64,000 nucleotides of DNA from Eucommia ulmoides (Eukaryota > Streptophyta > Magnoliopsida > Garryales > Eucommiaceae). A program made the position numbers and the translations under genes. The first letter of the stretch is position 1; every line of letters begins with the position of its first letter. Location of the stretch: assembly GCA_016647705.1 (NCBI GenBank), contig CM028335.1:23910905-23974904 (forward strand), read 5' to 3'. Shown piece after piece: positions 1 through 64,000 of the stretch. The notes below the pieces were generated by a model. It saw only the letters and a program-made list of their open reading frames with translations. It was not told where the DNA came from and did no database searches.

Positions 1-590
1 GTCCTTTTAGGGATGGTTTGGGCCCTTGATTCTTTGGGCTTAGGTAGTTATGTCAAGAAAACTTGGATTTGCTTAATTCCTAACCAGGCCCAAATCCTAA
101 ATCACTTTGGTGATTTAGGGATTGTCATGACATTTTCAAGCCTTTATAATTGTCTTTTGGATTGTATCTATATGTTATTTTATGTAATATGCATAATTAA
201 AACAATGTTTTTCGGTGTTAAACAGGCAAAATCCAGTAACAGTAAATGTTTCAGGGTCAGAGTAGATAATCGAGGTAAATGGTTAAATATCCTACAATTG
301 AGGGGTAATGGATAATTATTATTCATACTAAATGTGATTTAATGAAATCAACAATTAATAATGTCATCTTAGACCCCCTTAATTTATAGGATTTTTGAGA
401 TTGATCCGAAACTTTTACTTAACTAAATTTAGTCTAATTTAATAGTTTTGTGTTTTCTCATGTTTTTGGTATTTTTATATATTATATAGTGTGATCCAAA
501 ATAGAAATTAATTCCATTTAAACATTAAGTTTAAAGTTTATCTGACTTGTATCTGATTCGACACTGGCCGAGCGATACAAAATGCAGTAT
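1..590 (+). repeat. Tat/Ogre-like LTR fragment, copy 1
   Basis: This stretch is a diverged direct copy of 9110-9695. Both carry the same order of blocks: ggcccttgattc.ttggg, atcac.tt.gtgatttaggg, tatgtaatatgcata, cttagacccccttaa, and a final acaaaatgcagt. The closing acaaaatgcagt followed by a t/c-rich stretch resembles LTR ends of plant Tat/Ogre gypsy elements (family knowledge, from memory). The left end is cut by the window edge. I cannot tell whether the two copies are the LTR pair of a single element or two separate insertions. The reading frame at 13-315 is a by-product of the repeat; the partner copy has a similar frame. Confidence 0.55.
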
Positions 591-1139
591 CTAAAACCCC
601 TTTAGACTTTGTATTTCAATCAACTCTTGCAAATAAAATTAGCCAAAACATACACAAAGTTTAAAATTTATTTATTCAAATATCCATTTTTATTCGATAC
701 AATTTCTGTGTTGATATGATTTGAGCTTGATAAATATGATTTGGATAATAATCAAGATTTTCTCCAAAATTCGTGTCACAAGATGAGCCCCTCAACTAAT
801 GAGTGTTCGAACCATTCTTCCTATGATGAGGCTTTTGAATAACTGAAGAAAGATACTTCTCAATTCTTTTTTTTTTCTTTTTTTAACATCAAGGTGCCCT
901 AAATAATCCGTGTAGCGAGATTTGGGAAATGATCTTGGTCTAGTTGGGCCAAGTTACTTGGTATTGAAACATCCCTACGGTTTAATATTTTTGATTATCC
1001 AAATCACCAATCAAGTAATCATTTCACTTCTTTTCTTTTCTTTTTTCTTTTTTTCTTTTTTTTATCATTTTTTTTTTTTTTTTTTTGAGAAGCATCTTTA
1101 AGGTATTATGGATGACAGACAAATCTCACAACATCAAAA
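591..1139. other. Unassigned AT-rich spacer with T-tracts
   Basis: No gene is visible here. It contains long T/C-rich tracts at about 870-890 and 1027-1087. The part at about 915-1010 is a diverged copy of 37775-37880: both hold ttggg.a.tgatc, gttgg.ccaagt.act.ggt and ac.tccc.acg.tttaata in the same order, so it is a dispersed repeat of the same old Tat-like family. Confidence 0.45.
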
Positions 1140-1440
1140 GTTTTTTTTGGGGTGGTGGTTTTGCTTTATGACTAATTTTCTAGCCGTTGGATAAAACTTT
1201 TTCAAATGATAACTTTTTAGGTAATGGATTTTTGGGTAATGGCTTTCCTTTATGACAGATTACCTAGCAGTTGACATTTTTGGTTGGTGGATTTGCTTTA
1301 AGACGGATAACCTAGCCGTTGAATAGGTCATTTGACTAATGGATTTTTGGGTGATGGATTTTCAGGGGATGGCTTTGTTTTATGACGGATTGCCTAACCA
1401 TTGGGTTTTTGGATAGTGGCTTTGAAGAAATAATTTTTTA
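1140..1440 (+). repeat. Degenerate tandem repeat, about 83-bp unit
   Basis: Four units share ggctttgcttTATGACGGATtacctagc.gttg. The TATGAC-type core recurs at 1167, 1251, 1300 and 1381, giving spacings of 84, 49 and 81 bp, so one unit is short. The unit length is close to that of the 83-bp minisatellite at 9870-10800, but I see no clear sequence match between the two. Confidence 0.55.
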
Positions 1441-2659
1441 ATGGCAGGTAGAGTTTGACAATATGTATTGGAAGATGTTATAGGTTCAAGGATGAATTTC
1501 TAGTTAAGATGAGTTACTTTGTTTCACTTCCTCTTAGATTAAAGTCTTTTTTAGCATCAACATCATATTCATCATGCTCAAGTTTATTCTCAACACATAG
1601 ATCACACAAAGACAATTTTGAAATATTTTAAAAAATAAGCATTAAACATTTGAGAAATACTTTAGGTAACACAACAATACTTATTGAAAGTTAATCCACC
1701 TACAAATCAAGTCCTCTACCATCTAGAAGGCCAACTAGAGGGAGAAGTGGATTTTAGATTTATTTTCCAATTTTATCGAAATTCATCTAAGCAGACTAAG
1801 TTCACAAACGATACCCTTAGGTCAGGTTTTTAACTTGAAATGGAAGAGAGTATCTTCCAATAAAGTTCAAGAGAGATTAAAATTTCATCATAGGGTATGT
1901 TTGATTGAAATTACCTCCATTGGTTGACCGAATTTATTTTTAAAATAGGGTACTGAGGGTTTATAGCCATTTGGTGTAGATAGGATGTCATCACAAGATG
2001 GTGGATAGGAAGATTTAGGCTATGGAAGGATGGGTAATTTAATGTATTGGGGTGTGGTATGGTAATGATTTTAGTGAAGTTATAGGGGTACCATTTTAGT
2101 TAAGGACAAGGCCAAGTAAGTAATTTTAAGGTATTGGGCGAGGAGGTTGGGGAATATTTTGACTAGGTATGACTTGGGTTTTGGGTTTGATTTTGGTAAA
2201 ACTAAAGGAGTACCACTTGATTTAGGGTTATGGGTTAATGTAATTTCTATTTGGGAAGGAAGTCTTGAAAGAATTTTTGTAGCTTTTTCTTTTTCTTTTT
2301 GATTTTTTTTTTCCCTTTTTTTGCATGATTCACTGTTGGATAACCAAATTTTCTTCAAATTATTGAAATGAGATTCACTTATTGGTCTATGTGAGTTAAA
2401 GGGGATCCTAAATTCATTCAAGTCTGAAATTTTCAATTCCAATAAGGACTATTCAAACAAACATAACAATTTGGCAAAAGACTTTCCATCTGTCTAAACA
2501 TTACGGTCCCAACTAAAGGAATTTAACATATTATTTTGATTATATCAAATTTAACTTATAGAAGTTCTTTCATCATTTGATTGTCCACTGGTGTTGAAAA
2601 CTTTAAACTTGTTTAGTTCTGAGGTTTTCTAAAAAACCATCATCTTCCATGTGACACAC
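1441..2659. other. Unassigned AT-rich spacer
   Basis: I see no gene, terminal repeat or known motif. A minus-strand reading frame at 2080-2442 is composed of lysine- and asparagine-rich low-complexity sequence and has no recognisable domain. The right end is the host site of the solo LTR that follows. Confidence 0.4.
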
Positions 2660-4057
2660 TGGTAGCAGAATATTACATCGCTACTTTCACCGCAAGTGTA
2701 CGGGGCATGTTTTAGTATAGGGTTGGAAGAGTTAGGGTTGTTGTATCCACAAGGATTGGATTAGATTATCGTTGAGTACCACGTTTGTCATAACCGAACT
2801 TTATTTAGGTGACATAAATTTATAGTTTTTGTAATAATTACTATAATAATAAACTAAACTAATTATACTAATACTACTAATATAGACGTTTGTGGGAGTA
2901 AATTGCCTAGGGATTAACTTCATCCACTTAAACATGTTCATTTCAATCTAGTTTACATTAATGACATTCAAATCTATCCGACAATCTCAGTATCGTAAAC
3001 TTATTCACTCCCTCTCCCGTGTAAAGTAAATGAATATGTGACTTCGCGTTAATGCCGAAGTCCCCCTCTAGCATTTTTTAGAACAAATAGTTACATGAGT
3101 CTCACCCCAACGTCATGGATTGCACACTTTCTAACGCCTTCCCGGGTCATTAGATCATCACGTTGTGTTTAAAACCTAGTCCGAATCCAGGGTTACCTCT
3201 CCCAAGTGTCAAACCCCGTGTTTTCAATATATCATAACAAGTATATAAACATAAAAAACGGTAAACACAATCGGATAAACAAAGAACAATCGTTAACCAA
3301 ACTTTGATTTTATTCAAACAACATTTTCGTGGATGACATCAAGCCCTAAAAAATATATGTTTAATTTGTCATGGTCATAACCACATATACAATGAAACAC
3401 AAACTAAACATATACGAAACAGCCAACCAATCTAAGAATAGAAGAGAGAAACGAGGAGACTAGCTGTTATCTAAAGAATCGTCGATAAAACCACTCTAAG
3501 ATTGCTTACTCCTTCTTGGCCTTGTGATCTTCTCTTGGTTGAATGTGCTTTGAGCTCTTAAAACTACTCCCAAATCGTTCTAGGGTGTTTGGGGACGAAG
3601 GGAATACATATGGGATCCCAAAATATCAAGAACATATCCCAAAATATCTATTATATCGGCAATCTAACCGCCGTGGTGGTGGAAATGCAGAGAGTTTAGC
3701 AACTCTCTTTTGTTTTACCGCTGCGACGGTGGTGTCATCGCTGCGGTAGTAACACCCTCTGGTATTTTGACTGTAATGTTCTCATACAAACTCCGATTGA
3801 GGTGATTCAAAAACCTATAAAAATATAAGACAAATATATACAACTTCCATGTTTTGAGTGTTTCCAAAATCGAGTCGTATAATTGTCCAAAATGGCCTTC
3901 ACGTTATAGAACCTGTACCGACTTTGCTTCTTTTCACCAATTTATTTAAAAACCTAAAAAAAATACAAGAACACATTAAAATAACAAAATGGCATGAAAA
4001 CAAACAAATATTTGAATCTAAAAGTACTTGATTTGTTGGTAAATATATCACTTATCA
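2660..4057 (-). mobile_element. Solo gypsy LTR with 5-bp target duplication
   Basis: Read on the minus strand, it starts TGATAAGTGATATATTTACC and ends ..GCTACCA, the same ends as the Athila-like LTRs of elements Y, A and C. It is flanked by the perfect 5-bp duplication cacac at 2655-2659 and 4058-4062. No internal region is attached, so it is a solo LTR left by recombination. It holds a small CACCGC/GCGGTG-type motif array at about 3665-3745. The left half (about 2690-3240) is clearly related to LTR parts at 21260-22090 and 24715-25520. The reading frame at 3543-3749 lies inside the LTR and is not a gene. Confidence 0.82.
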
Positions 4058-5268
4058 CACACCTTGGATTTTGATAGCAGAAGAAGTAGAGAATCAGGAA
4101 GAAGAGGAAACAAGTTTCATTCCTCCATCTCTAAGTCTTACAAATCCATTCATTTTGAAAATGGCTTTTTGAGGGCATTTCAAGGCATCAGTTTTGAAAA
4201 AATTCTTGGGCCAGGATTTTATGTTTAAAATGGAGTCGTTACCTAGCATAGGGTAAAATAGTGTGCTAGGTCACCGGGAAGTTTTAGAAATTCATTTTAC
4301 TTTGAAATGGACCATTTTTTGACTGGATAAGGTCTATGTGCTAGAGATATTCTTAAAGTTTGGGGGATCAGTTAAGCTTGGGAAAGGTTTTACGGTATCT
4401 TAGTCAAATGAATATTCATTGTTAAACAATACCCGAGTAATTTTCTTTGCTTCAATTAAACAAAACAATTCTTTTTTTTTCTGTTTTTTTTACATTTTTC
4501 CATTGTTATGCATTTTAACATGATTAAAGTAAAAATGGTTTAATTATCTATATGCAGCTATAACTGAAAATAGAATTATGTAATGAAATGAAGTACATAC
4601 AACACTATACTACACTATTCAAGGTATAGCAGTTTATAATCTACCGAAATGTAACTGACTGAACCTTATATAGGCTTCCTACATATCCTTGTTTTCATAG
4701 GGAATCAGGTCGACATGTAGTTCTAACATGCAAGCTATACTAAATGAAATGAACATGTTTTTGTATTTTTTAGAAACCAAACCTTATATAAGTTGCCTAC
4801 GTACTTTGGTGAGTAACCAAAATCAGGTCATCACGTAGTTCATTTATTTAAGGTTAAAGGCAATGGTTTTATTTATTAAATGTGACCGAACCCGTATAAG
4901 GTTGCCTACGTACTTTGGCGAATAACCAAAGATCAAGTCATCACATAGTTCATTTATTTAAGGCTACAAACTAGTTTAGTTAATTTTGTCTTCAAAACAA
5001 GACATCAATCATAACATAATGTATACATAATCTCTTTGATTTTCTCAAGAACACTGTAACTAAACTCATTAGTTTAGTTTCGTTTTTACGTTGCTTAGTT
5101 AAAAAGGAAATAAAATACCTTATATTTATGTTAATCCTATTTGTAACTAAGAAAAATGTGAAGGCTTTTGATTAAGAATCACACATATCCCCGAAGGGAT
5201 AGATGCCCTCCCTTTATCCTACGTTTTTAGCCACAAGGGTCTGTCGGTGTATTATCTAGCTACATATA
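4058..5268. other. Tat/Ogre-like non-coding remnant
   Basis: The segment at 4228-4290 contains atggagtcgttacctagcat, close to the 'tggagtcgccacctag' motif I associate with plant Tat/Ogre elements. At 4330-4378 there is tgctagagatattcttaaag followed by tttgggggat, a block that recurs at 59745-59789 next to the chromovirus LTR. No coding sequence is visible. Confidence 0.45.
4655..4960 (+). repeat. Three tandem units with 'ggttgcctacgtactttgg'
   Basis: Three units each contain a form of gaaccttatataaggttgcc, tacgtactttgg.gaataacc and aggtcatcacgtagttc, beginning near 4660, 4780 and 4888. The second and third are closest and both end in catttatttaagg. This 'tgcctacgtat' block is a common component of plant Tat/Ogre-type gypsy elements (family knowledge, from memory). 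Confidence 0.6.
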
Positions 5269-5689
5269 TATTGATTCCAAGATTTTGATGAACAATTAAG
5301 TATTGATGTTTTTAGTGGAAAAAAAAGTTTTATCGAGTGTTTCATATTTATAGTTTCATTCATATGATTAAGAAGAATACCTCATAAAGAAAACATAAAG
5401 GGTGCAAGATGGACGTAATGAAGATGTGAAGAGTTTTGAAGACCTTGAAGAAAAATAGGTGAAAACAACTCTCAACTTATATACTCTTAATGCAATTCGA
5501 ATTATGATCACACACGACACTTAAAATGAGTTAATTATATGTGTGTCATGATAAGAAGTGATACATTTAAGATCCAAAAATGAGATTTTATATGTGCTCC
5601 TTATGTGAAATGAATTTGATAATTGACCTAATTGGAAAATATCTTTTAAAGTATAAAATTTGATTTTTCGGGTCAATTCGGTCAACGGA

Positions 5690-6010
5690 GAAAAGCAATC
5701 GGTCAACTGAATTAAATAGTGTGTTTTGGAGTTAAAATGAGGTGCTACTGATCCAATCGATCAACCGAATGAAAGTGGTTAGTCAACCATTTGAAATAAT
5801 AGTTGAATTGGCAAAGGAAGTGAGCAGACTGATCCAATTGATTAACCAAATGAAGAGAATCGATCAACCTTTTAAGTCAGCAGGTAAATTGAAGGAAAAA
5901 TGGATCACACTGATCCAATCGGTCAATCGATTGGATGTGATCGATCAAACGACTGGCCTTAAGCCAATGGTTGAATTTGGAGCTGGACAGGTCGGTCAAC
6001 CGACTGAGTC
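5690..6010 (+). promoter_or_regulatory. W-box-like array (GGTCAA / TTGACC) in LTR U3
   Basis: About ten short motifs of the type atcggtcaaccgattg occur here, including several GGTCAA or AGTCAA cores, the reverse complement of TTGAC[CT], which is the core bound by plant WRKY factors (established knowledge). The array lies about 350-670 bp before the TATA box of the same LTR. The same placement is seen in the LTRs of X1, D, D2 and the right LTR of D. That it drives expression is inference. Confidence 0.5.
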
Positions 6011-6357
6011 AGTTGAGATTTCGGAAGATTTGGTCTCTCGGTAGAAAACTATCCATTTTTTATGATTCCAAGAGAGGAATTTGGGGGATTTAAACTTAAT
6101 TAAACTATCAACAACCTATTATGTTATCCCTATCAATATGGTCCAATAATTTTAATATTCTCCTAATTTAAATGGTTTAATATTTTCTATTTTTATGGCT
6201 TTAAGTTGAAAATAGTTTTATAAACTGAATTGAGAGAGTTGAAAGTTATTTTCAAGTAAAATACACCTTAAATGAAAGGCTATCATATATGGGGTTTAAG
6301 AGTGTCATTAAGTGGCATTTCTTTGAGAAACTAACCGTTGGAGGGCTAGTTATTTGT

Positions 6358-6372
6358 CTATTTATATAGACC
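6358..6372 (+). promoter_or_regulatory. TATA box of LTR E
   Basis: The sequence ctatttatatagacctg matches the TATA region of the related LTRs, for example aggtctatatatac read on the opposite strand at about 49335. Confidence 0.55.
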
Positions 6373-7590
6373 TGTGGAAATTGAGTTGAGGACATCACGA
6401 ATAATTAGTTTTGAGCTATTCTAAGAGTGATATTTATGCTGAGAATTTTGTGAGAGGTTTATTCTAAATTATTGATCTAAAGCGCTTGTGGTTTGGCGTC
6501 ACCAACTTGAGTTCTATTGCTATTACGTCATTATCTTCAATGTTTCCCAGTAAGATCTATCTAAGATTTATTATTTACTTTGAAGCTATATTTTTATTGA
6601 CTGCTTGGTATAGGATTAATTCGAAAATCATTTTAAACTTAAAAGCCTAAAAATCTTTTTTAAATGATTTTTGTTTAATTATCTGATTATGTGCTTAAAT
6701 TGTGCTACCCACTTTATTAATTAATCAGATGCTATTTACCTCACATCGTATCTATCATATAGTAATTATTTGGGTCATTAATTGAGCATATTTGTATTGT
6801 GGTGGTAGAAGCTCCTTGGGGGAAGAAACTTACATTTTTTTGTATTTGTGAGTTTGAGCGAATTAGACACGTTTGGGACGGTATCTAGTTAGGGTAGTTA
6901 GGTTTCAATCTTCTTTTTTTTTTTTTTTGTGAAAAAGATTAAGGTTTAATCTTTGTCTTGCAAAAAATTTAGATTATTCTTTTCCTTTTAAAAGAATTAG
7001 GTTTTGATTCTCCCTGTAATAGAATTAGTGATTGTACAAGTTCTTCCTAAACTTGAGAAAATGATAAGTGTAAAAGTGTGAGGGAGTGGTTGGTTTGATC
7101 TTTATCTTATTAAAATGGTTTGGTTTTTATTCTACCAGTAATAGAATTAGGTTAGTTTTCAGCCTGTTAAAAAAATAGGGTTATTCTTGAGCCTATGAAA
7201 TAGATAATTGTAAAGGTTGATTCCAAGCCTGTGAAAAGAATCGAGATTGCAAGGGTTTTGTTCTTACCTGGTAAAGGAATTAGGGGTTTAGTGGATTCTT
7301 AATCTCCGTGGAGCTCAAGGGACTAGATGTAAGTAAGAGTAGGATACCGAACTAGGATATATTCTTGTGTACTGCATTATTAATTTTCTATCTTGTGTTT
7401 TGGTGTGCACTTAGTATTAAACACATATCCACTGCGTATAATGATAATAATCTATTCATGAAAATTGATTATTTGTGTTTAAAGGAATTAATTATTTACT
7501 GGTGTCACTCCACGAGTCTACTAGGATGTGATCTTAATGTTTAGCACAAAGTAAATTAGTTTATTAACAGTTTTTCTAGTTAGGTTAACA

Positions 7591-8609
7591 ATTATATGAG
7601 TTTGGTTTAAAATGTCCTTGAGATAATCATAGAGACTATGAACCACTCATAGTGTGGTAGATGTTTTGTTTGAATTCTCACATGTTCTTGGATGCTTTGG
7701 TTCCTCACTTGTTCTTAACATGTTGTTGGATGTTCTTGAGATAGTTTTGTATAATTTGTACATAGTTTGATGATTATAGTAAAAACTAAGGGTTTTTTGG
7801 TTGATTATGGGTTTTATGTGTTATATACATGAATTTAAAGTGTATGAACTACATGATTATGAAATATACGAGCAAGATACACAAAATTAAGCCAATAACA
7901 AAGGGTGTTTTCAAGAATACATAACTACTTAAGGGAAGTAGTCTTCCCTAAGTTATTACCTCATTTTCCTTCTCGATATTCTTGGCTTTCTTTGATCGGT
8001 GACCATCAATCTCTTGAGTTATTGCTCCAAGAACCTCAAGAACTCCCTCTGGGACCGAATTTCTGTAGAATAATAGCATGTTATTCAAAATAATTGCTTG
8101 AGAGGCCTAGGACCCGAGAGCTTGGCTCAAGTTTAGAGAGAGAAGCTAGGCATTCAAGTCTTTAAAATTATGAAATTATGCCCTCCAATTCATAGGCCGA
8201 GGACCCAACACATTTACCCATGCTCAGGGTACTCTAGACTCTTCCATAGGGTCTGTTTGGCCTAGGGGACTTGCTATTTTGTTTTGGTTTTGATCAGCTT
8301 TAAACAAACTTTAGGTATGAGGAAAGATTCTCAAAGATTTGGTAATTATTACCAAATCTTTTCCTAGATTTAGTAGAGATTGTCAGTTATTACGAAACAT
8401 TACACTCCCTTAAATCCTTTTGGTTGCACATGGATACATTAATGTCAAGATGTGACACTTCCGGTTTGGTTTAGGGGCTAAGTATTGGTTAGTTTTACTG
8501 TTTCGATTTAGTTGCCATCAATGCTTTCAAGATGCAATGTATGTAGTCTCAATGTGTCCTCTTACATTTAATTCTCTATGATGAGTCATTACTTGGTGAT
8601 CACACATTC
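7591..8609 (+). other. Possible leader of element E, then unassigned spacer
   Basis: The first bases after 7590 resemble a tRNA-Met primer site, so some of this may be internal sequence of E. No gag coiled coil, zinc knuckle or transposon-protein ORF can be recognised. The reading frame at 7905-8093 has no domain. There is a short GC-richer patch at 8100-8280. Confidence 0.35.
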
Positions 8610-9010
8610 GGTTGGTTCCCGATCGAATAGGTTTAGTTTGTCTTGTAATCGATAGTTGGATTTCAAGGTTCCTAGTTTTCCCCAAGATATTTTGATAAAA
8701 TATATTGATTTAATATATCCATCCATTCCATGTATTCCCAAAGTAGTAAATGGTTGATGGTATGTGCATTTAATGATCATTAAATGCACGTGTTAGGTGG
8801 CAAACCGATTGGTTTGGTTTCGATAACGGGTAGTCACATTTTCAAGGTTTTCGATTAACTATAAGATATTTTGATCAAACTATCTTGATACCTTAAATGT
8901 GGCCTATACATGTCCTCAAAATCATTTAATTATTGATGGAATGGGCATTTAATTTACATTAAATGCCTAACTTAGGTGGCAAACCGAATCGGTTTAGTTT
9001 CGATAACAGT
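8610..9010 (+). repeat. Tandem duplication of about 180-195 bp with palindromes
   Basis: The block aaaccgattggtttggtttc, followed by gataac, recurs in diverged form at about 8610, 8802 and 8982. Each spacer holds an inverted repeat. At 8764-8789 there is a perfect 26-bp palindrome with half-site gtgcatttaatga. At 8944-8967 there are 10-bp arms ggcatttaat and attaaatgcc around a 4-base loop. The segment runs straight into the Tat/Ogre-like LTR copy at 9110. Confidence 0.65.
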
Positions 9011-9109
9011 TGGTTACCTCCGAAGTGTCTTGGTTTCCTTCCTCAGACATTTGTGTATAGAATATATAGTGGTTTATTGGTCATTTAAAGGCTTATTTTG
9101 TTACCATTT

Positions 9110-9695
9110 AATGATGGTAAGGCCCTTGATTCATTGGGCCTAGGGTGGTTTGTCAAGACAACTTGGATTGGTGTAATTCCATACCAAGCCCAAGTCCTTA
9201 ATCACCTTAGTGATTTAGGGCTTGTCATTACATTTCCAATCCTTGATCAAGGTATATTGGATTGTATCTTGATGGTATTTTATGTAATATGCATAAATAA
9301 GACAAACGTTTTCGGTGTTAAACCAATAAAAAATCAGTGATAGTAAATGTTTCAAGGTCAGGGTAGGTGACCGAGGTAATTGTTGAAATATCCTATAATT
9401 AAAGAGTAGTGCCAAAAAAACTTTCATACTAAAGGTGATTTAATGAAAATTAACCCTTAATAATGTCATTTTAGACCCCCTTAAATTGAAGGATTTTCTA
9501 GCTTGACCAAAAATGTTTACTTAGTTGAATTTAAGTCAATTTTAACAATTTTGTGTTTTCTCATTTTTTCGTATTTTTCTATATTATACAATGTGATCTC
9601 AGGTAGAAACTCATTACCTTTATACCTAAGTTTAAGGTTTATCTAAACTTATACATGATTCAATATTGACTAGGAGGGACAAAATGCAGTTGGTG
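9110..9695 (+). repeat. Tat/Ogre-like LTR fragment, copy 2
   Basis: Direct copy of 1-590 in the same orientation, ending at gggacaaaatgcagttggtg. The following tctatagttgtctctctttg resembles the junction after such LTR ends in plant Tat/Ogre elements (from memory). The reading frames at 9098-9340 (+) and 9215-9427 (-) both lie inside the repeat. Confidence 0.55.
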
Positions 9696-9869
9696 TCTAT
9701 AGTTGTCTCTCTTTGTTATGCGAGTTTACTTGTGATGACAAAGAAGGAGACACTGACATTTTGTTTCGCTAAACATGAAATATAAAGGCATGTATTTAAA
9801 TTAACTAAGCAAAGTCATGAGCATTTGACATTGTTGCCTTTACCCTACGAGAGCGATACGAGGTTTCCT

Positions 9870-10800
9870 AAAGGACAGCGACATGCCTAATCCTTGAGGA
9901 AATATGGATAGGATGACAATTGATCACTCCTACCATTCTATAATCTTATAGGATGACGAACGATCAACCTTAGATTATTTATTTTGGGAGGACGACATAA
10001 CTGTATGATCCTGCCTATCTATCTTCCTAGAGGATGACAAATGACTAATCCTAGAGGACTTGGTAAGGATGAGGATCGATCAATCCCACCGTGACATATA
10101 TATTACACTTCCTAAAGTATAACAAATGATCAATCCTATAGGACTTGGCAAGGATGACACTTTATCAAATCCTCTCGTAACATATATGATACTTCCTAAA
10201 GGATGACAAATGATCAATCCTATAGGACTTGGCAAGGATGACACTTTGTCAAATCCGCCCATGACATATATATATTATACTTCTTAAAGGATGACGAACG
10301 ATCAATCTTATAGGACTTGGTGAGGACGTCACTTCATTCAAGCTCTCCTAATGACTATGGATACCATAAAATGATGTTACATTGCCTAATTCTCAAGTTC
10401 TTGGTGAGGACCACACTATATACATGCCCTCCTGATGACATTGGTATACCTTAGAACGGCTTCATATTGCCTAGTTCTAAAGGTCTTGGTGAGTACGACA
10501 CTCTGTCAAGCCCTCCCAATGATAGGGATACCTTAAAACGATTTCACATTGCCTGGTTCTAAAGGTCTTGGTGAGGATGACACTTTGTACAAGCTCTCTC
10601 GATGATAGGGATACCTTATAATGACGTTACATTACCTAGTTCTAAAGGTTTTTGTGAGGAAGACACTCTATACAAGCCCTCCCAATGATAGGGATACCAT
10701 AAAATGGTGTCACATTGCCTAGTCCTAAAGGTCTTGGTGAGGATGACACTTTGTAAGAGCCTTTTCGAAAATTACACTACTATATTCCTAAAGGATGACA
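9870..10800 (+). repeat. Minisatellite, about 83-bp unit, roughly 11 copies
   Basis: Units carry ggatgac, aatcctataggacttggcaa, ggatgacactttgtcaa and gatagggatacc..aaaa. In the right half the atacc marker falls at 10361, 10446, 10529, 10611 and 10694, spacings of 85, 83, 82 and 83 bp. In the left half the cttaaagg/cctaaag marker falls at 10111, 10195 and 10283. It is placed just after a Tat/Ogre-like LTR end; tandem repeats inside such elements are known and can seed satellites. The array stops where the LTR of element Y begins. The minus-strand frame at 10080-10262 spans two units and is not a gene. Confidence 0.8.
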
Positions 10801-10823
10801 CACGATCTATCCTATTGGATATG

Positions 10824-10919
10824 TGATAGGTGTAATTTATCTATTTATTCCCAAGATAGTTTTGGTAGTTTTTGAGTATTTTTAGAGTGTTTTAATATAC
10901 TTTAATACATTTTTATATG
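10824..10919 (+). repeat. 5' LTR of Y, first part
   Basis: TGATAGGTGTAATTTATC and the following 80 bases match 20431-20525, the start of the 3' LTR. The copy is interrupted at 10920 by the end of element X1. Confidence 0.8.
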
Positions 10920-13244
10920 TGTTGACCCAGTGAGCTACCGAAAAGGAGGGTGAATTGTGTAGTTTTAAAAATTACAGAATGTAACACTTCAAAAATCAAA
11001 CAATTAATTTTATCCTAAAATTAATTGTTATCTTTTATAGCAGCAGATATGTGTTATCAACTAGGTGCACACCCAAACAACAAAATATAAACAATATAAA
11101 TAATGTAGCACACAGAAATTTAAATTGGTTCAGCAAACTACTATTGGCTAATCTAGTCCCCCGATCTCCGTGAAGAATCGCACCCACTAAACTCAAGATT
11201 CCTTTAAAAGTAGGAACCAAAGTCTCACAAAGATTCTTTTCGTAGGCTCAAAATCAACCTTCACAATTCATTTTCACAGGCTAAGGAATAACCTCTATCT
11301 TTTTACCAGGTGGAAGATTAATCTAATTCTATTACAGGAAGAATCACAACCTAATTCTTTTTATACCTTAGGCTCAAGAATTAAACCTCACACAAACACG
11401 CTCCAAATATCCTTTACCCGGTAAGGATTGAACTGTTATAATTCACTCACAATTATATAAAGGAATAATTAAAACCTAATCTTTTTATACTCTAGGCAAA
11501 GATCAAAACCTAAATCTCTTTACCAGAAGAGATTTAAACCAGGTACCTTTAATTAGGCTCTCCTAGTAGTATCTAATCCGACACTCAACTCACTAATAAC
11601 AAATAATTGATAAGTAATTTCCCACTTGGAGCTTCTAGCACCCTAGACAAATTCATACTCAATTAATGTCCCGATACTAGTGATAGAAAAGTGAGAATTT
11701 CAAAATCTGATAAATAATGATGGGTTGCAAGCAGTTAAGCACGTAATCAAATTTTCTCAAGAAATTATTTCAAAAATAATTTTCAACAAAAAATCCAGAA
11801 AACAATTTAAAAGATCAAATTTCAAATAATAAAAAATAGAATCAAGCAACAATTAATAGTAAGTAATTTGGAATGATCTCACCAGGATTCTACTCGAAAG
11901 AATAATGATTAGAATAGCAATGACACTTCAGATCGATAGTAGCAATAATCCACAACAAATATTTCTCAAGAACAAATCTCATGAAAGATCTCACAATGCA
12001 CTTAGTATGATTACTCTTAGAAAGCACAAAAGCTTAATAACTTAGAATAATTGGGAGTATCTTGATTAATGATCATATTAACATATGAAATCCGCAAGTC
12101 TATGTAAAGCCACTCGAAACAAGCCCTAAAATGACTAGTTCCCATAAATCATGACATTTAATTATACCAATAGACCTTCTATACCATAATGATTCATTCC
12201 TGGTATAATTTGCTTAAAATATCTCTTAAAATATTCAATTAAGTCCTTTAAACTTTTACTCAATCTTAAATAGATAAGATAAATAGAATTATATGTATTA
12301 AATTGAGAAATATCAAAATTACTTGTACCATATCTATAGAGATAATTAAATATTAATTAAATAACTCAAAACATATCAGATCCCTAAGATATCTTGCATA
12401 TCTTAACAATAAAACGACTAGTAACGGCTATTTTTGGAATAAAATCTAAAATTCCATAAAATCCTGAAACAGCTCCATCTGTTGACCGATTTTAAGGCCT
12501 ATCTGTCGACTATCCGATTCAGAATATAGCCCAAGCCAAAAACTCTTTGTCCATTGGTTGACCTCCCATATTTATCTGTTGACTGAATTATTCAAAGAGT
12601 TTTACAAGTCAACTTATCTGTCGATTTAGAGATCCAGAGAGTTTCTCTTTTGGCCATAGGTCGACCTACATGTTGACCGACCGATTCAGAGAGTTCTTTT
12701 CGAAAGCATAGGTCAACTTACCTATCGGCCGAACAATTCAGGGAGTTTGCCTCATAAACACAGGTCGACTTACCTGTCAACCGACCATTACTGGAACACC
12801 TCTCCTTAATTTACTTTCATTCAATTTTTTCGACGTTTTTTACCCTTTAACCGATTTTTTTTCTCAGTTAGTTCCACTAAAATCTGAAATTTAATTTTAA
12901 TCAATTATTTTTATTTTTTTTTCAATTACACATAGGAGAAAATAATTTAACTAAATTAAGATCCTATAAAAAACACACATAATTTTTAAAAATATTTTGT
13001 GTCGTATGTAATCCTAACTGGGATATATTAAGAGTTGAAATTTAACTTGAGTTGTTTTTCCTAAGTTATTCAATTTTTTCAAACTCTTAATCTTCTATTA
13101 TCTTTGTCATCATATTTAGTATTGTCACAATATCTTCATGATCATTTTTACCACTGGAACTAATAAATTGAAACAATCAATAAAATTGTTAGTTCCACAA
13201 AAAATATCAACATTTAATTGTCCATCAAAATCTTAGGATCAATA
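10920..13244 (-). repeat. Left LTR of X1
   Basis: On the plus strand it runs from TGTTGACCCAGTGAGC to ..cttaggatcaata; the same order of blocks is present in D, D2, D3 and E. A motif array with about six TTGAC[CT] cores on either strand lies at 12478-12800 and a TATA-like region at about 12095. The minus frame at 11035-11220 is an LTR by-product. Confidence 0.8.
12478..12800 (-). promoter_or_regulatory. W-box-like array in X1 LTR
   Basis: Repeated motifs such as ctgttgaccgatt, ggttgacctccc, ctgttgactgaatt and atgttgaccgaccg lie upstream (in the element's sense) of the TATA region at about 12095. Position and motif match the arrays in the other LTRs of the family, although the spacers differ. 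Confidence 0.5.
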
Positions 13245-13594
13245 ATGTCCCCATTTATGATGATGACAATTAACTTTGGCATTTTCTTCAAAACAAAAAT
13301 ATAACCACACTCCTCCTAAATCCGAGGACGGGTTCTTTAACTTGTTAAAGCAAAGTAATTAAAATATACATAAGATTTTCAACAAAGAAAACTTTTCAAT
13401 ATATAATAAACTTCCCCTTAAGATATTCAAAAAAATAATTCAAGCTTCCCCTTAAGATATTCATTAAAACATCAACTAATTTTCCTCCTTTATCATCTCA
13501 AAAAAAAAAAAAAATGGGGAGGGGAACTACAAAGAAACACTACTCTAGGCTACATATAATATACTTGAAAGAGTAAATCTAAAGTAATTAAATC

Positions 13595-13595
<1 letters not shown>
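13245..13595 (-). other. X1 polypurine tract and 3' non-coding region
   Basis: The minus strand reads aaatgggga just before the LTR, a short purine run suitable for plus-strand priming; copy D has a longer one at the same place (51900-51916). No coding sequence is seen. Confidence 0.5.

Positions 13596-13638
<43 letters not shown>
13596..13638. repeat. (AT)n microsatellite
   Basis: Uninterrupted run of about 21 AT units in the non-coding 3' part of X1. Confidence 0.95.
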
Positions 13639-13640
<2 letters not shown>

Positions 13641-14384
13641 AAAACACATTGAATCAACCCATAAAATCAACTTTAAGCACAAAAATCATTTTTAACAAAT
13701 ACCATATGAATCATCATTAGATATTAAAATCTAACTAGTAAATTAGGTCTAGCTAATCCATACACTAAAATTTAAGTTTTACCAAAAACCTAGATTAGCT
13801 ATTACAAACCAAAATACTAGTTGTGGGGCTTGTCCAAATGACATAATTAAATAAAGAAAAAAAGATATAGTCTAATAAGCACCCTGTCTAGTAAACTGAT
13901 AATACAGTCCTATCAGACTGGTGGTTAGCTATTGAGGATACTAAACCCCTGGTTGAACACTTGATCCTGGAGTCATTTGATGGTATGGCGTTGATGGTCC
14001 TACCCCAGATGGTCCTACTCCAGATGGCCCTGCTCCAGATGGTCCTGCAAAGGACTGCTATGCTCCACACATAGGCTGGCCTACAAAGTGTGGCTGAGCA
14101 CTATACTGATATTGGTATCCATGATGTGATGATTGCATAAACTGGAACATTTGTTCCAGACTTCCCGTGATTTTTTCAAATCCAGCTTCCATATTCATAT
14201 TCATTCTTGTCAAACTATTTTCTAACCCAGCTATCCGGTCATCTATCAGATATGTATGTATCCTTAGATCATCAACCTAATCATGAAGAAAATCCATCTT
14301 TATATCAATACTCATTCCTTCATCATCATCTTATTTTTCATTCATAGCCTGTGCACTTCGCCTTCTCTGATTTCCCTACTTCAC

Positions 14385-15203
14385 CTATCTATTTCCTCTG
14401 TACTCATATCCCATTAGAGCAGCATTACTCACATTAATCCATCCCGATGTGATTGTCATGAATTTTTCTTCATTAGGATCAGTTTCAACTCCAAAATTAT
14501 CCAACAATTTTTGAAGCGCATTAGCATAGGATAACACTCCGGAAGGTTTCTGAACATGATATTTCATATGATCCATCATGATATGTGCTAAATTCAATTT
14601 TCTACCTTCAACAACCTCATTCATCAAATAAAGATCAAAATCATTCACATTAGTATGGCTTTCCCCTCTAGGAACAATCAAATAGGTTAGCACCAAATGA
14701 AGAAATCGATGCTCAATGGCTAGTGATCGTACTTTGTCACCCCCCAGGTCAAACTTTTGTGCAATTGTCATTCTATTAAAATTTGTTGACAACCAATGTA
14801 GGGTATTGTACAGAAATACTTCGCCTCTAGGTAATTCTAAAATATCACATAGTAATCCCCTATTGAATCGAATCTCTTTTCCTTTAACATAGAATGTCAC
14901 CTCAACATTATTGTAAGTGAGATTACTATAGAACATTCTCACCCATACCGGCATCCATTCATTTCTTTGGGTGACAAAATCGATCCTTCCCAAATTTCTA
15001 AAATACCCCTCAACATCAATATTTTTCTCTATAAAATTAATAAAGTCAATAGGTTTGTAACCTAGAACCTTTCGGTTGACAAACCCCTCATTATTACTAA
15101 ACATTTTCCCCTTTCTTTCGAAAATATTCTTTGTTATACGTAACCCTTTGAGCACGCTTCTTGATTTTAGGAATTTTACACAAACTTGAAACAAATAAAC
15201 CAA
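14385..15203 (-). CDS. Plant-transposon-protein family ORF carried by X1
   Basis: A 272-residue frame; the more natural start is the Met at residue 34, just after a CT-rich leader. It resembles the family annotated as 'putative plant transposon protein', widespread inside plant LTR elements and of unknown biochemical role. Visible landmarks are FYSNL at 91-95 followed by a short hydrophobic strand region, VPRG at 178-181, NDFDLYLMNEV at 187-197, and HIMMDHMKYH at 207-216. The paralogue in D (52926-53402) shares the VPRG..NDFDLxLLNEI..LDIAHIMLEHMKYHL block. A TATA-like box and motif array lie upstream at 15464-15600. I read it as a fossil passenger gene; whether any copy is expressed is unknown. 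Confidence 0.6.
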   Translation of the reverse strand: MVYLFQVCVKFLKSRSVLKGLRITKNIFERKGKMFSNNEGFVNRKVLGYKPIDFINFIEKNIDVEGYFRNLGRIDFVTQRNEWMPVWVRMFYSNLTYNNVEVTFYVKGKEIRFNRGLLCDILELPRGEVFLYNTLHWLSTNFNRMTIAQKFDLGGDKVRSLAIEHRFLHLVLTYLIVPRGESHTNVNDFDLYLMNEVVEGRKLNLAHIMMDHMKYHVQKPSGVLSYANALQKLLDNFGVETDPNEEKFMTITSGWINVSNAALMGYEYRGNR

Positions 15204-15463
15204 GATAACTCAAGAAATTTAGCCTAGATAGAGAACCAATCGAAACCCTAGAGAATAGAGAGAGAGAACCAACCGTTTTGTGAAGCAAGGAGTCACCAAA
15301 TCTCAAATCCAAGCCCTAAACTTATAGATCCGTCCCAAAGGTCTTCAAATCCAATCCCAATCGAACTAATTTCATGAAGTTCATGATTGAACGGACTTGG
15401 GAGATGAAGGGTGTTAGAGAGAAAAGGGTTTTAGATTCGGTTAAAATGAAATGAACGTACACA

Positions 15464-15600
15464 GGGTATTTAAATCCCATAATGATCGATCGATAGCTCA
15501 CTTATAGTCGATCGATAGATGAATGCAGCACTTCTTTCTCTTTTCCAGCTTGCTTCTGTCGGTTCACTGATGATCCACTATAGGTCGACTAACCATTCTA
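15464..15600 (-). promoter_or_regulatory. Putative internal promoter of the X1 ORF
   Basis: In the sense (minus) direction there is a motif array (ggtcgactaacc at about 15582, then two copies of gatcgatcgatag at 15484-15496 and 15508-15519), followed at once by gggatttaaataccc, a TATA-like box, at 15464-15478. A CT-rich leader with ctctagggtttcg follows at about 15235-15260. The same order is found before the D and C ORFs. A functional promoter is inference. Confidence 0.4.
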
Positions 15601-15676
15601 AGTTGTTTGACTTTTAGTGAATCTAAGCCTTAATTTGATCAATCTTAGCACAATTTTTACCTCTTATTTTGATCCA

Positions 15677-15704
15677 CATATTTTAAAAAAAAAAAAAAAA
15701 AAAT
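15677..15704. repeat. Poly-A tract
   Basis: About 20 consecutive A on the plus strand, within the X1 internal region. Confidence 0.8.
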
Positions 15705-16010
15705 TAATTACTCACACATACACCGCCACATATCACATACGTCTAAGTTTCAAAATAAACAAGCTCAGTCTCCCTAACGAAATTAATAAACTTAAACTTT
15801 AAAAAAATTGACATACCTGGATCATCTTTGGGAGCAATTGGTGTGTGTACCTTTGGTGGATTACTAATTTCTGATTTGATATCCTTTGTTTAGTGCTTTA
15901 GGCTACATTTTCTCATTCTGCTTTGGTACAACTTTGTAAATAAACTTTTTCTTGTACTAGTATCTTGCCATTTGTTGTGGATAAACTTTGTCAGCTCTCA
16001 CATATTGAGT

Positions 16011-16940
16011 TTATTGCTTTTGTAATCTTCTATTTGGCACGTGTTGAGTCTTCTTATTAGGTACATTGAACTTCAATTCCCTTGTTAGCATGGAATATTC
16101 ATTGTACCTTTGTGTCTGTTCAAATCTCCTTGTTGGCACATAATATTCATTGTATCGTTGTACAAATCTCCGATTTGTACCTACACCAATTTTTTCTATT
16201 TTTATTATCAAGTTGTTTCTAGATCCGACAGGGTAGCTATGTAATAAATAACAAGATTTTTCATAATGACTAAATTTACTACAATAAAAACACTTAATAC
16301 TGTTAGCACGCCTCTTTGTATAGTTAGTGTTTCGTACGGGAGCATATTATTGTTTGCGATTTTGAGAAGCAACTTTAGTAACTATTAGTTTTTCAACAGG
16401 TTTAGTACTCTCAACATCCTTGAATTTATCCATTGCTTTTTTAAGCTCCTTTAGAGTCTTCTCAAGTAACAGCTAATTGATGCTAGCGTTTACCTATGGA
16501 CCAAAAAAAAATTTATGCATAAATTCAAGATCATTCTTAAGAATTTAGCACTTATTTTCAACAGAATGGATTTTCACACGAGCTCTATCAAGCTCACACC
16601 TTGTGTTATCCATTTCAATGCTCAAGGCCTCATTCAAGGTTTCAAGATTTTTCCTTTTAAATTCATTCTGTTGAAGATCATAAAAATCATTTTTCAAAAC
16701 CTCAGTCTCATCCTCAAGAGACTCAATTTTCTCACACAACTTACTAAATTCAGATAAAACATTTTTAAACTTAACGTTTCAAAATATTTGTCTAAATTCT
16801 TTTTCTTGAGAGATTTGACAGTACTAAACTTCTTATTTTCAAGAGTTACAATTTTTTGCTCTAGTTTAAAATTCTTTTTTTCCAAAAACGTACGTAAGAG
16901 CAATAAGCATCTCAATAGCCTTATCTGCATTCTCATCATT
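16011..16940 (-). pseudogene. Gag remnant of X1: coiled coil and RNA-binding region
   Basis: In the sense direction, reading frames at 16694-16939 and 16545-16739 encode heptad-rich coiled-coil sequence (for example SLEDETEVLKNDFYDLQQNE). They are followed by a stretch that parallels the zinc-knuckle region of D and then a basic Asn/Arg/Tyr-rich tail with repeated RYNEYYVPTRR-type units (16011-16211). The D copy has the same parts at 57176-57403, 54880-55077 and 54671-54916. This is typical of the C-terminal half of plant Copia-type gag. The copy is broken in several places. Confidence 0.6.
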
Positions 16941-17071
16941 ACAAATTATATCAGTCTCACGAGCAGAACAATGACTATATGAAGAAGTAGAATCAACAGT
17001 AGTGCACATAACTTTAGAATCAAGACACTCCATGTGATTGTGTTTAGCTATACTATGAAGTATATCGAGCT

Positions 17072-17090
17072 AAAACCAACTCTGATATCA
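17072..17090 (-). other. Primer binding site of X1 (tRNA-Met type)
   Basis: The minus strand reads TGATATCAGAGTTGG directly inside the LTR, close to the TGGTATCAGAGC sequence complementary to the 3' end of plant initiator tRNA-Met. It fixes the element's orientation as minus. Confidence 0.75.
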
Positions 17091-17092
17091 AT

Positions 17093-17630
17093 TGTTGGCC
17101 TAGTAAGCTACCCAAGAGGAAGGTGAATTAAGTAATATTAAAAAATTATCAGAATGTAAACTTCAAAAATTAAACAATTAATTTTATCCTAAAATTAATT
17201 TTTATCTTTTATAGCAGTGGATATGTGTTATCAACTAGATGCACACCCAAACAACAAAATATAAACAATATAAATAATGTAGCACACAGAAATGTATACT
17301 AGTTTAGCAAGTTACTCTTGGCTAATTCAGTCTCCCAAGCTCCACGGAGAGCCGTACCCACTAAACTCAAGATTCCTTTAAAAATAGGAGCCAAAGTCTC
17401 ACAAAGATTCTTTTCGTAGACTCAAAATCAACCTTTACAATTTATTTTCATAGGCTAAGGAATAACCTCTATCTTTTTACCATGTGGAAGATTAACCTAA
17501 TTCTATTACAGAGAGAATCACAACCTAATTCTTTTTATACCTTTGGCTCAAGAATTAAACCTCACACTAACACGCTCCAAATATCCTTTTACTTGGTAAG
17601 GATTGAACCATTACAATTCACTTACAATTC
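17093..17630 (-). repeat. Right LTR of X1, incomplete
   Basis: It begins tgttggcctagtaagctacc and tracks the left LTR from 10920 to about 11450, then changes abruptly to the sequence of Y's LTR. The abrupt switch means that part of both LTRs is absent from this locus. Confidence 0.75.
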
Positions 17631-17631
17631 C

Positions 17632-17876
17632 ATTCCCCTAAACATCTCAATATTAGTATTGTAGTATAATTAGTTTAATTAATATTTTAGATTAGTATTT
17701 ATATTATAAACAAAATATATTTTTATTGCCTAAATAAAGTTAGGTTATCATAATTACGGTACTCAATGATAATCTCAACCAATCCCTGTGGATACGACAA
17801 CTCTTACTCTTCCCATTATACTAAAACTTGACCCGTACACTTGCAGTGAAAGTACTGACGTATTTACGCGCTACCA
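17632..17876 (+). repeat. 5' LTR of Y, last part
   Basis: attcccctaaacatctcaa and the following blocks match 26731-26850 at the end of the 3' LTR; it ends ..gcgctacca just before the primer site. Confidence 0.75.
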
Positions 17877-17882
17877 AGTTTT

Positions 17883-17900
17883 TGGTGCCGTTGCCAGAGA
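17883..17900 (+). other. Primer binding site of Y (tRNA-Asp type)
   Basis: tggtgccgttgccagaga follows the LTR by a short agtttt spacer. Plant tRNA-Asp would give TGGCGCCGTTGCCGGGGA, the usual site of Athila-like gypsy elements (from memory). Confidence 0.8.
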
Positions 17901-17976
17901 TTGTGTTTTAGATTGTTGTTGATATTGTGAGTAAGTAACTTGATTTTAATTTAGGCATTTATTTCGTTTATAATTT

Positions 17977-18453
17977 TTGTTTGTAGTTTTGTTTTTTATT
18001 TCTCATGCAGAGTACTTGAAGATGCTAGATCAACAAGTATTGTTTCATTTCCTTAAACAAGATTCTGAGCCATTTTATTGTGCTTGGGATCGATACAAGG
18101 AGTTGCTCAATCAGTTTCCAAATCATCAATTCCCGAGGGAGTGTCAATTATTGAATTTCCTCAATGGGTTACAAGCCACAACTAGAATGTGGGTGGAAGA
18201 AGAAAACGGTACCACGTCTTTCTATGACCTAACTGCGGACGAAGCCCTTTGGTCGTTGAATGAATTAGCGGACTTTGATTATCAAAGTTGGAATTATTCA
18301 CAAAGTCACCAAAGCTTAGAGGATTGTTTCAATATTACGGCGCCATGGATTGACACCCTGGTCCAAGATGTGGAGTCTTCACCTAGCCTGAAAAAAGTGT
18401 TCTCCATAGTTATGGGGAAGACTCAGATATTCTTGAGGGAAACAAATGACTGA
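17977..18453 (+). pseudogene. Gypsy gag domain fragment of element Y
   Basis: A 158-residue frame with the plant retrotransposon gag signature. Residues 22-44 hold FxxxxQDxEPFYxAWDRYKELL, matching the family's F.Q..gE.L.eAWeRFK.Ll; PNH at 48-50 corresponds to the usual cPhHG; LLNFLNGLQATTR follows at about 58-70; and an acidic, Leu-rich segment with the ENGT..YDLTADEAL block lies at about 75-90. This domain makes the virus-like particle shell in the cytoplasm. The downstream frame at 18557-18871 is acidic and lysine-rich with no recognisable domain. No polymerase follows. The copy is a fossil. Confidence 0.75.
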
Positions 18454-18871
18454 CTCAATGAGCACGAAGATCGTCTTAATAATATTGAGACGGTTTACGC
18501 CGAAATTGATACGACCATAACATCTTTTCAAACGCAAATCGTTCAGCGTATCTGCTATGTTGAGGCTGAGTCAGAAGTGGTGGCACTGGGAGATACACAA
18601 GTCATATCATGTGAAAGCCACCATGAAGAACCGAATGCAAGCAGAGAAAACTTGGGTGAGATCGAAGACGATCATGCTAATATTGAGACAACCCAAGTAT
18701 AGATTAGCGATGAAGAAGAGTCGAGTTGAAAGCCCGAGCCAAATAATGCCATATCTCGCCAGTCTTGAGGGCGTTGAAAACCAAGACCCATACATTGTGT
18801 TGTACGACATATACTACGGGCAAAAACTGCGCGTTAAGGAGCCTTTTTCTGTGTTAAGTCAAGGACATTAA

Positions 18872-20414
18872 ACCAAGCGCTTCTTGGGAGACAGCCCAAG
18901 GTTTCAAATATAAATTAGATCTGTCACTATAGACTTAATTCGGAGGGAAGATTCTCTCACCTCCCAGGTACGTGTTTTAAACCCCCGTCTTCATTATAAT
19001 ATTTTATGCTTTCATTGGGATCGCTGATGGGTCATTGTGGACATTTCGCATTTTATGTTCTGGGTTGACGTTTAGTATGTTTAGTATGTTATTATGTTTT
19101 TAGTTATGTTGTATTAATTTTATTGTATGCATGTTCGTTTAGGGTAGTTGGTGTGCATGTGCTGAGGTGTGTACTTCATCTGGGCCATCACCCGATGATG
19201 AGTATGTCCCCTAGTTATTTATTGAGGTCAAGCGTAATGCTCATTTATGTGTGTTCTGTGTGCTTGACGTCTCGTTTTAGTAAACTTTATTGTGGATCCT
19301 AATTGCATGAGCACATAAACTCAATGTATAACTATCCAATTGATTTGATGTCGATTATCCATTAGCCAAGTTCATAACAATAGAGATTCTAGAACCTGAT
19401 TTGGGGAAAATCCTAGGCGAAAATTTCAGGAGATATGATTTAGGCATTCATTTTTATCGATTGAGCCTTTTAAGATTACCATGTAATATCATTTATCCCT
19501 CATTACCCTGTCGAAGCTGGAAAACCTTTTCAATTCTAAACACATAACAAATACCCTGGCCGATAAAACTTCTTTCCAAACCTATATCGCTGAGTCTAAG
19601 GCACAATTTGAGTGACTCAAGTTAGCATTTATTATGCTACTTGAAATTAGCAATTGGGTTTAGAACGAACTTTTCATTAGTTCGGTATTTGAGTACTTAC
19701 TTGTCATTTTTCTTTCATTTTAACTACACTCGTGAAATTGTAATAATCGAATAAGTTTGGGAGTGTGGTTTATGAAAAAAAGAAAAAAAAAAAACATATC
19801 TAAACATCGTTCTATTTCTGTTTCTTTTAACAAGTATGAAGTTCTTAAATGTATGTTTAGGGTTGTTTCAACTTGATCTTTGGGGGTTTGAGAGTGATTA
19901 AGTACCAAGCATGTGCCTCAGGTATCATTAAGTTAATAACGTTAACTTGTTATCTATTTCCTGATATACCCTTGGCTATTTTCCACAAACCGAACCAAGT
20001 CCTATTGATCTTTTTTAATTTCTTAGCCTACATTAGTGGAGAATGGAACCCTATCTGGCATATGGATTTCCTATACCTTATTGGTTTTAGTCATGAACTT
20101 TATTGGTGGATAATCCAATCCGATCGGCAGATAGTTGTATTATTGAGTTTCTGCACACACACTTTAATAGGATCTAGAATGGTGATTACTATTATTGAAT
20201 GTTGAAATTCTAGAATACCACATGGTGTGTTTTATTCTTAAACTTGATAGGATTAGGGGTCGATGAGGGAAAACCGTTTGGCTGGTTAGATGAAATTCAA
20301 AACTTGCACATCATTGTTTTTTTGTGTTTTTTATTTTTAGTATTTAAATTTCGTAATTAGTTGTTGTAGTTTCTTTTATTGTGTGCGTGTTTTGCTCAAG
20401 AACTAGCAAAATTC
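18872..20414 (+). other. Non-coding 3' half of element Y
   Basis: It contains the hairpin-forming cttgggagacagcccaagg at about 18884, a motif also present in A (24449-24466 on the opposite strand), then a long non-coding tract shared with both A and C, including the cacacacactt..ggatctagaatgg stretch at about 20155 (compare 47490-47515). No gene is supported; the frame at 19873-20205 lies in this shared non-coding tract. Confidence 0.65.
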
Positions 20415-20430
20415 TAAGTTTGGGGGTATT
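20415..20430 (+). other. Polypurine tract of Y
   Basis: taagtttgggggtatt immediately before the LTR start; C has gagtttgggggtat at 47751-47764 and A has the reverse complement at 22987-23000. Confidence 0.75.
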
Positions 20431-21240
20431 TGATAGGTGTAATTTATCTATTTATTTCCAAGTCGGTTTTGGTAGTTTTCAAGTATTTTTGTAGAGTTTA
20501 ATATATTTTAATATGTTTTTTATGTGTTTTTGTATAAATCAGGTGTTTGAGGCGAAAAAAAGATAAAAACGGTCCATAAACGATCAAATCGGTGGAACGG
20601 CAGTGGAAGAACGAGTAAAAATAGTCAATACTGCAACTGCAGCCCACCGCTGCAGCGGTGAAACAACAAGATGCTCACTGATGAACAAGAGCTACAATGA
20701 TCAAGCCACCGCTGTAGCGGTGACCACTGCCGATATACCCACCGCTGCAACGGTGACCCATGCACTTATAAAGTAGTTTTTTTAGATATTTTTAGATATT
20801 TTGGTTCCCTTATCTTCTTGCCTCCTCTCAATTTCGGCCATTAAACCTCATGAGGGATTAGAGGCATATTCTTTGAGAGTTTTTGGGGAGAGCTCAACCA
20901 AACCAAAGAAGAAGAACACCGAGCGAAGAAGAAGAAAAAACGCTCTTAGAGTGGTTTTAGCGTCGGATCTTCGGATGACGGCTAAGTTCCTTCGTTTCTT
21001 TCCTTATTTATTAACTTTGGTAGTTTATTTGAGCATGTTTATCTTGTTTGTTATTGTAGATACGGTTATGGCCATTGGCTAAACATAGATTATCTATGGG
21101 ATTAATATAGTTTATGAAAATTTCGTTTGTTTGAATTGTGTTTCTTTAACGGTTGTTCTTTGCTATTCAATTGTGTTTACCTCTCTTGTATTTCCATTAT
21201 ATACTTGTTTAGATATATTGAGAAATCGGTATTTGACACT
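20431..21240 (+). repeat. 3' LTR of Y, first part
   Basis: TGATAGGTGTAATTTATC opens the LTR. At 20645-20760 it holds paired CACCGCTGCAGCGGTG-type motifs, directly followed by a TATA box (cttataaag, about 20765). The LTR is interrupted at 21241 by element A; the last five bases, acact, are the target duplication of A. The frame at 20801-21082 is within the LTR. Confidence 0.8.
20645..20775 (+). promoter_or_regulatory. Palindromic CACCGC..GCGGTG array and TATA of Y
   Basis: Three units, ccaccgctgcagcggtg, ccaccgctgtagcggtg and ccaccgctgcaacggtg, are imperfect palindromes spaced by about 55 and 40 bp. The last ends about 10 bases before the TATA box. Equivalent arrays sit at the same place in C and A although the motif centre differs. 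Confidence 0.55.
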
Positions 21241-22986
21241 TGGTGGTCGCTAATTAAGCGTTGTCACTTTCACCGCAAGCATACGGATCAAGTTTTAGTA
21301 TAATGGACCTTTCGGTCGGGTATCGTATCCACAGGGATTAGTTGAGATTACTATCAAGTACCGCAATTGTCATAACCTGACTTTATCTACGCGAAAAAAT
21401 GGAATATAAAATTAGTACTAATACTAAAATACTAATTTAATCATACTAATTACTAATACGAGATAGTTATGGGATGGATTATCTAGGGATTAACTTTATT
21501 TACTTAAACGCATTTGATATCGTTTAGTTTACAATAATGGTGTTTGACCTATTTGACAATCTCGATATCGAAAACTCCTCTGCCACCTCTACCGAGTGTA
21601 AGACAGGGGATGTAATGCAACTTCATGTCAACGAAGAAGTCCCCCTCAACGTCTTAACGACCCTAGGTTTCGTGAGTCTTGCCCCAACCTCATTGATTGT
21701 ACACAAAACCTCAATTCGTAAACTCCCTTGCCACCTCTCCCGAGTGTAAGACGAGAGATATAACGTGAATTCGAATCAATGAAGACGTCCCCTCAACGTC
21801 GTAACGACTCTAGGTCACGTGAGTCTCGCCCCAACGTCATTGATTTCATGCGTTGTGTTTACCCTATCGACAATCTCCATTCTAAAACTCCCTCGCCACC
21901 TCTCCCAAGTGTAAAACGAGGGAATACGCGACTTCGAATCAATGAAGAAGTTCCCCTCAACATCTTAACGACTCTATGTCACGTGAGTCTTTCCCCAACG
22001 TCATAGATTGTCCACGATTCTAACCCCGACCGGGGTTATCGAATCGTGGCGTTTGTTTATTCTATTCCGAATCTGGGATTTGTCAAACCCCGTATTCTCA
22101 ATGTGTAAATCTAGGCACAATAAACAAACAATATGATAAACACACTCAAACATTAAAGAACAATCATCAAAGAAATACAACTAAACCAAAACTACGTTTT
22201 TATAAACGATATTAATCCCATACATAATCCACGTTTGACATATGGCCATTACCTTTTATACAATTAAAACTAGGCTAAACATGCTCAAACATACATAGAA
22301 AATAATAAATAAAAGGAAAAAACGGATTAACTTAGCTAATATCCGAATATTAGCCGCTAAAACCGTCCACCGAACGATTCTCCTTCTCCGCGTGTTAATC
22401 TTCTCCTTCAGATATGTTTGAGCACTCCCCATACTCTCTTTATATCCTAACCTAAGCCTTAAGGGCTGTAATGGCCAAAGGGGAGCAAAGGAGGAAAGAG
22501 GAAAGGGATATAAATAGACAAAATATCTAAATAAATATCTAACACTGCGCAACGGCTGATTGCCGCGGCAATGGGATTCACCACCGCGACAGTAAAGTAT
22601 GTCGGTTAAGGTTCGCCTAGGTAGTGGAGTCAGCGGTGGCTGTGGAAAACTTCCTGCTGGATTTCTGCCTAGGCGATGGATTCTCTGCCTTGGCAGTGGT
22701 CCTCCAGCAACAATTATGTCTTCTCAGCATCTTTATCGCTGCGGTGGTGGTCTAGACGCCACGGCGGTGAGTTTGTTTGCAGAATCTTGTCATCTTGCTC
22801 ATTTTTTCATCGTTCTCCGACCTTTCTAGATATAAATTGATCGGTTATACTCCAATTTCATACCTTTTCACCCCACGCACCTGTTTTAATACAAAAAAAA
22901 ATATTAAAATATATAACAATAACAATAAACATACTCGAAAACTAACAAATTCGGGTTGAAAATATATAGGTAATTTACACCTATCA
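21241..22986 (-). repeat. Left LTR of A (3' LTR)
   Basis: TGGTGG..CCTATCA on the plus strand, 1746 bp. It matches the right LTR throughout. Frames at 21537-22006, 22256-22552 and 22599-22829 are LTR by-products. Confidence 0.85.
22508..22760 (-). promoter_or_regulatory. GC-rich motif array and TATA region of A LTR
   Basis: In the sense direction a run of CACCGCCgcgg / gcggtgg-type motifs (22760-22550) is followed by tattttgtctatttatatcc (about 22508-22535), a TATA-like box. The same layout occurs in the other LTR of A at about 26170-25940. Confidence 0.45.
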
Positions 22987-24694
22987 AATACCCCTAAACT
23001 CATAATTTTGCTAGTCCTTGAGCAAAACACCCACACATCTACCGGCCGAAAGATTTTTCCCTCATCGGCCCCCAATCCTATCAAGTTCAAGCATAAATCA
23101 CACCATGTGGTATTCTAGAATTTCAACGTTCAAAAATAGTAAGCGTCATTTTAGATCCTGTTTAAGTGTGTGTGATTAAACTCAAATATACTACTATCCA
23201 TTGATTAGATGGGATTATCCCTAAATATAGATCATGACTAAAACCTTTTAGGTATAAGGAATCCATATGCCTTACTCGGGATCTATTCTCCAATAATGTA
23301 GGCTCGGAGGTTCATGAAGATCAGTACGGCTCGGTTAGGTTTTGAAATAATGGCGACGATACTTTGGAATTGGAAAACGGGTTAACGTCGTTAACTTAAC
23401 GTTACTCGAGGCACATCGTTTGGCACTCTCACACTCGAAATCCCATAGTTTATTAAGAAACGACCCTGAACAAACGTTTAAGAACGTCGTACTCACTTGT
23501 CATGTCAAAAAGAAACTATATATATATATATATATATTAAACCACACAACATACCCCTAAACTCATTTGATTTGTAATTTTTAAGGGGTGTGTGAAAAAT
23601 GAACAAAAACGACAAGTGAGTACTCGAATACCAAACTAATATAAAGTTCCTCCTAAACCCAACCGCTCACTTCAAGTAGCATTTGCAACTGCTAACTTGA
23701 TTCTCTCAAATTATGCCTTTAATTCGGTGATATAGGTTTGGACAAAAATCAATCGGCTAGGGTATATGTTAAGTGTTCAGAATTGAAACGGCTTTTAGGC
23801 TTTGACAGGGTAATGAGGGATAACGATATTGCATAGTAGGCTTCAAAAAGCTCAAGCGACAAAATGATTGCCTAAATCATATCTCCTAAACAACCTCGCC
23901 TAGGATTTCACCTCAAATTTCCCCCAAATCAAGTTTTAGAATCCCTATTGTCATGAAATTGATTGACGGATAATCGGTTTCAAATCAATTAGATAGTGCT
24001 TTATTGAGTTTATGTGCTCGTGCATTTAGGATCCACAATAACTTTTATTAAGACGATACGTTAAGCATACAGAATCACACATGAATGAGCTTTATGCTCG
24101 ACCTCAAAATAATCAGGGAACAGAGTCATCATCGGGTAAAGGCCTAGATGACATCAAAACTTAGCACAAAACAACAACTAAACTAAACAAATTAATCCTA
24201 AACAAACATGCAAAGGATAAAAGTAGTAAAATTTAACTAAAAACATAAACACATACTAAAACATACTACACATCACCACCAACTTAAAATAGGTGATGTC
24301 CAAAATGAGCCGTCAGTGATCCCAATAACATTATATAGCTTGATATTGAAGACGGGGGTTTAGAACACGTACCTGGGAGGCGAGAGAATCTCGCCTCCAA
24401 CTCAAGTCGATGGAGATGGATCTAATTTATTTATGACCCTGGGTTGTCTCCCAAGAAGTGCTTGGTTTAATGTCCTTGGCCCGACACATGCCCTCAAGAC
24501 TGTCGAGATGTTTCAATGAACGAAACACAGGAGTACCTGTCGATCTAACACCTTCAAGCATCCTGCCGGAAAACAAAAATAAAACTACGAAGAAAACGTT
24601 TATACACTAAAAATGCCTAAATTAAAATCAAGTTATTTACTCACGATATCGATAACAATCAATAAGATAATCCCCGGTAATGGCACCAAAAACT
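22987..24694 (-). other. Internal region of A
   Basis: The polypurine tract (22987-23000, minus strand agtttaggggtatt) is at its left end and the tRNA-Asp primer site at its right end. It includes the complement of cttgggagacaacccaggg (about 24445) and the shared non-coding tract. An interrupted (TA)n run is at 23517-23537. No coding frame. Confidence 0.8.
24671..24688 (-). other. Primer binding site of A (tRNA-Asp type)
   Basis: The minus strand reads tggtgccattaccgggga, two mismatches from the tRNA-Asp-complementary sequence. Confidence 0.8.
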
Positions 24695-26401
24695 TGGTGG
24701 CTTCTAATTAAGCGCTGCCACTTTCAGCGCAAGCGTACGGATCAAGTTTTAGTATAATGGACATTTCGATTGGGTATCGTATCCATAGGGATTAGTTGAG
24801 ATTACTATCGAGTACCGCGATTGTCATAACCCGACTTTATCTACGCGACAAAAATAGAATATAAAATTAATACTAATTTAACTATACTAATAACTAATAC
24901 GAGATAGTTATGGGATGGATTATCTAGGGATTAGCTTTATTTACTTAAATGCATTTGATATCGTTTAGTTTACAATAATGGTGTTTGACCTATTTGACAA
25001 TCTCGGTATCTAAAACTCCTCCGCCACCTCTCACGAGTGTAAGACGGGGGATGTAACGCAACTTCGTGTCAACGAAGAAGTCCCCCTCAATGTCTTAACG
25101 ACCCTAGGTTGCATGAGTCTTACCCCAACCTCAATGATTCCACACAAAACCTCAGTTCGTAAACTCCCTCGCCACATCTCCTTAGTGTAAGATGAGGGAT
25201 GTAACGCGAGTTCGAATCAATGAATAAGTCCCTCTCAACATCTTAATGACTCTAGATCACGTGAGTCTTGCCCCAACGTCATTGATTTCATGCGTTGTGT
25301 TTACCCTATCAACAATCTCCGATCTAAAACTCCCTCGCCATCTCTCCCGAGTGTAAGACGAGGGAATACACTAATTTGAATCAATGAAGAAGTCATCCTC
25401 AACATCTTAACGACTCTAAATCACGTGAGTCTTTCCCTAACGTCATAGATTGTCCACGATCCTAACCCCGACCAGGTTATCGAATCGTGGCGTTTGTTTA
25501 TTCTATTCCAAATTCGAGATTTGTCAAACCCTGTATTCTCGCTATGTAAATCTAAACACAATAAACAAACAATATGATAAACACACTCAAACATTAAAGA
25601 ACAATCATGAAAGAAATGCAACTAAACCAAAACTACGTTTTTATAAACGATATTAATCCCATACATAATCCACGTTTAACCTATGGTTATAGCCATTTAT
25701 ATAATTGAAACTAGGCTAAACATGCTCAAATATACATAGAAGACAAGAAATAAAAGAAAAAATGGATAAACTTAGCCGATATCCGAAGATTAGCTGCTAA
25801 AACTGTGCACCAAACGATTCTCCTTCTCCGCGTGTTGATCTTCCCCTTCGGATATGTTTGAGTACTCCCCATACCCTCTCTGTATCCTAATCTAAAACTT
25901 AAGGGTTGTAATAGCTAGAGGGGAGCAAAGGAGGAAGGAGGAAATGGGTATAAATAGGAAAAATATCTAAATAAATATCTAACACTGCGCAGCGGCTGAC
26001 CGTTGTGGCAGTGAGATTCACCGCCGCGGCAGTGAAGTATGTCGGTTAAGGTTCACCTAGGCGGTGGAGTCAGCGGTGGCTGTGGAAAACTTCCTGCTGG
26101 ATTTTTGCCTACGCGGTGGTCCTCCAGCAACAATTGTGTCTTCTCAACATCTTCACCGTCGCGACAGTGAGCTTGTTTGTAGAATCTTTCCGTCTTCCTC
26201 ATTTTTCACCGTTCTCTGACCGTTCTCGATACGAATTGATCATTTATGCTCTGATTTTATACCTTTTCACCCCATGCACCTGTTTTAATACAAAAAGAAT
26301 AAAACATATAAAAACATATAAAAACATATAAAAATAACTATAAACGTACTCAAAAACTAACAAATTCAAGTTAGAAATATATTGGTAATTTACACCTTTC
26401 A
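24695..26401 (-). repeat. Right LTR of A (5' LTR)
   Basis: TGGTGG..CCTTTCA on the plus strand, 1707 bp. The two LTRs of A differ at scattered positions by several per cent by eye, so the insertion is likely a few million years old. Confidence 0.85.
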
Positions 26402-26850
26402 AAACTCTGGAGAGGTAACCCCGGATTCGGACTAGGGTTTAAACACAACACAATGATCTAATAACCCGGGAGGGAGTTAGAAAGTATGCAATCCTTGACG
26501 TTGAGGCAAGACTAATGTGACTATGTGTTCTAAAAAACGCTAGAGGGGGACTTCGGTGTTAACCCGAAGTCACATATTCATTCACTTTATACTCAGGAGA
26601 AGGAGTGAATGAGCTTACGATACGGAAATTATCGGATAGGTCGAATATCATTATTGTTAACTAAATGAAACCAACACATTTAAGTAAATGAAGTTAATCC
26701 CTAGATAATCCATTCTTCTAAATGTCTCAATTCCCCTAAACATCTCAACGATAATCTTTACCAATCCTTGTGGATACGACAACTCTTACTCTTCCCATTA
26801 TACTAAAACTTAACCCGTACACTTGCGGTGAAAGTAGTAACGTATTTACA
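26402..26850 (+). repeat. 3' LTR of Y, last part
   Basis: The Y LTR resumes with ctctggagaggtaacc after the target duplication, continues through ggatacgacaactcttac, and ends near cgtatttaca. The 5' LTR extends eight bases further, to gctacca, so the outer end here is not exact. Confidence 0.75.
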
Positions 26851-27277
26851 TTAATTGTGATTGGTGTGAGTCTTATAACAAGAAACTATACAGAGAAATC
26901 TGATATAATGTGCCCCAGCTGTTAGCTGGGGCAACTCTGGTCATTGAATATAAACGGAGAAATTGGATATAATGTGCCCTAACTCTATCTGGGGCAAGTC
27001 TTATCACATAATATTAATGGAGAAACCGGATTAATATGCCCCATCTCTAGCTGGGGTACAGGACTATTTCCGGAGCATTCAAAGGATAAGACAGATCTCA
27101 CATGGGTTGCCCTATATCTTGAACTAAGTGTGCGATTGTAATGTTTGAATTAGTTTGGAAACCCCGTTGGGTCGTTTACGTATATTGATATTGTTATTCT
27201 GGATGATGATCGCTGGATGACAGAAACCCACCAGAGTTATTGTTAGCCCCTAACAAAAGACCAGTTGGCACGAACAT
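26851..27277. other. Spacer with three tandem hairpin units
   Basis: Separate from both neighbouring elements. The hairpin array is given as its own entry. The remainder (27060-27277) has no recognised feature; it ends at the start of the chromovirus LTR. Confidence 0.5.
26890..27060 (+). repeat. 63-bp tandem repeat, each unit with a CCCCAGCT hairpin
   Basis: Three units start gagaaa..ggatataatg and contain a stem-loop. Unit 1 has perfect 10-bp arms, tgccccagct and agctggggca, around gtt (26911-26933). Units 2 and 3 are weaker (26974-26995 and 27037-27058). The hairpin starts are exactly 63 bp apart. A related hairpin, ccccagcc with a 4-base loop and ggctgggg, lies at 30740-30759 on the far side of the chromovirus block. 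Confidence 0.7.
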
Positions 27278-29506
27278 TGTAAGACCCAAAATTCTACGAA
27301 CGCATAATCATTAGTTGCATTTTAGAGAATTTACAAAATAACGGGGTAGAATATGTCATTTATTATTTAATTTAAAAGTTTAGGGGCTAACTAGTAATTT
27401 TGAAATAAATATTAATTTGAAACTTTGGGCCTAACTAATAATTTAAAGAAATCGAGGGGATATTAATGTAATTTAAAAATAACAGATATATATATATACA
27501 CACACACAAATAATGATAAGATCAAAAACAAAAAGGAAAAAAAGGGGATGAAGACGTGGCATCAAGAGGGGAAACCCAAACCACTTCATTCATGCGTATA
27601 TATATGTATATACACACACATTTCAACAACGGAGAAAATTGAGAAGAGAGAGAAAGAAGTCGGGTTCAGCGCCGGCGGTGTACAGACAGGGTGTGATCGA
27701 TAATTGTGTGTAGGTTTTGTTGTTCGTGTGTGGTAGTGTAGGCGTCGTCGTAGAGAGAAAGAAAATCGGTTGAAGTTAAAACAAAAACCCAAAATAGAGA
27801 AAAAGAAGGTTATCACCGCGGCGATGAAGATCTAGTGAGCTGAATAGAAAGAGAGGCGTTCGCAGCAGCGGTGAGGCTCAGCGACTAGAAAAAAAAAGAA
27901 CCCAAAATCCAAAATTCAATTTCTCGGCCTGCGAGCGATTCGGAAACAGGTAAAATTTTAATTTTAATTAGGTGTTAATTTCGTTAAATAGAATTGTTAG
28001 TATTAAAAAGTTTCACAATCATAATAGTAATTTTTGTAATCATAATAATAATTTTATTAATCGCTAATCTGAATAAATTGGTACACTAAATATTAACGAA
28101 GCGAAATGGACGAAATAATAATTTTTCATAATGAAATTTGGGAAATGTGGAATTATAAAATTTAGGATCTGCATTGCATATTAGGGTGTATTTTAAATAA
28201 AATATTAATTTAGGTCTATCGTTATTAGGTTCGCAGGCACCAGCGTCCCGGTAGATTTTGGACGGTGATAGTTTTGCAGTGCGGAAATCGAGGTGAGTGT
28301 ACTGTCTTCTATATAAACTTACAAATATTATTTTCGTATAAATTGTGGAAAATGTATTTATTTAAAATGGACAGTTTTGCAACTATTGTGGATCCAGTTG
28401 GTTTTGGTTCTAAAGGTGGAAAATGATTTTTGGATCGAGTGGATTTTAAAATTGATTTTTGTCCACCTATACCATAGTTTTCTTCTCGTTAGGCGGGTAT
28501 GACCTATGAGATGTGGATTTTCTTCTCGTTAGGAGGGTATGACCTAAAAGATGTGGATTTTCTTCTCGTTAGGCTGGTATGACCTACGAGATGTGGATTT
28601 TCTTCTCGTTAGGCAGATACGACCTGCGTGATGTGGATTTCTTCTCGTTAGGAGGATATGTCCTGGGAGATGTGGATTACCTACTAGGCAAGTCCTGCAG
28701 GGTGGATTGACCCGTCAGGAGTGCAAATCCGGCGGGTGGTACAGTACCGTTACAACTCCCGATCGTGAGGTAAAAATGATCCTATGTTTAGTAGGAGAAG
28801 AGGTGTGGTGTATTTAATTATACGTAAAATATTTTGGTCTGGTTGATTTAAAATATTTGAATTGGTTGGTTCAAAATATTTGGATTAGTGGATTTAAAAA
28901 AATTTCAATTGGCAGATTTAAAATACTTGGGTGTGATTTATTTAAAATGCTTGGAGGGGTAAACTTAAAATATTTGAGCTAGGGGTTAATTATATTTCTT
29001 CATTTCATTAGTGGTAGTGGAACTGGATTTCCAACTTAGTAGGCGGTTATATCATTATATTTTGAAATGGGGTGTTTAACACTTCTGCTTGTTTTAAATA
29101 TATTAGCTTATTTCATTGGTGACAGTGGGACTAGATTTTCTACCTGGTATATAATTATAACATATTATATTTTGGAAGTTGGTATTTAACAATTGTACTT
29201 GATTCATTAAATATTTTTATTATGAAGACAGTACACCCGAAAAAGAAAAATTGGTTTCAGGTACCGCGGCTAGGAGTTGGTCCACTACTGGCACTAGGTA
29301 GAGTCTGGTGGTAGTGTCATTTTGAAGGTGAGCCAGTGGGATGTAAACTGAAGAAGGTTTAGGTATTTTTGGAAAAAAAAAATAATAACATTTACAGTAG
29401 CGCGTGTATTTATGTGTATCTGTATATATTAGTTGATTGGGCGGGTAGTGTCATGTTGACGTCATGCCCGGCCTCGAGTGACGGGTGCCTGGGGTGCGGT
29501 ATGATA
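27278..29506 (+). mobile_element. Chromovirus-type gypsy LTR
   Basis: It starts TGTAAGACCC and ends near gacgggtgcctggggtgcgg, the familiar TGTAAGACCC..GGGGTGTGACA pattern of chromovirus LTRs. It matches the minus-strand LTR at 59790-62733 in the same order: caggcaccagcgtcccggta, aggtgagtgtactgtcttct, then the trailing ggtg.acgggtgcc. The left flank is aacat and the right flank gatat, so no clear target duplication. I see no polymerase sequence to the right. It is either a solo LTR or what is left of a larger element. Confidence 0.7.
28481..28679 (+). repeat. 40-bp tandem repeat, five units
   Basis: tcttctcgttagg.gggtat followed by gacct..gagatgtggattt recurs with starts at 28481, 28521, 28561, 28601 and 28640. 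The equivalent place in the other chromovirus LTR (60450-60660) has a different, shorter array. Confidence 0.9.
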
Positions 29507-30600
29507 GATATGGTGCACTTTTCTACCGAATGTGGTACGGGCGGCACAAATGAGGGCGTTGGTAACAAAGGCACCAACCTGGTGCAACTTGATGGACAGC
29601 GTTGAGGGCTTTACGGCACAACACCAGTGGGTGTTGGGCATTGTGTTAGGAGATCCTAGGCTCAATGCTAGGATCGGTACTTTATGGGTGTATGGCAATG
29701 AGCAAGACCTCAGAACGCAGCCAAGGCAACTAGGGCCGAGACACGGCAGCATGCGTTGGAGGAACGGGGAGGCGTTGGACCAAGATGTTGGGCACGCTTT
29801 GCCCAAATGGTATGCCGTTGGGCATCGTAGATGCACGTTTCTGGCGTTGGCAGAGGATGCCTGAATTGGGTTTACGTGGGGAGTCACGGGACCAACGGAA
29901 GACCTTGGTGCGATACCAAGGCATAACGCTACATTGTGAACAGTATCATGTATGCGTTATGACAAATTGTTGAGAACGGTGGTGCATTTTGATACAGAAG
30001 ATATATACGGCGTTGGGAAGTCATTAGGCACAACAACACAACAAGACAGAATGTGGGCACAACGACGCATTCTGGCTATGCAGGCATAAAGGCAAGACGT
30101 TGGCGAACGTCGGCATGACTATGGGATGAGATGGCAATGAGGTAAGATGTTGGCACAATGTAAAAATGATGGAATGAAGCTGAGCTCATGGTGAGCTGAT
30201 AGACTGGTAGTTCTGGATAATTTTCTAGGCGGTATTGGTTAGTTTTCAGACAGGAAAACTAACTCCTATAGGCTGGACACGTGTTGGAGAGGTGTCGGTA
30301 GTCTGCCTAGGCAGTTGAGGCTGTCAACTATTGATTTTCCCTATAAATTATCCTATTTTGGGTTTGTTTTTGGTTAGTGAATGTATAACTACAGTTTCTA
30401 GACCGATATGTTGTAATTTGGTTCTATGTTCTTGAGTTATAATACAAGGTTGGGTTTTCTCGTAAACGTTGTTGCACGGTTGCGTGGGTACATTTCTATT
30501 ATTGTGTTTCGGTAGATACTCTGTTGTATAATGTTGTAGGAACATATGTGTTTTATATATGGTCGGTGTTTTTTCGTTGTGTGACAAGACATTCACGGGG
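29507..30600. other. GC-rich unassigned block, possibly an LTR
   Basis: From about 29480 to 30180 the composition is clearly more GC-rich than its surroundings, with repeated gttgggca, gcacaac and gaggcgttgg words. Overlapping open frames occur in four frames here, as expected from GC-rich sequence with few stops, and none has a recognisable domain. From about 30200 on it becomes AT-rich and contains ttttccctataaattatcc at about 30335, a TATA-like box, so the block could be an LTR of an unidentified family. I could not find its ends. Confidence 0.35.
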
Positions 30601-30955
30601 ATGCTAATTGTCGGTGCAACTAGGCCATCACTCGGTTATACAGTCCTAGACTAGAGCAATGATTGGATAAGTTCCATTATGGAATCTAATCTGAAACTTC
30701 CTATCATGTGATTCATGATTATTAATAGCATAAAATATACCCCAGCCTGCGGGCTGGGGAGGACATTGATTAGAGACTGGATTGAGAAGCTAAATCGGTT
30801 CACGTCGATATTAGTCGGAGATGATGAATAAGGAATTCAGGATTTTACTAATTTAAATCCTTGAATACACATGCCAATGCATTCATTATTATATTCTTTT
30901 TATTATTATATGTTTTTTAAGTTAATTCTTTTTTAGGATTTTGCCCGTTGATGCA
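30601..30955. other. Spacer with a CCCCAGCC hairpin
   Basis: The only feature is the stem-loop at 30740-30759, with 8-bp arms, related to those at 26911-27058. The rest is unassigned. Confidence 0.4.
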
Positions 30956-32531
30956 ACACCTGGGTCGTTTATAATATCAACAGATATTTTACAAGTCAAA
31001 TTCAACTGTCAAATTTATTTTATCATAAATGATTTTATTTGATTTTGATTTTACCCTTTTTGATTTGATATTCTTCCACTTTGACGTCTACTTTCATACC
31101 TTTCTAACGATGTGACTTAAACCATCATGACAAATGTCTTGAAGGTCAATTTGTGCACATCTTTTGACACTTCACACGTCTGGAGGTAAGTTTAGGCTCT
31201 TGAATTAACGTATTAAATAAGGTTAAAAATAAAATTTTAAAAAAATAAAAAAATAAAAAAATCATTTTTAGCAAAAATGGAGGCCAACGAGTAATTTTTG
31301 CATCCTTGTGCATTAGCATATGCACAGTGATGGCTATAAATAGCCAACCAGACTAGTGGCCTATCTGGTTTATCGGCAAAACAGAGATAAAAGCGGCAAC
31401 AAGAACAGTTGCAGCAATAGTTTCTCAAGGATTTCTCACTTTGTTCTCGATTCTTACCATTTCTTATCCGATAAAAGGTATTTATTTCATGTAGATCGTT
31501 TCCCACACATTTTTTTCCCAAAACATAGATGATCCTTAAACCCTAAGTTAGGGTTGTATTATTTTTTGAAAAACCCTATTTCTTTGAAAACTCATGCAAT
31601 GATCTTGCATTTTGAGTTTGTACATCACTTGAAATACATGATTTTAAGATCATTTCATGATTTAGACTAGAAATGGGTGGCATTCTTCCCTACCTCAAAT
31701 GAAGTGGCCTTTCTTTGTGATTTTTAGGGTGGTGCAATATTGTTTTTCTTTGTTCCCATGCATGATTATTGTCCTTAAATATGTTTAGAAGGTAAATTAG
31801 GGATTAATTTTGTTTGTAATGTATTCATGTAAATAAATCAATAGTCTTGTATATTTCTTGCCTAAATTTGTTTTACATCACTAATTAGGATGAATGATTT
31901 TATAATTAGTTTAAAATGAATTATTTTAGTCAATTTATCATGTGAAAAAAATAGTAAATGACATTTTTATTGTTTAAAGAGGAATTTTGATTTCTAAATA
32001 CAAATATTACATAGACATTTGTTTATATTTTACTTTTTTTAATAGTTTTAGAGAGTCTTGGATATCATCTTTCATTACACCGGATTGATAATGTATTTTA
32101 ATTAGTTTATCTCTTCGAATATCACTGTTTTCTCTTCGGAGTATATTTATTTTAGTATTTTAATGTTTCTCCAAAGTGAGATAGGTTGGCAAATTTTCGT
32201 ATATCTCATTTTTAGGGATGAGAGTTTTCAACTCAGTTTTCTTAATTATACCTTAATTTTAGTAATAAATAACACGTACCTAAACTAAAGAAGGTAGAAT
32301 CGCAACCTTTGTCCTCGGAGGGATGAACTAAATCCCTTGCCCCTAGTGTTCGGCTAGTGATAAATCGTTAGAGATTAGTCATGGCTGTTCGCGATTGTTT
32401 CTATAGAATAATGGCAGCGGTGAGTCCGACGTGTCTTCTCAAAGTCACATAATAATCCTAAAAATTCCAACTTGTACCCTTAAGTTGAAACCGTAGTAAT
32501 AAAACTTCGACTTTTATTTTTAGGTAACACT
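30956..32531 (+). other. AT-rich region with an LTR-like promoter
   Basis: At 31332-31345 there is ggctataaatagcc, a TATA box inside a 14-bp palindrome-like sequence. It is followed by a long AT-rich stretch with no gene and by a GC-richer patch at 32280-32420. The arrangement suggests the leader or LTR of the old Tat-like element whose ORF zone follows, but I cannot define LTR ends. Confidence 0.35.
31332..31345 (+). promoter_or_regulatory. TATA box, strong match
   Basis: ggctataaatagcc is a canonical TATAAATA core. It reads plausibly in both directions because the sequence is almost its own complement. Confidence 0.5.
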
Positions 32532-32963
32532 ATGTCAACTATTGGTTCTTTGGGTGACGGTGGTCGTCGTCCTTCCTATTCTCGTGGGAAGGGCAAATCC
32601 CCCAAGACCTTGCTAAGAGAGAGTGCTTCAAAGAACTCCCAAGGTCGACCCAGGGCTTCGGCACTCAGGATTTTCGATTATGTACCTAACCTTTCTACTT
32701 CCAGTGTTGAGGAGACCTTTAGAGCATCTAGAGTCGATGACTCGACGATGGCCGGTTCTTCGGGTGCTTCTATGAGTGAGGAGTTTGCTGGCCCCTCCGA
32801 TGCAACTGCGATAGCAGCGGATCCAAACTACGTCTCTCCAAAGGATGAGATGCCCAATGGGGGCATTCCTGATGATTTTCGAGGAGACGACTTCGAGCCT
32901 AGTGACCCTATTCCTAAATCATTCTGTGACAGAGCCCATACCTTTGATGCGAAGCAGCTTTAG
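32532..32963 (+). pseudogene. N-terminal part of a Tat-associated extra ORF (unknown function)
   Basis: A 143-residue frame starting ATG after a T-rich stretch. Residues 10-45 are Arg/Lys/Ser-rich (GRRPSYSRGKGKSPKTLL) and residues 70-130 are acidic with many Asp, Glu and Pro, so it is likely disordered. I recognise no domain. Its position before the plant-mobile-domain-like zone suggests that it is the head of the same ancient ORF. Codon texture and GC content are higher than in the flanks. Confidence 0.4.
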
Positions 32964-33379
32964 TCTTAGACCTTGCTAGGAGATCTTCAAGATCATCCTT
33001 CTATTTACCTTCATTTTACTCAAGTTTACTTCTAAAACCCTTTGTTAGTTTGTCTTTCTTTCTAAAAGAACAAATGTCTTATTACTTTGAGGTTTGAATT
33101 TGTATAGGTCGACCACCACTGTAATAGGAATTTTAGCGGGTCATAGTTGACTTTTTACACCCTTTACTCGAGGAAGAAGTACCCCGACTATCACCTATTC
33201 CTCCAGGGATGTGGCTTCAAGGACTTTCTCTCTATTCAGGCCTCCGATATGGATCATGGATTCCTAATGCCCTAATCAAGCAATGGTTCTTGACAACAAA
33301 TTCTCTTCACCTAGTTTGTAGAGAATTGGTGCCGACACCCCTCGACTGGGTGATTATTACCAAATTTAGGTTCCGAGGG

Positions 33380-36300
33380 TGAGCCTTTCCTTTGAAAGAG
33401 ACATCATGGGCAGAGTTCAAGATGCTCCCGGGTGTTATACCAGTGGGGGCGTGGATCAGAGAACTTATTCCACATAGTCGCTTAGTATCCAAAACGGTGT
33501 TCACACTTCCAGCTCCTGAGGACCCGATATTGAGGGACCGGTACTATCGCATCCTACTGCTTCTGTTTCTCAGTGGGACTTTCATGGCTTCTTCGAATTC
33601 TACCATCTCTCTTTGCTTCATAGAGACTTTGAGCGATTTGGCCGGCTTGGTAAAGCTTTACTGGGAGAGCTTCACCTCTACAACCTTCTTGGCAGGGATG
33701 CGCTCTTGTACATTAGCTCGAGTTGGCAGCGTCACAGGTTTTTGGTTGTTTATACCCGTGAGTTCATTTTAAAATCATTTTACTTCTTCGTTATGTCCTT
33801 TTTTTCTATTACTTAGTTGCTTTTGTTTCTTTCATTTTTCTTGAAGTTTTGGGTATATGAGTACCTTTCTTCATGTCGCCCTTATTCTACTGTAGAGGAT
33901 TGTTTACCCCGCGGGGCAAAGTAGCATTACTCCGTCTTGGAGTAGGGGTTTTCCTTCCGTAATCATATGGTGGCTCACACTCAGCTAGCGTTCCTGGCAT
34001 GCAGAGATATCATCTGGCAGCCATATCGCTAAGAAACTCATTGAGCGGAGATGCTTCCTACGATAACACTATCGACTTAGCACTGTATGTTCAAAGGTCT
34101 ATCTTCCTAGGAGTTTTACACAGGTGAGAGAGCTATACCTCAGATTTCTAGTAGGTTGTACCAGCCTCTTGATCCTCCGGCGGTGCAATTTGGTTAACAT
34201 TATAGATCCTAACATACTTGATTCAGCGATTCCAACAGACGTGCTAGTTGTTCCCCCGATTTCTAAAGATAACTACCTACAGTGGTTTTCACTTCTATCG
34301 ATTAGCCCTCAGATGGACGTAGCACACTTGGTGGGTGGTACCTTGCTAAGCCTCAAGGTTCTTACATTCTGGGCAAGTCGCATTGACAAGGAGGTGGTTC
34401 TGACCACGAAGCTTATTGCTATCAAGGCTGAGAAAAATGCTCTTAGAGAGGAGTGTGATTAACGTCGCCAGCATGGTAAGGATTTATAGGGATAGATCCT
34501 AAGACTTCATGTATTATTATTAGATTACCATACTCTGATTCCTCCACTTGAGATTCGCACAGATACTCCTAGCATGGCAGAGTTTATGGCTGACCTAGAG
34601 GTTTTTATCCCTTTTGGTATGCCAGCCCCACCTACTAGGGGTTTAGGAGGGGGTATGGACTAACCCACATTAGACCCTCGATAGGCACCGACATTTTCTT
34701 TTTCTTTAGTTATACATCTATATTCTTTTGGGGATATGTATTGTATAGTTGTACATGTATCAGTTTTGGATATGTATTATAGTGGATGTATTATTTTTGG
34801 ATATGTATCACGGTAGATGTAGTTGTATATGTATCAGGATGGATGCACATATGTTTTTCTTTCTTGATGTATACTATACTCTTTATTATTGTATTTATGC
34901 ATGGGATATATATGTATCATTTTAGTTCTTTATATTCATTATCAGTGGTGGAATATTGGTAGTATAGATACTTATCTTGATAAAAGACTTATCTCCACTT
35001 TTTTTGATTAATTAGCATGTATTTCTTCAAATATATTATGCTCATTTCTTTCTAAAACATAAATAAATCTAATAATGATGAAAAGATTTTATGCATGAAT
35101 TTTCTATATCATATCAGGATATTCTGTCAGGTTGTTTTGGATGATATCCCTTTTCTCGAGAAAAAAGTAAGCGATTAGCTCGCCTTTCTAAAAAAGGTCA
35201 GTTATCCTATCATACTATCTATTCCCTAGAGTTGGGGAGACCTAGTAGCATTATAGCTCAGTCTGGACATATAGGACCATTTTGAATTAATTATGCAATT
35301 TTTTAAGGGAATTTAAAATGTACTTGACATACCTTGCTTTTTTGGAATATGTGTAGATGATATTTTCTTTGAGTGAATTTTCTCCAGGCGGTTCCTCCAT
35401 AGCTATTCATATCAGGTTGTCCTTTTATTAGACAAGCTATTTTTCTCTGTTCGACTGGGTAGAGTCATTAACCTCGGCTAAGTCGGCACTTCTACAGTCC
35501 ACACTTGGTTATATCTTGAAGCTTCACTGGGTGACTGTAGATGGGCCATTTGTCAAGAGCTTGGCGTGCCTATGTGTACCAGCTTCTTCATGCTTCTTTT
35601 TTGGGGTAATTGAGCTGACTCCATGTCTCAATGAGGTGTTACTTTTTCTTGGACTTCCTTTGATAGGAGAGATTTCTCATCTTCCACTATCATCATCAAA
35701 GACTCGGTTATCGCAGGTTCTAGGAGTGAAGCGAAAACACTTACCGTTTTGCCAGATGATCCACGAGGAATTCTTAGAGTTTAACGCGATCCAAAGGTGG
35801 TTCTCAGACATTAACGGATATCTAGACTACAGGGACATGTAGAGCAGTTATGAAGACTGGCAAGGGCGCCAGATGATCATATTGGTTGCTTTGCTGCTAC
35901 AGGAGACACAGTTCCCTATGAAGGAAAGTGATCTCTCAAGTTAGACGATCATCTTGGCAGAGATGATGCTCTCTAATTCCTCCTGTATGATAGTCTCTCT
36001 CATATAAGTAGAGTTACAACAAACGTTGACTACTTGTCAGGATGGTAGCCACTATTTTAGCAGGAGCTGTGCATTACTGAATATATGATTAACTTCCCAT
36101 TTGATTCGACTACCCATAGCGACTAGGTGCTCAGATGATCCCATAGTTGGTTAGCTATCCTCTCAGTTCCCTTCAATTACCCAACGTCTTGGCTATCCTC
36201 TAGATTGGGCGACATTTTTGGTAGAGATGGTTAGCTCAAGTGTAGTATGGACTACGAGACATACAATATCGATTGATATTCTCTTGGATTGCATGGACTT

Positions 36301-36660
36301 ACCCTTCATTCCTCTTCTGGGATTTTGAGGCTGCATTCCATAAATTCCTAGACGAGTGCTTTGTTAATTTGGTAGGACTCAACATATTCTGTTGGTCGAT
36401 GGCACGATTGTAACTCGCTACACTTTCGAGTATGAAGACGGGGCTCGAGATACCGCAACCTATGCTCAGTGAGAGTGTCGTCGCTTAACATACGACAGGA
36501 CTTATTTTTCAGCACATCTATTTGCGGCCACAGAGTATATGATCTGGATGGACCTTCACTATCATCCCATGGTCTCATAGTCCGTTGAAATATCCATGGT
36601 CGAGGCTTCCTTTTTGTTGGTGGAAAATGTTTCATCTACCTCAGACTACCCCTCCACTTT
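33380..36660 (+). pseudogene. Plant-mobile-domain-like ORF zone (Tat-associated), broken
   Basis: Frames at 33392-33772, 34124-34462 and 35516-35842 show related character. The clearest is 35516-35842, where ELTPCLNEVLLFLGLPLIGE resembles the eLtPTleEv..lLglp motif of plant mobile domain (PMD) and DUF7745-type proteins, which occur both as host genes and as extra ORFs in Tat-lineage gypsy elements. The zone is GC-richer than its surroundings. It carries many breaks and is old. The strand is opposite to the gag remnant at 38760-39700. Confidence 0.45.
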
Positions 36661-38759
36661 CACAGAAGAAGAGTTCGCCTGGATCTGCTCCTGCCTAGAG
36701 GCTCCGGATTATGTGCAATCCTTATGCTCATCTTTTACGCGATGATTATATGCCACTAGCTACTTTTGATTGGTCTTCTTGTAATTTGCTTGCTTTTTGT
36801 TGTACTTAAAACATTAGTAGTTCTACCTAGTATTTAGTGTGTGAAGCTTTAGTGCTTTGCTATTTATTTTAAATCTGTCTTATGTATATTGTGTTAATTG
36901 TTTAGATTGGTAGTTAATGTTTATTATGTCTTTCGTGATTCCAATTTTTGGAGTTAGGTTAAATACCCTTTGCCTTTAGCAATCCAAAAGTAACTTCTAC
37001 TATATCGATAAAATGGGAAAAAGGTTACTTGGCGCTTTGCTCAGGCTTTCTTCTTGGCTCGAGAATCTTGATAACGGGAATTACTGTCTTCCTTTGAATG
37101 ACAAATTTTGTATTCTTTTTTACACTTTTCATCATTCTAGTACTTTTGTCCTTCTTTATCCCGTTTTTTTTTCCAATCTTAGGGGTAGCAAATCATCTTA
37201 GGTTAATTTCTATCACTTTTGTTTTCCTAGATTTCCTTTAGTTTAGATTTTAGTGTCTCGACTTATCGTCTTTATCACACTTTTCTATATGTCCCTCTTT
37301 ATCTCTTACATGATTCTTTAACTAAAGTATGCTTTCAATATCCATATTCTAGCATTCAAAAATTGGTTTACTATCATAATCCTTTACATAGAAAAAATTA
37401 AGAATATGGTAAGTATAATTTTAATAGGAATTTGGAGCAGTCACCTTAGTAGTTTGTTATCCAGAATCACCTAGTCCAATTCCATCAAGTTTCAATATTT
37501 AAATTTTCTAAGATTGTTATTTGGATTACCTAGGCCCTTTATGTTACTCGAGGTTTTTTCGATGGTTCTGCTTCACTTCTTATGTCTTGAACTAAGGGCA
37601 GACGGAATGGACCTTCCCGAGATGACTCAGATGAGGGAGAATAGAAGTGATGGAGAAATAAATGTTAGTTAATGACGACTAACAAATGTTATTTTATCCT
37701 GGTAGTGTTAAGAGAATTTTTTGTTATTTTTCTTGACTCTAGGAAGTAGGGTGTCATACTTTCTACATAATCCATGTACTGAGCTTTGGGTAGTGATCCC
37801 GATTCAGTTGGCCCAAGTCACTAGGTGTTGAGACACCCCAACGACTTAATACTTGGATTATATAAATAGCGTGATTCACTTAACTGCTTTCGTGTGACCA
37901 CTTAGTGTTTAGAAACTTTTTGAGACCAGTCTTTGTTTATTATTATTTTTTTCTCTTAACACATACTTTCAGTATTTTACATTTTTAGAGAATTAGGGTA
38001 ACTTGAGTTAGTCTCAAGGTCTTCACTGGTTTCATCCTTATCCCGACTACTTTCCCATCATTAGGTATTATCTTGATGAAGTCTCATTGTCTTCTGCCAT
38101 TCTTGGTTGTCTTCAATTCTACAAGGTTCCTCCTACTTTTACATTAGGTAGGTTTCCATGTACTTCTGAATTGGTTATGTCTAGATAAAATATTAGTTTA
38201 TATTAGTCAATCCTTCTTTGTTCAACTACCCAATCTTTCAAGAATTTTTCTTAGACAGGTTTAGGCTCTAAGACTTTATCTATCATATCATGAATCTTCC
38301 GTAATTTTTTTCCTTCTTTTCGGTTGAGGAGGTCTTTTATACTTCTTCAAGGTTACTTGGACATTTCTAGGTTGGAACATGTGTAGTGATTCCATAACAG
38401 GGCTCCTAAGTTTTCCTCCTAACTTTCTTAGATTTTATTGTCAATATATCACCATCGTTTCGTTGAAACAAGACTTTCCTTTTAACGTTACTTTGGATTA
38501 TATCCCACCTAAACCATAGTTATCATAACCTTAGTTTTTTCTATAGCGTATAAAACTATGATAGACATGTTAGCTGTTGAAAACTAGAAATAGAAATTCG
38601 AGACAAACTTTAGGTAGATAATAATGTATTTTATAATAGTAGGGTTATACCTTAATCACTTATGGATATCATCTGAACACCAAAATTCCCTACTTAAGGA
38701 AAGCTAAGAAAAATAAATGGCTAGATAGATACCAAAATACAATTTGCTTACTACTCCCT
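36661..38759. other. Old non-coding Tat-like spacer
   Basis: AT-rich, without a supported gene. The segment at 37775-37880 is a copy of 915-1010. The frame at 37013-37201 has no domain. Confidence 0.4.
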
Positions 38760-39700
38760 TTTATCCTAACCTAGTTCATGATTCCATCGAAGTTGATCGC
38801 TCCATTCTGAATGAGGTCCTCAATATGGTTTAGCAAAGAGTAGCACTAATCGATATGATGACCTATTCCTCCAGAATGATACTCGCAGAAGGCATTCGGG
38901 TTGAACTGTGGAGAATGCGGGTTAGGTCAGTGGGGAGAAAAAGGTATACGTAGTTTATCAATGAGGCATTGGTGGTATATCTGAGAGGGAGGAGCGGGAA
39001 GTGTGGTGAAACTTCTATGCTCCTAGGAGGCTTGAGTGTTAGCAAAGTGAGGTGCAGAGGTAAAAGCTCGACGCTTGGGATGCGCCCGCTTTTCAGTAGA
39101 GGTCGAGTACAGATTTATGTTCCTTAACTGACTACTAGGTATAGATTGTCCTAGTTCCTTAATGGTTTGACCCCGGTTGTAGATTTGATCCCACATTTTG
39201 GACAGTTCTCCTTATACTACATCTTGTTTAGGGACTTCTTCTTCGGATTGCTGATAAACCATTACTTTAATCATCGACTCTGTGTCAGAGGTCCACTCGT
39301 TTACTAAGTCTTTTTCATCGTCGACATTATCTTTATACTCATCTTCCCATTTGCAGCAAATTTGTCAACATGCTTTATGGGCCCCGAATAGGTTACCCAG
39401 TAGGCTTTCTCACAATTTCCTAGGGCAATCCATTTTTCGTGTAGGGGTTTAGGATAATTCTCCAAAGTCCTAGGTTATCGAAGTTGTTACAAGGCATCAT
39501 TTATACTATAAATCCAGGGGATTCATCTTCGTGGGTCCTAGGTGGGGATACGGGGTTCTTAATTTTCCCGAGAAATGGTGCCAGGTTCTTTTCGTTTGCG
39601 AATTTCTTCAAGGCACCTATTGTCTCTTGCATCTTAGCATGGAGACATGACATCGATCCCATCTTAGTATCTCTAGCATACGAACTCTAGGATAGCTATT
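38760..39700 (-). pseudogene. Tat-lineage gag remnant
   Basis: Read on the minus strand around 38790-38890, the sequence encodes a C-x2-H ... H ... C-x2-L pattern (CEYH, later GHH, then CYSLLNH) followed closely by EDLIQNGAINF. This is the zinc-binding and linker motif of Tat/Ogre gag (C.yH...gH.te.C..L...i..Li..G.i.f). Upstream in the sense direction lies a longer stretch that could be the rest of gag. It is clearly broken in several places and old. Confidence 0.5.
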
Positions 39701-40439
39701 CGACAAAGGCTACTTTCAGATGTTTAGCTATCGTGGACTCTTTGTTTATTTAAAGGCGAAGGTAATTTATTCTTGTTCTTTCCTGCGACTTTCTTCGTAT
39801 CAATACCGAGTAAGCTGGCAATGCATAGAATAGAACAAGAACTCTTACACCGATTATTAAGCCCCTACTTATCCTAGAAGTTTTATTTTGTCTACCTAAT
39901 ATGACAATTATATAAATAACTATACAGAAGATAAAAACAAAATCTCTCTCCAAGATAAGTGTCCTAAACAAAACCGTGTTTTGGTTATTTCTCTATCCTA
40001 GGATCAATATACGTGGTTCATGGATTTTCTTCCAGCGCATCCTAGAAAGCTCAGTTCACAGACCTTCAAACCTCCAGCGTCCCTGGGAGAACATCCATCG
40101 TTGGTTGGTGGTCCGAGCGAGACAAGGTTCATAGCCAGATCCCAGGGGAGAAACCTCGCGGCCTTGCTTCTACTAACTCTTCTTTCTATCCTAATGGTTT
40201 TCAGGACTTAGTTCGATGTGACGAAATAACTTACGTTAGCCCCTACTGCAGGCCTATCTATCCCTAAGAGGGTTACGACTTGGGTTTTCATCATGATATG
40301 CAATGCAATAGTAAGTGCTCATGCATTGGAGAGAGTATATGAAAATAAAATATGAGAATTTTAAATACAGTATTGAAAGATAGTAATGTAAAAGTAATAA
40401 AAAACAATAAAAATATACATGCCAAGATAAACAGGATAT
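39701..40439. other. Unassigned spacer
   Basis: I see nothing definite. Frames at 39750-39971 and 40020-40211 have no recognisable domain. Confidence 0.35.
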
Positions 40440-40606
40440 GTAAAATAAATTTTAACTTCATTTTTTATTATTATTATCATTACTATTTAGCTATTTATTA
40501 TTTATTTATTATTATTCATTATTATATTTATATTATTATTATTATATTATTATATTATTTTATTCTTATATTATTATTTTATTTATTTATTTATTATTTT
40601 TACTAT
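40440..40606. repeat. ATT/ATTT-rich low-complexity tract
   Basis: Mixed (ATT)n and (ATTT)n runs, ending exactly where the left LTR of element D begins. The open frame over it is low complexity and not a gene. Confidence 0.85.
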
Positions 40607-41559
40607 TGTTCGCCCAAAGAGCTACTCTAAAAAGATGGTGAATTGGTTAGTAACAAAAATTTAAACAATTTAATTTTTCGACAATTAATTATCAAATAAT
40701 CATTTTTTCCTAAATCAATTATTATCTTCGTTACGCAGCGGAAAAGTGTTTAATTCTAAGTGCACACCCATACACAATATAATAAAAATAAAGAATGTAG
40801 TACACCAAGATATATCCAGGTTTAGCAAGCTAGCCTTGCCTAATCCAGTTCTCCAAGCTCCACGGAGATTCACAACCTCTAAACCCTTGTTTCCTTTAAT
40901 GGAAGAAACCAAACCCATACAACGATTCTTTTCCCAAGCTCAGAGTCAACCTCTATAATTTTTCTTTTCCCAGGCTCAAGAAGAACCTTATCTATTTACC
41001 AGATTAAAGACTAACCTAATTCTATTACAGGAAGAATCAAAACCTCAGCATACTCACAAGTATCATTTTCACAAGTAAGAATTGAACCTTTACAATTTAC
41101 TAAAAAATAATTTAATTACAGGCATAATCAAAACCTAGTTCTTTTCAATAGAAAATAATAACCTAGCCTCTTTACTTAGGACAAATATTAAACCTTGATC
41201 TTTTTCACAAGAAAAAGATTGAAACCTAGCTACTCTAACTAGACACCGGCCCAACCGTGTCTAATCTACTCAAACTCATAAATACAGAAAAATATGAGTT
41301 TCTTTCCACAAGGAGCTTCTACCACCTCAATACAGATATATTCGATTAATGTCCCAAAATTTACAATGTGATAGATTCCATGTGAGGCAAATTAATATCT
41401 AATTAATAAACAATGTGGGTAGCACAAATTAAAGCACGTAATTAGATAAACACATAAAAATCATTTTAAAAAGATTTTCAGGCTTTTACGTTTGAAAAGG
41501 ATTTTCTAATGATCTTAAATCCAAGTAAGAAATAATAATATGAAATAAAAATAGAGAAC
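40607..41559 (-). repeat. Left LTR of D, first part
   Basis: Starts TGTTCGCCCAAAGAGCTAC, the same subfamily as the right LTR (tgttggcccaaagagcta at 57656). It is interrupted by D2 at 41560; agaac at 41555-41559 is the target duplication of D2. The frames at 40715-40958 are LTR by-products, seen again at 57764-58028. Confidence 0.8.
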
Positions 41560-41762
41560 TGTTGGCCCAGTGATCTACCTAAGAAGAGGGGTGAATTAGG
41601 TAGATATAAAAATTTAAGCAAGTATTTATCCTTCAACACTTAAAGAATCAAATAATTAATTTAATCCTAAATTAATTATTATTTCTATATAGCAACAATT
41701 AAGTGTTATATAAACTAGGTGCACAGCCGAACAACAAAAAATAAATAACGTTAGAATGCAGC

Positions 41763-43290
41763 TGATAGGTATGAAAAACCTATCTATTTCTAAACCAGAT
41801 TTGTTAGTTCTCAAGCATTTTAGTTATATTTAATTGTGTTTTAGTGTGTTTTAGTGTAGAACAGGGAAATGACATCAAAGGGCGAGAAACAAGTGAAAAC
41901 GGTGGAGAAACGGTGAAAAAAATGTGCAAAACAGGGTTTCGGTGAATGAAGACCACCGCCTAAGCGGAAGTTCCACCGCTTAGGCAGAAAAGAGGCAGAA
42001 TGTTGGAGTGCTGAAAGGCTGAACCACCGCCTAGGCGAGAAAACCACCGCTTAGGCGAGAAAAGATCAGAATGGTATGCCCGCAGCCACCGCCTAAGCGG
42101 AAAAACCATCGCTTAGGCGAAATCACCGACAGACGTTAACCGACTTAAAGCCACCGCCCGAGCGATGAACTACCGCTTAGGCGGTGACACTCTGCATAGA
42201 AATATCTGTTTTCAGATATTTTGAAGATATTTCCAACCCTTACCTATAAAACCCCTTTCTCCCCCAATTGCTAAAGAGGTTAGAACCCCTTACACGTGAG
42301 AGGAGGCTCCGGTTGACAACTAGAGAGTTCTCCTTCCACCTTAGTTAGGATTAGGAAGTAGATTAGATTAGTTTAGGAAGTGTTCTTGGCCAATCATTGA
42401 AGAGACAAAAGAGGAAGTTTATCAACGAAAAAGAGGAAGCTCGGGAAGATCGTTCTTTGGCGAAAGTGGACTACTCCACTTTGAGATTTGGCTTTTCTTC
42501 CCTTGTTTCCATCTTTGTATTTAAATATTTATAGTTGATAATGATGATCTCCTCTTGATTTATGTTTTATTGGTTAAGAACATATTAGTGTAATTTAGAG
42601 ATTAGTTAGGAAAAGGTGTAGTTGTGTAAATACTCGTTTGGTTTAATATATGTTTCTTTAACGGTTGCTGTTTTAAATCCGATTGTGTTTATCATTTGAT
42701 GAAGATCTTAATATATTTGTAACGGTATTAGTATTGGATTTGAGAATCTAGGGTTTGACATTCGGGAGAGGTAACTCTGGATTTGGACTAGGGTAAACAC
42801 ATCGTTACGACCTAACGACCCAGGAGGGCGTTAGTTAGTGTGCAGTCGATGACGTTGGGTCAAGAATCACGCGGCCTAGAGTCGTTAAGACATTTAGGAA
42901 GACCTCTTTGTCGACACAAAGTCGCGTATTCTCCCGTCTTACACTCAGAAGAGGTAGCGGAGGAGTTTACGAATCGAGATTGTCGGATACCTAAACTCCG
43001 TTATTGTTAATCGAACGAAATCAAATGTGTATTAAGTGAACGAAATCTATCCCTAATTAATCAACCTAGTTAGAATTAACCCACTAATTGTAATTTAGCT
43101 TAGTTTAATTTCAATTCACGTCTTTTGTCGTCAAGATAACACGAGACTACGTCAATTGTGGTATTCAATTCAATTATTCACACTTTTCTCTGTGGGAACG
43201 ATATCAGATCTTCAAAGATCCACTATATTAAAACTTTAGACCTCGTATACTTGCGAGCGTACGTAGGCGTGCACAAAATTGCACCTACCA
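41763..43290 (+). repeat. Left LTR of C
   Basis: TGATAGGTATG..CACCTACCA, 1528 bp. Motif array at 41950-42190 and TATA box at about 42243. Downstream blocks such as gggtttgacattcgggagag match the Y LTR at 26402 onwards. Confidence 0.9.
41950..42252 (+). promoter_or_regulatory. Paired CCACCGCCTAAGCGG array and TATA of C LTR
   Basis: Eight motifs in four close pairs (near 41953/41970, 42023/42042, 42088/42106 and 42152/42170), each an imperfect palindrome of the form CCACCGC-YTARGCGG. They end about 55 bases before tacctataaaacccc (42242-42256). The right LTR has the same array at about 47955-48190. Confidence 0.6.
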
Positions 43291-43296
43291 AGTTTT

Positions 43297-43314
43297 TAGC
43301 GCCGTTGCCGGGGA
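43297..43314 (+). other. Primer binding site of C (tRNA-Asp type)
   Basis: tagcgccgttgccgggga, one mismatch from the tRNA-Asp-complementary sequence, six bases after the LTR end. Confidence 0.85.
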
Positions 43315-43989
43315 TTAATGTGAATTTTATTTGAATATTGCAAAAGAAACACGGTATCGGCCCAGAACTTAAGTTTTATATAGAAAAAGAAAATGTATCG
43401 TTTCCTAGTCCGTCAACACACCAAGTCTTTGGCGTTGTAGACATGAGATTAGTATGAATTCTAAGTTGATATTGCGACTAAGTGGTCAAGTGTTAATCCT
43501 GACATTTATATTTGTTTTTTTTTTTAATTTTTATTTTTATTTCATTGTGATAATGAGATCAAGCGGTGCGAGAAATGATGAAGATTGGAACTCTTAAATC
43601 TTAATCCCGAGATGGAGCTTGTTGAAAATGATAAGGACTGAGAGGAGACGCCGACTTCAAAGCCATGATCTTGATCCGACTAAGTATTTCAGCCCAAATT
43701 CCTTGTCTATGGGGAATTTTGGTGAAAAATACTTAGTAACACAAAAGTCCAGCTGGGGACGATAACTCAAGCGCTATTATTTTGAAATGAAACTTAGGGT
43801 ATCAAATTACCCGATTTTTGTTACTATTTATTTGATTATTTATTCTTTTTGGAAGTCGGTATAGCTTCGGAACGTGTTCGGCAGTGAATTTAGGAGTGTG
43901 GATGCTTGGGGAAGTATTCTAAATCTAAACACGTTGAACAAGCGAAGTGAAAACGTAAAGGGTGGAGCCGTCTTTTGAAAATTTGAGAA

Positions 43990-44360
43990 AAACATTAAAG
44001 TGGGAGCTAAAGGCCCACCGCCCAAGGGGTAAACCACCGCTCAGGCAGTAAAAATACAGAGAAGGTGTTTTTCAGGTAAAAAGGCCCACCGCCCAAGCGG
44101 TGAACCATAGCTCAAGCGGTAAAAATATAGGTTGCACCAAATTTTCAAAATATGCTCCACCGCTTAGGCGGAAAATCCACCGCCTAAGCGGAATTTCGTC
44201 AGAAGGTTTGATTTTAAAGAAAATAGTTCCACCACTCAAGCGGTGAATCCACCGCCTAAGCGGTGAACCTTCTGCTATTAAAAACAGCCCGTCGCTCAAA
44301 AATTAAAAACGCAAGGTTCCCTCCCCAAATCCTCCACCTTCTCTCTAAAACTTCACTCCC
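43990..44360 (+). promoter_or_regulatory. Putative internal promoter of the C cassette
   Basis: A second set of eight CCACCGCc.aGCGGtg motifs in four pairs (about 44015-44268) is followed within ten bases by ctattaaaaac, a TATA-like box at about 44274, and by a CT-rich leader with ttccctccccaaatcctcca at about 44317. This repeats the LTR layout in miniature. Possible 5'-UTR intron: gtaagt at 44531 and ttgtag ending at 44888, just before the ATG at 44892. Promoter and intron are inference. Confidence 0.4.
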
Positions 44361-44891
44361 AAACCATTCCAAATCTCTAAAATCATCCGTCCATTACCAA
44401 AAGTGGTCATTTCCATCACGATTCAACCTCCAAGAATCGGATTTCAACCCCTATTTCCGAAAATCAAGGGTTTTGAGTGAAAGGTGCGATTTCTTCGTTT
44501 TCTTTTGATTGGACCATTATTTCGCAACAAGTAAGTTTATTTTACATTACATTTAGTTTAGTTGTTGAAATTATTGGTTGGTTTGCATGATTCTATCAAA
44601 GAAATCAATGGATTTTGAAATTTTGCCCAAAAACCTTTAACCCTAGTTTCGCGATTTCGAAGTTCAATGGGTTTTTGGTTTGATTCTTGATGATACACAT
44701 GTTTAATTGGATTGGTTGAGTGTCTAAACTAATATAGGATGGCACATTTGTTAAATTTGTTTGAAAAATTCAAATGGGTATTCGTTTTGGGATGTATGTG
44801 TTCATGACAAAGTGATTAGGGAGGTTTATGTTTTTCAAATGTTCAAATATGATGAGGTTGTATTGGGTTTTTGTGATTGTGATTGTAGGAA

Positions 44892-46028
44892 ATGGCGAAA
44901 AGAGTAGCTAAGAAGAGGGCCAGAGGAGAAGGGTCGGGTTCAAACCCAAGGGTGCCGACCGATGTAGACTTTGATGCCACCCGCTTTGTGTCAAAACAAG
45001 CGGTGGAACATTTCAAAGAACACGAAAAGCATCGTGCTTGCATACTTCAATGGGGATTCGGTCCGATTGAGGAGCTCCCGGAAAAATTTCGGAATGAAAT
45101 CTGAAGCGGCCACTGGGAGCAATTCTGCAAATCGCCACCCCCAGGTGAAATCTCTTTAGTCAAAGAGCTCTATGAAAATGCTACCGAGGCCATCGACGAT
45201 CTAGTAAGGGTCCAGAACCAACCCATTATCTTTAGCCCCGACTTCGTAAACCATCTCTTTGGGCTTTCGGCACCGGAGTCACTTGAAAGACAGGAACCTT
45301 CTTTACAAAGGGTCATCCAAAAGATCACATCTGGCTCGGTAAAGTGGAAACATCAGGGGCCGAACGTCGCTACATTTTCAGTGAGATGCCTCAAGCCGGT
45401 TTCGAAAATCTGGCACAACTTCATCTGTGGAAGCCTCCTGCCGACATCACACTTGTCAGACATCTCAAAGGACAGGGCCTATTTGATCTATAAAATCCAG
45501 ACCGGACAACCCATAAACGTTGGATTTCTGATCTATTCATCAATTCTTCATGCTATAAAAAGGGTAAAGGGTGGGCTCCCGTTTCCGTCACTTTTGACCC
45601 ATATATTCAGATTAGCTGATGTGATTGTATCTGGGGGAAGCCAATGTGAACCTATTGCTCCACTTATGCTGTCAGCGATAAATCGGTTGTGGAAGAATGG
45701 GGCGCAAGAGGCACCTGAGCCTGAGTCGGAGGAAGGGGAAGAGCAACCAGACGATACGGCTGGACCTTCTGGAGCCCGAGCTGAAAACTCCCAAGAGAGG
45801 ATAAATAAAAAGCTTCAGATGGTCCTCCAGAATCAATACAAGATTGTCTCTTTCCTGGACCAATTTTTGAGGCAACAAGATCGAGTCCAACGGAAGATTT
45901 GGGAGGGCCTTGGCCTTGAGATGGACGATTTCCCACTGATGCCATCTGTACCACCACATCTACTCCAGAGACCACATTCTCCTTCTCAAAGTGATGATGG
46001 TGATGATTCGTCTTCAGGTGAACAGTAG
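44892..46028 (+). pseudogene. Plant-transposon-protein family gene carried by C
   Basis: Two frames of the same family. The first (44892-45104) begins MAKRVAKKRARGEG, a basic start typical of the family, then DxDATRFVSKQAVEHF. The second (45381-46028) holds the core: FICGSLLPTSH at 14-24, KDRAYLIYKIQTGQPINVGF at 30-49, LPFPSLLTHI at 66-75, then a Glu/Ser/Asp-rich tail. The LLPxSH..IxxxxAxLIYxIxTGxPINVG..I...IxHA....GLPFPSLLT pattern is characteristic of the family annotated as 'putative plant transposon protein'. Its biochemical function is unknown. The copy is broken at one or two places. It replaces gag-pol in this element. Confidence 0.7.
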
Positions 46029-47750
46029 GGAATAAGCCTTATTCCCTAGGTATGTGTTCAACCCATTTTTTGTGCAAGCATGCTATATGTTTATTGGGAT
46101 CACTGATATTGGAACACTTTCGTGTTCAGGCCTGGGTGGTATGGATTAGATGATAGTTTAGTAGATGTTCATCCATTTTGACTTTTTGTAGAAAATGATG
46201 AACAATTATTATTATTTTTTGAACAAAATAAAAAAATTTGTTGTACAGACCTTTATTTATTTATGTATTATGAATGTTTTAATTTTTAAATTTTTAGTTT
46301 AGTTAGTTTAATTTTTTGTTTTTAAATGTTTAGTGATTAGATTAATATATGTATGTTAGTATTGGAATTAGTTTAGTATTGTGTATGTATAAAGTTGTGT
46401 TTGCATGATTAGATGTGAGTTCATTTGGTCCAAGACCCGATGATGAGAATTATCCCCTAATTGCATATTGAGGTCGGGGGTAATACCTTCCTGGTGTGTT
46501 TTGTGTGCTTAACATGTCGATTGGGTAAAAATTATCTCGATCCAAAAATTGCACGACATTTGAACTCAGTGAATAATTATCTAAACAATTAGACGTTGAT
46601 TATTCGATATTAAGTTCATAATAGAAAATGAGGAAACTAGAACTTGATTTGGGGAAAACTTGAGGCAGAATCCTAGGTAAGGTAATTCTGGAGACGTGAT
46701 TTAGGCCGTCAATTTTTCGCTTGATCCGTTGTAGCTAAACCTGAAAATATTTATTCCTTATTTCCCCTGTCGAAGCCGATAACGTAATCAATTCTGAAAA
46801 TGTTTCAAATACTCTTTTCATTTAGATTTTTCCTAAACCAAAGTCGCTAAGCCTAATTTTCAAAATTGAATGAAATCAAGTGAGCGGTAGGGTTTCGGAC
46901 GAATTTTTATTGATTCGGTATTAGTATATTCACTTGTCACTTTTGTATTTCTTTTTGCACACTCCTAAAATAAGTTTGGGGGTGTGTTTCTATCATTTCT
47001 TTTTACATATTCCTAAAATTTTACAAGTTCGAATAAGTTTGGGGGTGTGTTTTTCTAACTTCTTTTTGCACTCTCCTAAAACTGTAATAATTCGAATTAA
47101 TTTAGGAATATGTTAAAAAAAAAAAAAAGTGAATATTATTTTCATTTTCTTCTCTTTTGACAAGTAAATACAAGAATTTTCGTTTCTTATTCAGAATTGT
47201 ACTTTAAATTGTGGTGGGGTCATGAGAGAGGATAGCGACAAGCGATTTTACCTCGGGTATCGATCGATTAAACCAATTTTCTATTTTTATTCTAGTGATA
47301 CCTGTAGTTGTTCTCAAAAGCCAAACCAAGCCCTATTGATTTCTGTGATTATCCGAGCCTACATTAGTGGATAGTAGACTCCAATCAAGCATATGGTTTT
47401 CCTGAATCCTTTAAACGGTTTAAATTGTAAGCTTAACAATTGAATAATCGAATCCGGTATTTGACTAGTTATACATTTGAGTTCTCACACACACACTTCA
47501 CATGGATCTAGAATGGTTTTTATTGACATTGATAGTTGAAATTCTAGAACACCACTTGGTGTGGGATGCTTCCCGAACTTGATCCGATTTCAGGATGTTG
47601 AGGGAGGAACAAATTGGTCATTTCGATTGAACTTTATATTTACATGTATATACTTCTTTTGTGATATTTTAATTTTTCATTTTTAGTTGATTAGTTCGTT
47701 AGTTAGTTTAGTTTAATGTTAGTGTTTTGCTCGAGGACTAGTAAAATTCT
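46029..47750 (+). other. Non-coding 3' half of element C
   Basis: It begins with a hairpin-capable ggaataagccttattcccta at about 46030, the counterpart of the cttgggagacaacccaagg hairpin in Y and A. It then shares the Y/A tract (aactcagtgaataattatct, acttgatttggggaaaac, tctagaatggtttttattg). Three tandem units of a tttggg.gtgtgttt block are at 46940-47110. No gene. Confidence 0.7.
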
Positions 47751-47764
47751 GAGTTTGGGGGTAT
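47751..47764 (+). other. Polypurine tract of C
   Basis: gagtttgggggtat immediately before the right LTR. Confidence 0.8.
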
Positions 47765-48334
47765 TGATAGGTATGAAAAACCTATCTATTTCTAAACCAG
47801 ATTTATTAGTTCTCAAGTATTTTAGTTATATTTAATTGTGTTTTAGTGTGTTTTAGTGTAGAACAGGGAAATGACATCAAAGGGTGAGAAACAAGTGAAA
47901 ACGGTGGAGAAACGGTGAAGAAAATGTGCAAAACAGGGTTTCGGTGAATGAAGACCACTGCCTAAGTAGAAGTTCCACCGCTTAGGCGGAAAAGAGACAC
48001 AATGTTGGAGTGTTGAAGGGCTGAACCACCGCCTAGGCGAGAAAACCACCGCTTAGGCGAGAAACGATCAGAATGATATGCCCGCAGCCACCGCCTAAGC
48101 GAAAAAACCATCGGTTAGGCGAAATCACCGACAGACATTAACCGACTTAAAGCCACTGCCCGAGCGGTGAACCACCACTTAGGCGGTGACACTCTGCATA
48201 GAAATATCTGTTTTCAATTATTCACACTTTTCTCTGTGGGAACGACATCCGATCTTCAAAGATCCACTATATTAAAACTTTAGACCACGTATACTTGCGA
48301 GCATATATAGGCATGCACAAAATTGCACCTACCA
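47765..48334 (+). repeat. Right LTR of C, shorter copy
   Basis: Starts TGATAGGTATGAAAAACC and ends ..gcacctacca, both as in the left LTR, with less sequence between. Confidence 0.88.
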
Positions 48335-49332
48335 GCAGCGCACCACGATGTATACTGGTTCATCAAGCTACTCTTGGCTAATCCAGTCCTCTGTGTCCCA
48401 CGAAGAGTCGCACCCATAAAACCACTAAAATTCCTTAAACAGGTATGAACGAAACATTTACACAACTATTCTTTTCACAGATTCATAATCAACCTTTACA
48501 ATTCCCTTTTTACAGGTTAGGGAATAACCTCTATCTTTTTAACAGGCTAAAGATTAACCTAAATCTTTTGTACTTAGGCAAAGAATCAAACCTCACAAAA
48601 ATCACTCCAAGTATCATTTTCACCGGTAAGGATGGAACCGTTACAAATCACATAAACTAATTTTATTCACGAAGAATTAACACCTATCTCTTTTCACGAA
48701 AAAGAGTAACCGAACATTTTTATGCCTTAGGTAAAGATCAAACCTCAATCTCTTTACCGGAAGAGATTGAAACCTAGCTACCCTTGATTAGATATTCCCA
48801 ACAATATCTAATCTGCACACAACTCACCAATTACAATAAATTGATAAGTTTCTTCTTACTCGAAGCTTCTACCGCCTCAAGTCTATTTAAACTTAATTAA
48901 TGTCCCAATAAATACTCGTGATAGAATTTAGTGAGAAATTCAAAATCTGATTATAAAATAAGTGGGTAGCTCAAAATTGAGCACGTAATCAGATTATCGC
49001 CAAAATCGTTTTAAAATGATTTTTATGCACTTTAAAGTTCAAAAACGATTTTACAATGATCTAGAATCCAAGAAAGCAATAATAATATAAAATAACAATT
49101 AAGAACAAAAGTTTGAAACGATCTCACTATGATACCACCAAACAAATGAAAATTGAATCGCAGTAAAGCTTATTAGATTGGTGACAACAAAATTCTCAGC
49201 ACTTATTCTCAAGAATTTCTCTCAAGAATGATCTCACAATAAACTCTCAGTATAATATCAGAATGATGACTCTCAGAAAGTTCAGGAACTGATTTGTTCT
49301 TGATAGAATGATCTCTTCATAAGTGAAAAATG

Positions 49333-49349
49333 CAGGTCTATATATACTG
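49333..49349 (-). promoter_or_regulatory. TATA box of D2
   Basis: The minus strand reads cagtatatatagacctg. Confidence 0.55.
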
Positions 49350-49714
49350 ATTTAAAACAAGTCATCTAATGGTTAGTTCCTACAAAATAAGACATTTAAA
49401 TGCTCATATAGACCCCATATATTAATATGACTCGATCATGGTTCAATTCACTTAATTATAGCATTTAAATCATTTAATTTAGTTCTCAAAATATTTCACA
49501 TTCTCAAATCGAAAAGATAGGAAGTATTAAATAGACTAAATTAACAAACACTCAAAATAAGTGTACCATATCTATAAGTATATCTAAATAAGAATAATAT
49601 ATCTATAAAATATTCAAATCCACAGAATATTTCCAAAATATCAGCCAAAAAATGGCTAGTAACGGCTATTTTTAAATAAAATCCTCGAAATCCTCAAATT
49701 GTGAAATTGCACAG

Positions 49715-50040
49715 TCAGTTAACTGACCAAACCACCATCAGTCGACCGATCATTTCAAGTTGTAGCCTAAGAAATTTTCATACGCCAATCGACCGATCCC
49801 CCATGAGTCAGTTGACCGATTAATTCAGGATGCTCCCCAGGCCATTTTTTGGCCCTCGTCGGTCGACCGATCATCGACGGTCGGTTGACTGATCGATTCC
49901 AAGAGTTCACTTTTAATCCATCGATTGACTGATCTCTCTTGATCGGTTGACCGATTGATTCAGAGACTACTCTATTTCCCAGCCTATGCTTGTCGGTTGA
50001 CCAATCCTACTTGGTCGGTTGACCGATCAATGCTGGAAGA
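49715..50040 (-). promoter_or_regulatory. W-box-like array in solo LTR D2
   Basis: Six TTGAC[CT] cores on the plus strand, most as ggttgaccgat, plus several gtcgaccgat variants. The array lies about 380-700 bp upstream (minus sense) of the TATA box at about 49337. Confidence 0.55.
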
Positions 50041-50497
50041 ATTTTTTCTTAGTTCATTTCAACTCCAATCTTCAACGTTTTCGATCATTTAACTGATTTC
50101 TTTTCTTGGTTAACTTAATTGACACTATTAATCAATTTTAAACACTAATATTTCTTAAAGTCAATTTTTCTTTTTCAATTTCATATTTGAGCAAATATGT
50201 GAACTAATTAGGACCCTAACAAAAATACACATAAATATAAATCATTTTTGTGTTGTGTGTGATCCTAATTGGGATACATTAAGAGTAAAAAATGACTTGA
50301 GTTGTTTTCACCTAAATTCTTCAGAATCTTCAATCTCTTAATGTCCGTCTATTTGTCTATCTCTTAGCATCCTTAGCAATTACTTCATAATAACATCAAC
50401 AATAGAACTTTTATATTGAAACACTCAACAAATTCATTAGTTCTACCAAAAACATCAACACTTAATTGTCCATCAAAATCTCGAGATCAACAAGAAC

Positions 50498-51899
50498 AAT
50501 AGCTTGGAAAGGTCTCACCGAGAAAACACCGAAGATTAAAAAATAATCGCAATATAGCAGAAATCGGTGATGCCAAATCAAAAGTGCTTTAGATGAAGAA
50601 CGTCGCAAGAATTTATCTTGAAAATCTCAGCGTAAAAACCTCTCTTAGAAAAGCTTTGAATTGATGTTCTTGATGTAATTAACCTCAATCCGTGGGTCTA
50701 AATATATGGACTGATAACAAGCCCTCCAATGGTTACTTTTCAAAAGATATGCCTCTAAAAATCACTCTTAGACCCCATATAATAATATCTTCTTCTGGGG
50801 TAATCCACTTAAAAATAACTTCTAAATCTCTCAAATAAGTCCATGAAATATTTATCAATTTACAATCATAAAGATATGAGGTATTTAAATATTTAAATTG
50901 AGATAATCTGAAATTATGTGAACCAATTCAATAGGGATATTAAAATACATGTATCATATCTTTAATAAGATCAGATCCCCCAAATTTCTCTCTTGGAATC
51001 ATAAAAAAATGGCTAGTTTTTTACTGAAAGACCAAGTTCCTTAAAATCTCAACCAAAATAGTCAGTTGACCGACCCCAGGTGTTCGGTTGACCAATTGAC
51101 ACAGCACTGAAACCAGGCCAAGGCTTTACAGGCAGTTGGTTAACCGATTTCACCAAATGGGTTGACTGATTGATGCAAAGAGTTTCTCCAGCCAAACTTC
51201 AACCCAATCGGTTAATCGATTTCCTCCCAATCGGTTGACTGGTTGTTTCATAGCCTTTCCCTACCAAAACCTCAAATCCAATCGATTGACCAATTGCCTT
51301 CGTTTAGTTAATCGATCATTGCATGGACATTTTATTTTGCTTCGAAAACCTCAATGATTCAAACGGTTGACCAATTCCTCTTAATCGGTTGACCGATTAA
51401 AGCTGGGTGGTCATTTCCTTCTCCAATTCTGCCCCAAAACTCACTCTTTGATTCAATTTACCGATTGCTTTTCTCGGTTATCTGAATTGACCCTAAAATT
51501 CAACTTTTTACCTTATTTTCAATTAGGTTAATTATCATTTTCAATTTAATATAAGGAGCACATATCAAATCAATAATTAGGATCCTAAATACTATCTTAT
51601 CAATATCAAAACACACATAAAGATAACTCATGAAATAGTATCGTGTGTGATCCTAATTCGGGTTGCATTAAGAGTATTGAGTTATTTTTACCTAATTTCT
51701 TCAAGGTCTCCACACCTCTTCATTTCTTCAATGCGTCCATTTTTATACCCTGAACTCTTTCTTCATAATGTATTCACATAATCAATAATATGAAACTCTT
51801 TTCTGAAATACTCAACAAACACATTAGTTCTACCAAAAATATCAATACTTAATTGCTCATTGAAACCTAGGGATCAACAATCTCTCCTTTTTTTTATCG
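50498..51899 (-). repeat. Left LTR of D, second part
   Basis: Continues D's LTR after D2: aatagcttggaaaggtctca matches ccatagcttggaaagatctc at about 58629 in the right LTR. It ends ..gggatcaaca. It holds a W-box-like array at 51060-51400 with about seven TTGAC[CT] cores. Confidence 0.8.
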
Positions 51900-52925
51900 T
51901 GACAATTAACTTTGATCTTTTATTTTATTTTATTTTTAAAATTGTAACCACGCTCCCCCTAAATCTGAGGAGGGGTATTTAAACTCATTTAATCATAAAC
52001 ATGAAAACATAATCAAACAATTCAAAAGATATTCAATAAAAGCCCAAAAATCAATATAACGATAATAATATTCAACAAAAGCTTAATGTAACCAATTCAA
52101 CCACGATCTATCTTTAATTAGTGCAATACGTAGGCAAACAAATTCCTAAACATCAACTAACTCATTTAAACATCAACTTCACCCCCTTTGTTATGTCAAA
52201 AAGTGGGGATAAATAACCAAATCAATATTTCTTTTAACACCCTTGATAAATAGTATGATAAAAATTTCTTTAAAAAAATCATAAAATCTTGATTTTCAAC
52301 AATGAGGATAAAAATTATTTTCAACACTAGAATATATGTGGATCATCATAATAATTAGATATTAAAGCATCAAAGATCATATTTAGATAATAAACTAATT
52401 ACCACTTAGTCTATCTAGATCAAGTACCACAATCCTAGACTAACTATTACAAACCAAGGTGCCACGGTAAGACTTGTTCAGTTACATAACCAAAATGAGA
52501 ATGACAAAACAAGAAATCTAATGTGGTCCCTATCCTATAAATGGAAAGTATGGTCCCAGTGGACTAGTGGCCAGTTGCTGTGGGTACTGATTACCAGGCT
52601 GCACACCTGAGCTCAAGGGCATCTGTTGATAATATGATATAGATGGTCCTGCCCCTGATGACCCTGCTACAGTGGATTCTCCAAAGGATTGTTGCGCTCC
52701 GAAGGTAGTGTGCCAACTATACAGCTGTAGGGTGCTAAACTACTATTGGCTACTAAACTGCGGGTTCTGCATGAATTGGAACATGTGTTCCATGCTACGT
52801 GTAATCCTCCCAAACCCAACTTTTATAGTTTTAGCAAGCCTCTTGTATCCGCTTTCCATGGACACCCTTATCTCCGCCATGTTATTTTCGATCCCATATA
52901 TTCTATAATCAATCATCTTTATGTA
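51900..52925 (-). other. Polypurine tract and 3' non-coding region of D
   Basis: The minus strand carries aaaaaaaaggagagat directly before the LTR. Beyond it the sequence is non-coding and parallels 13245-14384 of X1, including the ctccccctaaatctgaggag (about 51952) and gtggtccc.atcctata blocks. The frames at 52672-52982 have no domain. Confidence 0.65.
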
Positions 52926-53940
52926 TTACTGGAGTTCATCGACTTGATTCCTAAGCATATCAATCTTCTTATTCGAGCTTAGTTCTTCTTCTTCTTCTTC
53001 TTCTTCTTCTTCTTCTTCCACTATCATTCTCTCTATCTTCTCCATTTTTTCCACCCACCTATTTCTCTTGAATTTATACCCCATCAAAATACAACTACCA
53101 ACATTTATCCAAGTAGGGGTCATCATGAAAAAATTACTTTCTTCATGGTCATCGTCAAATCCGAAAAAATCAAATATTCTTTTAATTACATCACCATAGG
53201 GTATCACTCTTGAGGGTTTATTTAAATGATACTTCATGTGCTCAAGCATAATGTGGGCTATATCAAGTTTTCTACTCTCAACAATTTCATTTAGCAAATG
53301 TAAGTCAAAATCATTAACACTTGCATAACTCCCTCCTCTAGGAACAATTGAATAAGTAATCATCGAATGAATTAGACAATTCTCAAGTGATAGTGATCCC
53401 ACGCTATCATCAACCGAACCAAAGTTATTAGCATTCTCGCTTCTCCTAAAATTCGCCGCAAGCCAATGAGTGGTGTTGTAAGGAAAAACATCTCATTTGT
53501 TGAACTTCAAAATGTCTCTAAGACCATCCTTATCAAATCTAATTTCAACCCCTTTAACAAATGACCTCATTTGTTCATCTCTAATTGGAAGATTACTATA
53601 AAACATTATTACCCAATGGGACATCCATTCATTGTTTTCGGAAAGAAAGTCGGTCCAAGCCAATTTCTTAACATACTTCTCAAGATCGATATTTTTCTTT
53701 TTAAATCCAACAAAATCAACGGGTTTACAAAAAACGACCTTTCGATTTGAAAACTCATTTTTTTATCTCATTTCATCCACTTTGCTTTCAAAAACAACAA
53801 AAGCAACGAGTTTACAACAAATGACCTTTCGATTTGCCAACTCATTTTTGTATTTCATCTTATCCTCTTTGCTTTCAAAATGAATAGTGTCAAATTTAGG
53901 CTTTCATAGGCAAGGTTGTTTACTTCCAGGCATTTTTTCT
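52926..53940 (-). pseudogene. Plant-transposon-protein family ORF carried by D
   Basis: The open part (52926-53402, 158 residues) has the same landmarks as the X1 protein: SIVPRGGS at 18-25, NDFDLHLLNEI at 30-40, LDIAHIMLEHMKYHL at 46-60. The C-terminal part has a run of about 13 Glu from a (TTC)n repeat (plus strand 52982-53020), then a short coiled coil. Sequence continuing to about 53940 corresponds to the N-terminal part of the X1 protein. The copy is broken in several places. A TATA-like box and motif array lie upstream at 54203-54340. Confidence 0.6.
52982..53020. repeat. (TTC)n microsatellite in an ORF
   Basis: About 12 TTC units; read on the minus strand they encode the poly-Glu run of the D ORF. 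Confidence 0.95.
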
Positions 53941-54199
53941 CAATAGTAAGTCCCACAACCAATTTAAGTTCCAAAACTTAATAAGGTGAAGTAGATTTAC
54001 CGAAACCCTAGAGTGAAGAAAAAGAACCAACCTTATGATGAAGCTTTTGACTTCCAAATGATAGATCCAAGTCCTAAATCTTCTATTCCAAGCCAAAATA
54101 TGAAGATCTATTGAAGATTTGAGAGAAAAACTCTAAGGAGATTAAGGGTTTTAGAGAGAGAAGGCCTCAAAACGAAATGGGTGGTAAAATAAGAGGTCT

Positions 54200-54340
54200 A
54201 CGGATATTTAATCCAGTAACAGCTAGTTGACTGACTGTCATTAGTAGGTTAACTGGCCAAGGCAAAGTTTGTGTACTGTAGACTCTATTCCTGTCGGTTG
54301 ACCACAAGTTCTGTTGGTTGACAGATAGGACTCCTTTTGT
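54200..54340 (-). promoter_or_regulatory. Putative internal promoter of the D ORF
   Basis: In the sense (minus) direction: ggttgacag, ggttgaccac and agttgactgac motifs (54326-54226 on the plus strand), then ggattaaatatcc (54202-54214) as a TATA-like box, then a leader with ctctagggtttcgg at about 54000. The layout is the same as in X1 and C. Confidence 0.4.
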
Positions 54341-54670
54341 CCATTTATGAGTTTTTTGTCCTATTTAATCAACTAGTCAATTTTTACCTCTTATTTTGAT
54401 CCACACATATTATTTAAAACATTTGCATACCCCCATACATGCACATATCACAATTATCTAATTTATAAAATGCGACGCATTTGTCCCCCGGACAAAATTG
54501 ACATAATTGAATTTTACAAAATTTGACATACCTGGATCGTCCTTGGGAGAAATTGGTATGTGTATCTTTGGTAGATTGTCAATTTCACACTTGTTGTCCT
54601 TTGAATTCACTATTTTTCCTCTTGCTTGATTTACTACTTTGACTTCCTCTTTACCTGCATTGGCTTTCTT

Positions 54671-55194
54671 CTAGATTGGTTCAATAATAACTTTCTTGCC
54701 TCTGTACGGTGCTTTGTGCTGCTTTTTGAACTTTCTACTTTGCATATACTGATTCTTCCTCATTGGTGTATTGAATCTAGACTCCTTTCTTGGCACGTAG
54801 TATTCATTGTATCCTCTTGATTGATCGAATCTCCGATTAGTAACTGCATAAAAAATTTCTCTCCTTAGTCTCCAGTTATTTATAGATCCAAAAGGGTAAC
54901 CTGCAACAAATAACAAACTTTGTCAAAATAATCATGCTTCCCACAATAAAAACATCTAGCATTGTTAGTATGTTTCTTCGGATAATCATTATTCCGTATG
55001 GGAACACAATATTGCTGGTGATATTGTGAAGCTACTTTAGCAACTATTGGTTTTTCAACAAAGTTTAGTTTTCTCAATATCCTTGAATTTATTCACTGAT
55101 TCGTTAAGCTCTTTTTGGGTCTTTTCTAGTGATCGCTCGAATGAATTAACGTTCACCTGTAGAACAAAATGTTTCTTATGCATAAATTCAAGAT
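54671..55194 (-). pseudogene. Gag remnant of D: zinc-knuckle-type region
   Basis: The frame at 54880-55077 contains CFYCGKHDYFDKVC, clearly derived from a CX2CX4HX4C retroviral-type zinc knuckle. It is followed by the basic region GYNEYYVPRKESRFN (54671-54916) that X1 also has. Nucleic-acid binding is the known role of such knuckles. This is a fossil copy. Confidence 0.65.
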
Positions 55195-57092
55195 TGTTGG
55201 CCCAGTGAGCTACCCAAGATGGAGGTGAATTGGGTAGTATTAAAAATTATCAGAATATAACACTTCAAAAAATAAATAATTAATTTTATTCTAAAATTAA
55301 TTATTATCATTATAGCAGCGGATATGTGTTATCAACTAGGTGCACACCCAAACAACAAAATATAAACAATATAAATAATGCAGCACACAGAAATTTATAC
55401 TGGTTCACCAAACTACTCTTGGCTAATTCAGTCCTCCAAGCCCCTACAGAGATTCGCACCCACTAATCACTAAGATTCTTTTAAACATGCAGGAACCAAA
55501 CTTTTACACAATGATTCTTTTCGCAAGCTTAGAATCAACATTTATAAATTCCTTTTCCCAGACTTAGGAATAACCTCTTCTTTTTTCCCGGCTCAAGAAT
55601 AACCTTATCTGTTTACAGGATAAAGATTAACGTGATCCTTTCATAGGTTAAGGATCAAACCTAATTCTTTTATAACTTACGCTAAGAATCAAACCGCACA
55701 ATCACTCCAAGTATTATTTTCTCAGGTAAGGATGGAATCTTTACAATTCACTCATAACTGATCCTAATCAGGAAGAATCACACCTAAGCTCTTTTCAACA
55801 GGAAAAGAGTAACCTAACCTTTTCGTACTCTAGGAAAATATTAGACCTCAATCTCTTTACAAGAAGAGATCGAAACCCAAACTTATTAGAAATTCCCAAT
55901 AATATCTAATCCGCACATAACTCACCAATTACAGAATTGATAAGCTTTTTCCTACTCAGAGCTTCTATCACCCTAGATTAATTAATACTCAATTAATGTC
56001 CCGATACTAGTGATATAAATAAAGTGAGGAAACAAAATCTAATTATAATAAAGAATACGGATAGCGCAATTAAGCATGTAATCAAATTAACACACAAATC
56101 ATTTTTAAAAGATTTTTATGCTTTTAAAGTTCAAAAATTATTTCTCAAAAAGATCAATTTACCAAGCAAATAATAATAATAATAAAATACTCAATTAAAG
56201 ATTGCTTGGAACAATCTCACCAGGAAAACACCAAATAGATTGCACGTAGTATCACATGACAGCTTTGATCGGTGACGCTAACTCAAATAGCTCTTTAACT
56301 CAAGAACTTCTCAATAATCGATCTCACAATTAATCTCTCAAAATAATATCAGAATGATAACTCTTAGAAAATCTTAGGAACCGAATAGTTCTTGATATTG
56401 TGTGTATTGTCTTCTTGTAATGTGAAATCAGTAGGTCTACATATAAGGAATTAGAAAAGGCCTTCCAACGGCTAGTTTTCAAATAATAAGTATCTAAAAA
56501 GCACTTATATACCCTATATATCATTATGACTTAATCCTGGTATAATTCACTAAATAATATATTTTAGCCATAGGTCGACTTATCTGTCGACCGAACGATG
56601 CAGCAACTTCTCCTTTTAAGCATTTGTTGACCGACCAGTTGACTGCTCAGGCTGTAACATCTCTCCTTAATCCGATTTTAATTCATTTTCTTCAATGTTT
56701 TTATTCATTTAACCGATTTCGTTTATCGATTAGCTCCACTAAAATCATAAATTCAATTTTAATTTATTATCTTTATTTCTTTTTCAAATACACATAGGAG
56801 CAAATGATTTAAATAATTAGGATCCTACAAAAACACACATAATTTTAAAAAACATTTTGTGTTGTGTGTGATCCTAACTAGGATACATTAAGAGTTAAAA
56901 TTTAACCTGAGTTGTTTTCCCTAGGTTCTTTAATTTCTTCAAACTCTTAATCTTCCATCATCTTTAACATTGTCATAATATTTTCATGATCATTTTCATC
57001 ACTAGAACTAATAAACTGAAACACTCAATAAAATCGTTAGTTCCACCAAAAACATCAACATTTAATTATTCATCAAAATCTTAGGATTAACA
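55195..57092 (-). mobile_element. Solo LTR D3 in the gag region of D
   Basis: tgttggcccagtgagctacc to ..ttaggattaaca, about 1.9 kb, flanked by aagat (55190-55194) and aaaat (57093-57097), a one-mismatch target duplication. The host sequence on the two sides joins as cataaattcaagat / gattcttaagaat, which matches uninterrupted X1 sequence at 16518-16545. Only a short motif array remains, at 56570-56650. Confidence 0.82.
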
Positions 57093-57097
57093 AAAAT

Positions 57098-57635
57098 GAT
57101 TCTTAAGAATTTGACACTCATTTTGAACAAAATAAATTTTCACACGAGCTCCATCAAGTTCATACCTTGCATTTCCTAACTCAAGGTCTCATTTAAAGTT
57201 TCAAGATTTTTCTTTTTAAAATCATTTTGCTGAAAATCATAACCGTTAGTTTTCAAAACTCTGTTCTCTTCTTCAAGAGAATCAATTTTTTTCAAGCAAC
57301 TTACCAATTTCAGATAAATCATTTGTAAATTTGGTAGTTTCAAAATACTTGTTGAAATTCTTCTTTTCAATAGATTTTGTAGTACTAAAGTTTTTATTTT
57401 CAAGAATTACAATATTTTGCCCGAGTTTCAAATTTTCTTTTCCAAAAAACATAATTAAGGGCAATCAGCGTCTCAATAGCCTTATGGCAGCCTCATTATC
57501 ACCAAGTTTATCATTCTCACTAACGAGACCCTGATTATCAGAGGAAGTGGGAGACTCTATAATAGTACATATGATATCATGATCAATGCACTCCATGTGA
57601 TGGTGTTTAACAAGGATTTTAAGCCTTTCAAGCTA
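57098..57635 (-). pseudogene. Gag remnant of D: coiled-coil part
   Basis: The frame at 57176-57403 has heptad-like leucines (for example KKIDSLEEENRVLKTNGYDF) and matches the X1 coiled coil at 16545-16940. Part of a broken gag. Confidence 0.6.
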
Positions 57636-57655
57636 AAACCATCTCTAGTGCTAAT
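57636..57655 (-). other. Worn primer binding site of D
   Basis: The minus strand reads attagcactagagatgg next to the LTR, a degraded version of the tRNA-Met-type site seen in X1. Confidence 0.5.
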
Positions 57656-59744
57656 TGTTGGCCCAAAGAGCTAACCAAGAGGGAGGCTGAATTGGATAGT
57701 AACAAAATTTTAAACAATTTAATCTTTCAATACTTAATTATCAAAAAATTAATTTTTCCTAAATCAATTATTATCTTCGTTACGCAATGGATAAGTGTTT
57801 AATTCTAGGTGCATACCCAAAAACAATATAATAAAAATAAAGAATTCGGCACACCAAGATATAGCTTGGTCCAACAAGCTAGTCTTGCCTAATCCAATCC
57901 CTCGAACTCCACGGAGATTCGCAACCTCTAAATCCTTGATTTCTTTAACAGTACGAACCAAACCCTTACAACGATTATTTTTCGAGGCTCATAATCAACC
58001 TCTACAATTTTTCTTTTTCCAGGCGTAGGAAAAACCTTATCTTTTTACTAAGCTAAAGACTAACCTAATTCTATTACAGGAAGAATCAAAACCTATTAAA
58101 GGAAGGATCAAAACCTCACTACACTCACAAGTATCATTTTCACTGGTAAGGATTTAATATTTATAATTCACTCAAAATTTATTTAATTACAAGGAGAATC
58201 AAAACCTAGTCATTTTTAAGGGAAAAGAATAACCTAACTTTTTTATTTAGGACAAAGATCAAACTCTAATATTTTTCACAGAAAAAAGATTGAAATCCAA
58301 TTACCCTGACTAGACACCAGCCCAACCGTGTCTAATCCACTCAAACTCACAGATACAGAAAAATATGGGTTTCTTCACACAAGTAGCTTCTACCACCTCA
58401 ACATAGATACACTCGATTAATTTTCCAAAATTTACTACGTGATAGATATAATGTGAGGCAAATTAATATATTATTAATAAACAATATGGTTAGCACAAAT
58501 TAAAGCACGTAATCTGATAAACACACAAAAATCGTTTTAAAAAGATTTTCAGGCTTTTACGTTTGAAAAAGTTTTTGTAATGATCTTAAATCCAAGCAGG
58601 CAATAATAATATGAAATCAAAATAAAGAACCATAGCTTGGAAAGATCTCGTTGGGAAAACACCGAAGAGTGAAACAGAATCGCAATATAGCGCAAGTCGG
58701 TGACGCCAAATCAATAGTTATTTAGATTAAGAACGTAACAAGAATCTCTCAAAAATCTCAGCGTAAAAATCTCTCTTAGAAAAGCTTAGAACTGATTTTC
58801 TTGGTGTAATTAACCTCAATCCCGCAGGTCTACATATACAGACTGATAACAAGTACTCCAACGGCTACTTTTCAAAAGATATGCCTCTAAAAGGCAGTCT
58901 TAGACCTCAAATAATAATATCTTTCAATTATGGGGTAATCCACTTAAAAATAACTTCTAAATCTCTCAAATATGTCTATGAAATACTTTCCAATTAACAA
59001 TCATAAATATAGAAAGTATTTAACTATTTAAATTGAGATAATCTTAAATTATGTGGACCAAATAAATAGGGATATTAAAATATATGTACCCTATCTTTAA
59101 TAAGATTAGATCCCCTAAATCTCTCCCTTGGAATCATCAAAAACGGATAGTTTTCGACTAAAATACCAAGTTCTTTGACATCTCAACCAAAATAGTCGAT
59201 TGACCGACCCCTGGTGTTCCGTTGACCGATTGATATAGCATTGAAACCAGGCCAAGGCTTCACAGGCAGTTAGTTAACCAATTTCACCAAATCAGTTGAC
59301 TGATTGATGTAGAGAGTTTTCCCAGCCAAACTTCAACCCGGTCAATTAATCGATTTCCTCCCAATCAGTTGAACAATTGTTTCAAAGTCTTTTCCTACCA
59401 AAACCTTAAATCCAATCGGTTAACGAATTGCCTTCGTTCGATTGACCAATCATTACAGAGACATTCTATTTTGCTCCGAAAATCTCATTGATTCAAACGG
59501 TTGACTGATTCTTCTTAATCAGTTGACTAATTGAAGTTAGGTGTCCATTTCCTTTACCAATTCTTCTCCAAAACTCACTGTTTGATTCTTTTTACTGATT
59601 GTTTTTCTTGGTTATCTGAATTGACAATAAAATTCAACTTTTTACCATATTTTCAATTAGGTCAAATATCATCTTCAATTTCACATAAAAAGCACATATC
59701 AAATCAATAATTAGGATCCTAAATACTATCATATTAATATCAAA
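57656..59744 (-). repeat. Right LTR of D, incomplete at its outer end
   Basis: Matches the two pieces of the left LTR in order, uninterrupted, which confirms that D2 was inserted in the other copy. A W-box-like array with about six TTGAC[CT] cores is at 59190-59530. The match to the left LTR stops at about 59744, before the expected end. Confidence 0.8.
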
Positions 59745-59789
59745 AGGTTTAGGTACTAGAGAAATTCTTAAAGTTTGGGGGTTGGTTAT
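59745..59789 (+). repeat. Short fragment shared with 4330-4378
   Basis: tactagagaaattcttaaag followed by tttgggggttgg matches tgctagagatattcttaaag and tttggggg near 4330. It lies between the broken end of D and the chromovirus LTR. Confidence 0.55.
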
Positions 59790-60449
59790 TGTCACACCCT
59801 ACCCCGGGCACCCGTCACCCCTGGGTCGGCGTAACGGTGACATGACATCACCTATCCAACTAGATCAACCAAAAATACATCAGATATACCAAATTGTCAT
59901 CTATACAACATATACATAATTTTTCAACTATAAGGATATTCCCGCTTCAAAAATAAGAACTATAAACTAAAACTCATGAACCTCCCTTAGGTTCACTTCT
60001 GACAGCTCGTCTCAAATTTCACTCCTACGACTCCAACGCATGACCCGGATAACTCTATCTAGTGCCAGTAGGGGACCGATCGACTCATATCCGCTCCACC
60101 TGCGAGTGTACTGTCTTCTTAGTAAAAATATTTTATAATAATAACTCATAACTACAACATCTAAATGGATCAAACGTAAGTATGTAGACAACACGTAGCT
60201 AGTAAAATTCTTCATAATATAAGTAGCAAAACTAAAACCAATAAGTATAAGTTTCATTCAAACCTATCTAGTATAAAATGATATCAATCATCATAATAAA
60301 TAATAAATCACCCAATATAAGTAAAATACCATATCTCAAAACACCACTCCACCACAACACACACTGGCTAGCCATAGTGATCATTTTAACCTCACGATCA
60401 GGAGTTGCAACGGTACCGTACCATCCGTAGGATATGCCTTCCTACGAAC

Positions 60450-60660
60450 ACCCATCACTCCGCCGAAGCGGATAATCACTACGCAGTATAAACGTCGAAC
60501 ATCACTCCGCCGAAGCAGATAAACAACACTCCGCCGAAGCGGATAACCTCACTCTACCGAAACAGATAAATACTATGACATCGCCAAATCAATAACATCG
60601 TCAAATCAATACCATCACTCTGTCGAAGAAGATAATCATCACTCTGCCAAAGTAGAAAAA
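60450..60660 (-). repeat. Degenerate tandem array, about 24-bp unit
   Basis: catcactccgccgaagcgga recurs with starts near 60455, 60503, 60527, 60549, 60615 and 60639, with irregular spacing. It occupies the same part of the LTR as the 40-bp array at 28481-28679 in the other copy. Confidence 0.75.
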
Positions 60661-62241
60661 TACTATAGCATCGTCAATCAATAACGTCATCATCAAATCA
60701 CAAATCAATAACATCGTCTAATCAACATTGTCAAATCTCAAACATCACCCTCTATTTCCAAAATCGATTATAATCCAAAATTCATATTTCTGATTTGTTT
60801 TTAAATGAAAACGTCTTATTTTACCTAAAACCACTTTTCTACTCTTTATTTTTAGAAGCCAAATATTTTCCACTCTCTTTTAAAACCACCAAATCCAACA
60901 AAAATCATTTTTCCAACTTTCTTTCGAAAAGCATCGAAATTTTACGAAAATCCATTTTACTCACCCACCCCAAAACCTGTTTGATCCATATCGTCTATAA
61001 AATCATCTAATCTCAGTAAGGCCATTTTATACGCATAAATATATATATATATGAAAATAATTTGGCAAGAAGACAGTACACTCACCTCGATATCCGTTTT
61101 ACAAAACTAACACTAACCACACTCTATCTGGACGCCGGTGCCAGCGAACCTAATAGTGACAGAGCCTAAATTAATATCTTATTTAGAATATCCTAATCAT
61201 GCAATGCAGACCCTATATTCCGAATCGTTATTATTTTATATACCACGTTATTAAAATTAATTAATTGCTACGAAATTATTACGATTTCAGAAATTGTAAC
61301 GCTAAATAAAATTTAATCTAACGAAAATTAATAATCGATTGAAATTTCACCTTTTTCCAAATCGTTTGACGGCCACGAAATGGGTTTTGGATTTTCCTAG
61401 GGTGGTTTCTGCAAATTCTGCATTTTCTTTTCTTTTTCTTTTTCTTCCTTTCTTTTCTTTCTTTTCTTTTTCTCTGTTTTGGCGTCTGTTTCCTGTTACA
61501 ACCCCTGCCAACCACCCCCCTTTCTCTCTCTACTATCCACTCTGGCGATCTCACTCACCGTCGACCGCCCTACATCAACGATCACCCACACACCACGCAC
61601 ATATGCCATCCGACCAAAGGACACACCCACATGCACATGACCGCCCAACGATCGACGCACACAACCGACGACGATAACACACGCACATACTCACCGGACG
61701 AACGGCCAAACCCATACACATACACGTACACACACTGAAAAACTGATCGGAACACCCACCATGTACAGACGAACCACAACCGAACACACACACACAAAAG
61801 CAAACTCACCTACTCTCTCTCTAACTCACCGCCGGTGATCAAAACCCACCCCACCGGATCACTGAACAACCGTCGAACAAACCGAACACACACACACACC
61901 AAGTCACATGCACATACTTATCACAGTTGAACACACACACAATCATACACTGAATACTCATACACACGCAAACCCACATGATTTCCAACCATCGATCACA
62001 TACCGGCGAATCCCACCGCCGATTCTCTCCCTCTTCGTTTTCTATTTCAGTTTCCTGTTACCCGACCAACGACGACTCACAAACCACCGCCGACGAACCC
62101 CATATGATCAACGACAAAATCCACTGACGATCCTTACTCTCTCTCTCTTCTTTCTCTTCCTCTCTCTTTCCCGTTCTTTCTCTCTCTATTCTCCGCGAGT
62201 TTTCTTCGATCCTTCTCCCTTTTTCTCTCCGTTTGACTGTC

Positions 62242-62244
<3 letters not shown>

Positions 62245-62292
<48 letters not shown>
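62245..62292. repeat. (AT)n microsatellite
   Basis: About 24 AT units in the chromovirus LTR. Confidence 0.95.
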
Positions 62293-62296
<4 letters not shown>

Positions 62297-62733
62297 CATA
62301 CACACATATATAGGTGATCAATTGGTCGGCCACGCGTCCCATTTCTCTCCCTCCGTTTCCACCGACCCAATCTATAAGATATATATGTAAATAATTTACA
62401 CCAAGCCCCCCTCATTTTGTTAAGTTTAATGTTTTTGTTTTAATGTTTTGAAGATTTATACTTTAACCCCCTAAACGTTTACATCACAAATTAAATTTCG
62501 AAATCCGCCCCACTATTTTAGTTAGGATAGTAATTTAAACTCATTCTAATTTTTAATGTTTATGAAGATTGCAATTTATCCCCTTCATGTTTAAAAAAAT
62601 TACGAATTAACCCCTCAAATTATAATTAAATTATAATTAACACCATCAACCCCGTTACTTCTGAATTTTTTTTTTATTTTTATTTTTTAAATGCGACTTA
62701 AATTATACGTATGTCCAAGGTCAGGGTCTTACA

Positions 62734-62747
62734 ACTCTCCCTCCCTA
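62734..62747 (-). other. Polypurine tract of the chromovirus
   Basis: The minus strand reads agggagggagagtt directly before the LTR start, preceded by gacaaaatttctttt, the usual ending of chromovirus internal regions (family knowledge, from memory). Confidence 0.8.
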
Positions 62748-64000
62748 AAAGAAATTTTGTCTCGAAATTTTTCGTCAAATTACTAATACGTCAGATTCCT
62801 ACCACATGATTACATTTGTCTTACGAAATTTTAGAACAACTGATTCCTATGTAGGGTCCCATAATTACAAGTCACCCAATATTTATAATCATTCCATTTA
62901 GTCAAATTATATGCCCCTATTGCAATACTTCCATTTGCAGTGATCGATATTATATCCAATACCTAACGAATAGCGTGCACTTGGTCAATCACGCTAAACA
63001 CGAACAGCCAACGGTCAAAGAATCTCAATTGATTGAGCCTATTCATTCCAGCTATAATTTTTCCGTAACCAACACTTATTTATTTCATTCGACATTTTCC
63101 AATCGACCAGTTTGCTACAACATCACTGTTTAACATTTAAACCAACAACACTCACAACCAAGTGCTTAATAAGTCTCATAAGCACAATTAGCCCAAAATT
63201 ATCAACCTCAGTATCTAGCTCAGACTTCAATTCTCTTATAAGTGTTTCCTAATATTACCGTCAAATCTTTCGCACTGCGCCAAAATCACATAAATATGTT
63301 TTAAATCATGTCCAAAACATAACAATGTCCCTCAACACATAGATATCACCAACCACCTCACTACATATCCAAATACGTCAAACGGGTCCTCTATAAGAAT
63401 TTCCTTCATGCCTCCATATTTAATCAAGTCCCAAACAAGGTCACGTGCTTTAATTCCGTTTCAATCTACCTAACCTGCTTCAAACAATTATCCACATATA
63501 AATATTAATTAACGAACATAGATACGTCCCAATCACCAAAATTTGATGCATCATAAAAGTCATTAGTTATTGACTATAAGATATTGCATTGTGAGTACAT
63601 ATCAATTCAAGGACATTTCAAATTATCCTTTTCCCATGAAATCTTAATAACCTCCACATGCCGACTTCGCCAAATAATTAACAACTCAATACATCTAATT
63701 GGGTTCCTTTTTATCAACTCCGATTCTAGAGAAAAAAAAATAGAATAAATAAATAACCACACCAGACTGTCTTTACTTCTCGAAAATTTTTCTTTCTTTC
63801 TTCTCCATTCAGTCTATTTGACTGGAATCCTACATCCTTTCCATATAGCGCTTTATCCGATGCTACCTTGCTCTATTAACATCGCGTGATTCTCCTTACT
63901 ATCAGAAATTTCAGAATGCAACTCCTCAACATATCTCCCAATACCTAAATTCACACCTCTCGATTGACCGTTAATGTACAAATAAAAAGAGTTACGAACT
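62748..64000 (-). other. Chromovirus internal region, no coding frame seen
   Basis: AT-rich and without any open frame of note on either strand. A standard chromovirus would have the end of integrase with a chromodomain within this distance of the LTR; I cannot see it. The element may be a non-coding derivative or very old. It continues past the window. Confidence 0.5.

What the first reader, a model, noticed from the sequence alone, without database searches (positions are those of the whole stretch)
49715..50040. W-box-like TTGACC arrays at a fixed place in Copia-type LTR promoters
Six LTRs of one family (E 5690-6010, X1 12478-12800, D2 49715-50040, D left 51060-51400, D right 59190-59530, and a shorter one in D3) carry arrays of motifs around ggttgaccgat, with about six or seven TTGAC[CT] cores each in the fuller copies. 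The arrays lie roughly 350-700 bp upstream of the TATA box. Spacers and motif order differ while the core persists, which is what selection or gene conversion on a binding site would produce. TTGAC[CT] is the WRKY-factor W-box core, so these LTRs could be stress- or defence-responsive.
Basis: partly seen in the sequence, partly recalled or inferred. Interest (0 to 1): 0.75.

Follow-up and report, generated by a model that had tools for sequence, protein, structure and literature searches.

The report
Palindrome arrays in plant Sirevirus LTRs
What looked like a row of plant defence-switch (W-box) sites is a row of 16-base mirror-image DNA motifs of a kind already described in the promoters of one group of plant jumping genes, so it is largely a known feature, although the mirror motifs do appear to have been kept by selection.

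Summary
In detail: TTGAC[CT] is enriched in the U3 of five of six related LTRs, 336-369 bp upstream of a shared TATA-like site in the four fullest. The unit is not the W-box. It is a near-palindrome of about 16 bp (sense AATCGGT-CA-ACCGATT), often in pairs 21-23 bp apart (13 of 34 neighbour distances; random placement mean 2.0). Only 24 of 40 scored dyads contain the W-box core GTCAA. A McDonald-Kreitman-like contrast shows dyads decaying faster than spacers between the two LTRs of one insertion, but better conserved than spacers between subfamilies. The signal comes from the arms; the core alone shows none (p=0.75). The core's persistence within that insertion is what its lack of CpG predicts. 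The literature names this feature: the Sirevirus 'repeated motif' with CGG-CCG dyad symmetry, Vitis version CGGTCGACCG. Other Sirevirus hallmarks are present, several decayed. Best reading: an old CpG-rich enhancer array of a non-autonomous Sirevirus-like Copia family, possibly bound by a dimeric host factor. WRKY binding is possible but untested, and the pattern of constraint does not single it out. New member of a known kind.

The parts
5676..6027 (+). E LTR dyad array: 5 curated pairs of near-palindromes, A-B spacing 21-22 bp, pair-to-pair 73-81 bp; last B site (6012) very weak
5271..7484 (+). E LTR (sense +, ends approximate), TATA-like site at 6363
   Evidence: BLAST to the other LTRs, sequence, TATA scan
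12476..12880 (-). X1 LTR array: divergent dyads, some with CG centre (3 GTCGAC in U3), no 21-23 bp pairing
10920..13244 (-). X1 LTR, 3' LTR of an element running about 17629 to 10920
   Evidence: 5' LTR end and PBS at 17094-17079; start read (scripts used 13247)
49713..50119 (-).
48335..50492 (-). D2 solo LTR, main part; its last part is at 41560-41762 beyond a nested element; 5-bp target duplication GTTCT on both sides; inserted inside LTR Dl
   Evidence: scripts used 50496 as start
51060..51487 (-). Dl LTR dyad array: 6 curated pairs, the first weak; A-B spacing 21-23 bp, pair-to-pair 73-89 bp
   Evidence: RNA fold z -3.25
50493..51879 (-). Dl, 3' LTR of element D, first part; continues at 40605-41559
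   Evidence: PPT-like AAGGAGAG then AT/TG junction; intact AGGGGGAG at 51953-51960; scripts used 50494-51883
56569..56740 (-). D3 LTR, short divergent array (2 TTGACY, 2 GTCGAC in U3)
55195..57092 (-). D3 solo LTR nested in the internal region of D; flanks ATTTT / ATCTT, 4 of 5 alike
   Evidence: scripts used 57098 as start
59194..59621 (-). Dr LTR dyad array: 6 curated pairs, the first weak, with the same spacings as Dl
57656..59760 (-). Dr, 5' LTR of element D (its start is truncated, upper end approximate); decayed PBS junction CAATTAGCACTAGAGA
   Evidence: 85.6% identical to Dl over 1124 bp

Best explanation
The arrays are the dyad-symmetric 'repeated motif' (RM) cluster of a Sirevirus-type Copia LTR, in an old, apparently non-autonomous family. 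Each RM is about 16 bp, AATCGGT-N2-ACCGATT, with a CGG-N4-CCG signature; in four LTRs RMs tend to come in pairs two helical turns apart, five or six pairs per LTR, upstream of the TATA box. Shown here: the dyads, their pairing and position, their CpG richness, and constraint on the whole dyad between subfamilies. Inferred: while the family was active the array worked as an enhancer bound by a host factor that recognises the dyad, probably as a dimer, with neighbouring dyads on the same face of the helix; after insertion its CpGs were methylated and decayed. The W-box cores are a by-product of the dyad's CA centre, usable by WRKY factors but not what was conserved.
For: Conservation is nearly symmetric about the dyad axis: T3/A14 39/35, G6/C11 32/32, T7/A10 39/39 of 40. 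Degenerate dyads are far above shuffles: E 5, D2 9, Dl 7, Dr 6 against means of 0.06-0.07, 0 of 500 shuffles (the pattern was taken from these sequences). Pairing: 13 of 34 neighbour distances between sites scoring 10/14 or more are 21-23 bp; random placement mean 2.02, maximum 7, 0 of 2000. Constraint: Dl vs Dr dyads 33/144 and spacers 34/280 different; Dl vs D2 41/143 and 138/256; D2 vs E 36/126 and 128/229. Within/between 2x2 p=2.5e-5 for dyads, 4.8e-6 for arms, 0.75 for core. CpG per kb in array vs rest of LTR: 36.6/10.8 (E), 54.1/14.8 (D2), 35.0/11.4 (Dl), 28.0/16.7 (Dr), 37.0/8.8 (X1), 49.7/11.6 (D3). Published RMs: Vitis CGGTCGACCG, Osr10 CGGTCTGACCG, Osr8 CGGTCAGACCG, clustered from 200-400 bp into the LTR over 300-500 bp, at least 8 copies per element (PMC2829016 passages); here the arrays start about 373-405 bp into LTRs E, D2 and Dl. 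PBS, PPT and C-rich end signals resemble Sireviruses.
Against: No pol was found among the ORFs scanned, so lineage rests on LTR hallmarks, several of them decayed or judged by eye. X1 and D3 have no 21-23 bp pairs (0 of 6 distances) and score 0 for the degenerate dyad pattern. Counted without a consensus, palindromes exceed shuffles only in D2; in the other five LTRs 65 to 353 of 500 shuffles reach the observed number. The shared TATA-like site is about 350 bp from the array; [quoted passage not shown] One comparison with outside-defined columns (Dr vs E, columns from D2) is not significant (p=0.19). The constraint test rests on one LTR pair, and Dl is used on both sides of it. The aligner may register repeated dyads onto each other and so inflate between-subfamily identity. 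The polarity of the centre (CA 28, TA 8, CG 3, TT 1, TG 0 of 40) is not explained by symmetry alone. No binding or expression data.
Confidence: 0.78

Rival explanations
1. W-box arrays: the selected unit is TTGAC[CT], bound by WRKY factors, which makes the LTR defence-responsive.
For: TTGACY is enriched in five of six U3s; orientation is biased: dyad centres CA 28, TG 0 of 40, and over the six U3s 36 sense GTCAA against 7 sense TTGAC; the precedent ATCOPIA93/EVADE is said to be activated through WRKY binding to LTR W-boxes (PMC12786077 passage).
Against: 16 of 40 dyads lack the core; core-specific constraint is not seen (p=0.75, few core differences: 4 and 11) while arm constraint is strong; GTTAAC and GTCGAC centres keep the dyad but not the W-box.
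Confidence: 0.1
2. Structural or epigenetic role: palindromes form hairpins in the U3 part of the element RNA and attract small RNAs and methylation; symmetry is selected for structure, not for protein binding.
For: Dl and D2 arrays fold better than all 100 shuffles (z -3.25, -3.71), a control stretch of Dl does not (z -0.48); maize Sirevirus LTR palindromes are reported as small-RNA hotspots (PMC10760457 and PMC5311732 passages).
Against: E and Dr arrays fold unremarkably (z -1.50 and -0.95); drawing small RNAs would cost the element; the two-turn pairing suits DNA binding.
Confidence: 0.2
3. Passive minisatellite: array amplified by unequal exchange or replication slippage and homogenised, with no function.
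For: Unit spacing of about 73 bp recurs and TRF detects a 73-bp tandem repeat at 51138-51295; gene conversion would also keep repeats alike.
Against: Homogenisation should act on spacers as well, yet spacers differ at 49-56% and dyads at 24-29% between subfamilies; CGG-CCG dyads occur in 12 of the 13 RM-bearing Sireviruses of PMC2829016, whose LTRs are otherwise very diverse.
Confidence: 0.07

Closest known systems
Sirevirus LTR repeated motif (RM), above all Vitis RM CGGTCGACCG (Bousios et al. 2010, PMC2829016; abstract, passages and section 19 read)
   Same: CGG-CCG dyad, high copy number, CpG-rich cluster in the upper half of the LTR upstream of TATA; nearly the same core sequence
   Different: Here an A/T-extended 16-mer with a mostly CA centre, pairs 21-23 bp apart, TATA about 350 bp downstream, and strong decay
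Maize Sirevirus palindromes CACCGGAC...GTCCGGTG, small-RNA hotspots (passages of PMC10760457 and PMC5311732; the 2016 Genome Research paper itself was not held)
   Same: Clustered CG-containing palindromes in the cis-region of Sirevirus LTRs
   Different: Different arm sequence; no small-RNA data here; folding signal in only two of four arrays
ATCOPIA93/EVADE W-box LTR (PMC12786077 passage)
   Same: Copia LTR with W-box cores
   Different: There WRKY binding was reported; here W-boxes are embedded in dyads and no constraint specific to them was seen

Membership tests
Sirevirus LTR repeated motif | Palindromic motif with CGG-CCG core | tested here: met
   Consensus AATCGGTCAACCGATT; near-symmetric conservation in E, D2, Dl, Dr
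Sirevirus LTR repeated motif | At least 8 copies, clustered from 200-400 bp into the LTR over 300-500 bp | tested here: met
   10-12 curated dyads (some weak) over 352-428 bp in E, D2, Dl, Dr, starting about 373-405 bp into E, D2 and Dl; the start of Dr is truncated; X1 and D3 have fewer, divergent sites
Sirevirus LTR repeated motif | Cluster is CpG-rich | tested here: met
   1.7 to 4.3 times the CpG density of the rest of the LTR in 6 of 6 (Dl and D2 without their separated parts)
Sirevirus LTR repeated motif | TATA box shortly after the cluster, near mid-LTR | tested here: inconclusive
   Shared TATA-like site 336-369 bp after the array in E, D2, Dl and Dr, near mid-LTR where both ends are known (E, D2, Dl); 124 bp in D3; none found in X1; nearer TATA-like matches exist; [quoted passage not shown]
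Sirevirus | PPT AGGGGGAG, several copies, terminal one followed by AT/TG | tested here: inconclusive
   Terminal AAGGAGAG-AT/TG at Dl, two G-to-A differences; one intact octamer at 51953-51960, 74 bp before the LTR, but shuffles also give about one per window
Sirevirus | 5' LTR/PBS junction CAATTGGTATCAGAGC | tested here: met
   17094-17079 (-), 14 of 16, exactly at the LTR end of the X1 element; shuffled windows give 0.46 matches on average at the 3-mismatch setting of that call, so the position carries the weight; Dr junction decayed, 11 of 16
Sirevirus | C-rich integrase signal about 21 bp from the LTR end | tested here: inconclusive
   By eye, TTCACCTTCCTCTTGG and similar before the end of X1's 5' LTR, D2, Dr and D3; not compared letter by letter with the published alignment
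Sirevirus | Copia pol placed in the Sirevirus clade | tested here: inconclusive
   No pol to place: 25 ORFs scanned against Pfam, 22 of them from the 49 listed over the two internal regions, no pol match; internal regions about 3.9 kb
WRKY-responsive LTR | W-box cores enriched | tested here: met
   5 of 6 LTR U3s
WRKY-responsive LTR | Core itself under constraint | tested here: not met
   Within/between contrast for the core p=0.75, with few core differences (4 and 11)
WRKY-responsive LTR | WRKY binding and induction by elicitors | not testable with these tools
   No host genome and no expression or binding data in the tools

The most novel reading that the evidence does not exclude
The RM is the binding platform of one unidentified dimeric plant factor, conserved across angiosperms and recognising CGG-N4-CCG in pairs two helical turns apart; and CpG loss at the dyad centre (CG to CA, fixed before the array was amplified) added WRKY sites, so that methylation-driven decay rewired a silenced enhancer toward defence signals.
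Probability: 0.1. Interest if true: 0.65.

Novelty: new member of a known kind. Interest (0 to 1): 0.3.

Why it matters
It shows how a short transcription-factor core can look selected in dead transposons when the real signal is a larger, CpG-rich palindrome. It also gives a simple within-insertion versus between-family contrast that separates mutational persistence from constraint. For Sireviruses it adds a possible regular spacing (pairs two helical turns apart) that would fit cooperative protein binding, and makes the RM's unknown binding factor easier to look for.

Tried and rejected
Searching the window's own genome was not possible. Rfam (gathering threshold) and tRNA scans gave nothing. 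A literature search with motif letters gave 51 papers, 20 of them listed; of those 20 one (PMC2829016) looked relevant and was opened. A search for 'Sirevirus' with 'WRKY' gave 3 papers, judged only from the listing. A search for LOB-domain proteins as a CGG-CCG binder gave 3 papers, judged from the listing, so no factor is named. Other searches were seen as listings; opened from them were PMC10760457, PMC5311732, PMC11728184 and PMC12786077, passages only. A viral-contig scan for the Sirevirus LTR/PBS junction gave nothing; a scan for paired dyads gave 22 viral contig stretches, not opened. Separate deamination of GTCGAC centres in place was considered as the source of each W-box and rejected, because it should give TG and CA centres alike, and 0 of 40 are TG. 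Palindrome counts without a consensus were above shuffles only in D2. A control stretch of the Dl LTR folds like its shuffles (z -0.48).

Dropped rows: the first pairs (6 sites) of D2, Dl and Dr were left out of the 40-site counts; with them n is 46. X1 and D3 were left out of the dyad tables and the constraint tests because their sites are irregular. Curated pairs were chosen partly by spacing, so the pairing claim rests, which uses the score threshold only. Columns where masks disagree were dropped or merged. One search's three aligner settings gave the same numbers and are not independent checks. LTR starts used in the scripts are 3-6 bp off in X1, D2, Dl and D3.

Full report
What was checked. 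The window looks like plant DNA rich in nested LTR elements (inferred from its content; no genome is held for it). BLAST of one LTR against the window shows six related U3-bearing LTRs: E (+, 5271-7484), X1 (-, 13244-10920), D2 (-, 50492-48335), Dl (-, 51879-50493), D3 (-, 57092-55195) and Dr (-, about 59760-57656), plus fragments. Their nesting can be read: Dl and Dr are the 3' and 5' LTRs of element D. D2 is a solo LTR inserted in Dl, with the 5-bp duplication GTTCT on both sides. D3 is a solo LTR in the internal region of D, with flanks 4 of 5 alike. A further element (about 41763-48334) sits inside D2.

The observation. TTGACY is at chance over the whole window, but 6-8 copies lie in the first 1,000 bases of E, X1, D2, Dl and Dr where 1.1-1.3 are expected, reached by at most 1 of 500 shuffles; D3 has 2, not significant. 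In E, D2, Dl and Dr a TATA-like site in a shared AGACC context lies 336-369 bp downstream of the array; other TATA-like matches lie nearer, and X1 has none within 500 bp.

What the unit is. Listing sites against a palindrome shows that many W-box cores sit at the centre of a near-palindrome, AATCGGTCAACCGATT in element sense. Of 40 scored dyads in E, D2, Dl and Dr, 24 hold GTCAA (the W-box core read on the antisense strand). Of the other 16, 12 have TA, CG or TT centres and 4 have a CA centre with another letter in place of G; one holds an off-centre TTGACC. Mirror positions are conserved nearly alike: T7/A10 39/39, G6/C11 32/32, T3/A14 39/35; position 2 and its mirror are not (A2/T15 33/17). 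Deviations at the CpG-bearing columns 4, 5, 12 and 13 are 45 of 160, 38 of them transitions; at the A/T columns 3, 7, 10 and 14 they are 8 of 160. Dyads tend to come in pairs: 13 of 34 neighbour distances between sites scoring at least 10 of 14 are 21-23 bp, against a mean of 2.02 and a maximum of 7 in 2000 random placements; X1 and D3 show 0 of 6. In the curated set all 23 pairs are 21-23 bp apart and the pairs 62-91 bp apart, but spacing was a criterion there and E's last partner is very weak.

Literature found on the way. After the palindrome was seen, a search with the motif letters led to Bousios et al. 2010 (PMC2829016; abstract, passages and section 19 read); the constraint tests below came later. 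It describes a Sirevirus-specific LTR repeated motif: palindromic, CGG-CCG core in 12 of 13 elements, eight or more copies per element, CpG-rich, starting 200-400 bp into the LTR, upstream of a TATA box; Vitis has CGGTCGACCG. The authors found mainly stress-related matches in PLACE but no common factor.

Constraint or mutational persistence. The two LTRs of one insertion were identical at birth (established knowledge), so Dl against Dr shows decay without selection on the element. There dyads decay faster than spacers (33/144 vs 34/280; only 4 of 423 circular shifts of the mask reach this), because of the arms (29/84); the core differs least (4/60). So the persisting core in dead copies is explained by its lack of CpG. 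Between subfamilies the order reverses: Dl vs D2 41/143 vs 138/256, Dl vs E 27/114 vs 104/212, D2 vs E 36/126 vs 128/229 (0 of 398, 4 of 325 and 1 of 354 shifts reach this). With columns defined only from an LTR outside the comparison, dyads are significantly better conserved in five of six between-subfamily comparisons (p from 2.1e-6 to 0.0075) and not in the sixth (Dr vs E, p=0.19). The within/between 2x2 (Dl-Dr against Dl-D2) gives p=2.5e-5 for dyads, 4.8e-6 for arms, 0.75 for the core, whose differences are few (4 and 11). Caveats: one LTR pair only, Dl in both comparisons, and repeated motifs can draw an aligner into register.

Fit to Sireviruses. Position, copy number, symmetry and CpG density agree. 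The LTR/PBS junction (14 of 16 at 17094-17079, exactly at the LTR end), a C-rich LTR end seen by eye and the decayed AT/TG polypurine junction point the same way. Pol could not be placed: none was found among 25 ORFs scanned, 22 of them from the 49 listed over the two internal regions. Passages on maize (PMC10760457, PMC5311732) report small-RNA excess over such palindromes; here two of four arrays fold better than all 100 shuffles and two do not.

Mechanism. Most likely an enhancer array for a dimeric host factor, with paired sites on one helical face, active while the family moved and now decayed by C-to-T change. Binding, factor and methylation are inferred. WRKY use of the embedded W-boxes is possible; a WRKY-driven Copia LTR is reported (ATCOPIA93, PMC12786077 passage), but nothing here singles it out. 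Unexplained: dyad centres are CA in 28 and TG in 0 of 40, and over the six U3s sense GTCAA outnumbers sense TTGAC 36 to 7. Inheritance from one founding unit is the simplest account; selection on W-box orientation is not excluded.

Verdict. Real feature, largely explained by a published motif class; the W-box reading is demoted to a likely by-product. Interest 0.3.

Noticed in passing
14385-15209 (-), 52926-53492 (-) and 53493-53762 (-): ORFs of the 'putative plant transposon protein' family (PF20167: E 4.4e-12 above cut-off; 0.0048 and 2.3e-6 below cut-off) lie in the 3' part of the internal regions of the X1 and D elements, where Sireviruses may carry an envelope-like gene. The elements look non-autonomous (about 3.9 kb internal, no pol found). 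PF20167 is reported in an Athila extra ORF of sunflower (PMC11728184 passage).
   Followed up: partly
16011-16346 (-): A CCHC-like zinc knuckle (CFYCSKFSHYEKSC, read by eye) suggests a remnant of gag; no Pfam match.
   Followed up: partly
41763-48334: A second nested element with 95% identical end repeats carries another palindrome-like repeat, such as CCACCGCTTAGGCGG and CCACCGCCTAAGCGG, in an end repeat and in its interior (41960-42110, 44150-44280), and a PF20167 ORF at 45105-46028 (E 1.1e-35).
   Followed up: partly
10023-10755: Tandem array of 83-85 bp units about 165 bp beyond the end of the X1 LTR.
   Followed up: no
12476-12880 and 56569-56740: X1 and D3 LTRs carry a different dyad arrangement, some with CG centres (GTCGAC) and sites 12-16 bp apart, so the motif differs by subfamily.
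   Followed up: partly
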